A stretch of DNA of 64,000 nucleotides from Thermincola ferriacetica (GTDB lineage: Bacteria > Bacillota > Thermincolia > Thermincolales > Thermincolaceae), in contig NZ_LGTE01000001.1 of assembly GCF_001263415.1 (NCBI RefSeq), positions 186,001-250,000 on the forward strand. Direction: 5' to 3'. The notes under the pieces were generated by a model. That model was not told the origin of the DNA. It ran no database searches and saw nothing but the letters and a program-made list of their open reading frames with translations. Positions 1-64,000 of this stretch are shown here, in pieces. Each line of letters opens with the position of its first letter. Positions within the stretch are counted from its first letter, which is position 1. Both the position numbers and the translations under genes were made by a program.

Positions 1-599
1 TCGACGATAAATCCGGTGATGCCCTCGGCCTGGTTAATTAGCGCAATTTCCTCGCCTTTAAATGTTTTTACCTCGCCGGAAGGGATGACCACTTTGGCTT
101 CGACAATGTTATCACCGATAAATCCGTACTCGAAGCTGCCTATACCGGAGCCGCCCTGCGCGAGCCAGCCACCAACAGTGGCGCCGGGGGCGCTGGAAGG
201 ATAGAGCCTGAGGGAAAGGCCTTCTTTTTGCAGCTCTTGCTCAAGTTTTTCCCAGATTACGCCAGGTTGCACAGTAACGGTTTTCTTTTCCTTATTTATA
301 CCAAGAACCTTATTCATCCTGGTGAAGGCCACAACAATACCGCCCTTAATCGGGATAACTCCGCCGTAGCCGCTGGTAGCAGCGCCGCGGGGAACTAAAG
401 GAATCTTCTTTTCCCGGGCGTAGCGAACCAACTCCACAATTTCTTCAGTTGAAACAGGTTGTACAACGGCATCGGCAGTTTTCAGGACCATCTTTTCGAC
501 TGCTGCGGGTAGGTTAGCCACGTCGTGGGAATAGAGCGTCCTTTCTACAAGATCGAAAGATACTCTTCCGGGAAAAATTTTTTCCAGCCTGCTTTTCAT
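1..599 (-). CDS. FAD-binding oxidase, GlcD/lactate dehydrogenase family (N-terminal part)
   Basis: This partial gene reads leftwards and runs off the window after about 199 codons. The translation begins MKSRLEKIFPGRVSF and carries the PP-loop signature of FAD_binding_4 (VAMP/GlcD-type) oxidases: PLVPRGAATSGYGGVIP near residue 70, then GATVGGWLAQGGSGIGS near residue 145. Family members oxidise 2-hydroxyacids such as glycolate or D-lactate with bound FAD. The start is the ATG at 597-599 with AGGAGG 7-8 bases upstream. The substrate cannot be told from this part. A CsoR-like palindrome lies upstream at 654-668. Confidence 0.85.
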   Translation of the reverse strand, partial: MKSRLEKIFPGRVSFDLVERTLYSHDVANLPAAVEKMVLKTADAVVQPVSTEEIVELVRYAREKKIPLVPRGAATSGYGGVIPIKGGIVVAFTRMNKVLGINKEKKTVTVQPGVIWEKLEQELQKEGLSLRLYPSSAPGATVGGWLAQGGSGIGSFEYGFIGDNIVEAKVVIPSGEVKTFKGEEIALINQAEGITGFIV

Positions 600-653
600 G
601 AGAAAGACCTCCTTAAGTATGATCAAATATAACAATAAAAATTTATATACCAT

Positions 654-668
654 TACCCCCTTGGGGTA
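654..668. promoter_or_regulatory. CsoR-family-like operator palindrome
   Basis: TACCCCCTTGGGGTA is a perfect inverted repeat (TACCCC/GGGGTA, 3-base spacer) between the divergently read FAD oxidase and the gene at 888. It resembles operators of CsoR/CstR-type repressors (copper or persulfide sensing). A TATAAT-like box follows at 675-680 on the plus strand. No CsoR gene is present in the window, so the assignment rests only on the sequence pattern. Confidence 0.45.
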
Positions 669-887
669 TTTCTATTATAATGCAAATACAAAAAATATGC
701 AACACTTTTAGAAAGGAAGATTTTATTCCCTTGACTTGATAAATAAAGTAAAAAAGAAATAAATACCAAAAATATTACTGTTAAGAAAAATTTGGTCTTG
801 TTTTTAAGGAGAAGAGGAATAAGATGAAAAATGTCGAAAATAAGTCACTAATCAGTATAACAGTAGATTTGCTTTGGAGGGGTTTGA

Positions 888-1370
888 TTGAAACAGACCA
901 AGTTATTCAGCGCTATTGTTTTTCTTCTGGAGCTAGGTACTATGCTCTATTTTATTCCACTGTTGATTTACCTGGCTGAGTTCAGTTTCGGTATTCCGGC
1001 GATAGGTTTTCTGGTTGGTGTTTTAGCCATCGTTCACTATTATATTTACAGGTGGTATCATAACAGGGGTTCTTTGGTTTATTTCGGCTTATCCATCACC
1101 GGCGGCGCCCTTGCCGCAGCTCTGACCATGTTTTTTGACTTGTTTAAGAAGGTGTTTTTCCCGGCAATTTACCTCTCCGAGTACAGCCATATATTTTTGC
1201 CAAAGATCACTGTGACCGATGTTTCAGCAGTGTATTACTACTTCGTCTTTTTGACTGGCATTGTTTATGTGGCGGTTTTACGGATTATCCTTACGAAAAT
1301 ATGCGGGCTTTTGGGCGTGGAAAATTGCCCGATTAAAAAAATATGTGGTTCTGACCGCCAGGGCATTTAA
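888..1370 (+). CDS. Hypothetical membrane protein, 160 aa
   Basis: I do not recognise this protein. It starts at TTG 888 behind GGAGGGG. It has about four hydrophobic segments: residues 8-30, 37-52, 63-82 and 115-140. A C-terminal cytoplasmic tail contains a CP-x-K-K-x-C pair of cysteines (near residue 147). An alternative ATG at 824 opens a different frame that stops after about 50 codons and is less convincing. It lies directly upstream of a second small membrane protein and the nickel transport set, but nothing in the sequence ties it to metal transport. Confidence 0.7.
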   Translation: MKQTKLFSAIVFLLELGTMLYFIPLLIYLAEFSFGIPAIGFLVGVLAIVHYYIYRWYHNRGSLVYFGLSITGGALAAALTMFFDLFKKVFFPAIYLSEYSHIFLPKITVTDVSAVYYYFVFLTGIVYVAVLRIILTKICGLLGVENCPIKKICGSDRQGI

Positions 1371-1484
1371 TACGCAAAGTTTAAGGAGAAATTTACGGAA
1401 TTCGCAAATAAAGCGACAAATATCTGTCCCGGTTTGAATAACTTTCACCTTTCTACAAAAAATATTGGTTGGAAGGTGAATTGG

Positions 1485-1937
1485 ATGGAGGATCGATTAA
1501 TAGCAGGGGGAGTTGCCGGACTCGCCGGGTCTCTGGTAATGGTCGGGCTGGATTACCTGGTGAATTTGATCCCAGGTGTATCGACAAATCTGTTACTTGC
1601 TGCTTCTGCCATAGTTTCAACAGATGTTGAACTGGGCACTGTAACGGGAAATGTAACAGGGTTTATCATACATTTGATTTGTGGCTCCATCCTGGGAGTG
1701 ATATTTATTTTTTTGTTGGAAATCACGAAATACCGTTTTGTCTTGCTGAAGGGATTTTTATTTGGTATTGGTGCATGGTTTATAGTATGTGGTATGATTG
1801 CCAGGTTGTTAAACCTACCCATCAAGGACAAGTTTATTGATAATCTTTTTATGCTGCTTATCCATATATCTTTTGGCCTGACCACTGCCTTTGTTATAAA
1901 AAATTACGTTAAATACAGTGTGCGGGAAACTGAATAA
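1485..1937 (+). CDS. Hypothetical membrane protein, 150 aa
   Basis: The protein begins MEDRLIAGGVAGLAGSLVMV, with the ATG at 1485 chosen because GGAAGGTG lies 7 bases upstream; the frame stays open back to a TTG at 1434, which has no good ribosome site. Four hydrophobic segments are visible (about residues 5-28, 58-80, 88-110 and 118-138). The Gly-rich first segment and overall size resemble small YqhR-like integral membrane proteins of Firmicutes, but I cannot assign a family. The next gene is 240 bases downstream behind its own leader, so this gene is probably not in the nickel operon. Confidence 0.7.
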   Translation: MEDRLIAGGVAGLAGSLVMVGLDYLVNLIPGVSTNLLLAASAIVSTDVELGTVTGNVTGFIIHLICGSILGVIFIFLLEITKYRFVLLKGFLFGIGAWFIVCGMIARLLNLPIKDKFIDNLFMLLIHISFGLTTAFVIKNYVKYSVRETE

Positions 1938-1983
1938 GTTTTCAAAAAATTTTTTAAATATCTTGCAGGACTTGATTATTTGT

Positions 1984-2150
1984 TGTAGAATTAAATACGT
2001 AAAGGGTAAAGTTCTTAGCACATGTTGCATTGATATGATTGCCAGGAAGGCAATTTTGCATGGGTGAAGAACAGACATTGTTGATACTGAACAGGAGGCC
2101 ATGAAGGTCATTACCGGATGAACCGGTTAGATACTTTCGTGGCTTTTTTA
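1984..2150 (+). promoter_or_regulatory. Structured leader with CCATGAA hairpin, copy 1 (upstream of nikM-like gene)
   Basis: A TTGTAG box (1983-1988) within the 14-mer TGTAGAATTAAATA may be a -35; the same 14-mer occurs 97-102 bases before the hairpin in copy 4. The hairpin pairs CCATGAA (2099-2105) with TTCGTGG (2136-2142), encloses a second stem ACCGG/CCGGT (2113-2127) and ends in CTTTTTT, so it looks like an intrinsic terminator with a conserved 5' side (CCATGAAGGTC). Three further leaders in the window carry the same 5' side. Attenuation control of the downstream nickel genes is inferred. Confidence 0.6.
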
Positions 2151-2178
2151 TTTATTAATCAACGGAGGTGTAGTTATT

Positions 2179-2817
2179 ATGCATATTCCAGACGGGTTTC
2201 TGGATACCAAAACATGGCTAAGCGCTTATGCTATAAGCGGTGGCAGTCTTCTCTACTCGGCAAAAAAAGTCAAGGAAACTTTAAATGAACGGATGGTACC
2301 GAAAATGGGTGTTATGGCAGCGTTTATCTTTGCTGCCCAGATGGTCAATTTTCCTGTTGCGGGTGGAACATCAGGCCATTTAATCGGGGCGGCGCTGGCG
2401 GCTATTACTCTGGGACCTTGGGCAGCTACCCTGATAATGAGCGCAGTTCTGATTGTGCAATGTTTCTTTTTCCTGGACGGCGGAGTGACGGCACTGGGTG
2501 CCAATATTCTGCTGATGGGTATTGTAGCGCCCTGGGTGGCATATGGCCTTTACAGAATTATTGCCGGCGGCGCGCCGACAAAAACAAGGTTTTTAATTGC
2601 TTCTTTTGTGGCTTCGTGGGCTTCGACATTTGTTGCTTCTCTGGTGTGTACTGTCCTGCTGGCTCTTTCAGGAACCATACCCATGCAGGTCGGCTTGCCG
2701 GCGATGGCCGGGTGGCATGCGCTGATAGGTATAGGAGAAGGTATAATAACTACCGTTGTTTTGGGATACCTGACTCAGGTTAAAGCTGAGATAGTAAGCC
2801 AGACTGAAAGTGTGTGA
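2179..2817 (+). CDS. nikM: ECF-type nickel/cobalt transporter membrane component (NikM/CbiM family)
   Basis: This 212-residue membrane protein begins with MHIPDGFLD, the N-terminal metal-binding motif of the CbiM/NikM family in which the amino terminus and His2 bind Ni(II) or Co(II). MHIPDG is the form usual in NikM; the clear cobalt protein at 36.8 kb has MHIMEG after a signal peptide. The conserved GGTSGHLIGAALAA loop follows near residue 60, with about six membrane segments. The ATG has GGAGGTG upstream. No matching T and A components (NikQ, NikO) lie nearby, so it either works as an MN pair or borrows a shared energising module. Nickel specificity is supported by CooT in the same operon. 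Confidence 0.85.
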   Translation: MHIPDGFLDTKTWLSAYAISGGSLLYSAKKVKETLNERMVPKMGVMAAFIFAAQMVNFPVAGGTSGHLIGAALAAITLGPWAATLIMSAVLIVQCFFFLDGGVTALGANILLMGIVAPWVAYGLYRIIAGGAPTKTRFLIASFVASWASTFVASLVCTVLLALSGTIPMQVGLPAMAGWHALIGIGEGIITTVVLGYLTQVKAEIVSQTESV

Positions 2818-2828
2818 GGTGAAAAGTT

Positions 2829-3134
2829 ATGTCTAAGAAAATAATTATTGCCTTGTTGTTTGCTCTGGCGGTTGCTGCTTTTCTTTCACCTTTTGCTTCT
2901 TCCCATCCCGACGGTCTGGAAAGAGTGGCGCAAGACAAAGGTTTTTTGCATAAAGCTGAGGGGAAAGAAGTTATTCAGTCGCCGATGCCCGATTACACAG
3001 TGCCCTGGATAAGAAATGAAAAGATTTCCGGCAGCGCTGCCGGCGTTATCGGTACAATTTTGACTTTTGGCTTAATGTATGGGGTAGCTAAACTGGCAAC
3101 CACAAGGAAGTTAAAAAATTCGAAAATAGAATAA
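2829..3134 (+). CDS. nikN: PDGLE-domain protein, NikN/CbiN-like accessory component
   Basis: A 101-residue protein with an N-terminal membrane segment (residues 4-24), an extracytoplasmic stretch containing HPDGLERVA near residue 26, and a second membrane segment at about 77-93. The PDGLE motif defines the small subunit that accompanies CbiM/NikM proteins and is needed for metal loading. It starts 11 bases after the NikM-like gene, in the same operon. The symbol is given by family and position; direct biochemical specificity is unknown. Confidence 0.8.
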   Translation: MSKKIIIALLFALAVAAFLSPFASSHPDGLERVAQDKGFLHKAEGKEVIQSPMPDYTVPWIRNEKISGSAAGVIGTILTFGLMYGVAKLATTRKLKNSKIE

Positions 3135-3156
3135 AACAAGGGTAGGGAGGCCCTGG

Positions 3157-3576
3157 ATGAAAATTGCTGTTATTGACGGACAAGGCGGGGGAATAGGCAG
3201 GGTATTAGTGGAAAAAATTCGCAAGGCCTTTGGCGATAAGGTTGAAATATGGGCTTTCGGTACCAATTCGGCTGCGACGGCGCTGATGTTGAAGGCAGGC
3301 GCCGACGAAGGCGCTACAGGTGAAAATGCCATCGTTAACAGCATGGGCAAAGTAGATATTATAGTCGGTACTGTGGCCATACTGGCGGCCAATTCAATGT
3401 TGGGTGAACTTACCCCGGCAATGGCAGCCGCTGTGGCCGACAGCAGTGCGGCTAAAGTATTGCTTCCTATTAACAGAGGGCGCATTACAATTGTCGGCGC
3501 AAAAACCGAACCCCTGCCCCATATGGCAGATTGTTTGGTCAAACAACTGCAGTCAATCATTGAAAAGGAGGTATGA
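3157..3576 (+). CDS. DUF3842 family protein
   Basis: The 139-residue protein starts MKIAVIDGQGGGIGRVLVEK, a Rossmann-like beta-strand and glycine loop typical of DUF3842, and contains the conserved GADEGATGENAIV region and a C-terminal PHMADCLV segment. The function of this family is unknown; it is often found beside NikM/CbiM and CooT genes in Clostridia, which fits the order here. GGGAGG lies 7 bases before the ATG and the gene is separated from its neighbours by only a few bases, so it is co-transcribed with them. A role in handling imported nickel is an inference from position. Confidence 0.8.
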   Translation: MKIAVIDGQGGGIGRVLVEKIRKAFGDKVEIWAFGTNSAATALMLKAGADEGATGENAIVNSMGKVDIIVGTVAILAANSMLGELTPAMAAAVADSSAAKVLLPINRGRITIVGAKTEPLPHMADCLVKQLQSIIEKEV

Positions 3577-3579
3577 CCA

Positions 3580-3774
3580 ATGTGTGAAGCCAATGCATAT
3601 ATAAGAACCAGGGATAATGAAGAATTGCTCTTATCTTCTGTAGACAAAGTGATACCCAATGGGGATGAGCTGCTGCTGGAAAATATTTTCGGTCAACGGA
3701 AGATAATTAAGGGAAAGATTGTGGAAATGGCTCTGGTTGATCACAAAATAATTATTGAGAAAACCGAACAGTAA
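3580..3774 (+). CDS. cooT: CooT family nickel-binding protein
   Basis: A 64-residue protein beginning MCEANAYIRT. Cys2 directly after the initiator methionine is the residue that binds Ni(II) in characterised CooT, the small dimeric protein that helps insert nickel in carbon monoxide dehydrogenase. Length and beta-rich composition (KVIPNGDELLLENIFGQRK in the middle) match the family. It follows DUF3842 after a 3-base gap, with AAGGAGG upstream. This is the strongest hint that the operon handles nickel rather than cobalt, and that the organism has CO dehydrogenase or another nickel enzyme elsewhere. Confidence 0.85.
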   Translation: MCEANAYIRTRDNEELLLSSVDKVIPNGDELLLENIFGQRKIIKGKIVEMALVDHKIIIEKTEQ

Positions 3775-3835
3775 GATGGCAAGATAATTGCTGTGAAAAA
3801 ATTTGTGAAAAAATTATAGAAATGTGGAAGGATGG

Positions 3836-3895
3836 CCATGAAGGTTGTCTTGCGGAAAAGAAGCCGCACAGGCACTTTATGGTCATTTTGTTTTT
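3836..3895 (+). promoter_or_regulatory. CCATGAA hairpin, copy 2 (upstream of first ABC operon)
   Basis: CCATGAA (3836-3842) pairs with TTTATGG (3876-3882; one G-U pair), enclosing TGCGG/CCGCA (3851-3868), and is followed by TCATTTTGTTTTT. Compared with copy 1, the 3' strand differs but pairing is kept. It stands 60 bases after cooT and about 400 bases before the first SBP gene, so it may end the nickel transcript, control the ABC operon, or both. Confidence 0.55.
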
Positions 3896-4242
3896 GTCAT
3901 AGATTTTCCGGTTTCCTTGGCAGGACCGGAATTAACCTCCTTAATAATATATTGTTTTTTTATACCTCCTTTCGATTGGCAGGGAGGATGCTGGCACTTC
4001 TCCCTGCCGGGGATCTTTTTTACCCAAGTTTTCCTAAAAACTATTTAAGCTGGAAATTATGTATAAAACCTCCAACGACTTTATTTGCTTGACAAGGAGG
4101 CATTTATGTCCTTCCTGTCGCTCCCCTTCTTTTTGAGATAAGTTTATTGAAAATTGAAAAAACTCAGCGGAGGTGATAGTACGTTATAAGGTATTTAGTC
4201 AATCCGGAATTAATAAAAGGTTAAGGAAAGGAGAAACCGGTA
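3896..4242 (+). other. Long leader without a clear gene before the SBP operon
   Basis: This stretch holds a CCGGT/ACCGG hairpin (about 3910-3931), a strong hairpin GGCAGGGAG/TCTCCCTGCC (3978-4008) followed by GGGGATCTTTTTT that looks like an intrinsic terminator, and a short frame at 4106-4141 with the ribosome site AAGGAGG 5 bases upstream, coding for an 11-residue leucine/phenylalanine-rich peptide. Multiple hairpins and a leader peptide suggest attenuation, but the mechanism is not evident. Confidence 0.4.
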
Positions 4243-5829
4243 ATGAAGATTATGAAAAGATCGTTGTCTTTGATTTTAGTGTTTGTTGTTTTGGTGGTAA
4301 TTGCAGCCGGTTGCGGCAGCCAGGGAGGAAAAGAGGCATCTAAAACATCTGTTTCCGGTAAAACCTTAATATATGGCGCCGAATCGGAATTTGAAAAAAT
4401 TAATCCCGTTTTGGATGACAGCCCGGTCGATACCATGATTTTCAGTGGTTTGACCAAGTTTGACGAAAACAACAGGCCTGTGCCGGATTTGGCTACCAGT
4501 TGGGATATTTCTTCCGATAATTTGACTTACACCTTTCACTTGAGGAAGGATGTCAAATGGCATGACGGCCAGCCTTTTACCGCAAACGATGTCAAGTTTA
4601 CCATTGACAGTATCCTGAACCCAAAGAACAATTCTCTTATTAAAGAGCAGTTTGAAGAAATCAAGAGTGTGGACGTGATAGACAATTATACTGTGAAAAT
4701 TTCGCTGAAAAAACCGTTTCCGCCTATCCTGGACAACCTTACGCGGGGGATAGTGCCAATCCACATTCTGTCCGGAAAGGATTTAAACAGTGTTGATTTT
4801 AATTCCGGTCCCATAGGAACCGGCCCCTTTAAGTTTGCGGAGTGGAAAAAAGGGGAGAGTTTTACACTACAGGCCAATACCGGTTATTATGGGGGAAAAC
4901 CCAAGCTTGACAAAATTGTCATTAAATTTATTCCCGATATGAATGTGCGGGCGATACAGCTAGAGACCGGCGAAATTGATGTGGCTTTGCTAGAACCCCA
5001 GCAGTTAGCCCGGGTTGAAAAAAGCGAAAAAAACAAAGTTTATCTGATCCCCACGGCTGACTACAGGGCAATGATGTACAACTTCCGCAAACCCCTCTGG
5101 CAAGATGTAAAAGTTCGCCAAGCCATCAATTACGCTGTGAACAGGGACAATATCCTGCAAGGAGTATTGCTGGGTCACGGTAAGGTGGCATATGGACCTC
5201 TGCAGTTAAATTGGGCCAATAACGAGAATGTGGAAAAATACGGGTATAACCCGGAGAAAGCCAAAGCATTACTGGCTGAAGCCGGCTGGAAACCGGGACC
5301 GGACGGGATTTTGACAAAAAACGGGCAGAAATTTTCTTTCCGTTTGACTACTTTTAATAATGACCCCATCAGGGTTGCTATTGTCAATGCTTTAAGCACT
5401 GAATTGAAAAAGATTGGGGTCGAGGCCATTCCTGATCCCAGGGCCAGGGGGACCTTTAAGTGGCCGGAAGTGGATGCATTCCTGCTAGGTTGGGGAAGTC
5501 CCTTTGACCCTGATGACCATACATATAAGCTGTTCCACAGCAGCCAGATTGAAAACGGCTGGAACCTGGGCGCTTACAGGGATGCGGAAATTGACAGGTT
5601 GCTGGAAGAAGCCAGGACTACCCTGGACGAAAACAAGCGAAAAGAATTGTACGGCAAGTTCCAAAAGCGTTTGGCTGAAAACCCGCCCTATAACTTTTTG
5701 GTCTATCTGGATGCCGTGTGGGTAGTGAATAAAAATGTTACGGGCATAAAACCTAAAACCCTGGGCCATCATGGGGCCGGGTTCCTTTGGAACATCCAGG
5801 AGTGGGACAAAAATAACGGGCAACTATAA
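4243..5829 (+). CDS. ABC transporter substrate-binding lipoprotein, family 5 (peptide/nickel), paralogue 1
   Basis: The 528-residue protein has a lipoprotein signal with lipobox VIAAGC (Cys24), then a full SBP_bac_5 domain: YTFHLRKDVKWHDGQPFTA near residue 90 is the family signature. It would sit on the outer face of the membrane and deliver ligand to the permeases downstream. SBP_bac_5 proteins bind oligopeptides, nickel-ligand complexes, opines or sugars, so the ligand is not determined. The ATG at 4243 has AAAGGAG upstream. It is closely similar along its whole length to the next gene, so the pair is a tandem duplication. The C-terminal ends of both share LGHHGAGFLWNI, showing a recent common origin. 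Confidence 0.9.
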   Translation: MKIMKRSLSLILVFVVLVVIAAGCGSQGGKEASKTSVSGKTLIYGAESEFEKINPVLDDSPVDTMIFSGLTKFDENNRPVPDLATSWDISSDNLTYTFHLRKDVKWHDGQPFTANDVKFTIDSILNPKNNSLIKEQFEEIKSVDVIDNYTVKISLKKPFPPILDNLTRGIVPIHILSGKDLNSVDFNSGPIGTGPFKFAEWKKGESFTLQANTGYYGGKPKLDKIVIKFIPDMNVRAIQLETGEIDVALLEPQQLARVEKSEKNKVYLIPTADYRAMMYNFRKPLWQDVKVRQAINYAVNRDNILQGVLLGHGKVAYGPLQLNWANNENVEKYGYNPEKAKALLAEAGWKPGPDGILTKNGQKFSFRLTTFNNDPIRVAIVNALSTELKKIGVEAIPDPRARGTFKWPEVDAFLLGWGSPFDPDDHTYKLFHSSQIENGWNLGAYRDAEIDRLLEEARTTLDENKRKELYGKFQKRLAENPPYNFLVYLDAVWVVNKNVTGIKPKTLGHHGAGFLWNIQEWDKNNGQL

Positions 5830-5867
5830 GCGCAAGCTTAATTATTAAGCGCTGGGAGGAGATAAAG

Positions 5868-7454
5868 GTGAAAATAAGAAGAGTGTTGGCCGCACTTATG
5901 GTATTAATGCTCGTGATGTTGACTGTTGCGGCTGCCGGATGCGCGGGTAAAAGTGAAAAAGCCGTTACCGGTAAACAGTCGGAAAACAAAGAAAAAGTGT
6001 TAGTTTACGGCGCGGAGTTTGAATATGACAAGGTCAATCCGGTACTGGCGACCACTAATGTTGATAACCTGATTTTTACCGGTCTGACCAAATTTAACGA
6101 AAAAAATGAAGTGATACCGGATTTAGCTGAGTCATGGAGTATTTCTTCCGATGGTCTTACATATACATTCAAATTGCGTAAAGATGTGAAGTGGCATGAC
6201 GGACAACCTTTCAATGCCGGTGATGTCAAGTTTACCCTGGACACGATCCTGGACCCCAGAACAAATACTCCTGTGAAGTCTGAATTTGAACAGGTTAAAG
6301 AAGTCAAGGTCATAGATGATTATACTGTGGAACTGAAATTGGCCAAACCCTTCCCGCCGCTGCTGGACAAACTTAGTATAGGGATAGTACCAAAGCACCT
6401 GCTGGAAGGGAAGGATATTAACTCTGCCGATTTTAACAATAATCCTGTTGGCACAGGTCCCTTTAAATTTAAGGAATGGCAGAGGGGTAAAGCCTTTACG
6501 GTGGTAGCCAATGACAGTTTCTACAACGGCAGGCCCAAGTTGGATAAAGTAATCTTCAAGTTTTTGCCTGATCCCAACGTGCGGGCGCTGCAATTGGAAA
6601 CCGGCGAAATCGACCTGGCCTACCTGGAACCGGACCAGCTTGAAAGAATGCAAAAGGTAGATAGAATTAAAGTTTATCAGGTACCAACCGCCGATTACCG
6701 GGTAATGATGTACAACATGAAAAGTCCGTTGTGGCAGGATGTCAGGGTGCGTAAGGCCGTAAATTATGCTATTGACCGCCAGGCCGTGCTTGATGGTATC
6801 CTGAAGGGCAAGGGACAGGTCGCGTATGGCCCTCTGCAATTAAGCTGGGCAAATAATCCTAATGTGACAAAGTATGATTACGACCTGAATAAGGCTAAAG
6901 TCCTGCTGGCCGAAGCGGGTTGGAAACCGGGGCCGGACGGCATCCTGGTGAAGAACGGTAAAAAGTTTGAGTTTAAAATTACCTGTCCGGTAACAGATCC
7001 GGTGAGGGTGAGCATTGCCAATGCCCTGGTTACCGAACTAAAGAAAATCGGTATCGCCGCCACTCCGGAACCGCTGGACTGGAGTGTTATTAAAATCCCA
7101 GAGTGTGAAGCATTTATCCTGGGCTGGGGCAGTCCGTTCGACCCCGATGACCATACCTATAAACTATTCCACTCCAGCCAGATTGCCAATGGCGGTAATA
7201 ACCACATGTCTTACCGCAATCCCAAGGTTGATAAACTTCTTGAAGAAGCGAGGACGACAGTAGATAAAAATAAGCGTAAAGAACTGTACGGGCAGTTCCA
7301 GCAGGAACTGGCCAACGACCCACCTTACAACTTTATTGTATATCTGGATGCTCTGTATGGGGTTAATAAAAACATTACCGGAATCAAGACCCGTACCCTG
7401 GGCCATCATGGTGCCGGGTTCCTCTGGAACATCGAGGAGTGGGACAAACAATAA
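5868..7454 (+). CDS. ABC transporter substrate-binding lipoprotein, family 5, paralogue 2
   Basis: This is a second 528-residue SBP_bac_5 lipoprotein, with lipobox VAAAGC (Cys25) and the same signature KDVKWHDGQPFNAGDVKF. It begins at GTG 5868 behind GGGAGGAG. Identity with paralogue 1 is high through the domain, with differences scattered rather than clustered. Two binding proteins for one permease set suggests a broadened or altered ligand range. Its TAA stop overlaps the ATG of the permease gene (TAATG), so translation is coupled. Nickel, a nickel chelate or a small modified peptide are all possible ligands. Confidence 0.9.
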   Translation: MKIRRVLAALMVLMLVMLTVAAAGCAGKSEKAVTGKQSENKEKVLVYGAEFEYDKVNPVLATTNVDNLIFTGLTKFNEKNEVIPDLAESWSISSDGLTYTFKLRKDVKWHDGQPFNAGDVKFTLDTILDPRTNTPVKSEFEQVKEVKVIDDYTVELKLAKPFPPLLDKLSIGIVPKHLLEGKDINSADFNNNPVGTGPFKFKEWQRGKAFTVVANDSFYNGRPKLDKVIFKFLPDPNVRALQLETGEIDLAYLEPDQLERMQKVDRIKVYQVPTADYRVMMYNMKSPLWQDVRVRKAVNYAIDRQAVLDGILKGKGQVAYGPLQLSWANNPNVTKYDYDLNKAKVLLAEAGWKPGPDGILVKNGKKFEFKITCPVTDPVRVSIANALVTELKKIGIAATPEPLDWSVIKIPECEAFILGWGSPFDPDDHTYKLFHSSQIANGGNNHMSYRNPKVDKLLEEARTTVDKNKRKELYGQFQQELANDPPYNFIVYLDALYGVNKNITGIKTRTLGHHGAGFLWNIEEWDKQ

Positions 7455-8431
7455 TGGGACGGTATATCGTTTCCAGATTAACCGAGAGTATTATCGTGCT
7501 GTTTATCATCAGTATAGTGGCCTTTGGCCTGGTTCACCTGGCTCCCGGTGACCCGGCCATGGCCCTGTACGGGGACCAGGTGCAAAAGATGCGGCCGGCG
7601 GACTGGGAGCGGATCAGGGAAAACCTGGGTTTAAACCGGCCGTTGCCTGTCCAGTATTATAAATGGATTTTCAATGTGCTTAAAGGTGACATGGGCCGTT
7701 CTTTTATGACCGGCCGGGATGTTAAGACCATGCTATTGGAGCGGTTTCCGGGGACATTGCTGTTAAGCGCCACGGCGACGGTGATTATTATCGGCCTGAC
7801 CCTGGTTGTCGGGATATATGCCGGTATGCGCCAGTATTCATTTTTTGATTATGCGAGTACAACAGTATCTTTTATCTTGATGTCGGTTCCGGGTTTCTGG
7901 TTTGCCATGATGCTGATACTGGTGTTCAGTGTCGGATTAAAATGGCTTCCTTCGTCAGGGATGACCTCTATCGGAACCAAATTCAGTATTCCCGATGTTT
8001 TGAAGCATTTAATCCTTCCGGCGGTGGTATTATCCTTTACCCATCTGGGCTACTATATCAGACTTTTAAGGGGCAGTGTGGCCGTTGCCAAAGAACAGGA
8101 TTTTGTTACGGTGCTTAAGGCAAGAGGAATCAAAAACAGCGTAATTGTTGCCAGGCATATACTTCGCAATGCCATGATTCCCTTCGTTACCTACCTTGGT
8201 GTATCCATTTCCATCATGCTGGCCGGCTCTGTTGTAACAGAAGCAATTTTTGCCTGGCCGGGCCTGGGGATGTTGTCTGTGGAAGCCGCCAATAACAGGG
8301 ATTACCCGGTTTTAATGGGTACAATCCTGTTCAGCGGCGCCCTGGTTGTAGGAGGCAGCCTTGTGGTCGACCTGTTCTGTGCCTGGCTGGACCCCCGGAT
8401 TGCCCTGAAAACCAGGCCGGAAAGCAGGTGA
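7454..8431 (+). CDS. ABC transporter permease, DppB/NikB type
   Basis: The 325-residue inner-membrane permease starts MGRYIVSRLTESIIV; ATG 7454 overlaps the preceding stop. It has six membrane segments and the BPD_transp_1 EAA loop near residue 225 (VLKARGIKNSVIVARHILR). The HLAPGDPA motif after the first helix is typical of DppB/NikB/OppB proteins. It pairs with the next gene to form the membrane channel. An in-frame GTG at 7439 would extend it by five residues but lies inside the previous gene and has a poor ribosome site. Confidence 0.9.
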   Translation: MGRYIVSRLTESIIVLFIISIVAFGLVHLAPGDPAMALYGDQVQKMRPADWERIRENLGLNRPLPVQYYKWIFNVLKGDMGRSFMTGRDVKTMLLERFPGTLLLSATATVIIIGLTLVVGIYAGMRQYSFFDYASTTVSFILMSVPGFWFAMMLILVFSVGLKWLPSSGMTSIGTKFSIPDVLKHLILPAVVLSFTHLGYYIRLLRGSVAVAKEQDFVTVLKARGIKNSVIVARHILRNAMIPFVTYLGVSISIMLAGSVVTEAIFAWPGLGMLSVEAANNRDYPVLMGTILFSGALVVGGSLVVDLFCAWLDPRIALKTRPESR

Positions 8432-8437
8432 TGCGGT

Positions 8438-9295
8438 TTGTCAAAATATAAGACTGTAACAGTTATATCCTTTATGGTATTGATGGTAATGGCGATTATG
8501 GTAATCGGAGCCCCTTTATTTACCGCCAAGGATCCTACCGCGGTTGAACTGACAAAAACATTGAAACCGCCCGGACAGGGCAACTGGCTGGGGACCGATG
8601 AAATGGGCCGGGATATCTGGACCCGCCTGTTATACGGGGGGAGGGTGTCCCTGCTGGTGGGGGTGGCTTCTGTCGCTGTTTCCACTGTTCTCGGGGTTAC
8701 GTACGGCGCCGTAAGCGGTTATGTTGGAGAATGGATTGACCGGGTGTTAATGAGGATTATTGATGCCCTGTTATGTTTACCCAGCATGTTGATTATGCTG
8801 GTAATCCAGTCTATGACCAAGCCATCCCTGACAAATGTGGTACTGGTAATCGGTTTTACCACCTGGATGCAGATGTCGAGATTGGTCAGGACAGAAGTAT
8901 TGTCCCTGAAAGAAAGGGAATTTGTCCTGGCTGCCAAAGCCGCCGGTACCCCGGTTTGGAAAATTATCCTCCGCCACTTGGTACCCCATTGTTCGCCAAC
9001 CATTATAGTTATGGCCACAGTGGGAGTGGGACATGCTATTCTTTCCGAAGCATCGCTCAGTTTCCTGGGCCTTGGTATCCCGCCCCATCAGCCTTCCTGG
9101 GGGAATATGCTTATCGGGGGGCAAAACCAGATCCTGGCCGGGGCCTGGTGGATTCCGGTTTTTCCAGGAGCGATGATAATATGCACGGTACTGGCTATCA
9201 CCTTTGCCAGTGACGGGCTGCAGCACATGCTGTTGCCGATGAATGTAAAGGAAGGTGTCAATAAATGGCCAAAAATGTTAAAGAAGGCGGCTTGA
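8438..9295 (+). CDS. ABC transporter permease, DppC/NikC type
   Basis: A 285-residue permease with the DppC family features: an N-terminal hydrophobic segment (residues 6-28), the GTDEMGRDIWTRLLYGGR motif near residue 50, and an EAA loop (VLAAKAAGTPVWKIILRHLVP) near residue 165. It starts at TTG 8438, seven bases after the previous stop, with AGGTGATG upstream. It forms the second half of the transmembrane channel. The final 31 bases overlap the following ATPase gene. Confidence 0.88.
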   Translation: MSKYKTVTVISFMVLMVMAIMVIGAPLFTAKDPTAVELTKTLKPPGQGNWLGTDEMGRDIWTRLLYGGRVSLLVGVASVAVSTVLGVTYGAVSGYVGEWIDRVLMRIIDALLCLPSMLIMLVIQSMTKPSLTNVVLVIGFTTWMQMSRLVRTEVLSLKEREFVLAAKAAGTPVWKIILRHLVPHCSPTIIVMATVGVGHAILSEASLSFLGLGIPPHQPSWGNMLIGGQNQILAGAWWIPVFPGAMIICTVLAITFASDGLQHMLLPMNVKEGVNKWPKMLKKAA

Positions 9296-10299
9296 TAAAG
9301 GAAAGTCAAAATATCACGCCGATTTTAGAGGTAAATGGCCTGAGCACAAGTTTTTTAACGGCGATCGGAGAAATAAAAGCTGTCAGAGATGTTAGTTTTT
9401 CTCTCTATAAGGGAGAGGTTTTGGCTGTTGTCGGTGAAAGCGGCTGCGGCAAGAGCGTTACGGCCAGGTCTGTTTTACGGTTAATCGAACCCCCGGGATA
9501 CATCAAAAGCGGGCAGGTTTTATTGAACGGGGTGAATTTGCTTAACCTGTCGGAAAATGAAATGCGCAGGATAAGGGGCGCTGAAATCAGCATGGTTTTT
9601 CAAGACCCTATGACTTCCTTTGACCCGGTATATACTGTAGGACAGCAGTTTACCGAAGCGCTGCTGGCACATAAGAGAATTTCCCGTTATGAAGCAAAAC
9701 AGAAGGCTTTGCATATGTTATCCGCGGTAAGTCTGCGTGAGCCGGAACGGGTGTTTAAGTCATACCCCTTCCAGTTAAGTGGTGGCATGCGTCAACGGGT
9801 GATGATTGCCATTGCCTTGGCCATGGATCCCCAGGTTCTTATCGCCGATGAACCGACAACAGCGCTGGATGTTACAGTACAGTCCGGTATTTTGACTGAA
9901 TTGCGGCGGTTAAACAAAGAAACCGGGTGTGCCATTATATTGATTACCCATGACCTAGGGGTTGTTGCCGAGTTGGCTGACCGGGTAGCGGTCATGTATG
10001 CCGGCCGGATTGTGGAGACTGGCAGTGTATATGACATTTTTGACCATGCCCAACACCCGTATACCAGGGCTTTACTGGCTTCAATCAACCCAGCGAAGGA
10101 GGACGGCTGGCTCATAACAATTCCCAGCCAGCCGCCCGACATGGCCGGTTTACCGCCGGGCTGTTCTTTTGCCGGGCGCTGCCCGGAAGCATCCGGCCTG
10201 TGTGTGCATAGTGAACCTAAACTATATCCGGAGACTTCGGAACACAGGGTTTCCTGTTGGCATACGCAAAGTGAAGAGAGGAAGATAGCCGGTGCTTGA
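9265..10299 (+). CDS. ABC transporter ATP-binding protein, DppD/NikD type
   Basis: A 344-residue ATPase that powers the preceding permeases. Walker A is GESGCGKS (near residue 53), the ABC signature is LSGGMRQR (near 172) and Walker B is LIADEP (near 192). The C-terminal oligopeptide/nickel-type extension contains [17 protein letters not shown], whose clustered cysteines bind an Fe-S or zinc centre in family members. The ATG at 9265 overlaps the previous gene by 31 bases; a TTG at 9292 is an alternative start. Confidence 0.9.
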
Positions 10300-11293
10300 A
10301 TTACGTGACGTATACAAATACTATTCAGTGGGCAGAGGCTGGGTTTTTGGGCGGGAAAAGGTCAAAGCCGTGGACGGGGTTTCCCTCGCTGTAGCAAGTG
10401 GTGAAACACTGGGACTGGTGGGAGAAAGCGGCTGCGGCAAAAGTACCCTGGGTAGGGTGGCGCTATTGCTGGAACGGCCGGATTCAGGCCGGGTTTTCTT
10501 CGACGGCAGGGAACTGACCCGGTTATCTGGCAGGCAACTGCGCATGCACAGAAAAAATATGCAAATAGTATTGCAGGATTCTTTGTCATCATTTAATACC
10601 AGGTTTACCGTGGAAGAGATAGTCAGCGAACCTTTGCTTAATTATGAAAAATTAAACAAAGAAACTGCTCGGGAGAGAGTAAAAGAAGTTTTGCGAGCTG
10701 TCGAACTGGATGAAACTTTCCTGGACCGTTACCCCGGTGAATTAAGCGGCGGACAGCGGCAGCGGGTCGGCATCGCCAGGGCGCTGGTCCTAAATCCGCG
10801 CCTGATTATACTTGATGAGCCATTATCTTCTCTGGACGTGTCAGTACAGGCGCAAATTCTGAACCTGCTGAAGAAGCTGAAACTTAGTTATGGGCTGGCG
10901 TATCTTTTTATTTCTCATGACTTGAGGGCGGTGGAGTTTTTATCAGACCGGATAGCGGTAATGTACAGGGGCCGGGTGGTTGAGATTCTGCCCAAAAGAA
11001 GCATCAATATGCCAGTGCATCCGTATTCAAGGTTGTTGCTATCATCCGTTCCTGTTAAACATCCCCGTTTTAGAACCAACCAAAACATTTATGAGACGAA
11101 CAAAGGTGAAGATGAAAACTCCCGGTTTCCGACTGACTGGCAGGATCCGGGTTGCACTTTCAGGTTTCGTTGTCCGCATGTTATTGAAAAGTGCAGTGAT
11201 GAAAAACCTGAGTTGTTGCATATTAACGGGGAACAACAAGTTGCTTGTTTTAATATTTCCGTGGGAAGGAGGGTGGGCAATGGAGCTGACTGA
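10292..11293 (+). CDS. ABC transporter ATP-binding protein, DppF/NikE type
   Basis: The second ATPase (333 residues) has Walker A GESGCGKS, signature LSGGQRQR, Walker B LIILDEP and an [13 protein letters not shown] helix typical of DppF/OppF. The C-terminal part keeps the cysteine-containing [12 protein letters not shown] motif. It begins 8 bases inside the previous gene and ends 14 bases inside the methyltransferase gene, showing tight translational coupling of all members of this operon. Confidence 0.9.
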
Positions 11294-12038
11294 GGCCAAG
11301 CGTTACATTGCCGAACAGTGGAATCACTGGTCCGTTTCTTATGATGAACAGTATGCCCATGGGGTAAAGAGCCATGCTGAAGTTGAGGCGTGGAAAAAGG
11401 TGCTGGCCACGGCGATAGGCACCACGCCGTGCCGGATTCTCGATGTGGGAACAGGCACCGGGTTTCTGGCCTTGCTTTTGGCCGAAATGGGGCATAACTG
11501 CACCGGTCTGGATATTTCGGCTAAAATGCTCGAACAGGCGAAAAAGAAAGGGTCAAACTTGAAAAACCGGCCGGTATTTGATTTCGGTGATGCCGAGGCG
11601 CTGCCTTTGCCTGATAACTGTATGGATGTAGTGGCAAATCGGCATTTACTGTGGACTTTGCCCGACCCCCAAAAAGCGCTTACAGAATGGTTAAGGGTGC
11701 TCAAACCTGGCGGTAAGCTGGTTGTCATTAACGGGGTATGGGGAAGTATAGGGCTGCCGGCAAAGGCAAGGAGACTGATAGGCAATATCATGATTATGCT
11801 TGCTGAGCGTCGTAACCCGTGGAAGGATGGTTATTCCAACGAAATAAAAGAGCAGTTGCCACTTTACGGCGATGTGCCGCCGGAAGAAATTATCAGGCTA
11901 ATGCGGGAAGCAGGTGTCGAAGATGTGCAAATAGTTGATATGAGCAACGTTGAAAGGGCAGAAAATGCGGCTATGCCGCAGAGGTACAGAATAGCATATA
12001 GCCATAAGCGTTATTTGATAGTGGGCAAGAAAAAATAA
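11280..12038 (+). CDS. Class I SAM-dependent methyltransferase (UbiE/Methyltransf_11-like)
   Basis: The 252-residue protein has SAM-binding motif I ILDVGTGTGFLALLLAEMG (about residues 43-62), the acidic residue of motif II in GLDISAKMLEQAKKKG, and the post-motif LRVLKPGGKLVVING near residue 140. ATG 11280 follows GAAGGAGGG; the open frame extends upstream within the ATPase gene, but those starts lack ribosome sites. Its stop-to-start overlap with the ABC ATPase shows that it belongs to the transport operon. The substrate is unknown. A methyltransferase also accompanies the second ABC/FmdE operon, which suggests methylation of the transported ligand or a cofactor derived from it. Confidence 0.85.
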   Translation: MELTEAKRYIAEQWNHWSVSYDEQYAHGVKSHAEVEAWKKVLATAIGTTPCRILDVGTGTGFLALLLAEMGHNCTGLDISAKMLEQAKKKGSNLKNRPVFDFGDAEALPLPDNCMDVVANRHLLWTLPDPQKALTEWLRVLKPGGKLVVINGVWGSIGLPAKARRLIGNIMIMLAERRNPWKDGYSNEIKEQLPLYGDVPPEEIIRLMREAGVEDVQIVDMSNVERAENAAMPQRYRIAYSHKRYLIVGKKK

Positions 12039-12181
12039 CCGAAACAATGGGACTATGGAGGAGGCGAAGGGGATTTCCGGCCTATTCGCCTATGACCTGG
12101 AGGAATTAGTGAAGGTTAACAATTGGCCATTTAAGACAATTTTGAATATAGAAGAAAACAAAAATTAGATTGATAAAGATT

Positions 12182-12241
12182 AGGACCATGAAGGTTTTAG
12201 TTCGGCTCACAGAAGTTGGGTTTGCCTGCAAGGTCCTTTTT
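12182..12241 (+). promoter_or_regulatory. CCATGAA-containing hairpin, copy 3 (upstream of fmdE-like gene)
   Basis: The sequence AGGACCATGAAGGTTTTAG carries the same CCATGAAGGTT core (12186-12196) as the other leaders, but here the stem is AGGACC (12182-12187) with GGTCCT (12232-12237), followed by TTTTT. It is therefore a variant in which the terminator pairing has shifted. It lies 22 bases before the ribosome site of the FmdE gene. The preceding part of this 225-base gap (12039-12181) shows no other feature. Confidence 0.5.
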
Positions 12242-12263
12242 GTAAAGACGGGAGGTGATTAAA

Positions 12264-12815
12264 ATGTGTAATGCGGATTCCCTGACCATCGGCACTGTGC
12301 TGGTATCCCATGAACTTATGTGCTTGGTGCAGTATCACGGTCATCTCTGCCCGGAATTGGCTATCGGCTACCGGGTCAGTAAAATTGCCATGGCAGAACT
12401 GGGCATTACCAGGGAAAACTCGCTGAATTTTATTGCCGGGGCGGCTAATTCTACCAGCGCCGTTGACGCTATCCAGTACATGACCGGCTGTACCATTGGT
12501 AAACAGAGTTTTTTTATTGAAGATACTGGAAAACACGTATATTTCTTTGCCGGGAAACCACTGCATCCGGTGGACGGCAGGGGTTTAATAATCAAAATGA
12601 AGACTCCCGTTTATAACCCCCAGTTGCTAAACTATGAAATGACCAAAGATGTGGAAGCGCAATTGCAGGACCCGGCTAAACTACTACAGTACAGAGCGGC
12701 CATTGACGTGGCGATAAGAAAGATTCTAAATTGGCCTGATAAAAGGCTTTTTGATGTTTTTTATGCTAACTTAAACGGGGGAATATTGAAGCCGACGAAA
12801 AAATGGTATAATTAA
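12264..12815 (+). CDS. FmdE family protein (no zinc ribbon)
   Basis: The protein (183 residues) contains the FmdE hallmark YHGHLCPELAIGYRVSKIAM near residue 22: a His-x-His-x-x-Cys metal site followed by a helix. The second part, SAVDAIQYMTGCTIGK, is also conserved in the family, but the usual acidic/cysteine pair seen in the copy at 13731 (ENDACGVDAI) is replaced by NSTSAVDAI, so a metal-ligand cysteine is missing. ATG 12264 is preferred over GTG 12255 because GGAGGTG overlaps the latter. FmdE proteins were named after a formylmethanofuran dehydrogenase subunit, but most are of unknown function and bind metals. It is adjacent to the ABC/methyltransferase operon. Confidence 0.85.
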   Translation: MCNADSLTIGTVLVSHELMCLVQYHGHLCPELAIGYRVSKIAMAELGITRENSLNFIAGAANSTSAVDAIQYMTGCTIGKQSFFIEDTGKHVYFFAGKPLHPVDGRGLIIKMKTPVYNPQLLNYEMTKDVEAQLQDPAKLLQYRAAIDVAIRKILNWPDKRLFDVFYANLNGGILKPTKKWYN

Positions 12816-13080
12816 TGTTATGGGCATCGATGGAGCCCCGCAGGTTATGTAAAAGTTGACGGCTTTGAAAAGAAATGGTTTAGAAAATTCTAAAAAATTT
12901 TTAATCAAGAAGGAATTTGTAGAATTAAATAGAATAGGTATAAAAGGAATAAGGTATCAAGAAGATACCGTGTGATATTTAAAGTGACCGGTTACGACAA
13001 GACAGGCTCAATAGTCAGGATTTCAGGCCATGAAGGTCTTGCCCGAAACAGCGGGCAGATTTTCATGGTTTTTGTTTTGA
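12816..13080 (+). promoter_or_regulatory. Leader with CCATGAA hairpin, copy 4 (upstream of second ABC operon)
   Basis: CCATGAA (13028-13034) pairs with TTCATGG (13062-13068) around GCCCG/CGGGC (13041-13056), then TTTTTGTTTT, giving a good intrinsic terminator. A possible promoter lies at 12917-12945 (TTGTAG within TGTAGAATTAAATA, then TATAAA), matching copy 1 in both sequence and distance. A GGTATC/GATACC hairpin (about 12950-12970) lies between. The terminator precedes the methyltransferase start by about 45 bases, so premature termination would shut off the whole 13.1-19.5 kb operon. Confidence 0.6.
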
Positions 13081-13117
13081 AGGGGGGAATGTTTAAGGTG
13101 GAAAGGAGCTGACTTTT

Positions 13118-13690
13118 ATGACAAAAGGAAAAGAGTATTTCGATAATATTGCGGTGTCCTGGGATGAAAAATTTAAGCCGGATGTGAATAAAATTGAGAA
13201 AATCCTAGATATAGCTAATATTCCTGATGGTTCTACTGTCCTCGATGTGGGAACAGGCACCGGAGTATTGGTTCCATTTCTGAATGTGGCTGGATGCCGG
13301 ATAGATGCCGTCGATATTTCTGAAAAAATGCTTGAGGTTGCCCGGGCCAAATTTCCCGGTATGGCTAACTTTATTGTTGCCGACATGCAAAGTGCGGACC
13401 TACAAAAGAAATATGATGTTGTGATATGCCATAATGTCTATCCACATTTTAGCGATAAAGAACTTACCCTGAGGAATATATTTAAACATTTATTGACCGG
13501 CGGCAGGCTTTTAATTGCCCATTCCGCCAGCAGGAAGGAAGTTAACAGCCGTCACCAAGCTAACCGGGAGGTAAAGGATGATGTTTTGCCTCCTGTAACA
13601 GAACTTGCCGGGTTGGCGGAAAGATCCGGATATAAAACCATTTATACCGAAGACGCAGAAGTTTATGTTTATATGGGAGGCAAGGAGTAA
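13118..13690 (+). CDS. Class I SAM-dependent methyltransferase, small
   Basis: A 190-residue methyltransferase with motif I VLDVGTGTGVLVPFL (about residues 40-54), motif II VDIS near 67 and the motif III-like VVICHNVYPHF near 102. It is about 60 residues shorter than the methyltransferase at 11280 and only distantly similar, so the two operons recruited different methyltransferases. The ATG has AAAGGAG upstream. It is the first gene of the second transport operon, directly followed by FmdE. The substrate is unknown. Confidence 0.85.
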   Translation: MTKGKEYFDNIAVSWDEKFKPDVNKIEKILDIANIPDGSTVLDVGTGTGVLVPFLNVAGCRIDAVDISEKMLEVARAKFPGMANFIVADMQSADLQKKYDVVICHNVYPHFSDKELTLRNIFKHLLTGGRLLIAHSASRKEVNSRHQANREVKDDVLPPVTELAGLAERSGYKTIYTEDAEVYVYMGGKE

Positions 13691-13730
13691 AAAACGTTTA
13701 GAAACCAATAGTTGAAAGGAGCGGGTTTAA

Positions 13731-14342
13731 ATGTGCAGAGAATTAACCCCATGGGAAAAGTGTGTGGAATTTCACGGGCATATCTGCCCCGGACTGGCGT
13801 TGGGTTTTAAGGCGGCGGTCATAGCTCTTAACGAACTTGGTGTTGCCAGGGCTGCCGATGAGGAATTGGTAACAATTGTGGAAAACGATGCCTGCGGCGT
13901 TGATGCTATCCAGGTTTTAACGGGCTGCACCATCGGCAAAGGGAACCTGATCTACCGGGATTATGGCAAACAGGTTTATACCTTTGGCAACAGGAAAACC
14001 GGCGAGGCGGTGCGGGTTTCTGTGAAACCCGATGTCATGGGACGCGACCCCGAGCACCGGAAATTGATGGACCTGGTCATGAAAGGCGAAGCAACTGATG
14101 AGGAATGTGACTGTTTTAAGGAAAAGCACCTGGAGAGGTCGCAAAAAATCCTGGAATTATCTGCTGAGGAGTTCTGCAAGGTGGAGAAGGTTAAACTCGA
14201 CTTTCCCAAGAAAGCGCGCATATTTGACACAATCATTTGTGCTGAGTGTGGTGAAGGAGCCATGGAACCCCGCGTGCGGGTCAAAGACGGCAAGATGGTA
14301 TGCCTGGAATGTGCGGGAGAAGAATACAGCAGAGGTTGGTAA
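13731..14342 (+). CDS. FmdE family protein with C-terminal zinc ribbon
   Basis: This 203-residue protein has the full FmdE site: CVEFHGHICPGLALGFKAA near residue 11 and VENDACGVDAIQVLTGC near 47. At the C terminus CAEC and CLEC, separated by about 18 residues, form a zinc ribbon (residues 167-193), as in the longer FmdE proteins of bacteria and archaea. It starts at ATG 13731 behind AAGGAGCGGG and is followed after 14 bases by the SBP gene. Metal sensing, metal delivery or an enzymatic role are all possible; I infer involvement with the transported ligand from the repeated gene context. Confidence 0.88.
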   Translation: MCRELTPWEKCVEFHGHICPGLALGFKAAVIALNELGVARAADEELVTIVENDACGVDAIQVLTGCTIGKGNLIYRDYGKQVYTFGNRKTGEAVRVSVKPDVMGRDPEHRKLMDLVMKGEATDEECDCFKEKHLERSQKILELSAEEFCKVEKVKLDFPKKARIFDTIICAECGEGAMEPRVRVKDGKMVCLECAGEEYSRGW

Positions 14343-14356
14343 AGGAGGTTTATCAG

Positions 14357-15979
14357 TTGTCAGCATGCGGATTATTTGTAAGGAAAAAATTATTTTTGCC
14401 GGTTTTGTTTGTTCTGATAACCGGTCTTATCTTTACCGGTTGCGGCAAAACAGCATCAACTGAAAAAGCGCAGACGGAAGGCATGCAAAGTGTCAGTTCA
14501 CAGGACAAAATACCTGTTTACACTGTAGCTGACCCTACCGGAGACTGGGGCTATCCCACGCCTTACAGCCATTACCAGCGGGGTCCTGGGTATGTCAGGA
14601 TGAGTTTTATCTTTGATACCCTTGTATGGAAAGACGAGAAGGGTTATATACCGGCCCTGGCTAAAAAATGGGAATATATCGAAGGAGAAAATGCCTATTA
14701 CTTTGAGCTCAATGAAAAGGCGAAGTGGCATGACGGACAGAAATTCACCGCCAGGGATGTTGCTTTCACCTTTGATTATACCAGGGAACACCCTTATAAC
14801 TGGGTTGACACTACCAAGATAGCCAGGGTTGAAATCATTGACGACTACAAGGTGAAGGTGTACCTCAAAGAAAAATATGCTCCTTTTTTAAATAATGTGG
14901 CCGGAACGCTGCCTATATTGCCGGAGCATATCTGGAAACAGGTCGAAAAACCTGAAGAGTTTCAGGGACCCGAGGCGGTAATAGGTACCGGACCTTTTAA
15001 ACTGGCGGATTACAACAAAGAACAGGGGACTTACCTGTACGAGGCCAACCGTGACTATTATTTGGGCAGTCCGCGAGTGGAAAAACTTAAATTTGTTAAA
15101 GTCAGTAATGAAATGGCGGCGGCCGCTTTGGAGCGGGGGGAGGTTAATTTTGCTCAGATTCCGCCTGACCTGAAAGATGAGGTTGTCAGCAAAGGATTTT
15201 CGGTAATAAAAATAAAATATGACTGGGCCCTGAAACTGTTATTCAACCACCGAAAGGAACCTTTTTCGGCCAGGGAATTCCGGCAGGCCTTGGCTTATGC
15301 CATTGACCGTGAACAACTAGTAAAAACAACCAAGAGAGGGTATGCCCTGGCGGGTAAACCGGGACTCCTTTCCCCTGATTCGGAATGGTACAACCCCAAT
15401 GTAAACAAATACGATTATAACCCGGAAAAAGTGAAGGAGCTTTTAAGTGGGCTTGGATATGAACTGAAAAACGGCTATTTCGTCAAAAACGGGCAGGAGT
15501 TGACCGTTGAGCTGCTGATCAGCCCCGACTACGAAAGAGACGGGCAGTTTATCAAACAGCAGTTGGAAAAAGTGGGAATCAAGGTTAATCTGAAAAGTCT
15601 GGAAGCCAAAACTCTTGACTCCATGGTGCAGGACTGGAAATTCGATATGGCCCTGTCCGGGCACGGAGGACTGAGGGGCGACGCCGAGATTTTAAACAAG
15701 GTGACCATAGGCAAAGGGGTTACCAGTATAAGATATACCGGCAGCAAGATTTTAACCGGTCTGCTGAAGGAACAGGTGGCGACGATGAATCCCGACCAAC
15801 GCAAGGCAAAAGTGGAAAAAATCCAGGAGCTTTATGCGGAGGAAATGCCTGGTCTAACCCTGTATTATCCGGACTGGTATTATGGCCACGACGGAAAAAT
15901 CAGGCTGTTTAACACAAAGAAAGGAATCGGTTTTGGAGTGCCCCTGCCGTTAAATAAATGGGCTTTTGTGCGCCGGTAG
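14357..15979 (+). CDS. ABC transporter substrate-binding lipoprotein, family 5 (third copy)
   Basis: The 540-residue protein begins at TTG 14357, 7 bases after AAAGGAGG; longer versions of the frame read back into the FmdE gene without a ribosome site. The signal peptide ends in lipobox FTGC (Cys29). The SBP_bac_5 signature EKAKWHDGQKFTARDVAFTF is near residue 120. It is clearly more divergent from the pair at 4.2-7.5 kb than those two are from one another. It should present ligand to the permeases at 16026 and 16988. Confidence 0.88.
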   Translation: MSACGLFVRKKLFLPVLFVLITGLIFTGCGKTASTEKAQTEGMQSVSSQDKIPVYTVADPTGDWGYPTPYSHYQRGPGYVRMSFIFDTLVWKDEKGYIPALAKKWEYIEGENAYYFELNEKAKWHDGQKFTARDVAFTFDYTREHPYNWVDTTKIARVEIIDDYKVKVYLKEKYAPFLNNVAGTLPILPEHIWKQVEKPEEFQGPEAVIGTGPFKLADYNKEQGTYLYEANRDYYLGSPRVEKLKFVKVSNEMAAAALERGEVNFAQIPPDLKDEVVSKGFSVIKIKYDWALKLLFNHRKEPFSAREFRQALAYAIDREQLVKTTKRGYALAGKPGLLSPDSEWYNPNVNKYDYNPEKVKELLSGLGYELKNGYFVKNGQELTVELLISPDYERDGQFIKQQLEKVGIKVNLKSLEAKTLDSMVQDWKFDMALSGHGGLRGDAEILNKVTIGKGVTSIRYTGSKILTGLLKEQVATMNPDQRKAKVEKIQELYAEEMPGLTLYYPDWYYGHDGKIRLFNTKKGIGFGVPLPLNKWAFVRR

Positions 15980-16025
15980 CGGCCGGGTGCAGGTAACGGT
16001 CGGACAGTAAAACCCGGAGGGGAAA

Positions 16026-17030
16026 ATGTTTAAGTTAAAAGATGTGGTCAACTATTTGGTTGCTTTTTTCATCATTCTGTCGTTAAATTTCCTTCTTCCC
16101 CGGTTGATGCCGGGAGACCCTTTAACAGCTATTTACGGAGAGGAGGCCATGATTCAGATGACCCCGGAGTTGAAGGCGCGGCTGGTCGAGCGGTTTTCCC
16201 TCGACCGGCCCCTCGCGGGGCAATTTGGAGCATATTTGTTGTCGCTGTTGAAAGGAGACTTAGGCTATTCCTATTTTTATAATGCTCCGGTAACCAAAGT
16301 TATATTGGGAGCCCTTCCCTGGACTTTCCTTTTGGTAGGAACAGCAATAAGCATTTCGACAATTATCGGTACCCTGTTGGGGATAGAATCGGGCTGGCGG
16401 CGCGGCCAAAAGATTGACCGGGCCTTGCTTGCCGGAACCATGTTTTTGGACGGTTTACCCGATTTTTTTCTCGGGATGGTTTTTTTGATTCTGTTCGGGG
16501 TGGTTTGGGAAGTTTTCCCCCTTAATGGGGCCATGACTCCCTATGCCGGTTATGAGGGGATAACTCTTGTAGTTGATGTATTAAAACACCTTGTATTGCC
16601 TGCCCTTTCACTGACTCTGGTAAACCTGACCGGTTCTTATCTCCTGGCCAGAAACAGTATGGTAACCACCCTTGGTGAGGCTTTTATCCTTACCGCCAGG
16701 GCCAAAGGCTTAAATGATCAGGTGGTAAGATACCGGCATGCCGGAAGAAATTCCCTGCTGCCGGTAATTACCCATACGGGTATGCAGGTCGGCAGGATGC
16801 TGACCGGGGCTCTGTTTATCGAAACGGTTTTTTCCTACCCTGGGCTGGGGCTCTTGATTCAAAAAGCCCTGCAGACCAGGGATTATCCCCTTTTGCAGGG
16901 AGTTTTCCTTGTGGTAACAGTTTTTGTTTTAACAGCCAATTTTTCTGTTGATATGTTATATAAAAATATTGACCCGAGGTTAAAATCATGCACATTAAAT
17001 ACTGGCAGGAGATTAAATCCAACAACCTAG
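16026..17030 (+). CDS. ABC transporter permease, DppB type (second system)
   Basis: A 334-residue permease with the DppB features LPRLMPGDPLTAIYG near residue 23, six predicted membrane segments, and the EAA loop ILTARAKGLNDQVVRYRHAG near residue 220. GGAGGGG lies 4-5 bases before the ATG. The last 43 bases overlap the next gene, an unusually long but in-family overlap for coupled permeases. Confidence 0.88.
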   Translation: MFKLKDVVNYLVAFFIILSLNFLLPRLMPGDPLTAIYGEEAMIQMTPELKARLVERFSLDRPLAGQFGAYLLSLLKGDLGYSYFYNAPVTKVILGALPWTFLLVGTAISISTIIGTLLGIESGWRRGQKIDRALLAGTMFLDGLPDFFLGMVFLILFGVVWEVFPLNGAMTPYAGYEGITLVVDVLKHLVLPALSLTLVNLTGSYLLARNSMVTTLGEAFILTARAKGLNDQVVRYRHAGRNSLLPVITHTGMQVGRMLTGALFIETVFSYPGLGLLIQKALQTRDYPLLQGVFLVVTVFVLTANFSVDMLYKNIDPRLKSCTLNTGRRLNPTT

Positions 17031-17833
17031 GCCGCCTTGGTCTGATTTTATTGACGCTGATAGTTGGCGCTGCTGTTTTTGCGCCTGTACTTGCTTCTTT
17101 TAATCCTACAGAACAGACAACGGCTTCTTTCCGGCCTCCTTCCAGGGAACACTGGCTGGGCACCAATGATGTCGGGCAGGACATTTTTGCGGGGCTGTTA
17201 TATGGCGCTCGAACTTCCCTGCTGGTAGCCGTTACCGTAGCTTTTTTCTCTACGGCCATAAGTAGTGTTGTCGGGGCGACGGCGGGGTTTCTGGGCGGGT
17301 TTTACGAAAAAGTGGCAATGCGGGTGGTAGATGCCCTGCTGGTAATTCCCCCAATGCTAGTGGTTATCATAATAGCCGCTTATATCCAGCCAAGCTTGTG
17401 GTGCCTGATACTGTTGCTATCATTGCTTACCTGGCCCGGCGGCGCCAGGATTATCAGGTCCCAGACCCTGGTTTTAAAAGAAAAAGCCCATGTCCGGGCT
17501 GCCCGAACTTTTGGAGCCGGGCCGTTGTATATATTAAGACGCCATATTATTCCTGACCTCGGCCCTATACTTGTGGCCAACCTGGTTCAGGGAGCGCGGC
17601 GGGCCGTTTTTATGGAGGCAGGACTTTCCTTTTTGGGCGTCACGGACCCAACGACCGTAAGTTGGGGGAAAATGCTGTATCATGCATTAAAATACGTTTA
17701 TCTTGATGTGTGGCAGTGGTGGCTTATACCGGTAGGGTTATCCCTGTCGGCGACTGTTATGGCTTTTACATTTATCGGTTATGCCCTGGAAGAGGCCATG
17801 GACCCGAGGTTGAGGAGGGGAAGGTATGCTTGA
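16988..17833 (+). CDS. ABC transporter permease, DppC type (second system)
   Basis: The 281-residue permease has an N-terminal membrane helix, the GTNDVGQDIFAGLLYGAR motif typical of DppC proteins near residue 57, and an EAA loop (VRAARTFGAGPLYILRRHI) near residue 168. It overlaps both neighbours (43 bases upstream, 8 bases downstream), and so is co-translated with them. Together with the preceding protein it would form the membrane channel. Confidence 0.88.
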   Translation: MHIKYWQEIKSNNLGRLGLILLTLIVGAAVFAPVLASFNPTEQTTASFRPPSREHWLGTNDVGQDIFAGLLYGARTSLLVAVTVAFFSTAISSVVGATAGFLGGFYEKVAMRVVDALLVIPPMLVVIIIAAYIQPSLWCLILLLSLLTWPGGARIIRSQTLVLKEKAHVRAARTFGAGPLYILRRHIIPDLGPILVANLVQGARRAVFMEAGLSFLGVTDPTTVSWGKMLYHALKYVYLDVWQWWLIPVGLSLSATVMAFTFIGYALEEAMDPRLRRGRYA

Positions 17834-19505
17834 AATCAGAAATTTATCGGTAAGTTTTGGCCAGACCAGGGTTTTGAACAACATCAACCTGACCCTGACC
17901 AGGGGTGAATGCCTTGCCCTGATAGGGGAATCAGGCACAGGAAAAACCACTTTGGGCCGCAGCATTATCGGTCTCGGCGATGGGGAATGTACCGGTGAAA
18001 TACTTTACCGGGGCCGTAACCTGCTTGGGTTGACTGAGAGGGAAATGTCTGAAATCAGATGGAATCAGATTGCCATGGTCTTTCAAAACGTAGAAAATGC
18101 CCTGAACCCTTTGTACACTATACTTGATCAGGTTATGGAGCCCATGGTGGAACACGGTTTGTATACCAGGCCGGAAGCAAAAATAAGAGCCGGGGAGTTA
18201 TTAAAAAAGGTCGGGATTTCCCCTGACTTTCATTTCTTCTACCCGCACCAGTTAAGCGGTGGACAGAAGCAACGGGCGCTTATTGCCATGGCTCTGGCTA
18301 ATGACCCGGAGCTGCTGATCATGGATGAGCCCACTTCTGCGCTGGACCCCATTACGAAGGCAGAGATTATTAAATTGTTGCAGCAAATTGGCCGGCAGCA
18401 CACGATGCTGGTGATTACCCATGATTTTTCCACGGCAGCCACACTGGCCCAAAAAACTGCTGTTTTATATGGGGGCAGAATAGTGGAACTGGGTCCTACG
18501 GGCCTAATCCTGTCCAGCCCTAAACACCCGTATACCAGAGGACTGTTGCGTGCCTATCCGAATATGACCACTACCAAGGACTTGCAGGGTATTCCCGGCC
18601 GGCTTTCGCGGCCGAACAGGGGTTGCCCCTTTGCGCCGCGGTGCACCCAGAGTATGCCCGCATGCAGTCAGACATGCCCTGAGTTAATAGAAAACGGCGG
18701 GCGTATGGTGGCCTGTCATTTGGGGGGAATAGTTCCGCTGCTGGAAGTAAAAAATGTAGGTAAGTCTTTTGGCCGTCTGCGCGCAGTGGAAAAAATAAAT
18801 TTTACCCTGTATGAGGGGGAAACGGTAGCCCTTGTTGGCGAAAGCGGATCGGGAAAAACGACGTTGGCCCGGATTATAACAGGCAGCAGTGAACCGTCAG
18901 AGGGGCTAATTTTTTTAAACGGCCGGCCGGTTGAGCGCCGCGGTAAAGATTTTTACCGGCAGGTACAAATGATTTACCAGAACCCCGCCGAATCCATAAG
19001 TCACCGGCAAACGGTCCTGGAAGCTGTGAGTGAACCGTTGGAGATACATGAAGTAGGTGACCGAATGGAGCGCAGGGAAAAGGTAAAACGCGTGCTGGAA
19101 GAAGTGGAGTTACCCGCTACGGAGGAGTTCCTGCTGACCTACCCGCACCACTTAAGCGGCGGCGAAGCTCAGCGGGTGGCTATTGCCAGGGCATTGATAC
19201 TGGCTCCCAAATTACTCATAGCCGATGAGCCGACTTCGGCCCTGGATCCCAGTGTCCAGGCCAAGATACTGAAACTGCTCCTTAATCTCCAGGAAAAAAA
19301 GGGGCTAAGTTTGCTGTTTATTACCCATGATATTGCCCTGGCCCGGAAGGTGAGCGACCGGATTATTGTTCTCAGGGAGGGCAGGGTCGTGGAAGAAGGG
19401 CCTTCCCACCGTGTCACTTCTATGCCCAAACACCCGTATACCAGGAGCCTGTTGGCAGCCGCTCCCTCATTGGATGTTAAGGGAATGGTTTGCTTTGCAG
19501 TATAA
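17826..19505 (+). CDS. Fused double ABC ATPase (DppD-DppF type)
   Basis: One 559-residue chain carries both ATPase domains that are separate genes in the first operon. Domain 1 has GESGTGKT, LSGGQKQR and LLIMDEP and ends with the cysteine cluster GCPFAPRCTQSMPAC near residue 265. Domain 2 begins near residue 302 (LLEVKNVGKSFG) with GESGSGKT, LSGGEAQR and LLIADEP. Fusion fixes the 1:1 ratio of the two ATPases. The ATG at 17826 overlaps the permease gene by 8 bases. The operon ends here. Confidence 0.9.
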   Translation: MLEIRNLSVSFGQTRVLNNINLTLTRGECLALIGESGTGKTTLGRSIIGLGDGECTGEILYRGRNLLGLTEREMSEIRWNQIAMVFQNVENALNPLYTILDQVMEPMVEHGLYTRPEAKIRAGELLKKVGISPDFHFFYPHQLSGGQKQRALIAMALANDPELLIMDEPTSALDPITKAEIIKLLQQIGRQHTMLVITHDFSTAATLAQKTAVLYGGRIVELGPTGLILSSPKHPYTRGLLRAYPNMTTTKDLQGIPGRLSRPNRGCPFAPRCTQSMPACSQTCPELIENGGRMVACHLGGIVPLLEVKNVGKSFGRLRAVEKINFTLYEGETVALVGESGSGKTTLARIITGSSEPSEGLIFLNGRPVERRGKDFYRQVQMIYQNPAESISHRQTVLEAVSEPLEIHEVGDRMERREKVKRVLEEVELPATEEFLLTYPHHLSGGEAQRVAIARALILAPKLLIADEPTSALDPSVQAKILKLLLNLQEKKGLSLLFITHDIALARKVSDRIIVLREGRVVEEGPSHRVTSMPKHPYTRSLLAAAPSLDVKGMVCFAV

Positions 19506-19562
19506 TGTTGAGAATTGTTCAACCGCATAGGTATTTTGTTTTGCGGGACCAGAGTAAGAAAA

Positions 19563-19584
19563 AAGAAGAGGAGAACCTCTTCTT
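19563..19584 (-). terminator. Intrinsic terminator
   Basis: AAGAAGAGG and CCTCTTCTT form a 9-bp stem with an AGAA loop. Read on the minus strand it is followed by a T-rich run, so it terminates the small gene at 19583-19816; the stop codon lies in the stem. It may also act on the plus strand for the ABC operon. Confidence 0.7.
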
Positions 19585-19816
19585 ACTGCAGGGTCATATT
19601 TCTTAATTCCGACAGTATCTGTTCGCCGTCTTTGATATGCTCCTGCAAATGATTGATCCGGTTCTGGTCACCGGTTTTTTGCAGTTCCTGCAGTTCCAAC
19701 CTGTGGGCATCAAGGGAACCCAGAAGGTCATTATAAAGATTTATGGCTTCATCAAAATTTAGACCGCCTTGATTTTTCAACTGGTCGAATCGGTGTTTGA
19801 TACTGGAGCAGCTCAT
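19583..19816 (-). CDS. Small coiled-coil protein, 77 aa, unknown function
   Basis: This short protein (MSCSSIKHRFDQLKNQGG...) is almost entirely helical with heptad-like spacing of leucines between residues 25 and 75, and is rich in Gln, Glu and Leu. I do not recognise a family. A good ribosome site (AAGGAGG on the minus strand) lies before its ATG at 19814-19816. It is read opposite to its neighbours and is a single-gene unit with its own terminator. Confidence 0.7.
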   Translation of the reverse strand: MSCSSIKHRFDQLKNQGGLNFDEAINLYNDLLGSLDAHRLELQELQKTGDQNRINHLQEHIKDGEQILSELRNMTLQ

Positions 19817-19941
19817 AGTTTAACCTCCTTAAGATTGGTTTAGTTTACTTTTACTATAGCTTTTGCAAAAATAACAGGCTTATACCCGGAAATTTACCGG
19901 CGGCCTGCTCCGGCAATGAAAATGTGACTGGGGAGGTAATC

Positions 19942-20502
19942 ATGCCATACGGAAACGAATTTGAGAAAAACAAAATGGTTGATTTCTGGGCGGAAGCCTG
20001 GGAACAGGCCGGGAATATCCGCTCAAAACAAAAGCAACCTGCCAAAGACCTGCAAAGAACGGTGGCAATGTGGAATAACCGGGCCGGCAGTTTTGCCAAA
20101 AACAGGGCCCTTGCTCCTGCATCCAATATGCTGGAGATAATTAAAGAAAGAGCCGAAAAAGAAGGGGTTTTCAATATTGCTTTCTTGCAGGAAAAGTTAT
20201 GGCCAAAACTGTTTCAGGAAGCCTGGTCGGATCTCTCCATGGATATCATTTTTCCTTTTAACCTGGTCTATGCCATGGGATATTTTCCTTCACTAAAGTT
20301 TATTAACGCCAAATGGGTCAATGAAGAATCTGTGGAGGAAACGACCGGGAAACTAAGGGACTGGTTTGCCGGTTACACCGACATTACACCTGCAGTACTG
20401 GAAAGCTTACATGAATTTGTTGTAAATGAGTCTGTTAACGGTCTGGTGAAGGAAGAAGTGGAAACCAATATCGGTATGATGGTTTGGCAGGTACGAAGAT
20501 AA
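19942..20502 (+). CDS. Internally shortened SAM methyltransferase-like protein
   Basis: The 186-residue protein starts MPYGNEFEKNKMVDFWAEAW. The AMWNNRAGSFAK region matches the N-terminal helix of class I methyltransferases, NMLEIIKERAEKEGVFNI matches the segment after motif II, and FPFNLVYAMGYFPSLKF with the following helix matches their C-terminal domain. Motif I (the Gly-rich SAM loop) and the central catalytic part are absent, with no stop or frameshift, so two in-frame deletions are likely. ATG 19942 with GGGGAGG is preferred over GTG 19924. It is probably an inactive remnant, or a protein that lost its enzymatic role. Confidence 0.65.
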   Translation: MPYGNEFEKNKMVDFWAEAWEQAGNIRSKQKQPAKDLQRTVAMWNNRAGSFAKNRALAPASNMLEIIKERAEKEGVFNIAFLQEKLWPKLFQEAWSDLSMDIIFPFNLVYAMGYFPSLKFINAKWVNEESVEETTGKLRDWFAGYTDITPAVLESLHEFVVNESVNGLVKEEVETNIGMMVWQVRR

Positions 20503-20585
20503 CTTTATTAGAAACCATTATAAACCCGAATTTTTTGTCGGACTTAAGTAAGCATAGAATTTTTTTGAGTTTTTATTTTGGGCAT

Positions 20586-20632
20586 TTGACAAAAACCAGA
20601 AAAAGGAGTAATATAATAATGGGCATATGCCC
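20586..20632 (+). promoter_or_regulatory. Promoter with palindromic operator GGGCATATGCCC
   Basis: TTGACA (20586-20591) and TAATAT/TATAAT (20609-20617) form a promoter. A perfect 12-base palindrome GGGCATATGCCC (20621-20632) lies at the expected transcription start, a place where a bound repressor would block RNA polymerase. The DUF134 helix-turn-helix protein at 22989 is a candidate regulator, by position only. Confidence 0.65.
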
Positions 20633-20670
20633 TAAACAAATATGCTCGGATTAAGAAAGGGGGTATCAGT

Positions 20671-21015
20671 ATGCCGGGTTTTGACGGTACAGGGCCGCTT
20701 GGTCAAGGTCCGGGAACAGGTGGCGGTTTCGGTTACTGCTCCTCGTCGGTGGGACAGGGTAACTATTCTGCTAGTTATGGCACCCTGTGCGGAGTAGGCC
20801 GGGGAGGAACTCCTTACGGCGGGGGACGCGGCCGTTGCTTTGGCGGAAGCCGGAGGTTCGGCGGTAAGCGGCTGCCGTCTGTATGGCGTAACCATGTTTC
20901 CGCACCGGTAAATGAAAAAGAATTTTTACAGGGTAGAATTAAGGCATTACAAGCTGAAATTGAAACTATTAATAAGAAGATTTCTGAACTAAATCAGGCA
21001 GAAGAAAATAAGTGA
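20671..21015 (+). CDS. DUF5320 family protein
   Basis: This 114-residue protein begins MPGFDGTGPLGQGPGTGGGF, the highly conserved Gly/Pro start of DUF5320 proteins. A Gly/Arg/Cys-rich central region is followed by a C-terminal coiled coil (about residues 82-112). Such proteins usually occur next to MinD/Mrp-type ATPases, NifX/NifB-like proteins and DUF134 regulators; the function is unknown. Here the next genes are a ferredoxin and a flavoprotein, and the ATPase survives only as a fragment. The start ATG has AAAGGGGG upstream. Confidence 0.85.
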   Translation: MPGFDGTGPLGQGPGTGGGFGYCSSSVGQGNYSASYGTLCGVGRGGTPYGGGRGRCFGGSRRFGGKRLPSVWRNHVSAPVNEKEFLQGRIKALQAEIETINKKISELNQAEENK

Positions 21016-21084
21016 TTATAATCATTTGTAGCATACACCGGGTAACAAGGTGGAGTATTTCGGAATGTGGGGGGAGATTTTAGT

Positions 21085-21255
21085 ATGGCGGCTATTGTTG
21101 ATGAAGAAAAATGTACGGGTTGTGCTTCGTGTGTGGAGGTATGTCCGGTAGGAGCGATTAGTGTGAATAGTGTGGCTCATGTTGACACAAATACATGTGT
21201 AGACTGTGGAACATGTGTTGATGAATGTCCCCACGGAGCAATTTCTATAGAGTAA
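21085..21255 (+). CDS. 2[4Fe-4S] ferredoxin
   Basis: A 56-residue ferredoxin with two cysteine clusters, CTGCASCVEVCP and CVDCGTCVDECP, each binding a [4Fe-4S] centre. It is a typical clostridial-type electron carrier in size and spacing. ATG 21085 follows GGGGGAGA; the frame extends to GTG 21067 but that start would overlap the ribosome site. It lies in the DUF5320 cluster. Confidence 0.92.
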   Translation: MAAIVDEEKCTGCASCVEVCPVGAISVNSVAHVDTNTCVDCGTCVDECPHGAISIE

Positions 21256-21287
21256 TCTGCTTAGTATAAAAACTTGTCAAGTGTTAT

Positions 21288-21318
21288 TGCCTTCCGTAAA
21301 TGATACGGAGGGCATTTT
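21288..21318 (+). terminator. Intrinsic terminator after ferredoxin
   Basis: An 11-bp stem TGCCTTCCGTA (21288-21298) / TACGGAGGGCA (21304-21314), with an AATGA loop, is followed by TTTT. It separates the ferredoxin from the flavoprotein gene. Confidence 0.75.
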
Positions 21319-21367
21319 GGTTTAACTAGTTTAACTATTTGCCTAATTTTTGTAAGGGGGAAAAGAT

Positions 21368-22705
21368 GTGGAAACTGAAATACTTGTGGTTGGCGGTAAC
21401 GTAGCGGGGAGAGGGTTTGTGTCTTCAATATTAAAAATAAATCCGCAAACCCAAATTACATTGGTTCGCAGAGAAAACAAGGCGTTGGTTCCTTGCGGAA
21501 TTCCGTATATCTTTGGAACTTTAAAGTTGCCGGATAATAATGCCGTTTCCGATGAAAGCATGGTGGAAAAGGGAGTTAACATATTAGTTGACGAAGTAAC
21601 AGCAATTGATAAAGAGCGAAAATTAGCCGTAACAGCAAGTGGGGAAAAAATTATTTATAATAAACTTGTTCTGGCCACGGGTTCTTTACCGGTTGTTCCG
21701 GGAATTGGGGAAGGTGGTAATTTTAACAATATTTATTTTATTTTTAAGGATTTGGATTACCTTACCCTACTTAAGAATTATTTAAAAGAAAAGAAGAAGG
21801 TTGTAATTGTCGGCGGCGGGTTCATTGGTGTTGAGTTGGCGGAAGAGCTTTCAAAATTGATCGATGGCAGCATAACCATAGTGGAATGCGGTCCCACATG
21901 TCTTTGGCAGTCGTTTGACCTCGAGTTTGCACAAATGGTAGAAAAAATACTCTGCGAAATAGGTATTAAAATCTACAAATTGGAAACTGTCAAGAAATTC
22001 ATTGGCCATAAAGGAAATGTAAAACAAATTGAGTTGACCGGTGGAGGCAAATTGGACGTTGATGCTGTGATTTTTGCTGCAGGAGTTTACCCCAATACAA
22101 CATTGGGAAAGGCGATAGGTTTGCCTCTTGATAAATTCGGCGCCATTAAGGTGGACAAATATATGAGAGCAGATAAAGACATTTATGCTATCGGCGATTG
22201 TGCCTCAAAACAGGATTACTTTACAGGGGAGCCTGTTTCTGTAATGTTGGGGTCAATTGCTGCCACGGAAGCGAAAATTGCCGCTCATAACCTTTATAAT
22301 TTGACCGGAATGTTTAGAAATGGGACATTAAGTATTGTTTTAACAAGTCTGAATGGAATTTCTTTCGGTTCGGTGGGGTTAACTGAGGGAAATGCCAGGG
22401 TGCGAGGATTTAACACAAAAATAGGATCAGTACAGGTTTATGATAGGCATCCCGCTTGCTTACCGGGGGCTGTAAAGCAAATAGTCAAGTTGGTCTTTGA
22501 CAAGGAAACCGGGGTTATTTTAGGAGGGCAGGCCTGTGGCGGTCAATCGGTCGGTGAGTTGGTAAATATAATTGGTTTAGCTGTGCAAACCCGTATGACG
22601 GCATCACAAATTCTTGCTCTGCAAATGGGGACGCACCCTTTAATGACCCCGGGTCCAACAATGTATACTATCACCAATGCGGCAGAAAATTCATTGGTTA
22701 AATAA
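21368..22705 (+). CDS. FAD-dependent NAD(P)H oxidoreductase, NADH oxidase/CoA-disulfide reductase family
   Basis: The 445-residue flavoprotein has the N-terminal FAD-binding loop (VVGGNVAGRGF; the usual GxGxxG is slightly altered), a single redox cysteine in LVPCGIPYIFG near residue 42, the NAD-binding loop VVIVGGGFIGVELAEEL near residue 146, and the second FAD motif DIYAIGDCA near residue 275. These proteins reduce CoA disulfide, persulfides or oxygen with NAD(P)H. It starts at GTG 21368 behind AAGGGGGAAAAG. A paralogue stands at 41817. The TLSIVLTSLNG region and a dimerisation domain fill the C-terminal third. Confidence 0.85.
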   Translation: METEILVVGGNVAGRGFVSSILKINPQTQITLVRRENKALVPCGIPYIFGTLKLPDNNAVSDESMVEKGVNILVDEVTAIDKERKLAVTASGEKIIYNKLVLATGSLPVVPGIGEGGNFNNIYFIFKDLDYLTLLKNYLKEKKKVVIVGGGFIGVELAEELSKLIDGSITIVECGPTCLWQSFDLEFAQMVEKILCEIGIKIYKLETVKKFIGHKGNVKQIELTGGGKLDVDAVIFAAGVYPNTTLGKAIGLPLDKFGAIKVDKYMRADKDIYAIGDCASKQDYFTGEPVSVMLGSIAATEAKIAAHNLYNLTGMFRNGTLSIVLTSLNGISFGSVGLTEGNARVRGFNTKIGSVQVYDRHPACLPGAVKQIVKLVFDKETGVILGGQACGGQSVGELVNIIGLAVQTRMTASQILALQMGTHPLMTPGPTMYTITNAAENSLVK

Positions 22706-22825
22706 ACTGGAGATATTATACGGCAGTGTGAAGAGGCCAATGTCAGAGTATTAGATAAGGTTCCCTTTGACAGGGAAGTAAATAAGTCACTTGCTGAAGG
22801 GATACCGGTAGTAAATTTCCCATAA
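22706..22825 (+). pseudogene. C-terminal fragment of a MinD/Mrp-type ATPase
   Basis: Directly after the stop of the flavoprotein and in the same frame, about 39 codons translate to IIRQCEEANVRVLDKVPFD followed by REVNKSLAEGIPVVNFP and a stop. This is the end of P-loop ATPases of the MinD/Mrp family (the IPFDxxV...AxGxPVV tail). There is no start codon or upstream part. The normal neighbours of DUF5320 and DUF134 genes include exactly this ATPase, so the fragment marks a deletion in which the flavoprotein gene replaced most of it. Confidence 0.65.
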
Positions 22826-22945
22826 TATTGCGAGAATAGCTATCAGGGGGATTTGGGGCGAATTACAGATTTTTGATGATTTTAACTGTCTGGGATAAAA
22901 TATAGTATTTTCTTCCGGGCAATTTTTTTTGTATAATAAGACTTG

Positions 22946-22972
22946 TATAATATAGAGCAAAGAAGCTCTATA
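22946..22972 (+). promoter_or_regulatory. Promoter with inverted repeat before the DUF134 gene
   Basis: TATAAT (22946-22951) is overlapped at its last base by the perfect inverted repeat TATAGAGC (22951-22958) / GCTCTATA (22965-22972), 6-base spacer. Its position over the transcription start suits autoregulation by the DUF134 protein encoded just downstream. Confidence 0.5.
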
Positions 22973-22988
22973 GACGGGGGTTATAAAA

Positions 22989-23462
22989 GTGCCTAGACCA
23001 AGAAAATGGCGGAGAGTCGAATTTGTTCCCGGCGAGATATGTTTTGTTCCTGCTGGTAGGCCCAGGTGTGGTCTGGAGGAGGAGATCCTGAAGGTCGAAG
23101 AGATTGAGGCCATAAGGCTGAAAGATATTTTGAATCTCAATCAGGATGAGTGCGCTGCAAAGATGCAGATATCCCGCCAGACTTTTCAACGAATTTTGAG
23201 CGATGCCCGTACGAAAATAGCCACCGCCCTTATTCACGGGAAAGCTTTAAGGGTACAGGGCGGGGATTTTACCAGGAACATTTGTAGGGTTACGTGCCGG
23301 AATTGTGGAAAACAATGGGAAGAAAGTTACGAAAATTATCAAAAGGTTTTGGATAACGAGTGTCAGTGTCCATACTGTGGTTCCAAAGAAATCTTTTGTT
23401 GTAAGCGCAACAATGGGTTTTGCGTTAAAGGATGTCGGAAGTGGCGGGAAATGGAAAGGTAG
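22989..23462 (+). CDS. DUF134 family DNA-binding protein
   Basis: A 157-residue protein that starts at GTG 22989 with MPRPRKWRRVEFVPGE, the invariant DUF134 opening. Residues 38-80 contain a sigma-70 region-4-like helix-turn-helix (EEIEAIRLKDILNLNQDECA then MQISRQTFQRIL). The C-terminal half has four CxxC-type pairs (CRNCG, CPYCG, CCKRN, CVKGC), so it probably binds zinc or an Fe-S cluster. A regulator of the DUF5320 cluster is the likely role. Confidence 0.85.
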   Translation: MPRPRKWRRVEFVPGEICFVPAGRPRCGLEEEILKVEEIEAIRLKDILNLNQDECAAKMQISRQTFQRILSDARTKIATALIHGKALRVQGGDFTRNICRVTCRNCGKQWEESYENYQKVLDNECQCPYCGSKEIFCCKRNNGFCVKGCRKWREMER

Positions 23463-23474
23463 CGTGGTGATTGG

Positions 23475-23945
23475 ATGATTGAGATATCAATACCGGGTTA
23501 CAGGAGTCTTATATTAGAAAATCTTGTCCTGGATTTCAACGGTACCCTTGCATTTGACGGTAAGCTTGCAAATACCACCGGAAAAATTATTAATGAACTG
23601 GCCGGAGTACTCAAAGTCTATATCTTAACGGCAGATACCTTTGGTACTGTTGCTTTGGAGTGTGCCGGTATCCAGGCGGAGGTTGTGATTATAGACCAGG
23701 AAAACGGCGGCTCGGATAAAGCGGCCTTTGTTGAAAAGATCGGTGCTTCCCGGACCGTTGCTGTCGGAAACGGGGTGAACGATGTCGCCATGCTGAGCAG
23801 GGCCGCTCTGGGTATTGCTGTTCTTGGGCCGGAGGGTTGTGCCGGCCAGGCTTTGGCACAGGCGGATATAGCAGTTAAAAATATAGATGAAGGATTAAGT
23901 TTGCTCTTGAATCCTAAAAGAATAACAGCAACTTTGCGTAAATAG
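23475..23945 (+). CDS. HAD-like soluble P-type ATPase-type phosphatase
   Basis: This 156-residue protein resembles the phosphorylation domain of P-type ATPases without the membrane part. DFNGTLAFDG near residue 20 supplies the HAD nucleophile Asp, ILTADTFGT is motif II and AVGNGVNDVAML (near residue 97) is motif IV. It lies 12 bases after the DUF134 gene. Phosphatase activity is expected from the motifs; the substrate is unknown. Confidence 0.8.
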   Translation: MIEISIPGYRSLILENLVLDFNGTLAFDGKLANTTGKIINELAGVLKVYILTADTFGTVALECAGIQAEVVIIDQENGGSDKAAFVEKIGASRTVAVGNGVNDVAMLSRAALGIAVLGPEGCAGQALAQADIAVKNIDEGLSLLLNPKRITATLRK

Positions 23946-23989
23946 ACGGTGTCGGACTTATCGCAGAGAAGCCGTAATTTTATAAAAAT

Positions 23990-24040
23990 CCGCCCCCGAA
24001 AACCTACCCCCTTGTGGGGTAGGATGAAGGGGGCCTTTTA
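23990..24040 (+). terminator. Nested intrinsic terminator
   Basis: CCTACCCC (24003-24010) pairs with GGGGTAGG (24016-24023), inside an outer GCCCCC/GGGGGC pairing that ends in CCTTTTAAA. It closes the DUF134-HAD unit just before the IS remnant. Confidence 0.65.
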
Positions 24041-24124
24041 AATCGCTTAAGTTAAACATATAAATCAAACCTTTGTTCTTGTGGTAAAATAAGGGTATGG
24101 AAAGAAAAATTAACCATTGCGTAG

Positions 24125-24595
24125 AGCAGGGGTTATTACATCGGTACTGCTGGCAATGTCAGCACTGAAACTATTCGTAAATATATCGGAGCCCCAAAGG
24201 TCTACATCGGCGACCCGCAGGGCGTAAGGAAACAGGAATGCGGCCGGCACCACAACCAACGGATGAGCCAGTGGAGCTTCGGCCGGCTGCGGGATCTTCT
24301 GGAATATAAGCTCAAGCGGCATGGCATCACCCTGGAGAAAATCGAAGAACGGGGCACCTCCGGCACATGCCCGATATGCAACAAGTATACGAAGCAAACT
24401 GGCCGGATTTACCGGTGCGGCAACAGGGAATGCGGTTTCAGCGGAGCGCACCGTGACGTAATAGGTGCTACGGGCATACTGGACTTAGCAGTAAACGGCC
24501 AGTTCACCCCGGGTCGTAGGTTGCCGGAGATGGTGTCTTACTCGCGGCCTGTGGTGTTAGTTCCGATGCGGAGCCATAAAAAGAAAGCCGCATAA
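24125..24595 (+). pseudogene. IS200/IS605 remnant: TnpA tail joined to TnpB C-terminal part
   Basis: The frame is open from 24125 but has no start. The first about 20 codons (YYIGTAGNVSTETIRKYI) look like the C-terminal end of a Y1 transposase TnpA. They are joined in frame to the end of a TnpB nuclease: VYIGDPQGVRKQE, QWSFGRLRDLLEYKLKRHGI, then the zinc-finger pair CPIC and CGNREC, and the RuvC-III segment SGAHRDVIGATGIL. The N-terminal and central parts of TnpB, with two RuvC motifs, are missing, so it cannot be an active nuclease. Confidence 0.75.
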
Positions 24596-24800
24596 AGACG
24601 TATCTACGCTGAGTAGTAGACGCCCATGGACCGGGCCATCCAGCGTCTGGGGTTAACTTGGGCGCCAGGATGTAGCGCATTGAGGGGGAGTAAGACCTGC
24701 CTTCAGACAGGCGTCTCCCGATGAGGTGCTAAGGACTGTCCGGGCGGACCCGGCTGCTTTTAAGAAGCCGCCGGGCTTGTCCCGGCGGAGGTTCACTCTA
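24596..24800 (+). ncRNA. Right end of the IS605-type element, probable omega RNA scaffold
   Basis: The 200 bases after the TnpB remnant are GC-rich with several hairpins, for example AGCCGCCGGG/CCCGGCGG at about 24771-24788, as at the 3' end of IS200/IS605 elements where the TnpB guide RNA is made. The AT-rich sequence resumes at about 24795, only 13 bases before the riboswitch promoter. The exact end and the guide are not determinable by eye. Confidence 0.5.
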
Positions 24801-24807
24801 AATATTC

Positions 24808-24837
24808 TGGACAATGCGGACAATTTCATGCTATTAT
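24808..24837 (+). promoter_or_regulatory. Promoter of the corrinoid-capture operon
   Basis: TGGACA (24808-24813) and TATTAT (24832-24837) with an 18-base spacer. The 22-base block starting TTCTGGACAATGCGGAC is identical in the second leader at 36173, where the -10 is a perfect TATAAT. It is 20 bases upstream of the aptamer. Confidence 0.65.
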
Positions 24838-24858
24838 ATCATCAAACAGAATATTATG

Positions 24859-25017
24859 GAATAAGTGGTCCTTCTTGAAAGGACATAATAGGGAAGCCGG
24901 TGCAAATCCGGCGCGGTCCCGCCACTGTAAGAGGAAATCACTTTGCAATATGCCACTGGGTTTAACCTGGGAAGGCGTAAAGTGGTGATGATCTCGAGCC
25001 AGGAAACCTGCTTATTC
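24859..25017 (+). promoter_or_regulatory. Cobalamin riboswitch, copy 1
   Basis: All core features are present: GGGAAGCCGGTGCAAATCCG, then GCGCGGTCCCGCCACTGTAA, and the B12 box GAGCCAGGAAACCTGC near the 3' end. The closing stem pairs GAATAAG (24859-24865) with CTTATTC (25011-25017). It should bind adenosyl- or other cobalamins. The terminator at 25072 is the probable expression platform, giving repression when cobalamin is plentiful. Confidence 0.95.
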
Positions 25018-25071
25018 TGAACTCGCCGTAAGTACCCACGATGGATGGGAAGGGAGAGACTCAGGCTTTTT

Positions 25072-25108
25072 TGCCCTCTGCATCGTCGTGCGGAGGGCAT
25101 GTTGTTTT
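25072..25108 (+). terminator. Terminator of cobalamin riboswitch 1
   Basis: An 11-bp stem (25072-25082 with 25089-25099; TGCCCTCTGCA/TGCGGAGGGCA) is followed by TGTTGTTTTT. It sits between the riboswitch and the second conserved element. Confidence 0.8.
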
Positions 25109-25125
25109 TAAAAAGAAATATACAG

Positions 25126-25348
25126 GAATAGGTGTTTTACTCCGAGGGGTAAAACTTAAATGATTACGACCGTGTTGATTGCTTTAGACCGTGGAATGAA
25201 TGTAAATTCAGACAGATTTACTTACATTCATGATGACCCGGCCTTAAAGCAGACGGCCTATTCTAATACACCGCAGGCTGTAGGGAGGTGATTAGATTAG
25301 GCCGTTTTTATTATCACTTCCCTGGTCTGGATAGACCGGGGATTTTTT
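25126..25348 (+). promoter_or_regulatory. Unrecognised conserved structured RNA element, copy 1, with terminators
   Basis: GAATAGG (25126-25132) pairs with CCTATTC (25257-25263) to close a domain that contains the hairpin GTTTTACTC-CGAG-GGGTAAAAC, the conserved TTAAATGAT, a long variable hairpin (about 25194-25229) and the conserved CATGATGACCCGG (25229-25241). The 3' strand of the closing stem also lies in a terminator-like hairpin (25255-25272 with 25287-25303, then GTTTTT), so the two are mutually exclusive. GGGAGGTGAT (25283-25292) can alternatively pair with ATCACTTCCC (25313-25322). A final terminator occupies 25320-25341 plus TTTTTT. It is not a cobalamin aptamer; I cannot match it to a known class. 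Confidence 0.65.
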
Positions 25349-25386
25349 AAATTGTTCTTGAAATTTAGGGAAAGGGGCTGGGAAGA

Positions 25387-28300
25387 ATGGGAAAATATAA
25401 GTTAAAATTACGCCCGATTGCTCTGTGGGTAGCTATCTGTTTTCTTTTAAGCAATGTGATTACTATGAGCGTAATAAACCAGGCGGCAGCCGCGGAACAA
25501 ACGGCTCTCTATTCGGCCGGTGAGATGGCCGGTAAGGCCGTAAAATTCATTAACCACAAATATAAATCCGGAGAAAGAATTGACGGGTATACCGCCTATG
25601 TGCTGACTTTGGCCGGGGAGGACCTGGCAGGTGAAAAGTGGACCAATAACGGCAAGACATTAAAAAGTGAAATAGAAAACCTGGCCGACCAGTTGGGGGA
25701 CAGCAACAGTTTAATTTCATACATTATAGCCACTCAGAATACCGACGGCAGTTTTGGTCCTTATGCCAACGAGTACGGTACCAAAGTGCCCTTACAGGCT
25801 TTGGCAATGGTTAAAAATGACCTTACGGTCGGTACAGATGTCTATGGTCAGGTGCATGAGGCAATTGCCAAAGCCGTCAATTATTACAAGAACAAATACC
25901 GGAACGGAAATATGGCCTATAATGTTAACGGTTGGGATTTTGATTACCGGTGCGTGGAAGCGCTGGTCGCAGCCGGTGAGGACATTTCCACCGGTGAGTG
26001 GGTGTATAACGGGACCTCGCTTAAGGATGTCATAATAACGTCTGCCAACGCCGCTGCAGATAATGCTGCCGATTTGGATGCTGTACGCCTGGCCAAAGAA
26101 CTTATCGCTTTAAACGCTGTTGATCCCTATTCGGTACATATTGATACCCTGGCTGCTGCCATTAGAAGTAAAGCATCAACTGTTGCTGACCAAGTTTACT
26201 TTGGCAACAATATTTATGACCATGTAACTGTCTTGACGGCCCTGGGGAAGACCGGTAAACTTGCCGGAATTGACCAGGCCAAAGCCCTTGAGTACCTTAA
26301 TAATTTCAAACATGCTCACAGCAATAGTTGGGGCAGCCCGGCCGGGACGGCCTGGGGCGGATTTTCTCCCGAGGAAGCCGACCTGACGGCGCAGGTTATC
26401 ACCGCCCTCATCTATTTTGACGGGGCTGACACGCCGGATAGTCCTGTTTACAGTGCCATTCAGGACGGCTTGACCTATCTTATGGACATCCAGGATGCCG
26501 ATACGGCAGCCATACCCTCCCAGTGGGACAATACCTTTTCCACCGCCGAGACTTTAATTGCCTTAAAATCTCTTGGAAAAACGTACAATGACTATGCCGG
26601 TAATGATTCCCTTTGGATTAAAAAGTCCCGGACCAAAACCATCGCCCAGTGTTTACTGGCCGTAAATATGTGGAAAGATTCAGCCCGCCGGGACCGGCTG
26701 GCCAACCTCCTGATTAACAGGCAAAGGGCGGAAGAACCCGGTAAAGGTTCCTTTGATAACAGCGTTTACAGCGATATGTGGGCCTATATCGCCCTGGGCG
26801 AAGCGGGTAAGATCAACAGCGGAAGTTTTCATACCGAAAATGCCAAAGCATATATTTTATCCAAACAGAGCGTGGAGCAAGATGTTTACGGATCCTGGGG
26901 AGAGAAGTTCGGGGATACATACTATCCTGATGTTTTGTCCACCGCCCAGGCCATCCGGGCGCTCACTTACCTGCCTGACGCCGCGGTGGATGCCGGGATT
27001 CAGGCGGCTGTTGACAGGGGTGTTGCTTATCTGAAAGGGCTCCAGCAAGACGATGGCGGTGTTTACGTGTCGCCATGGGATGACCCTGCCGTGGATAACT
27101 CTGAACTTATTATAACCCTGCGCCAGCTCGGTAAAGACCCTGAAAGTACGGAGTGGACCAGGAACGTTGACGGCAAAAGGGTTAATCCGGTCGCATATCT
27201 GATGACGAAAACCATGAACGAAGACGGCAGTTTTGGGACATCGAGAAATGTTTTTGGAGCTGCCGAGGCCCTTTATGCATATGTTCTCCAGAGTGCTGCC
27301 GGTACAGAGGCCAGTGGCAGCAATAACAACAGCGCCAACAACAACAGCAGCAGTAGCAATAGCAATAGCAATCCGTCTGTTCCGTCTTCTCCAAATGAAT
27401 ACAGTGTCAGTATTGCGGTGGTTGGTAAAAACGGTGAACGTCTCTATGGCCCAGGCAGTGTCACGGTGAGCAAAAACGGCGAGTGGGGCCTGACGGCTCT
27501 GGGCGCTCTTCATGCCACCGGACTCAGCTATACAGAGGACAAGGGTTTTGTCAAAAGTATTGCCGGTCAGGCCAACAGCGGAGTGAACGGGTGGATGTAC
27601 AGTGTCAATAATTCAGTACCCAGCGTGCTGGCCTGCGATAAAACCGTCAATGAAGGTGATCGTATCATCTGGTGGTACAGTACTGAGATGAACTCCAACG
27701 GTCCTTCCTGGGATAGCCTGTTTAAGAGTTCAACAACAGGACAGCCCCAGAATACTTCATTTGCAACACAGATTTCCGGTGAAGTTGGGACAGCGCTGGA
27801 TAAACTGGCTGAAACGCTGGGGCTAAAAGGGGATACCGGAGAGTTAGGGCCCCTGAGTGAATCAGCCAAAGCCGTAGTTGTGGTGAACAGCGACAAACCC
27901 ATAAGCCTGGCCGAAATAATTGCCCTGAAAAAGAGACTGGCGCAAAATACGGTGGAACTGTCCAAGAAAGCAGAGGCCAATCAAGGAACTACCATAACCG
28001 ATACATTAGGCGAGGTGGGGATGAGTGTTCCGGCCAAAGCGCTTGACCGTGATACGGAAATAACTGTTAAAGAGATTACCATACCAGGCGCTGGCGGAAT
28101 CAACGGTGCAGAGGCGCGTACTCCCGCAGGTTACCGGCCGGTATCGTCTGTTTATCAATTCGGACCCGATGGGACCAGTTTTAAGGTTCCGGCGACATTG
28201 GTTCTGAAAGTGGCAATCCCGCGCCTTACCAAACCGGAGAACCTGGCCCTGGCCTGGTACGACAAGGTTAACGGCGCATGGGTCGCTATCCCCGCGGTAG

Positions 28301-28917
28301 TGGATGCGGCAAACGGGCTGGTTGTGGCGAAAATTCGCCATTTTTCCGATTATGCCGTATTTGCCAAAGAGACAAAAAGGTCTTTTGCCGATGTAACTTC
28401 CACTTCTTATGACTGGGCGCGCCACAGTATTGAAACACTGGCGGGGGCCGGGATAGTCAATGGAGTTGATAAAGTCCGTTTTGCGCCGGCCCGCCCAATT
28501 ACCAGGGCAGAATTGGTCAGCCTGCTGGTCAAAGCGCTGGCTCTGCCGAAAAAAACGGAGGATAAAGCGGTCTTTAACGATGTACCGGCCGGCGCCTGGT
28601 ATGCTCAGGACATAGCCGCGGCTGTCCGGGCCGGGCTGATTAAGGGATTTGGCGACGGTACCTGCCGTCCGGACCGTCCTGTTACGCGCGAGGAACTGGC
28701 TGCCATTTTAGCGCAGGCGCTTAACCTGCAGACTTCTGGGAAGGAGTTACATTTCAACGACCAACGGGATATTTCGTCCTGGGCCAAAACAGGTGTGGCT
28801 GCTGCGGCGGCGCACGGCCTGGTAAAAGGTTTCCCCAACGGGGCATTCAGGCCTGCTGCTCCGGCGAGCAGGGCGGAATGCGCGGTAATGATTTATCGTA
28901 TGCTTGAATCGGTGTAG
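25387..28917 (+). CDS. SLH-anchored surface protein with alpha-toroid and DUF4430 (transcobalamin-like) domains
   Basis: This 1176-residue secreted protein has a signal peptide (about residues 1-35). Residues 40-635 form repeats of the prenyltransferase/terpenoid-cyclase alpha-alpha toroid type (QNTDGSFGPYANEYGT, QQDDGGVYVSPWDD, NEDGSFGTSRNVFGAAEALY). An Asn/Ser linker (638-669) leads to a DUF4430 domain (about 670-765, ending WMYSVN...DRIIWWYST). A beta-rich ZU5-like segment (875-995) and three SLH domains (998-1176) for cell-wall anchoring follow. A helical toroid plus a DUF4430-like beta domain is the plan of animal intrinsic factor and transcobalamin. With the cobalamin riboswitch upstream, corrinoid capture at the surface is the best inference. 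Confidence 0.85.
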   Translation: MGKYKLKLRPIALWVAICFLLSNVITMSVINQAAAAEQTALYSAGEMAGKAVKFINHKYKSGERIDGYTAYVLTLAGEDLAGEKWTNNGKTLKSEIENLADQLGDSNSLISYIIATQNTDGSFGPYANEYGTKVPLQALAMVKNDLTVGTDVYGQVHEAIAKAVNYYKNKYRNGNMAYNVNGWDFDYRCVEALVAAGEDISTGEWVYNGTSLKDVIITSANAAADNAADLDAVRLAKELIALNAVDPYSVHIDTLAAAIRSKASTVADQVYFGNNIYDHVTVLTALGKTGKLAGIDQAKALEYLNNFKHAHSNSWGSPAGTAWGGFSPEEADLTAQVITALIYFDGADTPDSPVYSAIQDGLTYLMDIQDADTAAIPSQWDNTFSTAETLIALKSLGKTYNDYAGNDSLWIKKSRTKTIAQCLLAVNMWKDSARRDRLANLLINRQRAEEPGKGSFDNSVYSDMWAYIALGEAGKINSGSFHTENAKAYILSKQSVEQDVYGSWGEKFGDTYYPDVLSTAQAIRALTYLPDAAVDAGIQAAVDRGVAYLKGLQQDDGGVYVSPWDDPAVDNSELIITLRQLGKDPESTEWTRNVDGKRVNPVAYLMTKTMNEDGSFGTSRNVFGAAEALYAYVLQSAAGTEASGSNNNSANNNSSSSNSNSNPSVPSSPNEYSVSIAVVGKNGERLYGPGSVTVSKNGEWGLTALGALHATGLSYTEDKGFVKSIAGQANSGVNGWMYSVNNSVPSVLACDKTVNEGDRIIWWYSTEMNSNGPSWDSLFKSSTTGQPQNTSFATQISGEVGTALDKLAETLGLKGDTGELGPLSESAKAVVVVNSDKPISLAEIIALKKRLAQNTVELSKKAEANQGTTITDTLGEVGMSVPAKALDRDTEITVKEITIPGAGGINGAEARTPAGYRPVSSVYQFGPDGTSFKVPATLVLKVAIPRLTKPENLALAWYDKVNGAWVAIPAVVDAANGLVVAKIRHFSDYAVFAKETKRSFADVTSTSYDWARHSIETLAGAGIVNGVDKVRFAPARPITRAELVSLLVKALALPKKTEDKAVFNDVPAGAWYAQDIAAAVRAGLIKGFGDGTCRPDRPVTREELAAILAQALNLQTSGKELHFNDQRDISSWAKTGVAAAAAHGLVKGFPNGAFRPAAPASRAECAVMIYRMLESV

Positions 28918-28938
28918 GGGTTATGTGAATGCGGAAAA

Positions 28939-28964
28939 TCTCGTTTACTCCTGGGTAAACGAGA
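28939..28964 (+). other. Intercistronic hairpin
   Basis: TCTCGTTTAC pairs with GTAAACGAGA over 10 bp with a 6-base loop, between the large surface-protein gene and the next gene. There is no T-run, so it is more likely an mRNA-stability or differential-expression stem than a terminator. Confidence 0.5.
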
Positions 28965-29001
28965 GTAGAGAGCAGAATCAACTTCTCAGGAGGGGTAGAC
29001 G

Positions 29002-30243
29002 GTGAAAAGTAGAGGGCTTTATTTACTGGGAATCCTGGTTATTTTACTGGGGTTGTTGGGGCCGATTGTTTATTCCGGTAGGCTTACCGGGCGGCAGGGG
29101 CCGTCAGATCCTGGGCAAGCTTTATCCGGCGGTATTAAAGACGGCAGCGCTTCATGTGATGCCGGCGGTGCCCGCAACGCCAGGATTATGCCCTATGATA
29201 CCGGTTCGGGCGTTGTTAATGTTGATTCCGGTGATGTAAATGTTGGTTCCGGCGTTAAAAAAGCCGGGACAAAAAATACTGCCGGTTCGGCTGCGGAAAA
29301 AGGGCAGGTAACTGGCGCCGACTTGTCGGGCAAATTAACTATAAAGAAAGTACCGGAGAGTAATCCGCCGAAAAACGAGGCAGGCGTTCAACTATGGGTG
29401 ACGGAGGATTTCGGCCGCCGTTCAATGTATGCGGAAACGGTCGGTTTCCGCCCCGGGGATGCGGTGCTGGACATCTTAAACCAAAATCTGAACATAGAAA
29501 CAGCCAATGGGGGAACTTTTGTTAAATCCATCAACGGTGTGGCTTCCGGCTATACAGGTAAATCGGGCGGCAAGCGCACGAAAAAGGACTGGTTTTATTG
29601 GGTGAACGGGGTTATGGCTTCTGTCGGCGCCGACCAGTATATCCCTGGCCCGGGAGATGTCATCTGGTGGGATTACCATGATTGGAGCGGGACCATGTTT
29701 ATTCCGGCAGTGATTGGGGCATACCCGGAGCCGTTTCTGCGCGGTTACAGCGGGAAAAACAAGGGGGCAGTAATCTTCTATGCCGACGGTTATGAAGACC
29801 AGGCGCAAAAAATAAAACGCGGACTGGAAAAATTTAGGGTAACGCCGGTAAGCGTGGCGCCTTTTAATGGGGAAGGAATCTCAAAAAGAAACGGACCGGC
29901 TATGGTGGTGGGTCCCTGGACTGTTCTAAAGCAGAGCGAAATACTGAACGGAATGAACGAAAGGGGTATAAAAAGCGGCCTATATGTTAATTTTTCAGAT
30001 GATCGGTTTAACCTGCTGACACCTTCCGGTCAAATTGCCGGAGCCTGCGGGAAGGGCAGCGGCGCAATTGTGGCGGTTGGTGTAGGTAGCGGAGACGCAG
30101 GCGTGTTATGGTTGGTAACAGGGGTTGACCGCCAGGGTCTGGAAAATGCCGTGACTGTTTTGAGTGAACGCCCACAGGAAATAAAGTATTGCTTTGGCGC
30201 CGCCGTTGATTCGGGGAAGGTAATTCCTTTACCCATACAATAA
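29002..30243 (+). CDS. Membrane-anchored DUF4430 protein, probable corrinoid-binding
   Basis: A 413-residue protein starting at GTG 29002 behind AGGAGGGG. Residues 5-24 are one hydrophobic segment that serves as signal or anchor. A Gly/Val/Asp-rich linker runs to about residue 105, then a DUF4430 domain (about 115-232) with VLDILNQNLNIETANG and DWFYWVNGVMASVGADQY, both typical of the transcobalamin-like C-terminal fold. The last 170 residues are a separate alpha/beta domain that I do not recognise (NKGAVIFYADGYEDQAQKIK). Gene order suggests that it receives ligand from the large surface protein. Confidence 0.8.
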   Translation: MKSRGLYLLGILVILLGLLGPIVYSGRLTGRQGPSDPGQALSGGIKDGSASCDAGGARNARIMPYDTGSGVVNVDSGDVNVGSGVKKAGTKNTAGSAAEKGQVTGADLSGKLTIKKVPESNPPKNEAGVQLWVTEDFGRRSMYAETVGFRPGDAVLDILNQNLNIETANGGTFVKSINGVASGYTGKSGGKRTKKDWFYWVNGVMASVGADQYIPGPGDVIWWDYHDWSGTMFIPAVIGAYPEPFLRGYSGKNKGAVIFYADGYEDQAQKIKRGLEKFRVTPVSVAPFNGEGISKRNGPAMVVGPWTVLKQSEILNGMNERGIKSGLYVNFSDDRFNLLTPSGQIAGACGKGSGAIVAVGVGSGDAGVLWLVTGVDRQGLENAVTVLSERPQEIKYCFGAAVDSGKVIPLPIQ

Positions 30244-30265
30244 AATCCAAAGGAGGTCAAAGGGT

Positions 30266-31630
30266 ATGAAAAAGAAGTGGTTCTGTATGGCGCTGGTCTT
30301 GATTCTGCTGGCCGGCATTTTGTCTCCCATGGCAGCATATGCTGAGCCTGCTGCAGATAAAGGCCCAATTAAAACGGCAATGGATAAGGCCGCTGATTGG
30401 TTATGGCAAAAAGAGAAAAAAGAGGGCGGCCTATTGCCATGGAGTTATATTGCTTTGGCTGCGGCGGGGAGGGATTTGGGGAATACATCCGTGGGCCTGG
30501 CATGTGAAAAATTGTTTGCGAATCTTAAAGCAGGAGAGACAAACGATTACAGTACCCTTGTTTTAACCCTGTTTGCCGCAGGCCAGGACCCTTATAACTA
30601 CAAAGGGCAAAACTTGGTGCAGAAACTCCGGGATGCCCGGCTCCCGAGCGGCAAGTATGCCGATAATGTGATTAACGGGGGAGAAGACCTGGTTAATGCC
30701 CATATATGGGCTGTCTTGGCTTTACACACGGCCGGCGCGAGCAGTAAAGAACAAGCAAAAGCGCTGCAGTGGCTGGTTAATCAACAACATGCCGACGGGT
30801 CTTTTTATTGGGATGCAGCCGACAGGGATACTGCCGATGTGGATTCAACCGGCATGGCTCTAATGGCTCTGGGCGCGCTGGGCGAAAAAAAGGACAGCCC
30901 GGTGATGCAAAAAGCCGTGGCTTACTTGAGAAGTGCGCAAAAAGATAGCGGCGGGTTCAATTCCTGGGGTACGGAAAACCCTGAGTCATGTAGCGTGGTT
31001 ATCCAGGGATTGACTGCAGTCGGAGTTGACCCCACCGGACAGGAATGGTTGAAGTCCGGCGGAAACCCGGTAACCGCCCTCTTGAGTTTTCAACTGCCTG
31101 ATGGTTCTTTTAGTCATCTAAAAGGCGGCGTCGCCAGTGAAATGGCTACCCAGCAGGCTTTAATGGCATTGGCAGACGTTTATTATGGGGATACCTTGTT
31201 TAACAGGCTCCGCTCACAGCCTTCCGCTGCCTTGCCGGAGCGGACCGTACGCTTTGAAGCCGGCAAAAAACAATATGTTGTTACTATTGGCGGGCAGCCG
31301 CAGAAGCATGAAACCGATGCCGCGCCTTTTACTCAAAACGGCCGCATTTATGTACCGGTGCGCTATCTGGCTTATGCCCTGGGGATACCTGAGAGTGGGG
31401 TTAACTGGGACAGTAAGTCCCGTACTATTACATTATCACTGAACGGCGCCTGCGTTAGGCTGGCCGTTGGCAGCCTTCTAATTTACACAAACAATGCCCC
31501 GCGTCAGATGGATGTGGCGCCGGTGCTGCGCCATGGCCGTACTTACCTTCCTGCCCGCTATGTAGCGGAGTCCTTTGGGTTCCGGGTAGACTGGGACCAG
31601 GCAGCCCAGGCCGTAATCATAACAAAATAA
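30266..31630 (+). CDS. Secreted alpha-toroid protein with copper amine oxidase N-terminal-type stalk domain
   Basis: The 454-residue protein has a signal peptide cleaved after about AAYAEP (residue 28). Residues 35-315 contain prenyltransferase/squalene-cyclase-like repeats (NQQHADGSFYWDAADRDTAD, QKDSGGFNSWGTENPESCSV, QLPDGSFSHLKGG), related to the toroid of the 1176-residue protein. The C-terminal part (about 325-454) is a CuAO_N1/stalk domain with two repeats, each with RxYVPVRYLAYALG or RTYLPARYVAESFG. These domains attach proteins to the cell surface. It keeps the toroid half of the two-domain plan while the preceding gene keeps the DUF4430 half. Confidence 0.8.
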   Translation: MKKKWFCMALVLILLAGILSPMAAYAEPAADKGPIKTAMDKAADWLWQKEKKEGGLLPWSYIALAAAGRDLGNTSVGLACEKLFANLKAGETNDYSTLVLTLFAAGQDPYNYKGQNLVQKLRDARLPSGKYADNVINGGEDLVNAHIWAVLALHTAGASSKEQAKALQWLVNQQHADGSFYWDAADRDTADVDSTGMALMALGALGEKKDSPVMQKAVAYLRSAQKDSGGFNSWGTENPESCSVVIQGLTAVGVDPTGQEWLKSGGNPVTALLSFQLPDGSFSHLKGGVASEMATQQALMALADVYYGDTLFNRLRSQPSAALPERTVRFEAGKKQYVVTIGGQPQKHETDAAPFTQNGRIYVPVRYLAYALGIPESGVNWDSKSRTITLSLNGACVRLAVGSLLIYTNNAPRQMDVAPVLRHGRTYLPARYVAESFGFRVDWDQAAQAVIITK

Positions 31631-31673
31631 GTAAGGTATTTACGATTAAAATTTTAGCAGAGGTGGTTAATCC

Positions 31674-32603
31674 GTGTTTGACCAGTTGTTTTACCGGGAA
31701 AAAGGGCTTTTTTTGCAGAGTTTGCATTCGGTGGCCGCGCTAACTTATATAGCAGTATTATTTCTCCTGGCCTTTGTCTTTTCACACCCTTTCTACCTGG
31801 CTGGGCTCCTTCTCGTTACTGCGCTGGCCATTTGGGCTGCCGATGGATTAGAAGCATGGGAATCCTATTTAAAAGTTAGTTTGGGTATGATCGTCTTGAT
31901 TATTATTGTCAATCCTCTTATGGTCCATGCCGGGGAAACCGTCCTTTGGTACGGCCCCAGGATTCCTGTTCTGGGGCGTTTGGTAATAACGCTGGAAGCC
32001 ATCTGCTACGGGGCGGCGATGAGCGTGCGGCTGTTGGCTGTGATAAGCGTTTTCTGCCTATATAATCTCATTATGCATCCCGATAAAACATTACAATTAT
32101 TTTCCCGCCTTGCTCATAAGTCCGGTTTGATTATATCCCTGGCTACCAGAATGTTTCCTGCTATGGTCAGAGATGTAAATAGTATCAGTGAAGTACAGCG
32201 GATGCGGGGAGTAGATTTTGCTTCGGGGAATTTGAAGGAAAAGATAAAAAAATACGCGTCCTTGCTCAATATCTTGCTCTTATCTTCTCTAGAGGGTTCT
32301 TTACAAATCGCGGAGGCCATGCAGGCAAGGGCTTTCGGCAGCGGGCCCCGTTCCAGCTACCGGCGGGAATTGTTCCGGCCGCGGGATTTGCTTTGCCTGT
32401 CAGGATGTGGTTTAGCGTTAACTTCCGGGCTATACGGTTTCTTCAAAGGTTATGGCACATATGAATATTATCCGCAACTGGGATATCTGATTGACGGAAG
32501 TATGAACTTGTTAGTTTTGGCCGTCTTGTTGATAGGTTTACTTGTTCCGGTTGCGTTAAGCTGGGGGTGGAAACATTGCCGCTATTTGAAATCAAAAATC
32601 TGA
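31674..32603 (+). CDS. ECF transporter T component (EcfT/CbiQ family)
   Basis: The 309-residue membrane protein has five to six hydrophobic segments and the cytoplasmic coupling helices with EVQRMRGVDFAS and MQARAFGSG (the two Ala-Arg-Gly-type motifs that contact the ATPases). It starts at GTG 31674 behind GAGGTGG. It would join the S component at 34287 to the double ATPase in a group I or dedicated ECF transporter. It overlaps the ATPase gene by 37 bases. Confidence 0.88.
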   Translation: MFDQLFYREKGLFLQSLHSVAALTYIAVLFLLAFVFSHPFYLAGLLLVTALAIWAADGLEAWESYLKVSLGMIVLIIIVNPLMVHAGETVLWYGPRIPVLGRLVITLEAICYGAAMSVRLLAVISVFCLYNLIMHPDKTLQLFSRLAHKSGLIISLATRMFPAMVRDVNSISEVQRMRGVDFASGNLKEKIKKYASLLNILLLSSLEGSLQIAEAMQARAFGSGPRSSYRRELFRPRDLLCLSGCGLALTSGLYGFFKGYGTYEYYPQLGYLIDGSMNLLVLAVLLIGLLVPVALSWGWKHCRYLKSKI

Positions 32604-34294
32604 TTTACTATTACCCTGACATTGAAAAGCCGGCTCTAAACAACATTAACCTGATTATTGAAGAAGGAGAGTTCCTGCTTGTAGCTGGCGGTTCAGGCTC
32701 GGGCAAGTCTTCCCTGGCGCGGGCGCTGGCCGGATTAATACCTGATTTTTACGGCGGAAAATTCGGGGGCAAGGTTTTGTTTCAAGGTAGGAACTTGCGT
32801 GAAATAGACCGGCGTAGTTTGGCCAGGGAAGTCGGTATTGTTTTTCAGGACCCCGAGAAACAGTTGGTAATGACCAGTGTGGAAGCTGAAATAGCTTTTG
32901 GTCTGGAAAATCTATCGCTGCCGCAGGATGAAATGTTCCGCCGGGTAGCCGAAGTGATGAGTTTTCTTGATTTATCGGCAGTGAAAGATGAGTTTACCGG
33001 CAATCTGTCGGGGGGTCAAAAACAGAGACTGGCTCTGGCTTCTGTCCTGGCTATGCAGCCGAAGGTACTAATCTTGGATGAGCCCACCTCACAGTTGGAT
33101 CCGGTTGCTGCCGAGGAACTGCTTAATTTAGTTAAACGGTTAAATGAAGAAATGGGGTTAACGATTATTTTAATCGAACAACGCCTGGAAAGGTGTTTTC
33201 ACGTGGCTGACCGGTTGATAATTATGGAATGCGGGGAAATATTAAAGGGCGGCCCGGCGGACGAGGTGGCCCGGTGGGAAGTAGAGAAATCCATTCCTTT
33301 TATCCCGCCGGTGGCAAAATTTTTTGCTTCTCTCGGCGCTTCCACCATACCGCTTACTGTTAAAGAGGGACGTAAGGCGTTAAAACCGTATTATTCAATG
33401 CCGGGGGCCCGGGCCAACCGGACAGCGTCTGCGCCCTTACCAAATAAGAGAGACTTAAAGGTTAGAAGCAAACCGGGACAAGAAAACAGAGAAAATACCA
33501 TGGTTGAACTGAAAAATGTCTGGTTTACCTATCCGGGTGGCCGGGAGGCGCTGCGCAACGTCAACTGCCGCATTGAACAAAAGGAATTTGTAGTTATTCT
33601 GGGAGAGAATGCAGCCGGAAAATCTACTTTACTTAAACATGTGGCAGGATTGCTGAAACCGGGGCGCGGCAGCGTGTCGGTAATGGGCAGGGAGACCGGA
33701 AAAACACCGTTAGCGGAGTTGGCCCGGTATGTGGGCTACCTATCCCAAAACCCAAACGACTACCTGTTTCAGGATACAGTGGAGGAAGAACTGCTGTTTA
33801 CTCTCAAGAATTTTGGGCTGTCAGATTTTGGGCGTATCGAGAATCTTTTAGATAAACTGAATTTATCTCACTATCGTACCGCCAACCCGAGGGATTTGAG
33901 CAGCGGTGAACGGCAGCGGGTTGCCCTGGCGGCAGTATTGGCATCGCGGCCGCTACTGCTCTTGCTGGATGAGCCTACCCGCGGCATTGACTATCGCCTG
34001 AAAAATGAATTGGGTGATTTGCTCTCGGAACTCAGGGAAGAAGGGATTACAATAATTATGGTTACGCATGATATCGAGTTTGCGGCGGAATACGCCGATC
34101 GCGTGATTTTGATGTTCGATGGCCGGGTAGTCAATACAGGGTCAAAACGCGAAGTTTTGGGAGGCTCGGTTTTTTATTCGCCCCAAATGAGCAGGCTGTT
34201 CAGAGGGACTGTTGACGGCATCCTCACAGTGGCCGAGGCTATTGAGGAAATGCGGGAATTGCAGGGCATGGTGCGGGATGGTACTCATGCGTGA
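32567..34294 (+). CDS. ECF transporter double ATPase (fused A components)
   Basis: A 575-residue protein with two CbiO/EcfA-type ABC domains. Domain 1: GGSGSGKSSLARAL, LSGGQKQRLALAS, VLILDEPTSQLDPV. Domain 2 (from about residue 311): GENAAGKST, LSSGERQRVALAA, LLLLDEPTRGID; the signature is LSSGE instead of LSGGQ. A basic linker joins them. It starts at GTG 32567 inside the T-component gene. It supplies energy for the corrinoid ECF transporter. Confidence 0.9.
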   Translation: METLPLFEIKNLIYYYPDIEKPALNNINLIIEEGEFLLVAGGSGSGKSSLARALAGLIPDFYGGKFGGKVLFQGRNLREIDRRSLAREVGIVFQDPEKQLVMTSVEAEIAFGLENLSLPQDEMFRRVAEVMSFLDLSAVKDEFTGNLSGGQKQRLALASVLAMQPKVLILDEPTSQLDPVAAEELLNLVKRLNEEMGLTIILIEQRLERCFHVADRLIIMECGEILKGGPADEVARWEVEKSIPFIPPVAKFFASLGASTIPLTVKEGRKALKPYYSMPGARANRTASAPLPNKRDLKVRSKPGQENRENTMVELKNVWFTYPGGREALRNVNCRIEQKEFVVILGENAAGKSTLLKHVAGLLKPGRGSVSVMGRETGKTPLAELARYVGYLSQNPNDYLFQDTVEEELLFTLKNFGLSDFGRIENLLDKLNLSHYRTANPRDLSSGERQRVALAAVLASRPLLLLLDEPTRGIDYRLKNELGDLLSELREEGITIIMVTHDIEFAAEYADRVILMFDGRVVNTGSKREVLGGSVFYSPQMSRLFRGTVDGILTVAEAIEEMRELQGMVRDGTHA

Positions 34295-35036
34295 AAGTGG
34301 GTTGAGATGGCGCTTCCCTTTATTTCTGTCAGTAGTGGCGGTGTTATTGATACTGAGTATACGGGGCGACAATTCTGTCTCCGGGCAGAATTGGGGCTTA
34401 TTATCCGCTGAAATTGTAGCTGCGGCATTGGCGTTTTTATACTGGGACTTTGAAAAAAGTACTGCTTCATCCCGTGAAATAGCGGATATTGCCGTACTCG
34501 GCGCCATAGCCGCAGTGGGAAGGGTGCCTTTTGCGGTGCTGCCCAATGTTCAGCCGACTACGTTTATAGTTATAATCTCTGGTTTTGTGTTTGGGCCGCG
34601 GGCAGGGTTTATGACCGGCTCAACCGCCGCGATTGTGGCTAACCTTTTTCTGGGCCAGGGGCCGTGGACGCCGTGGCAGATGTTTGCATGGGGTCTGGCC
34701 GGAGCTACCGCGGGTGTGCTCAAGAGTTTCTATCCCCGTATAGGCCGCCGGGCCATGGTAATCTTTCATATTGCCTGGGGTTATTTGTTTGGTTGGATCA
34801 TGAATCTGTGGTTCTGGACGGCCTTTATTTACCCGCTGAACTGGCAGTCATTTTTGGCCGCTTATGCCGCCAGTTTCTGGTTTGACACCTTCCATGCCTT
34901 GGGGAATGCCGTCTTTTATTTGCTTTTTGGGGCCGGTTTTACCAGGATTTTAACCCGTTTCCGCAGAAAGCTGGAGGCGAGTTATTTGCCTGAGACTCCG
35001 GCTCAACAAAAAAACAAGGCGCAAGGTGATATGTGA
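34287..35036 (+). CDS. ECF transporter S component, probable cobalamin/corrinoid-specific (CbrT-like)
   Basis: A 249-residue membrane protein. The ATG at 34287 overlaps the ATPase stop (ATGCGTGA). Conserved stretches GRVPFAVLPNVQPTTFIVII and GFMTGSTAAIVANLFLGQGP are those of the S-component family that includes cobalamin-specific CbrT/CblT. The last residues are hydrophilic. Location between the ECF energising genes and cbiZ, under a cobalamin riboswitch, supports uptake of cobalamin or cobinamide. Confidence 0.83.
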   Translation: MRESGLRWRFPLFLSVVAVLLILSIRGDNSVSGQNWGLLSAEIVAAALAFLYWDFEKSTASSREIADIAVLGAIAAVGRVPFAVLPNVQPTTFIVIISGFVFGPRAGFMTGSTAAIVANLFLGQGPWTPWQMFAWGLAGATAGVLKSFYPRIGRRAMVIFHIAWGYLFGWIMNLWFWTAFIYPLNWQSFLAAYAASFWFDTFHALGNAVFYLLFGAGFTRILTRFRRKLEASYLPETPAQQKNKAQGDM

Positions 35037-36121
35037 TGCTAATTTATGAAACGAAAAGCGGGGAAAAAGTATACCGGATGGATAATACGATAATTGTTTT
35101 TTTCCCCGGCCCGCGCCTGGTTATAAGTACGTCCAGGATTAACGGCGGTATTCGGGAAGATCTTGAGGCAGTGTTTAATCACTGCCTGCCTCCGGAAAAG
35201 TGTCTTGTGAAAAATCTGCCCAATGGTAGCGCAGAACAGTATTTGGAACAATTGGCCGCTAAACTGCATTTACCCCCCAAACGTACCGCTGGTCTATTGA
35301 CTGCTGCCAGAATGGAAAATATAGCCATAAAGGCAGCGGGTTTTCAACAGTTAGAGGTTACAGCCCTGGTAACTGCCGGAGTGGATGTTAACGGGGGCCG
35401 GGCCGGCGACCCGGCGGCCTACCACGAGGCGGACGGGCAGTATACTGTCCTGGGCGGGACCATAAATATTATACTTATCATAAATGGCAACCTGTCGCCT
35501 TATACTTTGGTGCGAACTGTTGTGACGGCTACTGAAGCGAAAACAGCCGCTTTACAGGAACTCATGGCGCCCAGCCGTTACTCCCGGGGTATTGCCACCG
35601 GTTCCGGCACTGACCAGATTATTGTGGTATCTAATCCATCAAGCCTATACAGGTATACAGATGCCGGAAAACACTCAAAATTAGGAGAGTTAATCGGGTC
35701 AGCCGTTAAAGATGCTGTCAAGGAAGCCTTGTATAAGGAGACCGGCCTCGGGCCGGAACGCCAGCGGAATTTCCTGGCGCGTTGGGCGAGATACGGGATT
35801 AAGGATGAGGATTTCTGGCAGGAAGCTCGGCGGGATGGGGCCATTCTGAGCCGGGAAATGTTCATCGAAAGACTAAACCGGTTGGCTGGGGAAGAACGGT
35901 TAGTAACTTTGGCTGCGGCTTTGATACATCTGCTGGACGAGTATACATGGGGATTGTTGTCTGCCGGGTTGGTAATGGAAATTGGAGAAAAGCTTATTCA
36001 ATCGTTCGCCGGGAAAGTCTCGACCTGTAATAGGGTACATGATCCCCCTGACTATTTGAGCCGGTTGTTTATCGAATTGACGATAAAACTGTTGGATAGC
36101 AGTGCTGAGTTTAATTGTTAA
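35033..36121 (+). CDS. cbiZ: Adenosylcobinamide amidohydrolase CbiZ
   Basis: CbiZ hydrolyses the amide bond that links the nucleotide loop aminopropanol to the corrin ring, giving adenosylcobyric acid, so foreign corrinoids can be rebuilt with the cell's own lower ligand. The signature LVTAGVDVNGGRAGDPAAY is near residue 122, with GTINIILIINGNL and RTVVTATEAKTAALQEL following. The chain (362 residues) is longer than archaeal CbiZ by a C-terminal helical region from about residue 235. GTG 35033 and ATG 35036 are both possible starts; both overlap the S-component stop. It is the last gene of the operon. Confidence 0.9.
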   Translation: MMLIYETKSGEKVYRMDNTIIVFFPGPRLVISTSRINGGIREDLEAVFNHCLPPEKCLVKNLPNGSAEQYLEQLAAKLHLPPKRTAGLLTAARMENIAIKAAGFQQLEVTALVTAGVDVNGGRAGDPAAYHEADGQYTVLGGTINIILIINGNLSPYTLVRTVVTATEAKTAALQELMAPSRYSRGIATGSGTDQIIVVSNPSSLYRYTDAGKHSKLGELIGSAVKDAVKEALYKETGLGPERQRNFLARWARYGIKDEDFWQEARRDGAILSREMFIERLNRLAGEERLVTLAAALIHLLDEYTWGLLSAGLVMEIGEKLIQSFAGKVSTCNRVHDPPDYLSRLFIELTIKLLDSSAEFNC

Positions 36122-36172
36122 GAACTGATTGAATCAGCATGATGACAGGTAACACGTTCGGAATACGAAAAG

Positions 36173-36205
36173 TTCTGGACAATGCGGACAATTTTATGTT
36201 ATAAT
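36173..36205 (+). promoter_or_regulatory. Promoter of the cobalt transport operon
   Basis: TGGACA (36176-36181) and a perfect TATAAT (36200-36205), spacer 18. The upstream block TTCTGGACAATGCGGACAAT is identical to the promoter of the corrinoid-capture operon at 24805. Confidence 0.75.
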
Positions 36206-36226
36206 AACCTCAAACAGAATATTGTG

Positions 36227-36387
36227 GAATAAGTGGTCCTTATTAGAAGGACATAATAGGGAAGCCGGTTAGAATCCGGCGCGGTCCCGCCACTGTAGGA
36301 GGAAATCGTTCTGCATTATGCCACTGGGCGGTAGCCTGGGAAGGCGCAGAAACGGTGATGATCTCGAGCCAGGAAACCTGCTTATTC
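36227..36387 (+). promoter_or_regulatory. Cobalamin riboswitch, copy 2
   Basis: Nearly identical to copy 1: closing stem GAATAAG/CTTATTC (36227-36233, 36381-36387), GGGAAGCCGGTTAGAATCCG, GCGCGGTCCCGCCACTGTAG and the B12 box GAGCCAGGAAACCTGC. Differences lie mainly in the variable peripheral stem. It should reduce cobalt import and cobK expression when cobalamin is sufficient. Confidence 0.95.
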
Positions 36388-36431
36388 TGAACTCACCGGT
36401 AGTACCCACGATGGATGGGGAGGTTGAGAGT

Positions 36432-36484
36432 GCGAGCTGAGCTTGCTTTTTAACTCCTGTCCTGTAGTGGCAGGAGTTTTTTGA
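36432..36484 (+). terminator. Terminators of cobalamin riboswitch 2
   Basis: A short stem GCGAGC/GCTTGC (36432-36446) with TTTTTAA is followed by a stronger stem AACTCCTGTC (36452-36461) / GGCAGGAGTT (36469-36478) with a run of T. The second resembles the single terminator of copy 1 in position, not in sequence. Confidence 0.75.
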
Positions 36485-36504
36485 TGTAACAATTTAATAA
36501 TTCA

Positions 36505-36708
36505 AATAGGTGTTTTATCCCGAGGGATAAAACTTAAATGATAATAACTTTTTACATGGACGGGGAATGGAATTAAAATATACTTAATTTCATGATGACC
36601 CGGACTTGTAAAAGCGGCCTATTCTAGTTCACCGCGTCATTTCCGGGAGGTGGTTAGATTAGGCTTTGTTTAAAACGCTTTTCTCCCTGGCTGACGACCA
36701 GGGTTTTT
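36505..36708 (+). promoter_or_regulatory. Unrecognised conserved structured RNA element, copy 2, with terminators
   Basis: AATAGG (36505-36510) pairs with CCTATT (36618-36623). Inside are GTTTTATCC-CGAG-GGATAAAAC (compensatory changes relative to copy 1, same CGAG loop), TTAAATGAT, a hairpin ATGGAATTAA/TTAATTTCAT of different sequence, and CATGATGACCCGG (36591-36603) unchanged. A terminator-like hairpin uses 36616-36633 and 36649-36664, again overlapping the closing stem. The final terminator is CCCTGG/CCAGGG (36685-36703) with TTTTT. Confidence 0.65.
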
Positions 36709-36781
36709 CTTTGAAACTGAAAAAACATTTTGAATTGGTTAAAACTTATAAAGCATAATCTGAAAATGAGGAGTGATTTCT

Positions 36782-37528
36782 GTGAATCGTTACACGACAC
36801 TCATATTAACGGGTTTATTTGCCTTAATTCTGTTCAGTGTGCCGGAATATGCTTATGCCATGCATATCATGGAAGGTTTTTTACCGGCTAAATGGTCCAT
36901 ATTCTGGTCAGTTCTGACGATACCTTTCCTGGTTAGGGGGCTTCGGACGATAAAAAAGAAGGTTGAAGATAACCCATCCTTGAAATTATTATTAGGTGTG
37001 GCTGGCGCATTTGCCTTTATACTTTCTGCCTTGAAAATGCCTTCCGTTACCGGGAGCAGTTCCCATCCAACTGGAGTGGGCCTGGGAGCGATACTTTTTG
37101 GGCCTACGGCAATGACCGTGATCGGCGTGATTGTTTTGCTGTTCCAGGCTATATTGCTGGCTCACGGCGGAATTACGACCCTTGGGGCAAATACTTTTTC
37201 CATGGCAGTGGCAGGTCCCTTCGTGGCCTACTGGATATTTAAATTGGGTAAAAAAATAGGCCTGCCCACCTGGCTGTCCGTTTTTCTTGCGGCTTTTGCC
37301 GGTGACCTGATTACATATGTGGTTACTTCAGTGCAGTTAGCAGCCGCTTTTCCTGCTGCCCAGGGTGGTGTAGCAACTTCCGTTGTAAAGTTTTTGAGCG
37401 TCTTTGCTGTAACTCAGTTACCGCTGGCTGTTAGTGAAGGAATTTTAACGGTGATTGTGTTTAACTTTTTGAAATCATATAATCAGCAGGAACTGAAAGA
37501 GTTGTCGGTAATAGGAGAGGAGGTATAA
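36782..37528 (+). CDS. cbiM: Cobalt ECF transporter component CbiM
   Basis: The precursor has a cleavable signal ending at AYA, leaving the mature N terminus MHIMEGFLP whose histidine and terminal amine bind Co(II). [17 protein letters not shown] and [15 protein letters not shown] are CbiM landmarks. I take GTG 36782 (248 residues) as the start because TGAGGAG lies 8 bases upstream; the GTG at 36773 overlaps that site. It is the substrate-specific membrane component of the cobalt transporter encoded by the next three genes. Confidence 0.93.
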
Positions 37529-37529
37529 A

Positions 37530-37817
37530 ATGAAGAGGAATGTTCTACTGTTATTGTTGGTAGTTGCGTTAGTTATTATACCTTTTGTTATAAATAAGGA
37601 TGCGGAATTTGGCGGCGCTGACGGAAAAGCGGAGAAGGTTATTACTGAAATTCAACCCGATTACAAACCCTGGTTTTCCTCGGTATGGGAACCACCCAGC
37701 GGAGAAATTGAAAGCTTGCTCTTTGCTTTGCAGGCTGCGTTTGGCGCCGGATTTATAGGATATTATATAGGTTATGTGCGGGGTAAAAAAGCCGGGACGG
37801 AGAAGGTAAAATGTTAA
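37530..37817 (+). CDS. cbiN: Cobalt transport protein CbiN
   Basis: A 95-residue protein with two membrane helices (residues 5-22 and 68-86) and an extracytoplasmic loop with EIQPDYKPWFSSVWEPPSGE, the classic CbiN region that contacts CbiM during metal loading. ATG 37530 has AGGAGG upstream; it starts one base after the CbiM stop and overlaps cbiQ by 7 bases. Confidence 0.92.
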   Translation: MKRNVLLLLLVVALVIIPFVINKDAEFGGADGKAEKVITEIQPDYKPWFSSVWEPPSGEIESLLFALQAAFGAGFIGYYIGYVRGKKAGTEKVKC

Positions 37818-38593
37818 ATATTGATCAGTTGGCTTATTCTAACCGTTTAAGATACGTGCATCCTGTAGAAAAATTTATCTTCAGTATCGTCACCATGGGG
37901 CTTTGCCTGGCCTTTACTTCCATTCACCTCTACGCAGCAGTCGTGGTTTTAATGGGCTTCGGGGTATTGGCGTTGGCGCGAATACCTTGGCAGGTTTATC
38001 TAAGATTAATGCTGTTACCCGCCGGTTTTCTGTTTATAGGTGTGTTGACGGTGATAATAAGTGTAGGTGGTACCGGTTACGACTGGATTTACCGTTGGAA
38101 TCTCGGACCCTTATCCTTGGGGATACGCCACACTGACCTGGTTTTGGGGTTAAATATTTTTGGAAAAGCGTTGGCTGCCGTATCCTGTCTGTATTTTTTA
38201 TCTCTTACCACCCCAATGGTAGAAATGATTTCGGTGCTGAAGAGACTCAGGGTTCCGGCCTTATTCATTGAACTTATGGGATTGGTATACCGGTTCATTT
38301 TTGTGCTGATGGAAACGGCCCAAAAGATACATACCAGTCAATCATCCAGGTGCGGATATGCTACCTTGGCCACTTCTTACCGATCCACCAGCCAGCTTAT
38401 ATCATCTTTGTTTGCCAAGTCTTTTCAAAGGTCATCTATGCTTTTTACAGCATTGACGGCCAGGGGCTATACCGGCGACTTGCAGGTTTTGGAGCCGGAA
38501 TTTAACTATTCCAAACGGAACATCGGTATGATAGTATTGATTGAACTTGGATTGCTTTTTACAGCCTTAATGTTTGGGGGCAGTGTGTTATGA
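37811..38593 (+). CDS. cbiQ: Cobalt ECF transporter T component CbiQ
   Basis: The 260-residue membrane protein begins with MLNIDQLAYSNRLRYVHPVEK as CbiQ proteins do. It has about five membrane segments and the coupling motifs RCGYATLATSYRSTSQ and LTARGYTGDL that contact CbiO. It overlaps both cbiN and cbiO by a few bases, so the four subunits are translated together. Confidence 0.92.
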   Translation: MLNIDQLAYSNRLRYVHPVEKFIFSIVTMGLCLAFTSIHLYAAVVVLMGFGVLALARIPWQVYLRLMLLPAGFLFIGVLTVIISVGGTGYDWIYRWNLGPLSLGIRHTDLVLGLNIFGKALAAVSCLYFLSLTTPMVEMISVLKRLRVPALFIELMGLVYRFIFVLMETAQKIHTSQSSRCGYATLATSYRSTSQLISSLFAKSFQRSSMLFTALTARGYTGDLQVLEPEFNYSKRNIGMIVLIELGLLFTALMFGGSVL

Positions 38594-39522
38594 ACGAATA
38601 TATTATCGAGGCAGAAGAACTGGAATTCACCTATCCTGACGGTACGCGGGCATTAAAAGGAGCCTCTCTTCGTATCAGGAGAGGGGCCAAAATTGCTTTG
38701 TTGGGGTCCAACGGCGCCGGAAAATCAACTTTGTTTCTTCATTTTAACGGTATTTTAAAACCCCAAAAAGGGAAGCTGCGTTTTAACGGAGTTGAAGTCA
38801 AGTACGACAAAAAATCGCTGTTGCAGTTGCGTAAAGATGTGGGGGTTGTTTTTCAGGACCCTGACACACAATTATTTTCCGCCAGTGTATACCAGGAAAT
38901 ATCTTTCGGGCCTTTAAACATGGGGCTGTCCAGGGAAACTGCCAGGGAAAAGGTCCTGCAGGCCATGGAGGATACGGGTATCAGTGAACTTAAAGATAAA
39001 CCTACTCATTTCCTGAGTTACGGGCAAAAAAAGCGGGTATCCATAGCCGATGTGCTGGCTATGGACCCTAAAGTGATAATTGCCGACGAGCCGACCGTCT
39101 GGCTTGACCCTAAACACGCCAAACAGATAGAGTGCTTGTTCAGGGATATAAACGAAAAAGGAACAACTGTGATCATTTCTACCCACGATGTGGATTTGGC
39201 TTATGCATGGGCTGATTATATTTTCGTCATACACGAAGGGAAAATCATCGGTGAAGGGAATCCAGAAGACATATTTGCTGACGATATTTTAATCAGGAAA
39301 GCCGGACTTGAACGCCCCTGGATACTGGATATAACCGGTCTTTTGATAGAAAAGGGTTTCTTAACCAATAAAACGCCATATCCCCGCAATAAAAAGGAAC
39401 TCATCAAAATGATCAACTGCACTAAATACCTGGGAGGGACAGAAAACCAATATGATCTTAGTACTTTCAGGGACGAAGGAAGGGACGCAAATTATATCCC
39501 AGTTGGCCGTACAAGGAAATGA
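38590..39522 (+). CDS. cbiO: Cobalt ECF transporter ATPase CbiO
   Basis: A 310-residue ABC ATPase: Walker A GSNGAGKSTL, a Q-loop in VVFQDPDTQLFS (the usual CbiO form), signature LSYGQKKRVSIAD and Walker B VIIADEPTVWLDP. It is about 30 residues longer than usual because the frame runs 71 bases in the next gene. The C-terminal extension (NKTPYPRNKKELI onward) may be variable. It powers cobalt import. Confidence 0.92.
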   Translation: MNEYIIEAEELEFTYPDGTRALKGASLRIRRGAKIALLGSNGAGKSTLFLHFNGILKPQKGKLRFNGVEVKYDKKSLLQLRKDVGVVFQDPDTQLFSASVYQEISFGPLNMGLSRETAREKVLQAMEDTGISELKDKPTHFLSYGQKKRVSIADVLAMDPKVIIADEPTVWLDPKHAKQIECLFRDINEKGTTVIISTHDVDLAYAWADYIFVIHEGKIIGEGNPEDIFADDILIRKAGLERPWILDITGLLIEKGFLTNKTPYPRNKKELIKMINCTKYLGGTENQYDLSTFRDEGRDANYIPVGRTRK

Positions 39523-40222
39523 GATTTATGCTGTGACAGCTACCGCCCACGGAACAAAAACTGCTTCCGGTATCCCTGGAGTCAAGGCTGTGGAACCCGC
39601 TATTTTGATAAATAATTTTTACCGGTTTTGTGCCGACAAAAAAATTTCGGTAATTATAGATGCCACCCACCCGTTTCCCGGTAATTTGTCTAAAATGGCT
39701 AAGGAAGTCTGCCAGCAGCAGGATCTACCTTATATCAGGCTTGTGCGGGAAGAAACGGATTTACCCGATCATCCTTTAATAAATCCTGTTTACTCATGGG
39801 AAGAAGCAGCCAGTAAGGCTGCTCAGTTTGGTGATACCATATTTCTTACAACAGGGAGCAATAACCTGGAAGGTTTTCTTGAAAATGAACATATTAAAGG
39901 GAAAAGGGTGGTAGTAAGGGTACTGCCCGACTGGAAAGTTATCCAGAAATGTCAAAACCTTGGCCTGACACCCAAGGATATTGTCGCCATGCAGGGGCCC
40001 TTTTCAAAAGAGATGAACAGGCAGCAGTTCAAGATGTATAACGCTTCGGTTATCATAACAAAAGACAGCGGCAAGGCAGGCGGGACAGATACCAAGGTTT
40101 CAGCTGCTTTGTCCCTGGGGCTGCCGGTAGTGGTAATTAAGCGTGAGCGGCAGAAAGAAAAATTTGAAGTAACCGACTATGACAGCCTTTATAAGTTGAT
40201 GCAAAAACTTAAATTGCTTTAG
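39452..40222 (+). CDS. cobK: Precorrin-6A reductase (cobalt-precorrin-6A reductase) CobK/CbiJ
   Basis: The 256-residue enzyme reduces (cobalt-)precorrin-6A with NAD(P)H in corrin ring synthesis. Typical features are MILVLSGTKEGTQII at the start, VIIDATHPFPGNLSKMAKEV near residue 68 and IITKDSGKAGGTDTKVSAAL near residue 208. It starts 71 bases inside cbiO and ends the operon. Its placement behind cobalt import, with no other ring-synthesis genes near, shows that the organism makes corrinoids de novo with genes located elsewhere. Confidence 0.92.
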   Translation: MILVLSGTKEGTQIISQLAVQGNEIYAVTATAHGTKTASGIPGVKAVEPAILINNFYRFCADKKISVIIDATHPFPGNLSKMAKEVCQQQDLPYIRLVREETDLPDHPLINPVYSWEEAASKAAQFGDTIFLTTGSNNLEGFLENEHIKGKRVVVRVLPDWKVIQKCQNLGLTPKDIVAMQGPFSKEMNRQQFKMYNASVIITKDSGKAGGTDTKVSAALSLGLPVVVIKRERQKEKFEVTDYDSLYKLMQKLKLL

Positions 40223-40224
40223 AA

Positions 40225-40274
40225 AACCCGGGTTGGCCAGGTTACCTCTTGGCCAAAACGGGTTAAATTTTTTT
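40225..40274 (+). terminator. Terminator after cobK
   Basis: Two-part stem AACCCG..TTGGCCA (40225-40239) with TGGCCAA..CGGGTT (40250-40264), followed by AAATTTTTTT. It ends the cobalt operon. Confidence 0.8.
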
Positions 40275-40382
40275 CCTGGTTGGGAGCTTGTAGTATGTCC
40301 GGACAAATGCTATAATTTTCTAAAAGGAACGGGATAGTGCAAAAATATAGTCAATTAATTCCCGGTGAAAGGGGGAAACCTT

Positions 40383-40559
40383 ATGTCGGATCAGGGAAAG
40401 TTGGCTGTTATCCTGGTTCTTATAATAGGCGCCTTGATGGTATTTACATATTTGACTTCTTCCCATAATAAAGATTTTGCCAAAGTATATACCGAATACA
40501 AACAGCGGGGTAAGCAGGAGCAGGTATCTCCTGATGATATTGCCAAGGGTTTCAAATAG
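40383..40559 (+). CDS. Small membrane protein, 58 aa, unknown
   Basis: This short protein has one membrane helix (about residues 7-24, LAVILVLIIGALMVFTYL) and a charged tail (YTEYKQRGKQEQ). ATG 40383 has AAAGGGGG 6 bases upstream; the frame extends to GTG 40365 without a site. It is followed at once by a strong terminator, which supports it as a real monocistronic gene. No family recognised. Confidence 0.65.
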   Translation: MSDQGKLAVILVLIIGALMVFTYLTSSHNKDFAKVYTEYKQRGKQEQVSPDDIAKGFK

Positions 40560-40565
40560 GTGTGA

Positions 40566-40604
40566 AATAATTTAGCGCCGCTTAGCGGCGCTAAATTATT
40601 TTTT
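40566..40604 (+). terminator. Strong intrinsic terminator
   Basis: A perfect 16-bp stem around AGCGCCGC-TTA-GCGGCGCT (40566-40600), then TTTT. It is symmetrical enough to work in both directions. Confidence 0.85.
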
Positions 40605-40672
40605 ACTTCCTGTATATAAAACAGCACAAATATATATCCTAAAACCAGATATTAATGTGAAGGAGGAAGTAT

Positions 40673-41281
40673 ATGAAGGCGTTGATTGTGTTTGCCCATC
40701 CCAATCCCAACAGCTATAACGCCGCTGTTCTGGAAACGGTAAAAAAAGCCCTGGAGCAGCAGAAGGTGTCCTATGAAATCAAAGATCTCTACCGGATGAA
40801 CTGGAATCCGCTGCTATCTACAGAAGACCTGCAAAAGGTTTACCAGGGCCAGGTTCCCGCGGATATAGCCGGGGAACAGGAAGCAGTGCGGCAGGCAGAT
40901 ACTCTGGTATTTATTTATCCCATCTGGTGGTTTGAACAGCCTGCTATTCTAAAAGGATGGATAGACAGGGTACTGTCCCACGGGTTTGCTTACAGGCAAA
41001 CAGAACAGGGGATGGTTGAAGGACTGTTGAAAGGAAAATCGGCAATGGTTATAACTACTTCCGGCGCCGATGAAGAAAACATGAGGAAAAACGGTATCCT
41101 GGATGCGATAAATACCTGCATGGTTAACGGAACCTTAAAATTCTGCGGTTTTGAAAAAGTAGATTACAAAAACCTGTACGCGGTTCCGGCTGTCAGTGAT
41201 GACAAGAGGAAACAGATGCTGCAGGAAGTATCTAAAATGGTAGCAGACCATATTGCTATGAAGATGGCCGACAAGGTTTAA
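40673..41281 (+). CDS. NAD(P)H dehydrogenase (quinone)-like flavodoxin-fold protein
   Basis: The 202-residue protein belongs to the Flavodoxin_2 family (MdaB/KefF/YwrO type). It shows MKALIVFAHPNPNSYN at the start, the FMN/FAD-binding FIYPIWWFEQPAILKGWIDR near residue 82, and LLKGKSAMVITTSGA. Such enzymes reduce quinones or azo compounds with NAD(P)H, or act as accessory subunits of potassium efflux systems. GGAGGAAG precedes the ATG. It appears to be a single-gene unit. Confidence 0.85.
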   Translation: MKALIVFAHPNPNSYNAAVLETVKKALEQQKVSYEIKDLYRMNWNPLLSTEDLQKVYQGQVPADIAGEQEAVRQADTLVFIYPIWWFEQPAILKGWIDRVLSHGFAYRQTEQGMVEGLLKGKSAMVITTSGADEENMRKNGILDAINTCMVNGTLKFCGFEKVDYKNLYAVPAVSDDKRKQMLQEVSKMVADHIAMKMADKV

Positions 41282-41294
41282 GAAAATAAGTGAT

Positions 41295-41352
41295 TAGCGG
41301 CTAATGGCCGGTGGATGGTGGTAACCACTGACCCTGGCCGCTATATTTTTGT
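41295..41352 (+). terminator. Terminator after the flavodoxin-fold gene; rest of the gap empty
   Basis: TAGCGGC (41295-41301) and GCCGCTA (41337-41343) enclose a GGTGG/CCACT inner pairing and are followed by TATTTTTGTTTT. The remaining bases to 41570 show no gene; a TGGTATTATGG promoter-like -10 lies near 41520. Confidence 0.65.
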
Positions 41353-41570
41353 TTTCAATTTACCACAGCGACCGCGGAGTACACAGAGGATTCACAGAGA
41401 AAAAATGTGTATGTTTTTTTAACAAAGATTTTTCCAAAAACTATTTTTCGTAAGGAAACAAATTAATGAACTAGCCAGCCACTGTAATATTAAATAACGG
41501 TTGAAACTTTAGTCCGATATGGTATTATGGAAATAATAAGAATTTTTCATATAGATGTTGGGGGGATTGG

Positions 41571-41786
41571 ATGTTTTGGTTTACTTCCTGTCGCCGGAAA
41601 ACCGTTAAGGAACTGCGCAAGAACCAGGGGTTAACGGCAAGGGAATTGGCTCAACGAATTAAATGCGAAACTACTGAAATATTGAAAATTGACGATATGA
41701 AACTCAAAGATGTTCCAGAACCGCTTTATTCCCAAATTGAGCCTATACTGACGGGGGAGGAAACGGATAAAATTCCGTGGTTATAA
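41571..41786 (+). CDS. Small helix-turn-helix (XRE-like) protein
   Basis: A 71-residue protein whose middle part, TVKELRKNQGLTARELAQRI followed by KCETTEILKIDD, has the layout of an XRE/Cro-type helix-turn-helix. There are two cysteines (positions 7 and 27). The ATG is preceded by TTGGGGGGATTGG. It lies 30 bases upstream of the flavoprotein at 41817 and may be co-transcribed with it or regulate it. Confidence 0.65.
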   Translation: MFWFTSCRRKTVKELRKNQGLTARELAQRIKCETTEILKIDDMKLKDVPEPLYSQIEPILTGEETDKIPWL

Positions 41787-41816
41787 GCAAGGTGAAAAAT
41801 AAAGGGGGATAAAGAA

Positions 41817-43169
41817 ATGAGCAATGACCGGATTGTGGTAATTGGGGGAGTTGCGGCAGGAATGAGCGCTGCCGCCAAAGCAGCCCGGGTAAAACCTGAT
41901 GCCCGGATTACAGTTTTTACAAACGAGATTTACATATCTTACGGAGCTTGTGGATTTCCTTATTTTTTGGCCGGAGAGATTGAAAATGAAGCGAAACTGG
42001 TGGCCAGGTCCATAGAACAGTTCAGGGCCCAGAATATAGATGTTCGTGTAGGCCACGAGGTTTTAAAGATTAACCCTGCCGACAAAAAGGTTTCCGTTAA
42101 GAAACTGGGGACTGTTGAAGAGGTGGATTATGATAAGCTTGTCATTGCAACGGGAGCGTCGCCGTTTATTCCACCGGTAGAGGGAGTAAATTTGAGAAAT
42201 GTATTTGTTCTTAGAAATATGGGTCATGCCATGGAATTAAAAAACTATATTTCCCGCGAAAAACCGAAAAATGCGGTAATAGTCGGTGGCGGCTATATTG
42301 GATTGGAAATGGCGGAGATGCTGCTGAAGCTCGGCTGTAAGGTAGCAATCGTTGAATTAGCTCCTCAAATAGTCCCTAATATGGATGAAGATATGGCAGC
42401 TATTCTGAAGGAATATCTGGAGAAAAACGGGGTAGAGGTATTTACTGCTGAGAAGCTGATGAGGATAGAAGGTCGGGAAGCGGTAGAAAAGGTAGTAACC
42501 GATAAAAGGGAAATAGTTTCCGAGATGGTACTGTTAGCTGTTGGAACTGTGCCTAATTCCAAACTGGCTGAGGATGCCGGGATTGAACTGGGTATCAGGA
42601 ATGCCATAAAAGTGAACACCAGGATGGAGACCAGTATTCCGGACATTTATGCTGCCGGCGATTGCGCCACAGTAAGACATCGCCTTACGGGTGAAGATGT
42701 TTATATTCCCCTGGGTACTACAGCAAATAAGCAGGGGCGTGTGGCCGGCGAAAATGCAGCCGGTGGAAATGCAGAATTTGCCGGGGTATTGGGTACAGGC
42801 ATAGCAAAAGTAATGAACATGGAAATAGCGCGCACAGGGTTAAGCGCCAGAGAGCTGCAGCAGCACGGCATAGAATACGTTGAGACAGTTATCCTGGCCA
42901 GAACAAAGGCCGGATATTACCCGGGTAGTGAAAAAATATATATCAAATTAATAGCCGGCAAACAGGATGGAAAGCTATGGGGAGCCCAGATTGTAGGAGG
43001 AGCGGGGGCCGGAAAACGGATAGATGTATTTGCTGCATGTATGCACCTGGGCGCTACGGTGGATGCAGTACAGGACATGGATTTGGCTTATGCGCCGCCC
43101 TTTAGTCCAGTCTATGATGCTATACTGGTCGGTCTTGCAGATTTACAAAAAAAGTTAAAACGAGTATGA
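41817..43169 (+). CDS. CoA-disulfide reductase/NADH oxidase family flavoprotein
   Basis: The 450-residue flavoenzyme has FAD motif VVIGGVAAGMSAAAKA, a single redox cysteine in YISYGACGFPYFLAGEI near residue 44 as in CoA-disulfide reductases and NADH oxidases, NAD motif AVIVGGGYIGLEMAEML near 153, and the second FAD motif DIYAAGDCA near 278. It reduces CoA disulfide, CoA persulfide or other low-molecular-weight disulfides. It is only moderately similar to the paralogue at 21368. The downstream selenoprotein with a CsoR/CstR-type operator makes a sulfur- or persulfide-related role plausible. Confidence 0.87.
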   Translation: MSNDRIVVIGGVAAGMSAAAKAARVKPDARITVFTNEIYISYGACGFPYFLAGEIENEAKLVARSIEQFRAQNIDVRVGHEVLKINPADKKVSVKKLGTVEEVDYDKLVIATGASPFIPPVEGVNLRNVFVLRNMGHAMELKNYISREKPKNAVIVGGGYIGLEMAEMLLKLGCKVAIVELAPQIVPNMDEDMAAILKEYLEKNGVEVFTAEKLMRIEGREAVEKVVTDKREIVSEMVLLAVGTVPNSKLAEDAGIELGIRNAIKVNTRMETSIPDIYAAGDCATVRHRLTGEDVYIPLGTTANKQGRVAGENAAGGNAEFAGVLGTGIAKVMNMEIARTGLSARELQQHGIEYVETVILARTKAGYYPGSEKIYIKLIAGKQDGKLWGAQIVGGAGAGKRIDVFAACMHLGATVDAVQDMDLAYAPPFSPVYDAILVGLADLQKKLKRV

Positions 43170-43235
43170 ACTTTAGTCTATAAGTTAAAAAGTACTTGTA
43201 AGCTGTAGAAAGATATGATACAATAACCGTTAGAA

Positions 43236-43252
43236 ATACCCAGTGGGGGTAT
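43236..43252 (+). promoter_or_regulatory. CsoR/CstR-like operator before the selenoprotein gene
   Basis: ATACCCAGTGGGGGTAT is an inverted repeat closely resembling the Bacillus subtilis CsoR operator pattern (ATACCC-N-GGGGGTAT). It lies just downstream of a promoter (TTGTAA 43196-43201, TACAAT 43219-43224, spacer 17), an ideal repressor position. Confidence 0.6.
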
Positions 43253-43269
43253 GGGGGGTGTAAATAGTT

Positions 43270-43569
43270 ATGGTAAAGGTTTCTGAAAATGCATACAAGG
43301 AAATAAAAAAAGAAGTGGAAAAAGCCAATGCTCCATTCGTACGGATAATCTTCAACGGATTTGGCTGAGGCGGACCCCAGTTGGGTTTGGCTTTGGACAA
43401 GTCAGCTAATGAAGGAGACAAAATTGTTGAGAACAATGGTATTAAGTATGTTATTGGCAAAGATATTATGAGATTTGCATCCAGTTTTTATATCGATTAC
43501 CGAAGGAGCATATTTGGCGGCGGCTTCCGCGTTTTTGCCGGTCAGGGCAACAATTCTTCATGCTGCTAA
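43270..43569 (+). CDS. HesB-like (IscA-family) selenoprotein with in-frame UGA
   Basis: Reading from ATG 43270 (after GGGGGGTGTAAATAGTT), the frame stays open for 99 residues if the TGA at 43366-43368 is read as selenocysteine (residue 33). The context FNGFG-U-GGPQLGLALD matches the HesB/IscA-like family, in which this position is Cys or Sec and the CGGP motif is a metal or cluster ligand. Sequence on both sides of the UGA is one continuous domain, so a nonsense mutation is unlikely. The C terminus ends NSSCC. Ordinary gene calling would give only the part from 43381. A stem GCTGA/TCAGC spanning the bases after the UGA could be part of a bacterial SECIS, but I cannot establish the full element. 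Confidence 0.82.
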
Positions 43570-43593
43570 AGTTTGGTGAAATAATTAAGGTTT

Positions 43594-43690
43594 AAAAAGG
43601 GGCGCAAGGTTTCCTTCCGATTAAGGTCTGTCTGTTCCAATTCCCGTTGCAGGGAATGATGAAGGCGTCAGGGATACCTTGGGCCCTTTA
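43594..43690 (+). promoter_or_regulatory. Candidate structured leader RNA upstream of corA
   Basis: AAAGGGGCGCAAGGT (43596-43610) pairs with ACCTTGGGCCCTTT (43676-43689) over 13 base pairs with one mismatch, enclosing ATTCCC-GTTGCA-GGGAAT and a CCTTC/GAAGG pairing. Long closed stems of this kind suggest a regulatory RNA. It does not show the M-box or Mn riboswitch consensus that I know. The rest of the gap to 43855 holds no gene. Confidence 0.4.
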
Positions 43691-43855
43691 GACTGATAAT
43701 TAAGATCAAGAGAACTCCAGCGGCGCTTATGCATACGTGGTAAATAAAGAAGCTAAACCTTACATATTTTTGGATTTACTGAAAAAGTACTAAAATAGAA
43801 ACGATGAAAAGCTGCATAAAAAAGAGCTTTAAATATAATAAGCGCCGGTGATAAT

Positions 43856-44776
43856 ATGGTTGAAACAGTTTTGGAATCGAAAAAAAATAACTTTTTATGG
43901 CTGGACCTTGTGGAACCGACGGAGGAAGAATTGCAGGATGTGGCCGGCAGATTTGGCTTGCACACTACTTCCCTGGAGGACTGTCTGGACCCGATTCACC
44001 AGCCCAAGTTTGAAAAAGTACAAAACACCGTTTTCATCATCCTGCGGGCTTACGATACCAGAAGTAGGCTGCAGACAGACAGTATCCATAAAATAACCAG
44101 GAAGTTGGCCATATTTTTGGGTAACAACTTTATTATTACCGTACACAGGTCAGAGTTGGATTTTGTCAATGAACTGAAAGATGAGTGGAAAAACCGGTGT
44201 GCGCGAGATGAGAAATCTGAATCTAACCTGATCATCCTGTTGGGCCTGGTTAAAGGGGCGGTCTATTCTTATTCTTTAGCTTTTGAAAAGTTGGAAGAAG
44301 CTATCGAAGGATATGAAGGAAAAATATTTACCAATGATGATACACCGGTGAATATAAAAGAAATCCATGAATTCAGGAGCAAGGTATCGGCAATTCGCAG
44401 AGTATTGAGACAGTTATATGATGTAATACTGAAAATTGATGACTATACCGATGAATTTGCGCCGGTTTACCAGGATATCAGGGAACGGTTGGAGCGGTAC
44501 CTGATGCTGACCGATGCCCTGCGCGAAGCCAGCAACGATATATTAAATACGCATATTTCCTTAGCGTCGCACAGGACCAATGAAGTAATAAGGGTATTAA
44601 CCATTTTCTCAGTCTTCTTTTTACCCTTAACCTTTATTGTGGGAATTTACGGGATGAATTTCAAATATATGCCGGAACTAAAAACTACTTACGGTTATCC
44701 GTCAACCTGGCTGGTGATGGTTCTGATTACGGCAGGAATCTACACCTGGTTCAAACGCCGCGGTTGGCTCAAATAA
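43856..44776 (+). CDS. corA: CorA family divalent metal transporter
   Basis: The 306-residue protein has a large N-terminal cytoplasmic domain and two C-terminal membrane helices. The selectivity motif YGMNF stands between them (near residue 273), as in CorA channels for Mg(II) or Co(II). The family helix with VSAIRRVLRQLYDVIL is near residue 170. The ATG at 43856 has CGGTGAT upstream, a weak site. In a region rich in cobalt and nickel genes cobalt transport is possible, but magnesium is the usual substrate. Confidence 0.88.
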   Translation: MVETVLESKKNNFLWLDLVEPTEEELQDVAGRFGLHTTSLEDCLDPIHQPKFEKVQNTVFIILRAYDTRSRLQTDSIHKITRKLAIFLGNNFIITVHRSELDFVNELKDEWKNRCARDEKSESNLIILLGLVKGAVYSYSLAFEKLEEAIEGYEGKIFTNDDTPVNIKEIHEFRSKVSAIRRVLRQLYDVILKIDDYTDEFAPVYQDIRERLERYLMLTDALREASNDILNTHISLASHRTNEVIRVLTIFSVFFLPLTFIVGIYGMNFKYMPELKTTYGYPSTWLVMVLITAGIYTWFKRRGWLK

Positions 44777-44789
44777 AGCATATAACATT

Positions 44790-44817
44790 GGTAAAGCCGG
44801 GAATTCCCGGCTTTACC
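44790..44817. terminator. Terminator-like palindrome after corA
   Basis: GGTAAAGCCGGG-AATT-CCCGGCTTTACC, a perfect 12-bp stem, but without a T-run on the plus strand. It may act as a weak bidirectional terminator or stabilise the mRNA end. Confidence 0.5.
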
Positions 44818-44934
44818 TCTGTTGTGGGGCTGCAATCACCGACCGGGAAAATGAACAAAAATATTTAGAGGAAAAAGGAAATTATTATCGAAAACATTTC
44901 CTTATCAGGAATTCTCTTGAAGGAAGTGGAAACG

Positions 44935-45192
44935 GTGAAAATATGTCCAAAGTGTTTGGCCGAATATGACGACAAAGAAGCGCCGGGAGAAAACGATTTC
45001 TGTATCGAGTGTTATGGAGAATGTGTAGATGCCCAACTAATTGACAAAAATGTTTTTATGAAAACCACCGGCGAAGAGGATTTGTGGCAAAAAAAAGAAA
45101 AACTTAAGGTTTCCCACCTTGCTGAACGTTCTAAAAAGGTCCTGATGAACAGAATCGAAAAACTGATCGTAGAAAAAAGAGGAATGCCTTAG
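44935..45192 (+). CDS. Small zinc-ribbon-like protein, 85 aa
   Basis: The protein starts MKICPKCLAEYDDKEAPGEN and has a second cysteine pair FCIECYGEC, so CPKC and CIEC probably bind one zinc. The rest is helical and Lys-rich. I take GTG 44935 because AGGAAG lies at the right distance; TTG 44917 is a weaker alternative. No family recognised. Confidence 0.65.
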   Translation: MKICPKCLAEYDDKEAPGENDFCIECYGECVDAQLIDKNVFMKTTGEEDLWQKKEKLKVSHLAERSKKVLMNRIEKLIVEKRGMP

Positions 45193-45215
45193 AATACGGA
45201 AAGGAACATTGCCTG

Positions 45216-45506
45216 ATGAGGATAATCTCAACCAACCAGGATGTTTATAAATTAGCCCTGTATTTATATGAGCTACTGATGAATCAGGGACTGACGAAAG
45301 CGGCAGGTATGCTGGAGGATGTTATTGAAGCATGCTGGGCTACTTCTACGGAGGCCTTGCAGAATCACGGACAGGCTTTTGCATATATTTTGCAAAATCA
45401 TGCGGAGCAGTTGCCGGAGACCGTAAAAACGGCCGTTGAGGAAGCCGTAAAATTTATTGATGAATTACTGAACAAAAATAGCCATCGGAAATCGAACTTA
45501 CTCTGA
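45216..45506 (+). CDS. Hypothetical helical protein, 96 aa
   Basis: A mostly alpha-helical small protein (MRIISTNQDVYKLALYLYEL...), with conserved-looking EACWATSTEALQNHG and a polar C-terminal tail. It starts 23 bases after the zinc-ribbon gene, behind GAAAGGAAC, so both may share a transcript. No family or function recognised. Confidence 0.6.
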   Translation: MRIISTNQDVYKLALYLYELLMNQGLTKAAGMLEDVIEACWATSTEALQNHGQAFAYILQNHAEQLPETVKTAVEEAVKFIDELLNKNSHRKSNLL

Positions 45507-45580
45507 ATGAGGTTCTGTAATGATTGTAAATATAAAAAGATAAAAGCAGGAAAAAGCAGGCCTTTAATTGAAAAATATGT

Positions 45581-45638
45581 TTGACAACCGTATAGCGCTA
45601 AATGTATAATTATTACAGTAAAATCGAACAAATGTTTG
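45581..45638 (+). promoter_or_regulatory. recA promoter and LexA (SOS) box
   Basis: TTGACA (45581-45586) and TATAAT (45605-45610), spacer 18, form a near-consensus promoter. CGAACAAATGTTTG (45625-45638) matches the Firmicute LexA/DinR box CGAAC-N4-GTTYG and covers the early transcribed region, so recA is expected to be DNA-damage inducible. Confidence 0.88.
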
Positions 45639-45653
45639 ATAAGGAGGATTAAC

Positions 45654-46685
45654 ATGTCTGATAAATTAAAGGCCTTGGATATGGCGTTGAGCCAAATTGA
45701 AAAGCAGTTTGGTAAGGGTTCCATTATGAAGCTTGGCGAAGCATCAGCCAAAATGAACATTGAGGTTATCCCCACCGGGGCTCTTGCCCTGGATGTTGCA
45801 TTAGGGGTGGGAGGGGTCCCCCGGGGCCGGGTTGTAGAAATATATGGGCCGGAATCTTCAGGTAAGACGACAGTTGCCTTACATATTATTGCTGAAGCGC
45901 AAAAACTTGGCGGAACGGCTGCCTTTATTGACGCGGAACACGCTCTGGACCCCTACTATGCAAGAAAATTAGGGGTAGACATAGACAATTTACTGGTATC
46001 CCAGCCTGATACCGGCGAGCAGGCTTTGGAGATTGCTGAAGCCCTGGTCAGAAGCGGCGCCATAGATGTTATTGTTGTTGACTCTGTTGCGGCGCTGGTA
46101 CCGCGAGCAGAGATAGAAGGTGAAATGGGCGATGCCCATGTCGGCCTGCAGGCCCGGTTGATGTCCCAGGCCTTAAGAAAATTGACAGGCGCCATTAGCA
46201 AGTCTCGCACAACGGCAATATTTATCAACCAAATCAGAGAAAAAGTAGGCGTAATGTTTGGCAACCCGGAGACCACGCCAGGTGGGCGAGCCTTGAAATT
46301 TTACGCCAGTGTTAGGATGGAAGTAAGGAAAATTGAATCTTTAAAGCAGGGCGCAGATGTAATTGGCAGCCGGACCAGGGTTAAAGTAGTAAAGAATAAG
46401 GTTGCGCCGCCTTTTAAGCAGGCAGATTTTGATATCACCTATGGCGAGGGTATTTCCAGGGAAGGCAGTATTATTGACATGGCAACAGATTTAAATATTT
46501 TAAATAAGAGCGGCGCTTGGTATTCGTACAAGGACGAGAGACTGGGGCAGGGCAGGGAAAATGTTAAGGAATACTTGAAAGAGCATCCGGAAATTGCCAA
46601 CGAAATTGAGGAAAAGATCAGGGAAAGTCTTGGTTTACACAAAAACCCTGAAGTTACAGATGAGGGCTCGGAAATAAATGGATGA
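45654..46685 (+). CDS. recA: Recombinase RecA
   Basis: The 343-residue strand-exchange protein also acts as LexA coprotease. It shows Walker [10 protein letters not shown], the motif [15 protein letters not shown], the DNA-binding loop L1/L2 region with [12 protein letters not shown] and [20 protein letters not shown], and an acidic C-terminal tail. ATG 45654 is preceded by AAGGAGG; the TTG at 45636 lies inside the LexA box. The stop overlaps recX. Confidence 0.97.
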
Positions 46686-47151
46686 TATTTACAGCCGGGC
46701 CAAGGAATATGCTTTTAAGCTGTTGACTTTCCGCCCCAGGACAAAAAAAGAGATCGAGGATAAACTGGCCGGTAAAAACTACCCCACAGAAATTATCAGG
46801 CAGATAGTGCAAATGCTGGAAAATTACAACCTTGTTAATGATGAGGAATTTGCCGAACTTTGGATTCGTGACCGATGTAAGGTAAGGTCCTATGGGAGGT
46901 GGCGGATTAAGCATGAACTGGCCCTTAAAGGAATTGACAGGGCTTTGATTGATGAGCAGGTAAACAGGCTGATTTCCGATGAGGAAGAATTCGAAATGGC
47001 CAGGCGCCTGGTTGAAAAAAAGAGAAAAACCGGCAGGCTTAACAAAAGAAAAGTTTATGCTTTCCTCAGAAGGAGAGGATTTCCAAAGGAAATTGTCAAT
47101 CATTTGTTGGCCGAATACGGGTGGGAAGAGGCCGAGAACCCTTGTGAATAA
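46678..47151 (+). CDS. recX: Regulatory protein RecX
   Basis: A 157-residue modulator of RecA filaments. It has the repeated three-helix pattern of RecX ([20 protein letters not shown], and [20 protein letters not shown]). It starts 8 bases inside recA. Length is within the usual range for the short RecX forms. Confidence 0.92.
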
Positions 47152-47166
47152 AGGTATCCCATCATC

Positions 47167-47443
47167 TTGACAGATAATCCAAAAAACTATAAAATAAATG
47201 ATGGGAGAAACTAGAATTAGATTTTACTACCATTTTACGGGTTTTCTATATATGTTGGTAATATGCAACAGGTATAAAAGGACATGATTAAATTACAAAT
47301 ATACTTTACCAGAAGAATATGTGTAATTTGATGTCTGTACCCGTAACATAAGTGGTAGGAGGTCTTATTCGAACCGAGTTTCACTCGGTTCTTCTTATTA
47401 TCTGGGAGATTGCGTTTTAAACAGGCCTTAAAACGTAATCTCC
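47167..47443 (+). promoter_or_regulatory. rny leader: promoter, terminator-like hairpin and inverted repeat
   Basis: TTGACA (47167-47172) and TAAAAT (47190-47195), spacer 17, form a promoter. Then come a hairpin GAACCGAG/CTCGGTTC (47372-47392) followed by TTCTTATT, and a long inverted repeat GGAGATTGCGTTTTAA / TTAAAACGTAATCTCC (47405-47443). The 350-base gap thus holds a long structured 5' leader but no gene. Confidence 0.5.
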
Positions 47444-47533
47444 GGATGCAAACAAAAGTTAATCGAAAGATGAAGCCAAAATTTGAATGGGAGGTGAATT
47501 GACATTAACACGGAATTAGTTATAGTAATCGTC

Positions 47534-49045
47534 ATGGTAGCTGCGGTTGTTTTCTTTGGAGCAGGGTATTTTCTTAGGAAGGCGCTGGCCGAAGCAAAAA
47601 TTGCTTCTGCTGAAGAAGCTGCCAGAAAAATAATTGCTGAGGCCGAGAAAAACGCTGAGGCTAAGAAAAGAGAAGCCATTCTGGAGGCCAAGGAAGAAGT
47701 TCTCAAGTTTCGGAATGAAGTTGAAAAGGAAAACAAAGAGCGCAGAAACGAGCTGCAGCGCCTGGAAAGAAGGTTAATGCAGAAAGAGGAATACCTCGAT
47801 AAAAAGACGGAATCTATTGAAAGAAAAGAGGAGTCTTTAAACCGTAAGGAAAGCCAGATAGATGCCATCAGGGCGCAGCTTGAGGAACTGCATAATAAGC
47901 AGGTAGCCGAATTGGAGCGTCTTTCCGGATTGACTTCAGAAGAAGCAAGAGAACTGTTGTTGGCCAATATTGAAGAGGAAATCAAGCACGAAGCTGCTAT
48001 GATGATTAAGGAGGTCGAGACCCAGGCCAAAGAAGAGGGCGAGAAAAGAGCAAGGGATATTATTGCCCAAGCAATCCAGAGATGTGCTGCCGACCATGTG
48101 GCGGAAGTGACAGTTACGGTTGTATCTTTGCCCAATGATGAAATGAAGGGCCGGATTATCGGTCGTGAAGGCCGGAATATCAGGACCCTGGAAACATTAA
48201 CGGGTATTGACCTGATAATTGATGATACGCCTGAAGCTGTTATCCTGTCCGGGTTTGATCCGGTAAGACGTGAGGTAGCGCGCATTGCCCTTGAGAAACT
48301 CATCCTTGACGGGCGTATTCACCCGGCAAGGATAGAGGAAATGGTAGAAAAGGCCCAAAAAGAAGTCGATGCCCAGATCAGGGAAACCGGTGAACAGGCA
48401 ACTTTTGAAACCGGTGTACATGGGTTGCATCCCGAATTGGTTAAATTGTTGGGCAGGCTGAAGTTCAGAACAAGTTATGGCCAAAATGTTTTGAAACATT
48501 CCCTCGAAGTTTCTCATCTGGCCGGGTTGATGGCCGCTGAATTGGGCGCTGATGTTGCCTTGGCCAAGAGAGCCGGCTTGCTGCATGACATTGGTAAGGC
48601 AGTCGACCATGAAGTTGAGGGGCCGCATGTTACCATCGGTGCCGACCTGGTCAGGAAATATAAGGAGTCTTCCGAGGTAGTACATGCTGTTGCCGCTCAC
48701 CATGGTGACGAAGAACCGCAGACTATCGAAGCTGTTTTGGTTCAGGCTGCTGATGCCATTTCTGCTGCCCGACCGGGAGCACGCAGAGAAACATTGGAAT
48801 CATATATTAAACGTCTTGAAAAGCTTGAAAGTATAGCCAACGAATTTGAAGGTGTTGAAAAGTCATATGCTATTCAAGCCGGACGTGAAATAAGGGTTAT
48901 GGTGAAACCCGAGAAGGTCGATGATTTGGCCGCCGTACGGCTTGTTAGAGATATTGTGAAAAGAATTGAGGAGGAACTCGATTATCCCGGCCAGATTAAG
49001 GTTATGGTGATAAGAGAGACCAGGGCTATCGAATATGCTAAATAG
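47534..49045 (+). CDS. rny: Ribonuclease Y
   Basis: This membrane-anchored endoribonuclease initiates mRNA turnover. In order it shows an N-terminal membrane helix, a long coiled coil (about residues 20-170), a KH domain ([19 protein letters not shown]) and an HD domain ([21 protein letters not shown]). ATG 47534 has no ribosome site and cuts the membrane helix short. The frame stays open upstream to 47498, and an AUU codon at 47504 lies 7-8 bases after GGGAGGTG, giving [12 protein letters not shown] and a normal anchor. The real start is therefore probably AUU 47504. The usual length (about 513-520) also fits better. Confidence 0.93.
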
Positions 49046-49051
49046 GAAACC

Positions 49052-49080
49052 AACGACCTCTTTTAAAGAGGTCGTTTCTA
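49052..49080 (+). terminator. Terminator after rny
   Basis: AACGACCTC (49052-49060) pairs with GAGGTCGTT (49068-49076) and is followed by TCTAATT. Confidence 0.7.
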
Positions 49081-49266
49081 ATTAATATTAAATATTTATT
49101 TATCTAGAAGAATATTGTATCCCATAAAAGTATTTACCCAAATTCTCCAAGAAATCTTGTTGCTATAAATTAGAACAGGAAAACTTAATGATTTCTTTTT
49201 TATTTGCAGGGTTTTCTGGTATGAAGAAAGAATTTATGATACAATAACTTTTGTGGGGTGAAATCT

Positions 49267-49788
49267 ATGACTTGGAAGTATAAGCAGAAAGATAATGAGG
49301 TTACTGACAGTATTGGGCTTCTGATTTCAATTTTAGTGAGATATCCCGAGGTGGGTACTATTAATTACGACCCCAGAACTCAGGTTTTAAAGTTTACATT
49401 TATTTTTTCAACAAAACTGGATGAGAAGGAAATAAATAATTTCAACAAACTTATTCTTGAAGGAATAGAAACTTATAACCTGTTGGAGGGTAAAAAAGCA
49501 ACCAAAACAGAAGTACATTTCCAATTTTGCGATAACTTTACGCTGCTGGAAATCTGTCGCGATGTCAACACCTTAACAAAGGAAGAATTATCATTAATTG
49601 TAGAACTGGTACATGATTATTTCAGCCAAGATCTTATTACGGAAACTAACGATTACATTATGGAAGAAGACCTATTGATGCAGGAAGAACTAATTGAACA
49701 TATGCTGGAAAATTTAAAGACATCTACCCAGGAAAAGAACCTGATTGCTTTCCGTGAAGACGGGCGGGTCCTTGTTTTTAACAAGTAG
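49267..49788 (+). CDS. Hypothetical protein, 173 aa
   Basis: A cytoplasmic protein of mixed alpha/beta pattern with no recognised motif. It has an acidic Glu/Leu-rich C-terminal region (YIMEEDLLMQEELIEHMLE) and then a short beta strand. ATG 49267 is chosen over GTG 49258, with TGGGGTG upstream. It stands between rny and ymdB, a place where Peptococcaceae genomes often carry an uncharacterised gene, so a link with RNA turnover is possible but unproven. Confidence 0.7.
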   Translation: MTWKYKQKDNEVTDSIGLLISILVRYPEVGTINYDPRTQVLKFTFIFSTKLDEKEINNFNKLILEGIETYNLLEGKKATKTEVHFQFCDNFTLLEICRDVNTLTKEELSLIVELVHDYFSQDLITETNDYIMEEDLLMQEELIEHMLENLKTSTQEKNLIAFREDGRVLVFNK

Positions 49789-49832
49789 AGAAGAATTGGG
49801 GAGCTTTCGGTAAGTAGCTAGGAGGATTTAGA

Positions 49833-50612
49833 TTGCGATTATTGATGATCGGAGATATTGTTGGCCGACCGGGAAGAAAGGCGGTAAAGGAGACGTTGCC
49901 GGGTCTCAAAAAAGAATTGCAAGTTGACGTAGTAGTGGCCAACGGAGAAAACGCTGCCGGCGGCACCGGAATTACCCAGGACGTAGCGAACGAATTGTTT
50001 AACGCCGGGATAGATATTTTAACCATGGGTAACCATGTTTGGGATAAGAAAGATGTTTTCACTTTTATTGATAAAGAGAAAAGGATTGTACGGCCGGCAA
50101 ATTACCCGGAGGGAACGCCGGGTTTAGGATATACGGTCTGCGAGATACAAAATACCAAAATAATTATAATTAATATTTCAGGCTTGGTATTTATGCCCAA
50201 CTTACGCTGCCCTTTTAGGACAGTAGCAGAGATTCTCGAGGAAGCACAGGATATTACACCAAATATATTTGTTGATTTTCACGCAGAAGCCACCTCAGAA
50301 AAAATCGCCCTGGCTTGGTATTTAAACGGCAGAGTTACAGCCGTTTGCGGGACCCATACCCATGTACAAACAGCTGATGAAACCATCCTTCCGGATGGAA
50401 CGGCCTATATTACCGATATAGGTATGACGGGACCTAAAAATTCGGTATTAGGTGTGAAGACCGATTTAGTCCTGCAAAAATTTTTAACTCAAATGCCGGT
50501 CAGGTTTGAAGTTGCCGACGGGCCTTACCAGTTTAACGCAGTAATTATAGAATTTGATGAATTATCCGGAAAAGCCAGAAATATCGAGAGAATATTTAAT
50601 ATCGAGGGTTAA
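49833..50612 (+). CDS. ymdB: YmdB family metallophosphoesterase (2',3'-cAMP phosphodiesterase)
   Basis: The 259-residue enzyme shows all YmdB (TIGR00282) motifs: GDIVGRPGRKAV, ANGENAAGGTGIT, MGNHVWDKKD, VDFHAEATSEKIAL and CGTHTHVQTADE, which together bind a two-iron centre. In Bacillus subtilis YmdB affects biofilm and motility choice and interacts with RNase Y functions. It starts at TTG 49833 with AGGAGG 8 bases upstream. The order rny-(hypothetical)-ymdB-spoVS is conserved in spore formers. Confidence 0.93.
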   Translation: MRLLMIGDIVGRPGRKAVKETLPGLKKELQVDVVVANGENAAGGTGITQDVANELFNAGIDILTMGNHVWDKKDVFTFIDKEKRIVRPANYPEGTPGLGYTVCEIQNTKIIIINISGLVFMPNLRCPFRTVAEILEEAQDITPNIFVDFHAEATSEKIALAWYLNGRVTAVCGTHTHVQTADETILPDGTAYITDIGMTGPKNSVLGVKTDLVLQKFLTQMPVRFEVADGPYQFNAVIIEFDELSGKARNIERIFNIEG

Positions 50613-50757
50613 AGGCAAGTTACTTTCTTAATTGTTGGAATATTAAAATAAAAGGTTAAAAATAATTCTTGAAAAAAGAGGAATTTTTTTGTAGTTAGCG
50701 AATATATGCTTTATAGAAATATCGGAAATAGATTCCACAATTAAGGAGGTTGCAATG

Positions 50758-51018
50758 ATGGAAGTGTTGAAAGTTTCAGCAAAATCTAACCCAAATTCAG
50801 TTGCAGGAGCACTGGCCGGAGTTCTGCGGGAAAGAGGAGGTGCGGAGATCCAGGCTATTGGTGCGGGAGCTTTAAACCAAGCCGTGAAAGCAGTAGCTAT
50901 CGCAAGAGGTTTTGTGGCGCCCAGTGGAGTAGACTTAATATGTATACCGGCATTTACAGACATTATTATTGACGGTGAGGAGCGTACCGCTATTAAACTG
51001 ATTGTGGAACCCAGGTAA
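50758..51018 (+). CDS. spoVS: Stage V sporulation protein S
   Basis: A 86-residue protein beginning MEVLKVSAKSNPNSVAGALA, nearly identical to SpoVS of other spore formers; it is an Alba-like, probably nucleic-acid-binding protein needed for late sporulation in Bacillus. The second of two adjacent ATG codons (50755, 50758) has the better distance to AAGGAGG. Its presence supports an endospore-forming host, although spoVS also occurs in some non-sporulating relatives. Confidence 0.95.
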   Translation: MEVLKVSAKSNPNSVAGALAGVLRERGGAEIQAIGAGALNQAVKAVAIARGFVAPSGVDLICIPAFTDIIIDGEERTAIKLIVEPR

Positions 51019-51064
51019 TGTGGACGGCTAACTATGACTGATGATAACTTCATATGGCCCAGAT

Positions 51065-51100
51065 AAACCTGTTTATTCTGCCTGAATAAACAGGTTTTTC
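51065..51100 (+). terminator. Terminator after spoVS
   Basis: A 14-bp stem AAACCTGTTTATTC/GAATAAACAGGTTT (51065-51097), loop TGCCT, followed by TTCC within a T-run. Confidence 0.85.
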
Positions 51101-51145
51101 CATCATATAATAGAATGGAATTTATATAATAGACAGGGGTGTTGT

Positions 51146-52132
51146 ATGATGGGGGCCACATTGGAAGCCAAGGTTCGGGATTTCTTTATGAGCGGGTTTA
51201 TCGCTGATGCTCATTGCGATACACTGCTGGACTTAGCACAGAACAAAAGAAGATTTATGGAAAAAAGCTCTACAGGGCATTTGGACTTCCCTCGTATGGA
51301 GGAAGGACGGGTTGCCCTGCAGTTTTTTGCTGCTTTTATCGGCAGCGAATATAAACCGGAACGCGCCTTAAAAAGGACTCTCCAGTTAATTGACGTTTTT
51401 TATAAAGAGGTACTGGCTAATGATAAGGAAATAGTTTTAGGCACTTCGTACCGCCAGATAAAAAGGGCTATTCAGAAAAAACAGCAAAAAGTTGCATTGT
51501 TAACAATTGAAGGCGGCGAAGCATTAGCCGGTGACTTACATGTTTTGCATGTTTTATACCGTTTAGGTGTGCGGGGTATTGGGCTGACATGGAATCAACG
51601 AAACGATATCGCCGATGGTGTTTGGGAGAGCACTTCCGGCGGCGGGTTGACAAACTTTGGTCGGCGGGTTGTGCGGGAAATGAATACATTGGGTATGATT
51701 GTTGACCTGGCGCATATTGCCGAAAAAGGATTCTGGGATACCTTGCAGGTATCAGAGAAACCCGTTATGGTTTCACATGCCAACTGTAGAAAGGTACATG
51801 ATCACCCAAGGAATCTTTCCGACGAGCAAATAAAAGCCCTTGCCGATGCCGGTGGGGTGATTGGCTTAACTTTGGCCCCGGATTTTATCGGCAAAGAAAG
51901 AGACCTGGATTCATTTCTTGCCCATGTAGACCATGTCGCCGGCCTGGTGGGGACGAAATGCATTGCCATCGGATCTGATTACGACGGTATTGAAGAGACC
52001 CCGGCCGGACTGGAAGATGTCACTAAAATGCCCAACCTGGTAATTGCTCTGTTCAAGCGCGGCTATACTTTGGAAGAAGTAAAAAATATTATGGGACAAA
52101 ATTTACTGGATTATCTTGCAAAAATTCTTTAA
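51146..52132 (+). CDS. Membrane dipeptidase (peptidase family M19)
   Basis: The 328-residue zinc dipeptidase has the family motifs DAHCDTLLDL near residue 23, the bridging glutamate in LTIEGGEAL, HNxND-like WNQRNDIADG, VDLAHIAEKGF, MVSHANCRKVHDHPRN (zinc ligand His) and IGSDYDGIEE. It hydrolyses dipeptides, including those with D-amino acids. Two ATGs (51146, 51149) are possible. It is 22 bases upstream of the aminotransferase and probably co-transcribed. Confidence 0.92.
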   Translation: MMGATLEAKVRDFFMSGFIADAHCDTLLDLAQNKRRFMEKSSTGHLDFPRMEEGRVALQFFAAFIGSEYKPERALKRTLQLIDVFYKEVLANDKEIVLGTSYRQIKRAIQKKQQKVALLTIEGGEALAGDLHVLHVLYRLGVRGIGLTWNQRNDIADGVWESTSGGGLTNFGRRVVREMNTLGMIVDLAHIAEKGFWDTLQVSEKPVMVSHANCRKVHDHPRNLSDEQIKALADAGGVIGLTLAPDFIGKERDLDSFLAHVDHVAGLVGTKCIAIGSDYDGIEETPAGLEDVTKMPNLVIALFKRGYTLEEVKNIMGQNLLDYLAKIL

Positions 52133-52153
52133 AAGAGTGGAGGAAAATTACGG

Positions 52154-53320
52154 ATGGAAAGGGCCAGGCGGTTAGAAAACCTGACATCTGCTATTTTTGC
52201 TGAAATTGACTTATTAAAAGCCAAGGTAGCTAAAACCGGAAAGGAAATTATTAACCTGGGAATTGGCAGCCCGGACCAACCTCCGGCCAAACACGTACAG
52301 GAGGCCTTACTAAAGGGAGTACAAAATCTGAATAATTACGGTTATCCCACTTCCCGGGGCCTTTTTCTTTTGCGGGAAACAATAACCCATTGGTACAAAA
52401 AAAGATTTGGCGTAAGCATTGACCCGGAAAAGGAAACCCTGGTCTTAATGGGGTCCCAGGATGGGTTGGGTCACCTGCCTTTGGGGTACCTGGATGAAGG
52501 CGATATTGCCCTGGTTCCTGATCCGGGATACCCTGTATATGCTGCCGGTGTAAGATTAGCCGGGGGAAAAATTTACCCCATGCCTTTATTAAAGGAAAAC
52601 GCTTTTCTTCCTGACCTTCAAGCTATACCTGAAGAGATAGCCCGGCAAGCAAAAATGATGATTTTGAACTATCCCAATAACCCGGTGGCAGCGGTAGCAA
52701 ATTATGACTTTTTCCGTAGTGTGGTGGAATTTGCCAAGAAGTATGACATCCTGGTTTGCCATGATGTTGCTTATTCAGAACTGGCTTTTGACGGATACAA
52801 GCCGATGAGTTTCCTGGAAATACCGGGAGCGAAGGATATAGGCGTAGAATTTCATTCGGTTTCAAAAACTTATAACATGGCCGGTTGCCGTTTGGGATTC
52901 GTGGTAGGAAACGCCGAAGCCATAGATACTTTGGCTTGTATAAAATCCAATATAGATTACGGGGTTTTTTTGCCTGTGCAGGAAGCGGGGATAGCAGCAC
53001 TGACGGGTCCCCAGGACATTGTTCGGCAAAATGTTGAGAACTACCGCCGGAGACGGGATTTGCTTATCGAAGGCTTGGCAAAAATAGGCTGGTATGTAGA
53101 CAAGCCTCTGGCCACTATGTTTGTCTGGGCGCCACTGCCGGCAGACTATACATCTTCCGTTCAATTTGCCCGCCAATTGTTGGAGAAAACGGGTGTCGTT
53201 GTGGTTCCAGGAATAGCCTTCGGCGGTCAGGGAGAAGGGTATGTACGCATCGCCCTGGTTCAAGAGGAGGAGATTATCGCTAAAGCGGTGCAACTAATCG
53301 GTGAAAACTTTAAATTTTAA
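52154..53320 (+). CDS. LL-diaminopimelate aminotransferase-like class I/II aminotransferase
   Basis: A 388-residue PLP enzyme of fold type I. The lysine that binds PLP is in HSVSKTYNMAGCRLGF (near residue 236); other landmarks are NLGIGSPDQPP, PGYPVYAAGVRLAGG and NYPNNPVAAVA. It resembles the DapL group that converts tetrahydrodipicolinate to LL-diaminopimelate for lysine and peptidoglycan synthesis, but related enzymes act on other amino acids, so I give no symbol. GTGGAGGAA lies upstream of ATG 52154. Confidence 0.88.
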   Translation: MERARRLENLTSAIFAEIDLLKAKVAKTGKEIINLGIGSPDQPPAKHVQEALLKGVQNLNNYGYPTSRGLFLLRETITHWYKKRFGVSIDPEKETLVLMGSQDGLGHLPLGYLDEGDIALVPDPGYPVYAAGVRLAGGKIYPMPLLKENAFLPDLQAIPEEIARQAKMMILNYPNNPVAAVANYDFFRSVVEFAKKYDILVCHDVAYSELAFDGYKPMSFLEIPGAKDIGVEFHSVSKTYNMAGCRLGFVVGNAEAIDTLACIKSNIDYGVFLPVQEAGIAALTGPQDIVRQNVENYRRRRDLLIEGLAKIGWYVDKPLATMFVWAPLPADYTSSVQFARQLLEKTGVVVVPGIAFGGQGEGYVRIALVQEEEIIAKAVQLIGENFKF

Positions 53321-53354
53321 AAAACAGCAGGTTGGTAAACCTGCTGTTTTTTTA
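53321..53354 (+). terminator. Terminator after the aminotransferase gene
   Basis: A 13-bp stem AAAACAGCAGGTT/AACCTGCTGTTTT (53321-53350) is followed by more T residues. Confidence 0.85.
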
Positions 53355-53415
53355 TGAGTTAAGTCTAAATCTACCACCCGCGGCATATAATAGGCAAATA
53401 AAGGGTGGTGACAGA

Positions 53416-53685
53416 GTGAGCGAAATTAGAGATATGGCTTTGGAGAGAAGGATAAAAGAACTGGAAGAAAAAATCGAACAACTGCGTTTCAGCCGCCGTG
53501 TGCTAATGAACCTGGTTGAAAGAGTTGAACGGGAAAGGATGGAAGCGGTGACCCAACTGGAAAGATTGAATAAAAAATTACAGGCAGTAAATGCCAAATA
53601 TGCTAGGAAATTATGGCATAAAAACAGACAGATTATTGAATTAGAGACAAAATTGTATAAAAAGAATCTGAATAACGTGCTATAG
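53416..53685 (+). CDS. Small coiled-coil protein, 89 aa
   Basis: GTG 53416 follows AAAGGGTGGTG. The product (MSEIRDMALERRIKELEEK...) is a charged coiled coil throughout its length and then a basic tail. No family is recognised. Longer versions of the frame start inside the preceding terminator and are not credible. The following 274-base gap (53686-53959) is AT-rich with no gene; it includes the ribosome site GGAAGGAGG of the next gene. Confidence 0.7.
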   Translation: MSEIRDMALERRIKELEEKIEQLRFSRRVLMNLVERVERERMEAVTQLERLNKKLQAVNAKYARKLWHKNRQIIELETKLYKKNLNNVL

Positions 53686-53959
53686 TGACAAGTTATCCAC
53701 AATTTTATTCACATTTGCGTGCTAATTGTGAATAATCAGAAAATTAGATTTTAATTACATTTTTTTGACACGGTAGGCCTTCAGTGTGTACAAGCAGACA
53801 CATAATTGCCTGTTATTTTGGTAGGAATTTACTTCAAAAAGAGGAAAAATAAAAAATTGCCCGAATTGATATAACATGGATGTGTTTGCCATATCAGGAA
53901 ATTGTGGCAATGCTTAGTTTTTTGTAATAGAAAGTGCGAGTTCCGGAAGGAGGAAGAAA

Positions 53960-54922
53960 ATGTTTATTAGTTACCGGAAAATGGCCCAGGGCATGGCAAC
54001 TTTTGTTTTAGCTGCGGGTATTACGGTATTTGCTTTTACATCCGGCGATAAAGCAGTGAAGCAAGTTGATCCACCTAGAAAGAATGTTGCCTTAAAGGAG
54101 GATGTAGGCCAAAAAATAGGTGATAATTCCGACCGACAGAAATTAATTGCCGTCAAAAGTGGTCACCCCACAGTTAATGGGCCTACCAGTAGAGGGCGGG
54201 AAGCCAAACCGGCTGAAGATTTTAAATACCAGGTTCAAAGCGGGGATACGTTATATGACCTGGCCATTAAATATGGCGTTTCTATAGATGAAATTATGCT
54301 GGCCAACAAGATTACATCGGACAAGCTGTCGATTGGTCAGGAGCTTATTATCCCAGTATCCGGGAAGTATAAAAATCTAGCGGCTTTAAAAAGAGCTTCT
54401 GTAGAAAATTCTTACAGCAAAAAACAGGTAAGTTATAAAACTCCTCCTTCACGCAGCAGCATAAATAACATTAGAGCTGCGGAGATGAAAGTAAGCAGCA
54501 TCAGAACAGGCGAGCTAATTCCCTGGAGCGAGGTGAACAACCTTTTCCCCCGAGGAGCCAAAGCAACAGTAATTGATGTTGATACCGGGCTTACTTTCAA
54601 GGTAAGGAGATTGCAGGGAACATACCATGCTGATTCAGAGCCTTTGACTGCAGAAGATACGGCTGTTCTGAAGCGATTATACGGTGGTCGGTGGAGTTGG
54701 ACAAGGAGAGCAGTGGTAGTTTTGGTTAACGGAAAATACATAGCCGGTTCTATTAATGGTATGCCCCATGCAGAAGATTCTATTCCCGATAATAATTTTC
54801 CCGGACATATTTGTATTCATTTTAAAGACAGCAAGACACATGGCTCTTCTTATACAAAATCAGGCCGTCCTACAGTAGACCAGGATCACCAGGCGATGGT
54901 CCGTAAGGCGGCCGGAGAGTAG
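53960..54922 (+). CDS. LysM-domain cell-wall protein
   Basis: A 320-residue exported protein with an N-terminal hydrophobic segment (residues 8-27), a LysM peptidoglycan-binding domain at about residues 90-134 (YQVQSGDTLYDLAIKYGVSI, ANKITSDKLSIGQELIIPV), a Ser/Lys linker, and a C-terminal domain of about 140 residues with VDTGLTFKVRRLQGTYHADS and GHICIHFKDSKTHGS. The latter domain is common in clostridial LysM proteins, and its His/Asp pattern hints at an enzyme, but the activity is unknown. Confidence 0.83.
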   Translation: MFISYRKMAQGMATFVLAAGITVFAFTSGDKAVKQVDPPRKNVALKEDVGQKIGDNSDRQKLIAVKSGHPTVNGPTSRGREAKPAEDFKYQVQSGDTLYDLAIKYGVSIDEIMLANKITSDKLSIGQELIIPVSGKYKNLAALKRASVENSYSKKQVSYKTPPSRSSINNIRAAEMKVSSIRTGELIPWSEVNNLFPRGAKATVIDVDTGLTFKVRRLQGTYHADSEPLTAEDTAVLKRLYGGRWSWTRRAVVVLVNGKYIAGSINGMPHAEDSIPDNNFPGHICIHFKDSKTHGSSYTKSGRPTVDQDHQAMVRKAAGE

Positions 54923-54930
54923 ACATTTTT

Positions 54931-54958
54931 CCCGTATATTTTGTATACGGGTTTTTTA
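54931..54958 (+). terminator. Terminator after the LysM gene
   Basis: CCCGTATA-TTTTG-TATACGGG (54931-54951) followed by TTTTTT. Confidence 0.85.
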
Positions 54959-55126
54959 ATATTTAGGATAACCTCAAAGCATGATTTGCGGATATCAACA
55001 AAAGTTGACTAAAGGTTTCGACAGAAACTTTTGTTCTTTTTATAAAAAGTAACAGGAATTAATATTAGCCAAAACGAATATACGAAATAAAAATCTCAAC
55101 AATATAGCAAAAACAGGAGGAAGACA

Positions 55127-55819
55127 TTGAAACGGTCAAACTGGTCATTTCGCCGCTATATTTTATACATAGTAGTTTTCTTGGCGCTTATTTGGGCGGA
55201 AAGTCTGGTTCATCCGAGGATTGCTCCAAAAGTTGATCCCAATGCCGGTAAGCCCTCTAATACTGCGGGAATAAACAAAGATGACGAAAAAAACCGGAGT
55301 TTATACAGGTTGCCACAAACGAAGGGTAAAACACGTGACTTTACATCTGAACAGGGCAACGGGGAACAAATAAGATTAATACCGGGTACGGTAACAAGGA
55401 CGGTAGATGGCGATACTGTCTATGTCAGGCTGGTTTCCGGGGATGAAGAAAAGGTGCGGCTTACCGGGGTAAATACTCCCGAAATCCATCATCCCCAAAA
55501 AGGGGTGGAACCATATGGGCGTGAGGCTGCGGATTATACCAGGTCCCACTTGTCCGGGAAAAAGGTTTACTTGGAAACAGACATAAGTGAGCGGGACAAG
55601 TATGGTCGACTGTTGGCATATGTATGGATGGCCCGGCCATCCTCGACAACGGATAGCGAAATCAGGGCCAAAATGTTTAACGCCCGGCTTTTACTGGATG
55701 GTTATGGTCAACTGATGACCGTTCCGCCCAACGTAAAATATGCCGATTATTTTCAAAATTATCAGCGGGAAGCCCGTGAAAATAATTTAGGGCTCTGGGG
55801 TATAAAAGGTACATTTTGA
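55127..55819 (+). CDS. Thermonuclease (staphylococcal nuclease family), exported or membrane-anchored
   Basis: The 230-residue protein has an N-terminal membrane/signal helix (residues 10-25), a linker, and an SNase domain from about residue 83: VTRTVDGDTVYVRL and KVRLTGVNTPEIHHP carry the calcium-binding and catalytic Asp/Arg residues, EPYGREAADYTRSHLSGKKV the catalytic Glu/Arg region, and REARENNLGLWG closes the domain. It degrades DNA or RNA outside the membrane. The start is TTG 55127 with AGGAGGAAG upstream. Confidence 0.9.
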   Translation: MKRSNWSFRRYILYIVVFLALIWAESLVHPRIAPKVDPNAGKPSNTAGINKDDEKNRSLYRLPQTKGKTRDFTSEQGNGEQIRLIPGTVTRTVDGDTVYVRLVSGDEEKVRLTGVNTPEIHHPQKGVEPYGREAADYTRSHLSGKKVYLETDISERDKYGRLLAYVWMARPSSTTDSEIRAKMFNARLLLDGYGQLMTVPPNVKYADYFQNYQREARENNLGLWGIKGTF

Positions 55820-55835
55820 ACCCACCTGGCAAAAG

Positions 55836-57242
55836 CTATAGCTTTTTACCCAGAAGGTTTAATTTGGAAGCCAGCAGGTAGCCGACGCTGATCAGAATAA
55901 TCGTTAACAGGGTTACAATCAAGCCTATCCTCTGGTGAGGGTTAAAGATACAGCCGATAATGGCAAAGAAGACCATACCTATGCCCAAATAGGATGAAAA
56001 GGGGTAGGCAAACATTTTAAATTTTAATTTCCCCAGCGATTTTTCGTAAGCGGGGCGATTTTTTATTTGTGCAGCGAAAACAAAAACCCAGTTTAAAATC
56101 ATCATTATTCCGGCAGCGGTTGTAACCAGTTCAAATACAGAGTTTGGAAGAAGAAAAGATAAAACAACAGCAATGGCCAATCCGGTACAGCTTACAGCAA
56201 GAGACTTCACGGGCACGCTCTTTTTGTTCAGTTTTGCCAGCGATGGCGGCGCTTGACCGTCCTTGGCCAAAGATACCAGAACATAGGCAATGGAATATAG
56301 GGCACCGACCATGGTGGAAAAGGCAGCAGTTATGATAATTAAATTAAAGAGGGAACTAAAGTACGGAATATGAAAAGACGACAGGGCTGTAACGAAGGGA
56401 CTTTGTGCGCCTGTTATGCTGTCCCAAGCCACAAAATAAAAAACAAACACAATTGATAAAAAATAGATTACAGTGAGAGCTAAAACAAGAATTGTGCTGG
56501 CCTTATACAGGTCTTCTTGGTTTTCCAGTTCATTGGCGGCAAAACCGATCACCCCTATACCTCCGAAAGAGAAAAGAACAAATAGCAAGGCTGACCACAT
56601 ACCCGAAAACCCATTGGGAAACAACCGGTGGAACGAGAAAATGTTATGTGATGCCGTTTGTCCGGCCGGGGGCAAAACGGGAATGATTTTCAGGAAAACC
56701 AGGACGCCAAAAAAGATAAAACTGACCAGGGTGGTTATTTTTATTATGCCAAAAATGGATTCCGCTTTGCCAAAATTCTTGGCGCCCGTAATGTTTATTG
56801 CCAAAGCCAGCACGGAATAAATAATGGAAAAAACCCACAAGGGCACATGGGGAAACCAATACTTGGTAAAAACTGAGAGGGCGGTAATTTCGCTGGACAT
56901 TGTAAAAACACCGCCAATCCAATACATCCAGCCGCAGACAAAACCTACACCGCGGCCTAATGCTTTTCTGGTATAGTGGCGAAAGGAGCCGGGGTTTGGG
57001 TCATTTACGGACATTTCTGCCAGGGCTGCGAAGGAGAGATAAGATAACAGTCCGCCTACCAAGTAAGCAATCAATACAGACGGGCCGGCAAGATTAATTG
57101 CGACTCCGCTGCCTAAGAAAAAACCGGCGCCGACAATAGACCCCATGCCGATAAGGGTCAAATGCCACCACTTCAGTTTACCTCTGTTTTTCTTTTCCTG
57201 GTGGTATTGGACCGTTTGCAGTACCAGGTGATGGTATTTCAT
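55836..57242 (-). CDS. APC-family amino acid permease
   Basis: A 468-residue transporter with 12 membrane segments. The APC signature GMGSIVGAGFFLGSGVAINL is in helix 1 (near residue 32) and LSYLSFAALAEMSVNDPNPG follows in helix 2. Proteins of this type carry amino acids by proton symport or exchange; the substrate is not evident. Read leftwards, it starts at ATG 57240-57242 with AAGGAG 12 bases upstream. It converges on the thermonuclease gene, with a small AAAGCTATAGCTTT palindrome at its end. Confidence 0.88.
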   Translation of the reverse strand: MKYHHLVLQTVQYHQEKKNRGKLKWWHLTLIGMGSIVGAGFFLGSGVAINLAGPSVLIAYLVGGLLSYLSFAALAEMSVNDPNPGSFRHYTRKALGRGVGFVCGWMYWIGGVFTMSSEITALSVFTKYWFPHVPLWVFSIIYSVLALAINITGAKNFGKAESIFGIIKITTLVSFIFFGVLVFLKIIPVLPPAGQTASHNIFSFHRLFPNGFSGMWSALLFVLFSFGGIGVIGFAANELENQEDLYKASTILVLALTVIYFLSIVFVFYFVAWDSITGAQSPFVTALSSFHIPYFSSLFNLIIITAAFSTMVGALYSIAYVLVSLAKDGQAPPSLAKLNKKSVPVKSLAVSCTGLAIAVVLSFLLPNSVFELVTTAAGIMMILNWVFVFAAQIKNRPAYEKSLGKLKFKMFAYPFSSYLGIGMVFFAIIGCIFNPHQRIGLIVTLLTIILISVGYLLASKLNLLGKKL

Positions 57243-57311
57243 GAGCAGTACCAGCTCCTTTATACATTCGATATTATAATAATTTGCTAAAATCTACGAA
57301 TAATAATTGGA

Positions 57312-57344
57312 AAAAATCACCGATTGCTCATCGGTGATTTTAGA
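57312..57344 (-). terminator. Terminator on the minus strand
   Basis: AAAATCACCGAT and ATCGGTGATTTT form a 12-bp stem. Read leftwards it is followed by TTTTTTCC. It ends the gene at 57370-57834. Confidence 0.8.
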
Positions 57345-57369
57345 TAGCCGGATATATAAGCGATTCTTT

Positions 57370-57834
57370 TTAGGGGTTTTTGAAAAGCGGCAGGACGCCA
57401 CAACTTACCTTTCTGTTGACGGTAACGTCGCCGGAGAACACTCCGAAGATTACGATTTTCTGGCCGTTAGGACAGACAATGGTGAATGCTCCTACCCAGG
57501 TATTCGGTACTACCTGGCTCGCCACCAGAGTAAGAACGCAGTTTTTGGTTGCGGTGTTTGTATCGAAGTTTATTAACGTGACTTTTTTGAATACGGCTTC
57601 TACGTTTTCAATTCCGCCAAATTTAAAAGTACGGACAAAGACCGGCGTATTTGAGCTAAAGCTAAATCTTTGCAGCAAGCCGAATTTCCTTGGAAACTGT
57701 ACGGTGCCGCTGACAGTGCCAACGGGTGAGAAAAGCTGGCAGGAAACGTTGGCCGAAATTGTAGCTTTGGTACCTTTCTTATTATCAATGGAACCGTTAA
57801 CAATTCCGTCACTGGGTAATACGATTTTAGCCAT
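57370..57834 (-). CDS. Hypothetical beta-rich protein, 154 aa
   Basis: The protein starts MAKIVLPSDGIVNGSIDNKK and is rich in Val, Thr, Ser and Phe in alternating patterns, as in beta-sandwich proteins. There is no signal peptide. A long open frame on the opposite strand (57380-57838) is its shadow: the minus strand has the ribosome site GGGAGGGA and a terminator. Spore-coat or surface-associated proteins can look like this, but no family is recognised. Confidence 0.72.
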   Translation of the reverse strand: MAKIVLPSDGIVNGSIDNKKGTKATISANVSCQLFSPVGTVSGTVQFPRKFGLLQRFSFSSNTPVFVRTFKFGGIENVEAVFKKVTLINFDTNTATKNCVLTLVASQVVPNTWVGAFTIVCPNGQKIVIFGVFSGDVTVNRKVSCGVLPLFKNP

Positions 57835-58025
57835 TTAGATTCCCTCCCTTTGGTTACATAATATGATTGATGTTAACAGAAAGTGATATGGAAAAGAGGT
57901 TACAAAGTTTTTATAACTGTTTTGCATGACCCTATAGAAAAAATATATAGCGCTTTTATTCCGGTCGATTTCAAATTAAAATTAAAGGGTATTTTAAAAT
58001 TAAAATATCTGGGGGTTGATGTAAT

Positions 58026-59066
58026 TTGCGTAAAAAAGCCATAGCATCAGTGTTAGTGTTGTGTATGTTTATCATTGCAGGGTGTTCAACAGCAAGAAAC
58101 AGAGATGCCGGTATTGGCGGTAATGCAAAAATTCCTCCTAAAATCAGGATATCGCTGCAATACGGAATCGGTTACGCACCACTTCAGATAATGAAGGAAA
58201 AAAAGCTATTGGAAAAGTATCTGCCCGGTGTTAAAGTTGAGTGGAAGCAAATGGGTACAGGAGGGGTTATCAGGGAAGCCCTGGTAAAAGGTGACCTGGA
58301 TGTAGGATTTATGGGAATTCCACCATACCTGGTAGCGTGGGATAAAGGAGTAGACTGGAAAATCGCTGTAGCCTTGGCCAGTTCTCCGCAAGGGCTGCAA
58401 ACCAACAAAAAGACTGTAAATTCTTTAAAGGATTTGGGAAAAAACGATAAAATAGCTGTTCCCATACCAGGTAGTGTCCAGCATATTTTGTTGGCCATGG
58501 CTGCCGAAAAGGAACTGGGTGATGCCAAAGCATTAGACAAAAATCTTATTTCCATGACCCATCCGGACGGGGCTACCGCGCTTATAAGTGAAGCAGCTAT
58601 AAGTGCGCATTTTACTTCTCCACCTTATTTGTTTAAAGAACTGAAAGCAAAAAACATAAAACAGATTGTGGACGCCGAAAAAGCCTTTGGCGGGGAACAC
58701 TCGTTCCTGGTAGGGGTAACAACCAAAAAATTCCACGATGAATACCCGCTGGCCTATGCGGCATTTTGTGCTGCTGTAAACGATGCCATATACTTTGTCA
58801 ATAATAATACGAGGGAAGCGGCCAAGATACTTGCTCCCGAGTACAAATTATCAGAGGAAGAGACATATAAATACCTGACATGGCCCGGAACAAACTATAC
58901 CTCCACTCCTTACGGGCTTATGGGTTTTGCTCAATTCATGCAAAAATATGGTTACATCCGTAAAGTTCCTAAAGACCTGAACGAAATTGCCTGGGAAAAC
59001 GTTGTCTCTGCTATCGGCAAAAAAGCAGGAAATAAGTCCGTACTGGAGAAGGCCCAGTACCGTTAA
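58026..59066 (+). CDS. Orphan ABC substrate-binding lipoprotein, SsuA/NMT1-like
   Basis: The 346-residue lipoprotein (lipobox IIAGC, Cys20) has the periplasmic-binding type II fold of the nitrate/sulfonate/taurine group: LQYGIGYAPLQIMKEKKLLE, GGVIREALVKGDLDVGFMGI and VPIPGSVQHILLAMA. It starts at TTG 58026. No permease or ATPase gene lies beside it; the next gene, 17 bases on, is a DNA polymerase. It must use a transporter encoded elsewhere. Possible ligands are sulfonates, thiamine precursors or similar small anions. Confidence 0.85.
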   Translation: MRKKAIASVLVLCMFIIAGCSTARNRDAGIGGNAKIPPKIRISLQYGIGYAPLQIMKEKKLLEKYLPGVKVEWKQMGTGGVIREALVKGDLDVGFMGIPPYLVAWDKGVDWKIAVALASSPQGLQTNKKTVNSLKDLGKNDKIAVPIPGSVQHILLAMAAEKELGDAKALDKNLISMTHPDGATALISEAAISAHFTSPPYLFKELKAKNIKQIVDAEKAFGGEHSFLVGVTTKKFHDEYPLAYAAFCAAVNDAIYFVNNNTREAAKILAPEYKLSEEETYKYLTWPGTNYTSTPYGLMGFAQFMQKYGYIRKVPKDLNEIAWENVVSAIGKKAGNKSVLEKAQYR

Positions 59067-59082
59067 AACGGGGTGGCTTCAC

Positions 59083-60255
59083 TTGTGTGACATTTTATTG
59101 GTAGATATGAATTCCTTTTATGCTTCAGTCCACCAGGCTCTTGATGCGGCCCTCCGGGGCAAGCCGGTGATAGTTTGCGGGGATCCCGACAAGCGCCACG
59201 GGATTGTATTGGCTGCATCATATGAAGCAAAAAAGTACGGTGTGAAGACGGCCATGCCCAGGTGGGCAGCCCAAAAACTTGTCCCAGATGCCATATTCAT
59301 AAAACCTGAACATAACAAGTACGCGGAGTTTTCCGGACGAATCATGACCATTTTGCGGGACTTTTCACCCCTGGTAGAGCCTGCTTCTATAGACGAAGCC
59401 TTTGTTGACGTATCAGGGTGCAGGATTTTTGGTGACAGCATTGAAATAGCCAAACAGATAAAAAACAGAATCCGTGAAGAAGTAGGCGTGCTTTGTTCTG
59501 TGGGCATCGGTCCCAACAAGCTGCTGGCCAAAATGGCCGCTGAACTTAAAAAGCCGGACGGCCTGACGTTGCTGACGGAAAAAGATGTTCCCCATAAACT
59601 ATGGCCCTTGCCGGTCGGCGAATTATACGGGGTAGGCCCAAAAACCGAGAAAAGGTTGCGTGCGCTTGGCATCAAGACCATAGGAGACCTGGCCAATTAC
59701 CCGGTAAGCTGCCTGGAGGAACGCTTTGGGACCACCGGGCGGACTTTACATATGTCGGCCAACGGAATCAGTTATAGCTCCGTCAATCCTCACGCCTGCG
59801 AAGAAACCAAATCAATCGGTAACCAGCTTACTCTGAGCCGGGACTGTACAGCGGCTGAAATAAGGCCTGTCATTATGGACCTGGCGGAAAAAGTGGGTTA
59901 CAGGGTACGGCTGGGGGAATATGTCTATAAAACTGTTGTGGTTACAGTCAGAGACACCAAGTTTCGTAATCATTCCTGGTCTAAAACGTTTTTGGAGCAC
60001 ACAGATACTACAGAAGACATTTTTAACACGGCTATGAAGCTGCTAGCCGCAAATTGGCCTCAAAATAAAAAAATCAGGTTAGTGGGTGTAAGTGCCACTA
60101 ACCTCGAGAAAAAAACCTTTGAACAGATGGACTTGTTTTGTGAAAAAGAGAAACTGCGCAGGCTGAACCAGGTTTGTGACGAAATAAAGAAGCGTTTTGG
60201 TCACGCAAGTGTAAAAAGAGGCATATCACTGGCGAAGACCAGTATGAAAATTTGA
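59083..60255 (+). CDS. dinB: DNA polymerase IV (Y-family translesion polymerase)
   Basis: A 390-residue polymerase with VDMNSFYASVHQALD (the first catalytic Asp), VEPASIDEAFVDVSGC (catalytic Asp-Glu), GIGPNKLLAKMAAELKKPDG and the helix-hairpin-helix GVGPKTEKRLRALGIKTIGD. TTG 59083 with GGGGTGG upstream gives the usual N terminus CDILLVDMN; the open frame reaches back to 58987 inside the SBP gene. No obvious C-terminal beta-clamp motif except QMDLF near residue 360, which fits QxxLF. It is error-prone and copies past lesions. Confidence 0.9.
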   Translation: MCDILLVDMNSFYASVHQALDAALRGKPVIVCGDPDKRHGIVLAASYEAKKYGVKTAMPRWAAQKLVPDAIFIKPEHNKYAEFSGRIMTILRDFSPLVEPASIDEAFVDVSGCRIFGDSIEIAKQIKNRIREEVGVLCSVGIGPNKLLAKMAAELKKPDGLTLLTEKDVPHKLWPLPVGELYGVGPKTEKRLRALGIKTIGDLANYPVSCLEERFGTTGRTLHMSANGISYSSVNPHACEETKSIGNQLTLSRDCTAAEIRPVIMDLAEKVGYRVRLGEYVYKTVVVTVRDTKFRNHSWSKTFLEHTDTTEDIFNTAMKLLAANWPQNKKIRLVGVSATNLEKKTFEQMDLFCEKEKLRRLNQVCDEIKKRFGHASVKRGISLAKTSMKI

Positions 60256-61173
60256 CTGGATTTCTCTGGCAGGGGGTGTCCGGCTGCTTCTGGTAAATAT
60301 GTAAATACCGATAAGGATTACTGTCCCCCCAAAAATTTGCCTGGGTGTAGGTATTTCGGCCAGAAATACAAATGCCCATATAATGGCCCCAATGGGTTCA
60401 CCAAGTACACTTACGGCAATCACCGAAGCCGGAAGGTAACGAAGAGCCCAGTTAAACGAGGTATGGCCGAGGATAGTGCATACCACTGCCAGGGCCAGGA
60501 AAAGCAACCAATCTTTTAATGAGTACGGGAAAAAAGGAGTCCTTGAAACAAGACTGATGAGCACAAGGGTCAGGGAAGCGCTGCCGTAAGTAACGAAAGT
60601 ATAGGCTGAAAGGCTTACCATAGATCGTAATCGTCGGCCTATGATTAGGTAACCCGATACCAAAACAGCAGCGGCGAGGGCCAGGACATCACCGAAAAGG
60701 GCATCAGCGCCTACCCGGAAATCCGATGCCCCAACTATGACGCTTCCGGTGAGGGCCAGGGCGCCACCCAGCATTGCTCTGGCGGTAATCTTTTCTCTGA
60801 AGAAAAGATAAGAGCCTAACACGACAAAAACAGGCTGGGTGGTAACCAGTACCGTTGAGCTGGCCACACTGGTATATTTCAGGGAAGTGAACCAGGTGAA
60901 AAAATGCATGGCCAGAAAAATGCCGCTGGCGGCAGCCAGGAGGACTTCACGCCGTGACATGCTCGCCAGATGGGAACGCTTTACTGTAACTGTAAAGGGT
61001 GCCAGGATGAGGAAAGTAAACAAAAGCCGGTAAGTCGCTATCACTAAAGAGGGGGCAGAAGACAATTTCACGAAAAGAGAAGAAAATGATACAGCTAAAA
61101 CCCCTACCAGCACCGCCAGGTAGGGGTTTATTAAAGGCTTGTCTGTAGTTGTATCATGCATTAACTTTCGCAT
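60226..61173 (-). CDS. EamA family (DMT) transporter
   Basis: A 315-residue membrane protein with ten hydrophobic segments arranged as two EamA repeats (SSLFVKLSSAPSLVIATYRL in the first; GHTSFNWALRYLPASVIAVS in the second). Such proteins export amino acids or metabolites. ATG 61171-61173 has GGAGAATTG upstream; the open frame extends to 61308 but without a site. Its last 30 bases overlap the end of the polymerase gene on the opposite strand. Confidence 0.87.
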   Translation of the reverse strand: MRKLMHDTTTDKPLINPYLAVLVGVLAVSFSSLFVKLSSAPSLVIATYRLLFTFLILAPFTVTVKRSHLASMSRREVLLAAASGIFLAMHFFTWFTSLKYTSVASSTVLVTTQPVFVVLGSYLFFREKITARAMLGGALALTGSVIVGASDFRVGADALFGDVLALAAAVLVSGYLIIGRRLRSMVSLSAYTFVTYGSASLTLVLISLVSRTPFFPYSLKDWLLFLALAVVCTILGHTSFNWALRYLPASVIAVSVLGEPIGAIIWAFVFLAEIPTPRQIFGGTVILIGIYIFTRSSRTPPAREIQSNFHTGLRQ

Positions 61174-61316
61174 AACAATTCTCCTATGTAGTTTTTTTAG
61201 TAACTTTATTATAACATGAATTTGTCTGTGACCGAACAGATAACTTATCTTTTGTTTATCAGGGGCCTTGATAAGGTAAAACCAAAAGAGAAAAGGAGGC
61301 CTGACCACTGATACAC

Positions 61317-62299
61317 ATGGATATAAATAGCCCGGCCACCTGTGCCATTCTGGCCAGGCGGGCCCTGGAGCTGGCGGTGAAGTGGGTTTATAGTGCCGAC
61401 AGTTGCTTGAAGGTCCCCTACCAGGACAACCTCTCCAGCCTGGTCCACGACCGTACTTTCCTGGATATCCTGGAGCCGAAACTGTTTCCTTTGATTAAAT
61501 ATGTCATCAAACTGGGCAATATGGCCGCTCATACCGGCAATAAAATAACCCGGGAAGAAGCCGTGCTCTAAAGCAGTCTGTGAAGCGGATGGGCGGAAGT
61601 TATTTACAGTCGGGCACTTTGACCTGATTATCATAGACGAGTCCCACCGGAGTATCTATAAGAAATACCAGGCCATTTTTGACTACTTTGATGCCCTCTG
61701 ATAGGCTTAACCGCTACCCCAAAGGATGACATAGACAAGAATACTTACCATGTCTTTGACTTGGGAAATAACATCCCCACTTATGCCTATGAATACGGGG
61801 AGGCGGTGGGTGATGGGTTCCTGGTGCCCTATTATACTGTGGAAACGGGCCTCAAATTCATGGAGGAAGGCATTTACTATGATAATTTGAGCGAAGAAGA
61901 AAAAGAGCAGTATGAGGAAAAGATGCCGCAAATAGCCGTTTCTGTTGATATGCTGGATACGGGGATAGATGTGCCGGAAGTGGTCAACTTGGCATTTTTC
62001 AAGAAGGTCAGGTCCAAGGCCAAGTTCTGGCAAATGATCGGGCGGGGGACCAGGTTGTGCAAAGACCTTTTCGGCCCCGGCATGGATAAATTTTAACATA
62101 AAAGTAGACCTGGTCAAAGAACTGCAGCATCTGGACTACCAGAAAGAACGTTATATAAATTATCGTAACAGGCTTATTTGGGAATTGGTTGGCGAAATAA
62201 ACAGGTTGAATAAAGACAGTTTTGTGGTGAAGCAACATCTGAAATACATAGATAAATTTGGCGCCCCTAAAGCATGGAATTGTTTAGGTACTAAATGAT
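61317..62299 (+). pseudogene. Decayed type I restriction endonuclease subunit R (HsdR)
   Basis: Separate pieces in shifting frames belong to one HsdR-like protein. The first (61317-61571) is the N-terminal DUF4145 domain (SPATCAILARRALELAVKWV). Then come the DEAD-type motif [20 protein letters not shown] (about 61620-61700), GLTATPKDDIDKNTYHVFD (about 61706), helicase motifs V and VI (SVDMLDTGIDVPEVVNLAF, then FWQMIGRGTRLCKDLFGP), and a tail KVDLVKELQHLDYQKERYIN. Stops, frameshifts and large deletions separate them. No HsdM or HsdS genes are near, so the system is lost here. Confidence 0.82.
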
Positions 62300-62337
62300 T
62301 GTTACGCAACAGAAGTCCTGGGGGCTTAATCCCACTG

Positions 62338-62874
62338 TTATTTACGTTTATAATAAATTTTTTTCAGCAGAGCCGGCTTAAAAGCCATCCGGCCATGAGT
62401 TGACGAATTGGCAAGTTCATTATCTGGTTCAAATAACCGGATGTAAGCGAATGTATTCAAGAAATGCCACGTAAGATAAATTAAAAACGGTACTATAACC
62501 TGACCATAGTTCCATTTGAAAATACCTAAATTGGCCAGGACATTGGAGAACAGTACACTGTACATTGCAGATATAACGGGAAAAATGTAGACCCATGGTT
62601 TTGTCTGGGGTATGGTATAAAAATATAATACGAAATAGATTGTCCATGCTATGGGCGGAAAAAAGGGGATCCCAAGTATCCCAAAGGGACCAAAATTTAT
62701 ATAACCGCCTATTTTTAATAAATGTGTTACGACAAGAATAATTAGCGTATCAAATACCCCGCCACAAAGTATCGCAAAATAAGCTAACCGTCGGATGTCT
62801 TTTTTGGGAACAACCGTTATGGCAATTAGCCCTATAATTGCGGTGTATATCGGGTAAATAAAATGTTTCGGCAT
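62338..62874 (-). CDS. Hypothetical membrane protein, 178 aa
   Basis: An integral membrane protein with five to six hydrophobic helices (MPKHFIYPIYTAIIGLIAIT at the start; KWNYGQVIVPFLIYLTWHFL later). Size and helix spacing resemble the CBO0543-like family of clostridial and bacillar membrane proteins, without known function. It is read leftwards from ATG 62872-62874, with a weak GAGGTG site, and lies beside the HsdR remnant. Confidence 0.72.
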   Translation of the reverse strand: MPKHFIYPIYTAIIGLIAITVVPKKDIRRLAYFAILCGGVFDTLIILVVTHLLKIGGYINFGPFGILGIPFFPPIAWTIYFVLYFYTIPQTKPWVYIFPVISAMYSVLFSNVLANLGIFKWNYGQVIVPFLIYLTWHFLNTFAYIRLFEPDNELANSSTHGRMAFKPALLKKIYYKRK

Positions 62875-62999
62875 GCCGCTTCACCTCAAATAATAGATTA
62901 GTTCAATGAGCACTGTATTTAAGAATTAAATATATCATAGTTTAGTTTTTCAGATTTTCTGGATAATATTTATTTTTTTGTATTGCCGGATGAGATGAG

Positions 63000-63290
63000 C
63001 AGCAGCCTTAATACGGAAGGTGGGTGGGGTGACCCGGCTACCCCGGAGCTTTGTGCTGCAAAAGCTTGCCAGGAAAACAAATAGCCGCTGTGGAGTAAAA
63101 CAATAAGTTGCGACTTGGTGGAGGGCGGATAGACAGCGTTAACGACAGTGAAGGCTTGAAATCGCTGTTTCCGGCACGGACGCCGGAAACCCGGCCACGA
63201 GCCATGGACGGCGATTTGGCCGGGTTCAGCGATTTCAACTGAACGGAGTTTACATTGTCTCCGCCCGTAACCTCGGAGCAACGTGTGTTT
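63000..63290. ncRNA. GC-rich multi-branched structure, candidate non-coding RNA or mobile-element part
   Basis: No gene fits this 500-base gap. The outer pairing GGGCGGA (63123-63129) / TCCGCCC (63260-63266) encloses TTGAAATCGCTG (63156-63167) / CAGCGATTTCAA (63227-63238), which encloses two side-by-side hairpins, TTTCCGGC/GCCGGAAA (63168-63189) and CCCGGCC/GGCCGGG (63190-63224). Upstream are GGGGT/ACCCC (63026-63044) and AGCTTT/AAAGCT (63047-63066). The block is much more GC-rich than its flanks. The strand is unknown. Confidence 0.55.
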
Positions 63291-63386
63291 TACCTACACA
63301 GCGGCAATATGTCCTCCCTTTTTTTTGATTTCGTCTTTGAGCGGAGGAACCATTTGTCCCTGTTCGTGACAAGTAAGTTTTTCGGC

Positions 63387-63737
63387 TTATTTTTTTATTA
63401 ATGACATACATGGTTCCAAATGCCAGGAAGTTGGATAATTAAACAGTTTGGTATAATATCCTGCTTCAAATACAGTACCTTTTTGAACAGGCCATGGAGA
63501 ATATAAGACCCGCTTTATCATAAGGCGAAAACCCGACCATCCGTTTTCAGAAAGTTTTTCTATAACTTTAACGATGGTTACCATACCGAATTTTTCTTTA
63601 TAGACATAGTAACTGCCAACCTGTACCTGGTCTGGGTCGACAAGTTCTCCCGGCTGTCTTAAACCATGTATAAACCAACCGTCTTTAACCTGCTTATCAA
63701 TAGCTGTTTCGGACTTTCCTGTAATAATATTCATCAT
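63387..63737 (-). CDS. Hypothetical protein, 116 aa
   Basis: A soluble protein (MMNIITGKSETAIDKQVKDG) with aromatic-rich beta segments (GWFIHGLRQPGEL, VGSYYVYKEKFGMVTIVKVI). AGGAG lies at the right distance from ATG 63735-63737 on the minus strand. I do not recognise a family. The region to its right (63738-64000) is AT-rich with no gene seen. Confidence 0.68.
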   Translation of the reverse strand: MMNIITGKSETAIDKQVKDGWFIHGLRQPGELVDPDQVQVGSYYVYKEKFGMVTIVKVIEKLSENGWSGFRLMIKRVLYSPWPVQKGTVFEAGYYTKLFNYPTSWHLEPCMSLIKK

Positions 63738-63779
63738 GTCTCCTCATTCCGGTTGCTAAATTTATGAGTGGAACCAATG

Positions 63780-63801
63780 AAAAAGAGCCCTGGTCGGCTC
63801 T
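63780..63801 (-). terminator. Terminator-like hairpin on the minus strand
   Basis: AGAGCC/GGCTCT (63784-63801) with a run of T when read leftwards. It may end a leftward transcript entering from beyond the window. Confidence 0.5.
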
Positions 63802-64000
63802 GTAAGGTTACACACTCTTATTATTTTAATGGAGACGGTTCTGTTTATCAATATAAAATTTTGAAAAATAAAATTTTATAATAACAAACATAAGTTTATA
63901 CTACTGAAGGGATTGACGGTAAACTGTCGAATACATAAAAAATTGTTATTTCATAAACAACAATCTGTAAACTAATAAGGTTTGGGTGTAAACTATGGCT

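Follow-up and report, generated by a model that had tools for sequence, protein, structure and literature searches.

The RNA element encoded directly behind a cobalamin riboswitch in Thermincola ferriacetica derives from the cobalamin aptamer but lacks the ligand-binding core, as seen from its relatives L025, L029 and L036, and on balance it has probably become a second transcription-attenuation switch, in second place of a tandem, under a signal here termed X. Its structure, covariation, tandem linkage, descent and the mutual exclusivity of its closing stem and terminator are supported by computation. Two copies occur in the window (the whole stretch of 64,000 nucleotides that was analysed), and all features described here lie on its + strand. 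The core of copy 1 is found at 25125-25268 and scores 147.5 bits with the covariance model R1, a score that is not independent since copy 1 is among the six sequences from which R1 was built; copy 2, including its terminator T1, lies at 36503-36672 and scores 115.9 bits, likewise as a model member. As the earlier note had it, the element follows a cobalamin riboswitch: canonical riboswitches of family RF00174 are the first members of both tandems, at 24846-25029 (140.2 bits) ahead of copy 1 and at 36214-36399 (130.1 bits) ahead of copy 2. The sequence ACCCACGATGGATGGG, 3' of the canonical riboswitch (24984-25060 and 36354-36430), is kept between copies and between genomes.

The fold is a three-way junction of P1, a YGAG-looped P2, a UUAAA junction and P6, the last leading through a k-turn (5' GA / 3' NAU-GA) into P7, whose apex carries AAA...ACUU. 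In copy 1, the P1 5' strand GGAATAGG (25125-25132) pairs with the 3' strand CCTATTCT (25257-25264), judged from the sequence and from pair counts. The P2 hairpin with its CGAG cap spans 25134-25155 and has TTAAATGAT (25156-25164) directly on its 3' side, while the P6 5' strand UGCUUUA (25180-25186) has its partner UAAAGCA at 25245-25251, an assignment that rests on the arm-swap test. The k-turn and P7 arm occupy 25189-25241, with the k-turn read from sequence: 5' GA at 25194-25195, P7 at 25196-25231, the loop GAU at 25232-25234 and GA at 25235-25236. The segment CATGATGACCCGG (25229-25241), which the earlier note called invariant, is so between the two window copies but not across the family. 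The closed domain, the CGAG-capped hairpin and the terminator-like hairpin sharing the 3' strand of the closing stem, all read earlier from copy 1, are present there.

Covariation, proposed earlier as a check on relatives gathered with a covariance model, is present. Among 31 aligned relatives, 93.1% of cells are paired and 23 of 32 pairs have changed on both sides, with a covariation score of 0.609 against 0.251 +/- 0.014 for shuffled and 0.08-0.11 for slid controls; these figures lean in favour of the structure, to which the alignment was fitted, and they place it far beyond chance. P2 is 98% paired, with 8 of 9 pairs changed on both sides, and P7 is 97.7% paired, with 9 of 10 pairs so changed. 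An independent test on hand-cut strands, comparing matched with swapped arms, gave z = -6.8 for P6, -10.2 for P7 and -8.8 for P2 (0 of 2000 permutations in each case). The P6 arms of the two window copies are wholly unlike, yet each is complementary (UGCUUUA/UAAAGCA and UUUUACA/UGUAAAA). The 231-nt fold of copy 1 has z = -5.0 against dinucleotide shuffles, none of 200 being equally stable. GGUG, the YGAG loop (47 of 50), UUAAA and the AA..ACUU of the P7 tip (49 of 50) are near-invariant across the family, and few of the junction nucleotides are invariant. The YGAG loop is absent from the neighbouring upstream riboswitches and, with the P7 tip, is a trait of the element family.

BLAST revealed four further copies in genome G004, two of them consecutive, and, in G046, an element of a related type. 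The model R1 was then searched against genomes of the phylum and, after removal of false matches (L039, L040) and of canonical cobalamin riboswitches with a similar P2 (L011, L047, L066, L081), the element was found in about 21 of 398 phylum genomes and, in two classes, in about 16 of 113 and in 10 of 22. The family comprises about 50 relatives in about 40 genomes from several classes of one phylum, and its hosts include Moorella stamsii, Moorella mulderi and Desulfofundulus thermobenzoicus. Sequence-pattern matches in contigs of a cyanobacterium (L053) and a Colwellia (L058) were rejected, having no support from the covariance model. An RF00174 riboswitch lies about 70-200 nt upstream of every copy for which upstream DNA was scanned, L016b following another element; the L050 locus ends early, and its matching copy L089 has an upstream B12 box by pattern. 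L016 (1455-1845; G004:C50, at about 27 kb) is a triple array in which two core-less elements stand behind a canonical cobalamin riboswitch, ahead of a gene for a predicted DUF2162 transporter. At L065 (G004:C50, 74086-74546), a degenerate riboswitch (31.3 bits) with a likewise YGAG-looped P2 precedes, rather than follows, the canonical one.

The link with corrinoid and cobalt genes that the earlier note had drawn holds across the family. Genes downstream of the elements, named by Pfam for representatives and by eye from similarity for the remainder, are cbiM (about 20), genes for toroid/DUF4430 surface proteins (about 11), cbiJ (about 9), btuF-like genes (about 5), DUF2162 and a few unresolved. 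Within the window, Pfam assigns the genes after copy 1 (25387-36121) to toroid/DUF4430 proteins, a CbiQ-like protein, an ECF ATPase, an ECF S component and CbiZ, and copy 2 is followed by cbiM (36773-37528; PF01891), for ECF uptake of cobalt. Three adjoining large proteins (25387-31630) have alpha/alpha-toroid (SQHop-like) and DUF4430 domains, one of them with SLH repeats, and stand upstream of the ECF transporter genes and CbiZ; similar proteins also lie downstream of the element in Moorella. Since this domain layout is that of intrinsic factor and transcobalamin, the three are possibly a bacterial system for capturing corrinoids at the surface. The genome of the window has two element copies against eight canonical cobalamin riboswitches, of which only two carry the element; the remaining six are found ahead of cbiD, cobT, a cobU/cobalamin-synthesis operon and further genes (named by eye from translations).

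That the element is unrecognised, as had been claimed, is true in so far as it belongs to no Rfam family: Rfam 15 gave no credible match at either element, and NiCo, Moco, SAM and all other families in it gave no covariance-model match. A permissive scan of 25040-25400 returned weak sRNA, miRNA and leader matches far below cut-off and no Cobalamin. It is nonetheless related to cobalamin riboswitches, which the claim had missed. RF00174 scores form a continuum from 59 bits in L025 through 32.7 in L029 and 20.9 in L036 to none in copy 1; only the first two of these relatives pass the gathering cut-off of 31.5 bits, copy 1 has no match up to E=10 and copy 2 none at the gathering threshold. The L025 element aligns to RF00174 end to end (positions 1 to 189); its gaps fall on the P3 GGG, on the hairpin P5/L5 and on the B12-box sequence GGAGACC. 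By a test of RF00174 topology, P1, P2, P6 and the k-turn arm are present in the element and, given the continuum, were inherited. The B12 box (GCCAGGAGACC; J6/3) was seen in neither window copy, and no more than 1 of 50 elements matches its pattern; the same applies to P5/L5 (GGUCCCGCC), which makes the L5-L13 kissing loop. In known structures, L5 and J6/3 are part of the corrin site or lie next to it (PMC9600662; also general knowledge), so corrin binding in the known mode is not expected of an element that lacks both. Canonical cobalamin riboswitches often occur as tandem pairs in the phylum (G002:C2, G003:C14, G005:C15, G055:C8, G118:C1, G253:C20 and G276:C15), and such pairs are the likely source of the element.

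The closing stem competes with a terminator. T1 of copy 1 (25251-25309) has a 5' arm that starts at 25251 and includes the P1 3' strand, a 3' arm that ends at 25303 and a T-run at 25305-25309, so that T1 and P1 exclude each other; its local fold has -28.2 kcal/mol, and that of copy 2 -24.8. The minimum free energy (MFE) fold of the core alone contains P1 in 29 of 30 members, whereas in the full-length fold T1 displaces P1 in 29 of 30 and retention of P1 costs a mean of 6.5 kcal/mol, these being secondary-structure MFEs without tertiary contacts or transcription kinetics. This exchange is what the earlier note had described as mutually exclusive pairing. The arms of T1 covary (own against other downstream sequence, z = -8.4, 0 of 2000 permutations) and a T-run closes most T1 hairpins; P1 is weak in L033, L036, L044, L074 and L079, and L045 has lost T1. 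In one respect the element agrees with riboswitches in general: its domain is conserved and covaries, and the stem that closes it is incompatible with a terminator. A second terminator, T2, follows in copy 1 (25319-25348; hairpin 25319-25342, -16.7 kcal/mol, then TTTTTT at 25343-25348) and in copy 2 (36685-36708; -9.5 kcal/mol hairpin and TTTTT). Its hairpin is seen in about 20 members, and its 5' arm can pair with GGGAGGTG once T1 is open. In copy 1, the candidate antiterminator (25282-25323) joins AGGGAGGTGAT (25282-25292) to ATCACTTCCCT (25313-25323) at -18.8 kcal/mol. Strong support for this pairing comes from copy 1 (z = -4.9), L020 and L030, but with a mean z of -1.7 in 20 members a T2 antiterminator has no more than moderate support across the family.

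These features suggest the following mechanism. A cobalamin aptamer in the second position of a tandem would have lost its corrin-binding core, namely P3-P5 with L5 and the B12-box junction J6/3, while P1, P2, P6 and the k-turn arm were retained and the YGAG loop of P2 and the AAA/ACUU tip of P7 became fixed. During transcription, the core would fold first and P1 close; as the downstream arm emerges, T1 would capture the P1 3' strand and transcription would terminate, unless the core is stabilised. A stabilised core would keep P1, block T1 and leave transcription on, in agreement with the earlier prediction, to which the P1 and T1 folds also point, that the formed domain prevents termination. 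In copies with T2, it would also free GGGAGGTG to pair with the T2 5' arm and so block T2. Presumably, then, the switch is of the ON type and needs a signal. Behind an OFF-type B12 riboswitch, it would give a 'NOT B12 AND X' gate (no adenosylcobalamin AND signal X) over the uptake of cobalt and corrinoids and the early steps of cobalamin synthesis. With about 50 copies keeping both the shape and the on/off terminator, the element is probably a second control input on B12 and cobalt genes. Judging from the set of downstream genes, and from the absence of the element at the synthesis operons of the window genome, X may convey information on the acquisition of cobalt or corrinoid, or on whether acquiring them is worth the effort. 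Most likely, X is a small molecule at the junction. A bolder version, in which the element is a new riboswitch class that lost its cobalamin pocket, gained a different ligand at the three-way junction and forms this gate in tandem with its ancestral class, is put forward tentatively.

The element could instead be a ligandless relic, in which sensing was lost and the remaining shell with T1 and T2 merely adds fixed termination, making the upstream B12 switch tighter. Lineages differ in how far the core is eroded, T1 is thermodynamically favoured in nearly all members and tandem cobalamin riboswitches are common, all as such a relic would have it. However, a plain terminator needs neither covarying P1, P2, P6, k-turn and P7 nor loop identities kept family-wide, and the competition between P1 and T1 is retained in nearly all members, so that we regard this explanation as rather unlikely. 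Loops and k-turns are typical protein-binding motifs, and the best-conserved parts of the element are its loops and k-turn (motifs read from sequence); a protein at the YGAG loop, the k-turn or the P7 tip might thus stabilise the core and block T1. The k-turn, however, comes from cobalamin riboswitches, in which no protein is required for it, and antitermination by a protein seems improbable. Least probable is a second B12-type sensor of other affinity or specificity: descent from RF00174 and the P4-like hairpin of L025-type members (59 bits) would favour altered corrinoid binding, but two parts that in known structures make up or adjoin the corrin site (PMC9600662 and general knowledge), the kissing-loop partner L5 and the B12 box, are missing, and an ON response to B12 behind a B12 OFF switch makes little sense.

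Several other candidates were rejected. Cobalt as the ON ligand does not fit the place before cbiM, because a substrate would not be expected to switch on its own uptake. Kinship with SAM-I, raised by GAUGA..CCCGG, comes down to a common k-turn motif; the helix order differs and Rfam gave no match. For leader-peptide attenuation, GGAGGTGAT resembles a Shine-Dalgarno sequence, but no conserved start codon stands behind it and lengths vary out of frame (inspection by eye). A plasmid origin gave no match. No report of the element was found in the literature searched, the coverage of which was partial, so novelty is not proven.

The favoured reading, a core-less aptamer descendant turned second switch, makes it possible to follow how, after tandem duplication, one riboswitch turned into a different regulatory RNA, with the intermediates persisting in species alive today. 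For Moorella and other anaerobic Bacillota, it suggests that cobalt uptake and B12 acquisition answer to a further signal that had gone unrecognised, and it implies that riboswitch descendants without a core escape Rfam searches. Compared with RF00174 (class I, adenosylcobalamin), the element shares P1 with GGUG, P2, the UUAAA junction, P6, the k-turn arm and downstream corrinoid and cobalt genes, and its intermediates align end to end. However, it is without GGGA/P3, P5-L5 and the B12-box sequence GGAGACC, has a new P2 loop and P7 tip, and its terminator overlaps P1 directly. Repeated cobalamin riboswitches with several expression platforms likewise place two cobalamin-type RNAs in tandem; in contrast to these, the second member here has no sensing core, and a pseudo-cooperative response to the same ligand is therefore not expected. 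The pairing of a riboswitch with a descendant of its own class is absent from the passages considered of a review of tandem riboswitch logic gates (PMC9481103). What the present tandem has in common with such gates is an OFF switch followed by a switch predicted to be ON, each with its own terminator, which would make a 'NOT A AND B' gate; it differs in that its second member belongs to no known class and is descended from that of the first.

Follow-up and report, generated by a model that had tools for sequence, protein, structure and literature searches.

A cobalamin riboswitch-controlled operon of Thermincola ferriacetica with transcobalamin-like surface proteins and a predicted role in corrinoid scavenging

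Little is known about how Gram-positive bacteria capture scarce corrinoids outside the membrane. In a 64,000-nucleotide stretch of the Thermincola ferriacetica genome (the window; contig NZ_LGTE01000001.1, positions 186,001 to 250,000), we examined a seven-gene operon that lies behind a cobalamin riboswitch and encodes transcobalamin-like proteins, an ECF importer and CbiZ. The operon very probably serves the cobalamin-repressed scavenging and remodelling of corrinoids, which its surface proteins are predicted to bind. With the riboswitch evidence and an S component of the CbrT type, the ligand can be assigned much more firmly, and the analysis names concrete candidate proteins, including some from cultured Moorella and Thermosediminibacter strains.

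Operon structure and cobalamin control

The operon occupies positions 25387–36121 of the forward strand. A preliminary description had proposed a riboswitch followed by seven genes; all of these parts were recovered by Rfam and Pfam searches, and every ORF lies where that description had placed it. The gaps between successive genes, from gene 1 to gene 7, are 84, 22, 43, −37, −83 and −4 nt, consistent with a single transcript.

The leader begins with a promoter-like site on the forward strand (24808–24837, TGGACA-18-TATTAT with TG ahead of the second hexamer, a consensus match only), which starts 38 nt upstream of the aptamer. The aptamer itself (RF00174, 24846–25029, forward strand) matched the Rfam model over its full length (1–189) with 140.2 bits and an E value of 2.6e-35. 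Directly 3′ of it on the same strand is a hairpin of 12 pairs resembling an intrinsic terminator (25072–25099), which is likely the expression platform, and a second terminator-like hairpin of 10 pairs followed by a T run is present at 25319–25342 (forward strand). The position of both hairpins between the aptamer and gene 1 suggests that the operon is controlled through transcription termination. With a same-strand RF00174 element and its likely expression platform directly upstream, the operon belongs to the cobalamin riboswitch regulon.

A second RF00174 riboswitch (36214–36399, forward strand), preceded by a near-identical promoter-like site (36176–36205), lies ahead of the neighbouring unit, a cobalt uptake and biosynthesis operon running from CbiM to CbiJ. 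Near the cobalt genes, the window also contains peptide/nickel-type ABC importers (4243–19505; SBP_bac_5 confirmed for 14300–15976), accompanied by FmdE-like genes (12255–14342). Genes similar in size to these importers follow the operon in two related loci (L039 and L040, 1–3908).

To place the operon among relatives, neighbourhoods were collected from the genomes containing DUF4430 (20 of the 61 searched, comprising the window's own genome and its relatives) and from 29 loci found in a scan of named genomes. The scan used alignment A2, the nine-sequence alignment A1 being too diverse. A recurring block was found, consisting of a toroid–DUF4430 gene with or without SLH repeats, a membrane DUF4430 gene, and the T, fused A–A and S components of an ECF importer. 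Its hosts include Moorella, Pelotomaculum, Desulfallas, Thermovorax, Thermosediminibacter, Tepidanaerobacteraceae and Syntrophomonadaceae. The preliminary description had proposed a search for the same gene order under cobalamin riboswitches in other Clostridia, and such cases exist: Moorella stamsii (L086) has the exact order of the window, CbiZ included. Operon counts were made by phmmer with the window's proteins, which divergent members can escape (the DUF4430 genes of L043, L048 and L058 were left unlabelled).

The first toroid or DUF4430 gene has a same-strand cobalamin riboswitch no more than 440 nt upstream in 43 of 54 units, or 43 of the 46 testable ones, all from Clostridia and with a few identical or very close species entered twice (L061/L080, L044/L090). 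Of the other 11 units, eight are cut upstream by a contig end, no riboswitch was detected in two (L059 and L089), and L051 has a weak one ahead of its T gene. The expectation by chance is about 6e-4 per random gene start, based on the eight riboswitches in the 3.18-Mb genome of T. ferriacetica, and the association is therefore not due to chance. Homologous operons without a link to cobalamin control, which according to the preliminary description would have spoken against its proposal, are thus the exception, and the proposed riboswitch-controlled acquisition of corrinoids is supported.

The distribution of riboswitches over whole genomes points the same way. Four genomes (G015, G023, G035 and G039) contain a single cobalamin riboswitch each, in every case at the toroid/DUF4430 operon, and in the nine of 20 genomes that lack CbiD, 12 of the 17 cobalamin riboswitches are located at these operons. 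Such cobalamin control is the strongest evidence that the operon's job is corrinoid supply.

Several variants of the arrangement were observed. Tandem cobalamin riboswitches precede gene 1 in L039, L040, L069, L074 and L082, and in Desulforudis/Desulfopertinax-type genomes (L080, L083 and L061) gene 1 stands alone with its own riboswitch, apart from an ECF operon. A contig binned as Deltaproteobacteria (L091, 9704–16270) carries a clostridial-type operon with an SLH protein, reflecting either misbinning or transfer.

Domain structure and fold of the surface proteins

Gene 1 (25387–28917, forward strand) encodes a putative surface capture protein with a signal peptide, read off the sequence, an alpha/alpha-toroid region (25498–27309), a DUF4430 domain (27493–27681) and three SLH repeats (28381–28902), all on the forward strand. 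Pfam matches were obtained for SLH (5e-37), DUF4430 (1.5e-13) and the SQHop_cyclase_C toroid (3e-7), the first bearing out the anchoring at the cell surface proposed earlier. The DUF4430 domains of genes 1 and 2 scored 51.4 and 63.9 bits, respectively, against a cut-off of 23.8. The toroid region comprises about 24 helices, with room for two toroids, and its conserved half is the one adjoining DUF4430. BLASTP self-comparison of the region revealed no duplicated half, so two toroids are suggested by the helix count and by shorter homologs.

A structure model of gene 1 (residues 38–783, built with 23 sequences; mean pLDDT 90.4, pTM 0.76) showed the helices followed by a disordered linker of about 28 residues and a beta-grasp domain, in which a helix (667–673, model numbering) precedes two strands (678–681 and 684–688). 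A beta-hairpin after the helix typifies the transcobalamin-like clade of the SLBB superfamily, defined by Burroughs, Balaji, Iyer and Aravind in 2007 (PMC1796856), and according to the present analysis this is the clade that DUF4430 matches. In a Foldseek search of the PDB, ranks 1 to 8 were transcobalamin or haptocorrin (E about 1e-6, 404–441 columns), with squalene cyclases ranking below, in agreement with the earlier proposal of transcobalamin-like parts. When the DUF4430 profile A6 was run against PDB sequences, no matches were obtained, and the relation to transcobalamin is thus visible by fold only. The toroid fold also occurs in terpene cyclases and alpha-macroglobulins, which counts against the corrinoid interpretation.

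The match to transcobalamin holds for the domains of gene 1 singly and not for one rigid body. The DUF4430 domain alone superposed on the transcobalamin beta domain with a TM score of 0.66–0.69, and the full-length superposition was poor (TM 0.35–0.39 normalized by target, rmsd 12–14 Å), which indicates that the domain placement differs or, with the linker disordered, is left unfixed by the model. Human transcobalamin consists of two flexibly linked domains that associate only with cobalamin, as do its domains when made separately (PMC5599065). An apo model of gene 1 therefore need not show a closed cavity, and the poor superposition is no refutation of the relation.

In two other loci (L050, 11386–18990, and L052, 13310–17899), genes for giant SLH proteins (2534 and 1529 residues) follow the toroid–DUF4430 genes under cobalamin riboswitches; the one in L050 bears FIVAR and Ig-like domains.

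Gene 2 (29002–30243, forward strand) encodes an N-terminal membrane anchor, a DUF4430 domain (29455–29679, forward strand; Pfam E = 1.8e-17) and an additional C-terminal domain. Its DUF4430 domain superposed on the transcobalamin beta domain in the PDB with a TM score of 0.67–0.68. A hydrophobic N-terminal anchor was found in 41 of 41 homologs, about a third of them with a lipobox by a simple pattern, which locates this DUF4430 domain on the membrane, close to the importer. The C-terminal alpha/beta domain (29767–30240, forward strand), found in roughly one in four homologs, is without a Pfam family; in the gene 2 model (pLDDT 57.5) it showed a tentative fold likeness to BcsB, GH115 and an S-layer anchoring domain of Methanococcus voltae, and it may perhaps be a wall- or glycan-binding part.

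Gene 3 (30266–31630, forward strand) encodes a secreted toroid (SQHop_cyclase_C, 4e-14) with a Cu_amine_oxidN1 stalk domain (1e-31).

Importer, CbiZ and the cobamide metabolism of the host

The four remaining genes, also on the forward strand, encode a T component of the CbiQ family (31674–32603; CbiQ, 2e-13), a double ATPase of two fused CbiO-like domains (32567–34294; ABC_tran, 6e-61), a CbrT-like S component with an inferred start codon (34278–35036; ECF_trnsprt, 1e-11) and CbiZ (35033–36121). An ECF importer is thus encoded as a whole, with T, two A domains and S together. A profile of 16 S components had a single PDB relative, 6fnp_A (E = 1.4e-20), taken as the S component from its chain length. 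The 6FNP structure is that of ECF-CbrT, for which import of cobalamin and cobinamide has been shown (PMC5997447), and the importer is accordingly predicted to take up corrinoids, as had been proposed.

The family assignment of CbiZ as an adenosylcobinamide amidohydrolase holds (PF01955, 211 bits, E = 1.7e-62). CbiZ hydrolyses the amide bond beside the aminopropanol linker and starts remodelling (PMC7733943). Its gene adjoins the operon in only three of about 40 loci, and in one locus (L056) it lies ahead of the operon.

A search of the window's genome found CbiD, E, T, L, F, G, H and J, together with CobU, CbiP, CbiB, CbiA, CobA, CobD, CobT and a CobC-type phosphatase, each group of genes behind a cobalamin riboswitch. 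CobS lies beside a pair of adjacent ThiC paralogs, behind a cobalamin riboswitch and together with an NCS1-type transporter (L068, C33:10000–22000 of the same genome, 3678–7142, reverse strand). The two ThiC paralogs are presumably bzaA/bzaB-like, which suggests anaerobic synthesis of a benzimidazole lower ligand. Judged from the genes found, the cobamide pathway appears near-complete, and the host probably makes its own cobamide, so that scavenging would not be obligatory. Together with the presence of CbiZ, the near-complete pathway makes salvage and remodelling beside synthesis the likely role of the operon, and not obligate uptake.

Ligand, mechanism and relation to known systems

We considered whether genes 2 and 3 form a split transcobalamin that holds the corrinoid between two polypeptides, with gene 1 as a second, fused copy. 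The division of toroid and DUF4430 between genes 3 and 2 is real at the level of Pfam domains, the ligand-dependent assembly of separately made human transcobalamin domains provides a precedent (PMC5599065), and two loci (L049 and L060) have separate membrane DUF4430 and toroid genes in the transport operon and the fused gene in another unit. This arrangement is nonetheless unlikely: a toroid-only gene occurs in 22 of 40 operons with T and A genes and is absent from the other 18, where the membrane DUF4430 protein is generally kept. The two genes therefore need not co-occur, and no sampled genome has the split pair alone. One apparent natural case, L053 (G035), was rejected after a sub-threshold DUF4430 domain (17.1 bits, Pfam) was found after its toroid, and it was recounted as a fused gene in the tallies. 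The toroid-only protein also varies in position and in anchor, which can be of the CuAO type, SLH or none recognised. The earlier suggestion that genes 2 and 3 repeat the halves of gene 1 thus describes the domain layout and not a conserved core; with the toroid-only gene optional and the membrane DUF4430 gene nearly constant, the conserved unit consists of gene 1, gene 2 and the ECF importer.

The remaining alternatives concern the ligand and the activity of the surface proteins. They could be merely co-regulated with the importer and bind a lower-ligand base, a cobalt complex or a surface glycan. DUF4430 does occur outside cobamide contexts, including in Lactococcus lactis, to our knowledge not a cobamide user, and the domain alone is therefore not diagnostic. 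The host carries a synthesis pathway, and the authors of the 2007 study allowed for another metabolite in B12-synthesising archaea (PMC1796856). Set against this are the CbrT-like S component, the placement of most cobalamin riboswitches of CbiD-lacking genomes at these operons, and the cobalamin carriers as best fold matches, so that we consider a non-corrinoid ligand quite improbable; a lower-ligand base as the only ligand was likewise judged unlikely. The sequence matches of the toroids to squalene-hopene cyclases and prenyltransferases would also allow secreted cyclase- or hydrolase-type enzymes whose substrates are lipids or parts of the cell wall. Genes 1 and 3 lack the DxDD catalytic motif, and a terpene-cyclase-like enzyme agrees poorly with the DUF4430 fusion, the riboswitch and the ECF neighbours, which leaves this reading with hardly any probability.

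For corrinoid scavenging and remodelling, we propose the following mechanism. At low cobamide levels inside the cell, the riboswitch would let transcription pass the leader. Gene 1, held at the wall by its SLH repeats, would trap cobamides or cobinamide between toroid and DUF4430, and gene 2, with its second DUF4430 domain at the membrane, would probably take the corrinoid and deliver it to the importer dedicated to the operon (T, fused A–A and S), at its CbrT-like S component. Gene 3, as an extra secreted toroid, may be accessory. Inside the cell, CbiZ is expected to cut the nucleotide-loop arm, and the host would rebuild the cobamide with its own lower ligand. That the importer is fed by such a relay, from S-layer trap to membrane beta-grasp protein to S component, is a tentative proposal, for which the odds are somewhat less than even. 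ECF importers are not known to depend on external binding proteins, so that the relay, if true, would represent a mode of operation new to these importers and would give the intrinsic factor system a counterpart in bacteria.

The corrinoid-scavenging interpretation follows Burroughs et al. in the main and is strengthened here by the riboswitch control, the specificity of the transporter and the fold search. They described bacterial toroid–SLBB fusions, as in Desulfotomaculum, predicted that such Gram-positive surface proteins scavenge B12 or a precursor, and proposed that the module was transferred from bacteria to animals (PMC1796856). No experimental test of these proposals was found in the mostly open-access literature searched. 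The Thermincola operon resembles their system in the toroid N-terminal to DUF4430, the second, paralogous gene in the same operon and the presence of CbiO and CbiQ. It differs in having riboswitch control, a CbiZ gene and an S component of the CbrT type; the 2007 paper nowhere uses the terms riboswitch, CbiZ or cobinamide, and riboswitch control across Clostridia, the S component, CbiZ and the fold search are additions to it. The genomes described then were usually without B12 synthesis (PMC1796856), whereas CbiD is present in this host and in 10 of the 19 other genomes (11 of 20).

Like animal intrinsic factor, transcobalamin and haptocorrin, gene 1 has an alpha/alpha-toroid followed by a beta-grasp domain on a flexible linker, but it has a longer toroid region, an SLH anchor and a place in a bacterial operon with an importer. 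The S component is of the same family as that of ECF-CbrT from Lactobacillus delbrueckii, which uses a shared, common ECF module (PMC5997447), whereas the Thermincola operon has a dedicated T component and fused A–A, with putative extracellular binding proteins alongside. BtuG and BtuH of Bacteroides are similar by description, capturing B12 at the surface ahead of a transporter, but are surface lipoproteins of Gram-negative hosts and serve an outer-membrane transporter (PMC6143338, PMC8941943).

Follow-up and report, generated by a model that had tools for sequence, protein, structure and literature searches.

Two operon leaders within the 64,000 nucleotides of the Thermincola ferriacetica genome analysed here (the window) carry a cobalamin riboswitch, and in both a second structured RNA stands between that riboswitch and the first gene. 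What is this second RNA, and what could it contribute to a leader that already has a complete switch? A preliminary description had reported two copies of an unknown element, and both are indeed present where it had placed them and share fixed blocks. The order is the same in both leaders: a complete Rfam cobalamin riboswitch, which that description had overlooked, its own terminator, the element (hereafter derived element) and a cobalt or corrinoid uptake operon.

24846..25029, forward strand: canonical cobalamin riboswitch, copy-1 leader (RF00174, 140.2 bits)
25072..25099, forward strand: intrinsic terminator of the first riboswitch, copy-1 leader
25125..25265, forward strand: derived element, copy 1 (covariance model R1, 149.4 bits)
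25387..28917, forward strand: first gene of the copy-1 operon, SLH + DUF4430 + alpha/alpha-toroid surface protein
36214..36399, forward strand: canonical cobalamin riboswitch aptamer, first switch in the copy-2 leader (RF00174, 130.1 bits)
36452..36478, forward strand: intrinsic terminator of the first riboswitch, copy-2 leader
36503..36626, forward strand: derived element, copy 2, aptamer-like domain with P1 as its closing stem (full-length match to covariance model R1, 121 bits)
36773..37528, forward strand: cbiM, first gene of the cbiMNQO-cobK operon (PF01891, E=4.5e-58)

The copy-2 region (36505-36708) sits between the riboswitch at 36214-36399 and cbiM at 36773, the copy-1 region (25125-25350) between the riboswitch at 24846-25029 and the surface-protein gene at 25387; with terminator hairpin T1 included, the copies span 36503-36665 and 25125-25303, respectively. 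Across the 3.18-Mb genome the block CATGATGACCCGG is confined to copies 1 and 2. Neither at the gathering score nor at E<=10 does the derived element of either window copy match any Rfam family, RF00174 included. The promoter regions of the two leaders (TTCTGGACAATGCGGACAATTT; 24800-24870 and 36168-36240) are nearly identical, suggesting, as far as such similarity goes, that the whole leader was duplicated.

The fold was worked out by hand first and afterwards by RNAalifold and single-sequence folding. It comprises a closing stem P1 (GAATAGG/CCTATTC), a P2 hairpin with CGAG loop, the single-stranded CUUAAAUG and a long arm in which an internal loop, GAAUG / CAUGAUGA, lies beneath an apical stem. 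For copy 2 the parts are as follows.

36505..36510, forward strand: 5' strand of P1
36512..36533, forward strand: P2 hairpin, L2 = CGAG (36521-36524)
36533..36539, forward strand: J2/3 block CTTAAAT, its first base doubling as the last base of P2
36548..36614, forward strand: long arm from the single-sequence fold, internal loop GAATG / CATGATGA plus apical stem (helix 3 of the covariation test)
36618..36624, forward strand: 3' strand of P1, also within the 5' arm of T1

P1 pairs AATAGG (36505-36510) with CCTATT (36618-36623) in copy 2, and GAATAGG (25126-25132) with CCTATTC (25257-25263) in copy 1. P2 reads GTTTTACTC-CGAG-GGGTAAAAC in copy 1 (25134-25155) and GTTTTATCC-CGAG-GGATAAAAC in copy 2 (36512-36533); the compensatory changes with conserved loop that had been claimed for it consist of one C-G to U-A double change and one G.U to G-C change. 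The long hairpin had been called entirely different in sequence yet still pairing. It does pair in both copies and the lower stems differ strongly, TTGCTTTA/TAAAGCA in copy 1 versus CTTTTTACA/TGTAAAAG in copy 2, but the apical stems, GAATGTAA/TTACATTC and GGAATTAA/TTAATTTC, are related. A small ORF or leader peptide was rejected upon inspection of the first sequences read only, in which ATGATGACC comes without a ribosome-binding site or common frame.

Two copies alone are thin evidence for selection on RNA structure, as the preliminary description had inferred it. Covariance model R1, built from five copies, gave full-length matches in five of the ten genomes of the order and in 20 of the 398 of the phylum; a second model, R2, added further elements, including those in 12 of the 22 genomes in the class of genome G021. 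The largest genus in that class is most likely Moorella, since a DNA pattern spanning element and T1 matches Moorella contigs; a first exact DNA pattern gave no match in this search, the second mainly Moorella matches. Canonical cobalamin riboswitches among the raw matches of both models were left out, by which a working set was obtained of 46 elements from 28 genomes and 12 families of one phylum, Moorella included. Also excluded were a match of 22.7 bits from the order that sits within an apparent coding region (L020) and one of 29.6 bits that lacks both an RF00174 riboswitch in its vicinity and the matching blocks (L037). A further candidate, first read as another copy (L022, G001 C50 74096), is itself an RF00174 riboswitch; its locus (74086-74546) holds two successive cobalamin riboswitches, one full at 124.6 bits and one at 31.3 bits, just under the Rfam cut-off.

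In 24 aligned elements 93.1% of the cells of three helices are paired, compared with 78.9 +/- 1.0% in shuffles and 33-53% with slid partners, and 18 of the 26 pairs show double-sided changes; none of 500 shuffles attains any observed measure. Covariation of P1 is weak (one pair with double changes, five one-sided), which is expected if its 3' strand also serves T1 and is under two constraints, but which remains a weakness. With families weighted equally, conservation is 1.00/0.88/1.00 for G-A-G of L2, 0.97/0.91/1.00/0.92/0.77 for UUAAA and 0.86/0.97/0.91 for the apical ACU; L2 is less conserved (0.73/0.64/0.73) in eleven canonical riboswitches included in the alignment. Freely varying blocks or stems that fail to pair in homologues, which would have refuted structural selection, are not what we find: stems change while L2 (N)GAG, J2/3 UUAAA, the apical A...ACU and the AUGA loop are fixed. 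Covariation across 12 families thus supports the selection on structure. That two copies in one genome could merely reflect recent leader duplication leaves room for chance similarity or an unstructured repeat, but 46 elements in 12 families, at the same position and with strong covariation, contradict this explanation so plainly that we regard it as next to impossible.

The preliminary description had also stated that closing stem and terminator arm overlap, and this proves correct in both copies: the 3' strand of P1 falls within the 5' arm of T1.

25255..25303, forward strand: hairpin T1, copy 1, GGCCTATTCTAATACACC...GGTGATTAGATTAGGCC-GTTTTT
25282..25292, forward strand: AGGGAGGTGAT in the 3' arm of T1, copy 1, proposed T2 antiterminator, complementary to 25313-25323 (ATCACTTCCCT)
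25319..25342, forward strand: terminator T2, copy 1
36616..36665, forward strand: hairpin T1, copy 2, GGCCTATTCTAGTTCACC / GGTGGTTAGATTAGGCT with T-rich tail TTTGTTT, mutually exclusive with P1
36685..36703, forward strand: terminator T2, copy 2

Closing stem and terminator exclude each other through their common strand, and the alternative folds are near balance. The 3' arm of T1 could be located in 45 of the 46 elements, the exception (G127b) having this arm interrupted by inserted repeat-like DNA, and in 34 of the 46 T1 is directly followed by four or more U in a row. A simple two-state energy estimate favours T1 over the P1 state in 40 of 45 cases, by a median of 4 kcal/mol, a gap that in such a model is within reach of ligand binding. 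Covariation of T1 is modest on a MAFFT alignment (six pairs with double changes, 11 of 500 shuffles, 76% paired); on so simple an alignment the signal suffers because Moorella and the other sequences are out of register. At locus L039 (G127 C10 66995-67129) repeat-like copies (GTGTTCGAAAAGGAGCACGAGAG...) lie on both sides and T1 is destroyed, so that the element there may be disabled.

Some leaders, for instance the Moorella surface-protein and btuF leaders, G127a and G093, have T1 only, while others, both window copies included, have the further terminator T2. In copy 1 the 3' arm of T1 can form an 11-bp duplex with the 5' side of T2 (-18.8 kcal/mol, z -4.0). This complementarity is also strong in the G131 and Moorella cobK leaders; it is not clear in copy 2 (z -0.9) and is non-significant by a sequence-shuffle test in about half of the cases, copy 2 among them. 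Since the 3' strand of P1 is part of the T1 arm, closed P1 should prevent termination, and we infer that both layouts, with and without T2, act as ON switches. There are no termination data, and the sign remains an inference because double covariation of P1 is scant and that of T1 modest. P1 is transcribed ahead of T1, so P1 could also be the default, with the ligand acting in the opposite direction.

As to the origin of the element, a cobalamin riboswitch lies upstream of all 46 (Rfam; L5 motif upstream in 46/46). Two homologues score above the RF00174 cut-off themselves, at 59 bits (L027) and 32.7 bits (L025), and the element-built models R1 and R2 can be aligned over their full length to canonical riboswitches (L042, L062, L065, L070 and others), the framework of P1, P2 and J2/3 being retained. 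The parts that are absent belong to the receptor. The L5 loop (GCGGUCCCGCCACUG) is found in none of the 46 elements versus 46/46 upstream riboswitches, J6/3 in none versus 45/46, and the B12 box (AGCCAGGAGACCUGC) in none versus 34/46; P4 (CCGGUGAAAAUCCGG, up to 4 mismatches) is retained in nine of the 46 elements and absent in the others. Judged by these alignments we are dealing with a descendant of a tandem cobalamin riboswitch that has diverged and lacks the B12-binding core. "Unknown element" was right, then, in so far as Rfam has no match for it, but its identity has to be corrected to such a descendant. No published description of it was found in the literature searched, the scope of which did not include most subscription papers. 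Tandem arrangements of other kinds were also seen: a three-part leader in which a canonical riboswitch and two derived elements precede a predicted transporter (L007 / L019, G001 C50 26840-27459), and a derived element flanked upstream and downstream by canonical cobalamin riboswitches (L031, G066 C45).

This clear descent raises the possibility that the element still senses corrinoids, e.g. incomplete ones such as cobinamide, with a remodelled pocket and as a second B12-type control point. An activating, cobinamide-responsive corrinoid riboswitch exists at cobT of A. halodurans (PMC10653944), and the copy-1 operon encodes CbiZ, an adenosylcobinamide amidohydrolase. However, L5 and J6/3 are missing in 46/46 elements, and in known cobalamin riboswitches the L5-L13 kissing loop is the device that couples binding to expression (PMC10653944, PMC9600662), so that without L5 the element should not act as a normal B12 riboswitch, binding itself being a matter of inference. 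No P13/L13-like hairpin that could serve as kissing partner was noticed 3' of the element in those leaders that were read, which was not done systematically, and a simple second B12 OFF switch would have no need of an ON layout. We hold a persisting corrinoid sensor to be improbable, and the least probable of the sensing alternatives.

The associated genes are a narrow set. First genes 3' of the elements are cbiM, cobK, genes for BtuF-type binding proteins (Peripla_BP_2) and for SLH/toroid surface proteins, with a few unclassifiable; the DUF2162 predicted transporter is the first gene behind the double element. All eight cobK leaders examined are followed by cobK and then cbiM and cbiQ/cbiO-type genes, recognised by sequence rather than by HMM. 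The copy-1 operon (25387-36121) encodes the SLH + DUF4430 + alpha/alpha-toroid protein, a DUF4430 protein, a toroid protein, CbiQ, a double ABC ATPase, an ECF S component and CbiZ, and looks like a transcobalamin-style corrinoid capture system. Only two of the eight cobalamin riboswitches of this genome carry the element, both in the window, at the cbiMNQO-cobK and the corrinoid-capture operons; none was found downstream of the other six, whose genes, where they can be named from sequence, are cbiD/E/T, cobT, cobU/cobQ and a permease plus ThiC-like, at least one remaining unidentified. Since in this genome the element occurs only at uptake operons and the identified biosynthetic operons lack it, a second input appears to gate uptake and not biosynthesis.

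With most of the associated operons encoding cbiMNQO cobalt transporters, a direct sensor of Co2+ or Ni2+ that opposes or permits cobalt uptake has to be considered. Yet the element also stands at corrinoid-capture and BtuF operons, and a cobalt ON switch on cobalt uptake would be positive feedback, so a metal sensor would have to act as OFF; Rfam matches neither the NiCo riboswitch, which was rejected on this ground, nor another metal-sensing class. Direct metal sensing thus seems unlikely to us, if marginally less so than a corrinoid sensor. Somewhat more weight, though still well short of likely, is given to a ligand-free relic, i.e. a second tandem copy that lost its receptor and remains as a fixed attenuator or spacer setting basal read-through of uptake operons: the receptor core is missing in all 46, its loss looks graded (nine elements retain P4, the rest do not) and no obvious compact ligand pocket is visible. 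A mere relic would nevertheless hardly keep L2 GAG, UUAAA, the apical A...ACU and AUGA nearly invariant over 12 families while its stems change freely, nor be kept selectively at uptake operons or twice in succession in one G001 leader.

We therefore consider it probable that the derived element is a cis-acting transcription-attenuation RNA, a tandem cobalamin riboswitch descendant that works as an ON switch. Under plentiful B12 the first riboswitch would halt transcription. An RNA polymerase passing it would transcribe the second element; as long as the fold closed by P1 holds, CCTATTC would be unavailable and T1 blocked, so that transcription goes on, and where T2 exists the 3' arm of T1, now free, could capture the 5' arm of T2 and keep that terminator from forming as well. 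Opening of P1 would allow T1 to form, with a stop at T1 and/or T2. Given the ON-switch layout each leader would compute "NOT B12 AND X". Of this reading, computation shows the conserved structure, the descent, the lack of L5 and J6/3, the mutual exclusion of P1 and T1 and the association with uptake genes, whereas the ON direction, the sensing of a small molecule or ion and its identity are inferred. The likeliest meaning of X is that uptake of cobalt or corrinoids is needed; one example would be a cobalt-free corrin precursor, accumulating when cobalt is short. A cobalt-shortage signal is a guess, made by analogy with the TPP + HMP-PP tandem and without ligand or binding data. The full proposal is possible but we advance it only tentatively: a new riboswitch class from tandem cobalamin riboswitch duplication, switched in ligand and regulatory sign to become ON for a cobalt-shortage signal (e.g. 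sirohydrochlorin/precorrin-2), combined with the B12 input within a single leader and gating cobalt and corrinoid uptake.

Compared with known systems, the derived element resembles RF00174 in P1, the P2 hairpin, J2/3 UUAAA, the P7-type internal loop (UGAUGA), P4 in 9/46, and in genes and leaders; it differs in that L5 and J6/3 (B12 box) are lacking in 46/46, in that the window copies are below Rfam detection and in that its terminator uses the P1 strand itself. In ON riboswitches of the adenine pbuE type strand exchange sets the aptamer's closing stem, P1, against the terminator. This competition is alike, while fold and ligand are unrelated. In the TPP + HMP-PP tandem the end-product OFF switch always comes first, with its own terminator, and a pathway precursor switches the second RNA ON (PMC6478431, eLife 2019). 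Both tandems place an OFF switch ahead of a second RNA that has a terminator to itself, a layout that reads as a NOT A AND B gate; however, the HMP-PP aptamer lies within the terminator whereas here P1 competes with T1, and here the second element descends from the class of the first switch and its ligand is unknown. The cobT riboswitch of A. halodurans is likewise a corrinoid-type ON switch with mutually exclusive antiterminator and terminator (mBio 2023, PMC10653944), but its antiterminator is P13, held by the L5-L13 kissing loop, in contrast to P1 as proposed antiterminator in an element without L5 (46/46).

A review of tandem riboswitches remarks that a NiCo/AdoCbl tandem might be expected, yet is not seen (PMC9481103); the leaders described here add a probable AdoCbl-first tandem gate ahead of cobalt genes. 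The narrow gene association, cobalt and corrinoid uptake, makes the element an orphan-riboswitch candidate whose ligand can be sought among few compounds. If our reading is right, one of the oldest known riboswitches yielded a descendant without its ligand site that now serves as second logic input in the same leader, and a path from riboswitch to riboswitch would be visible, from the canonical form via loss of L5 with P4 kept to loss of P4.
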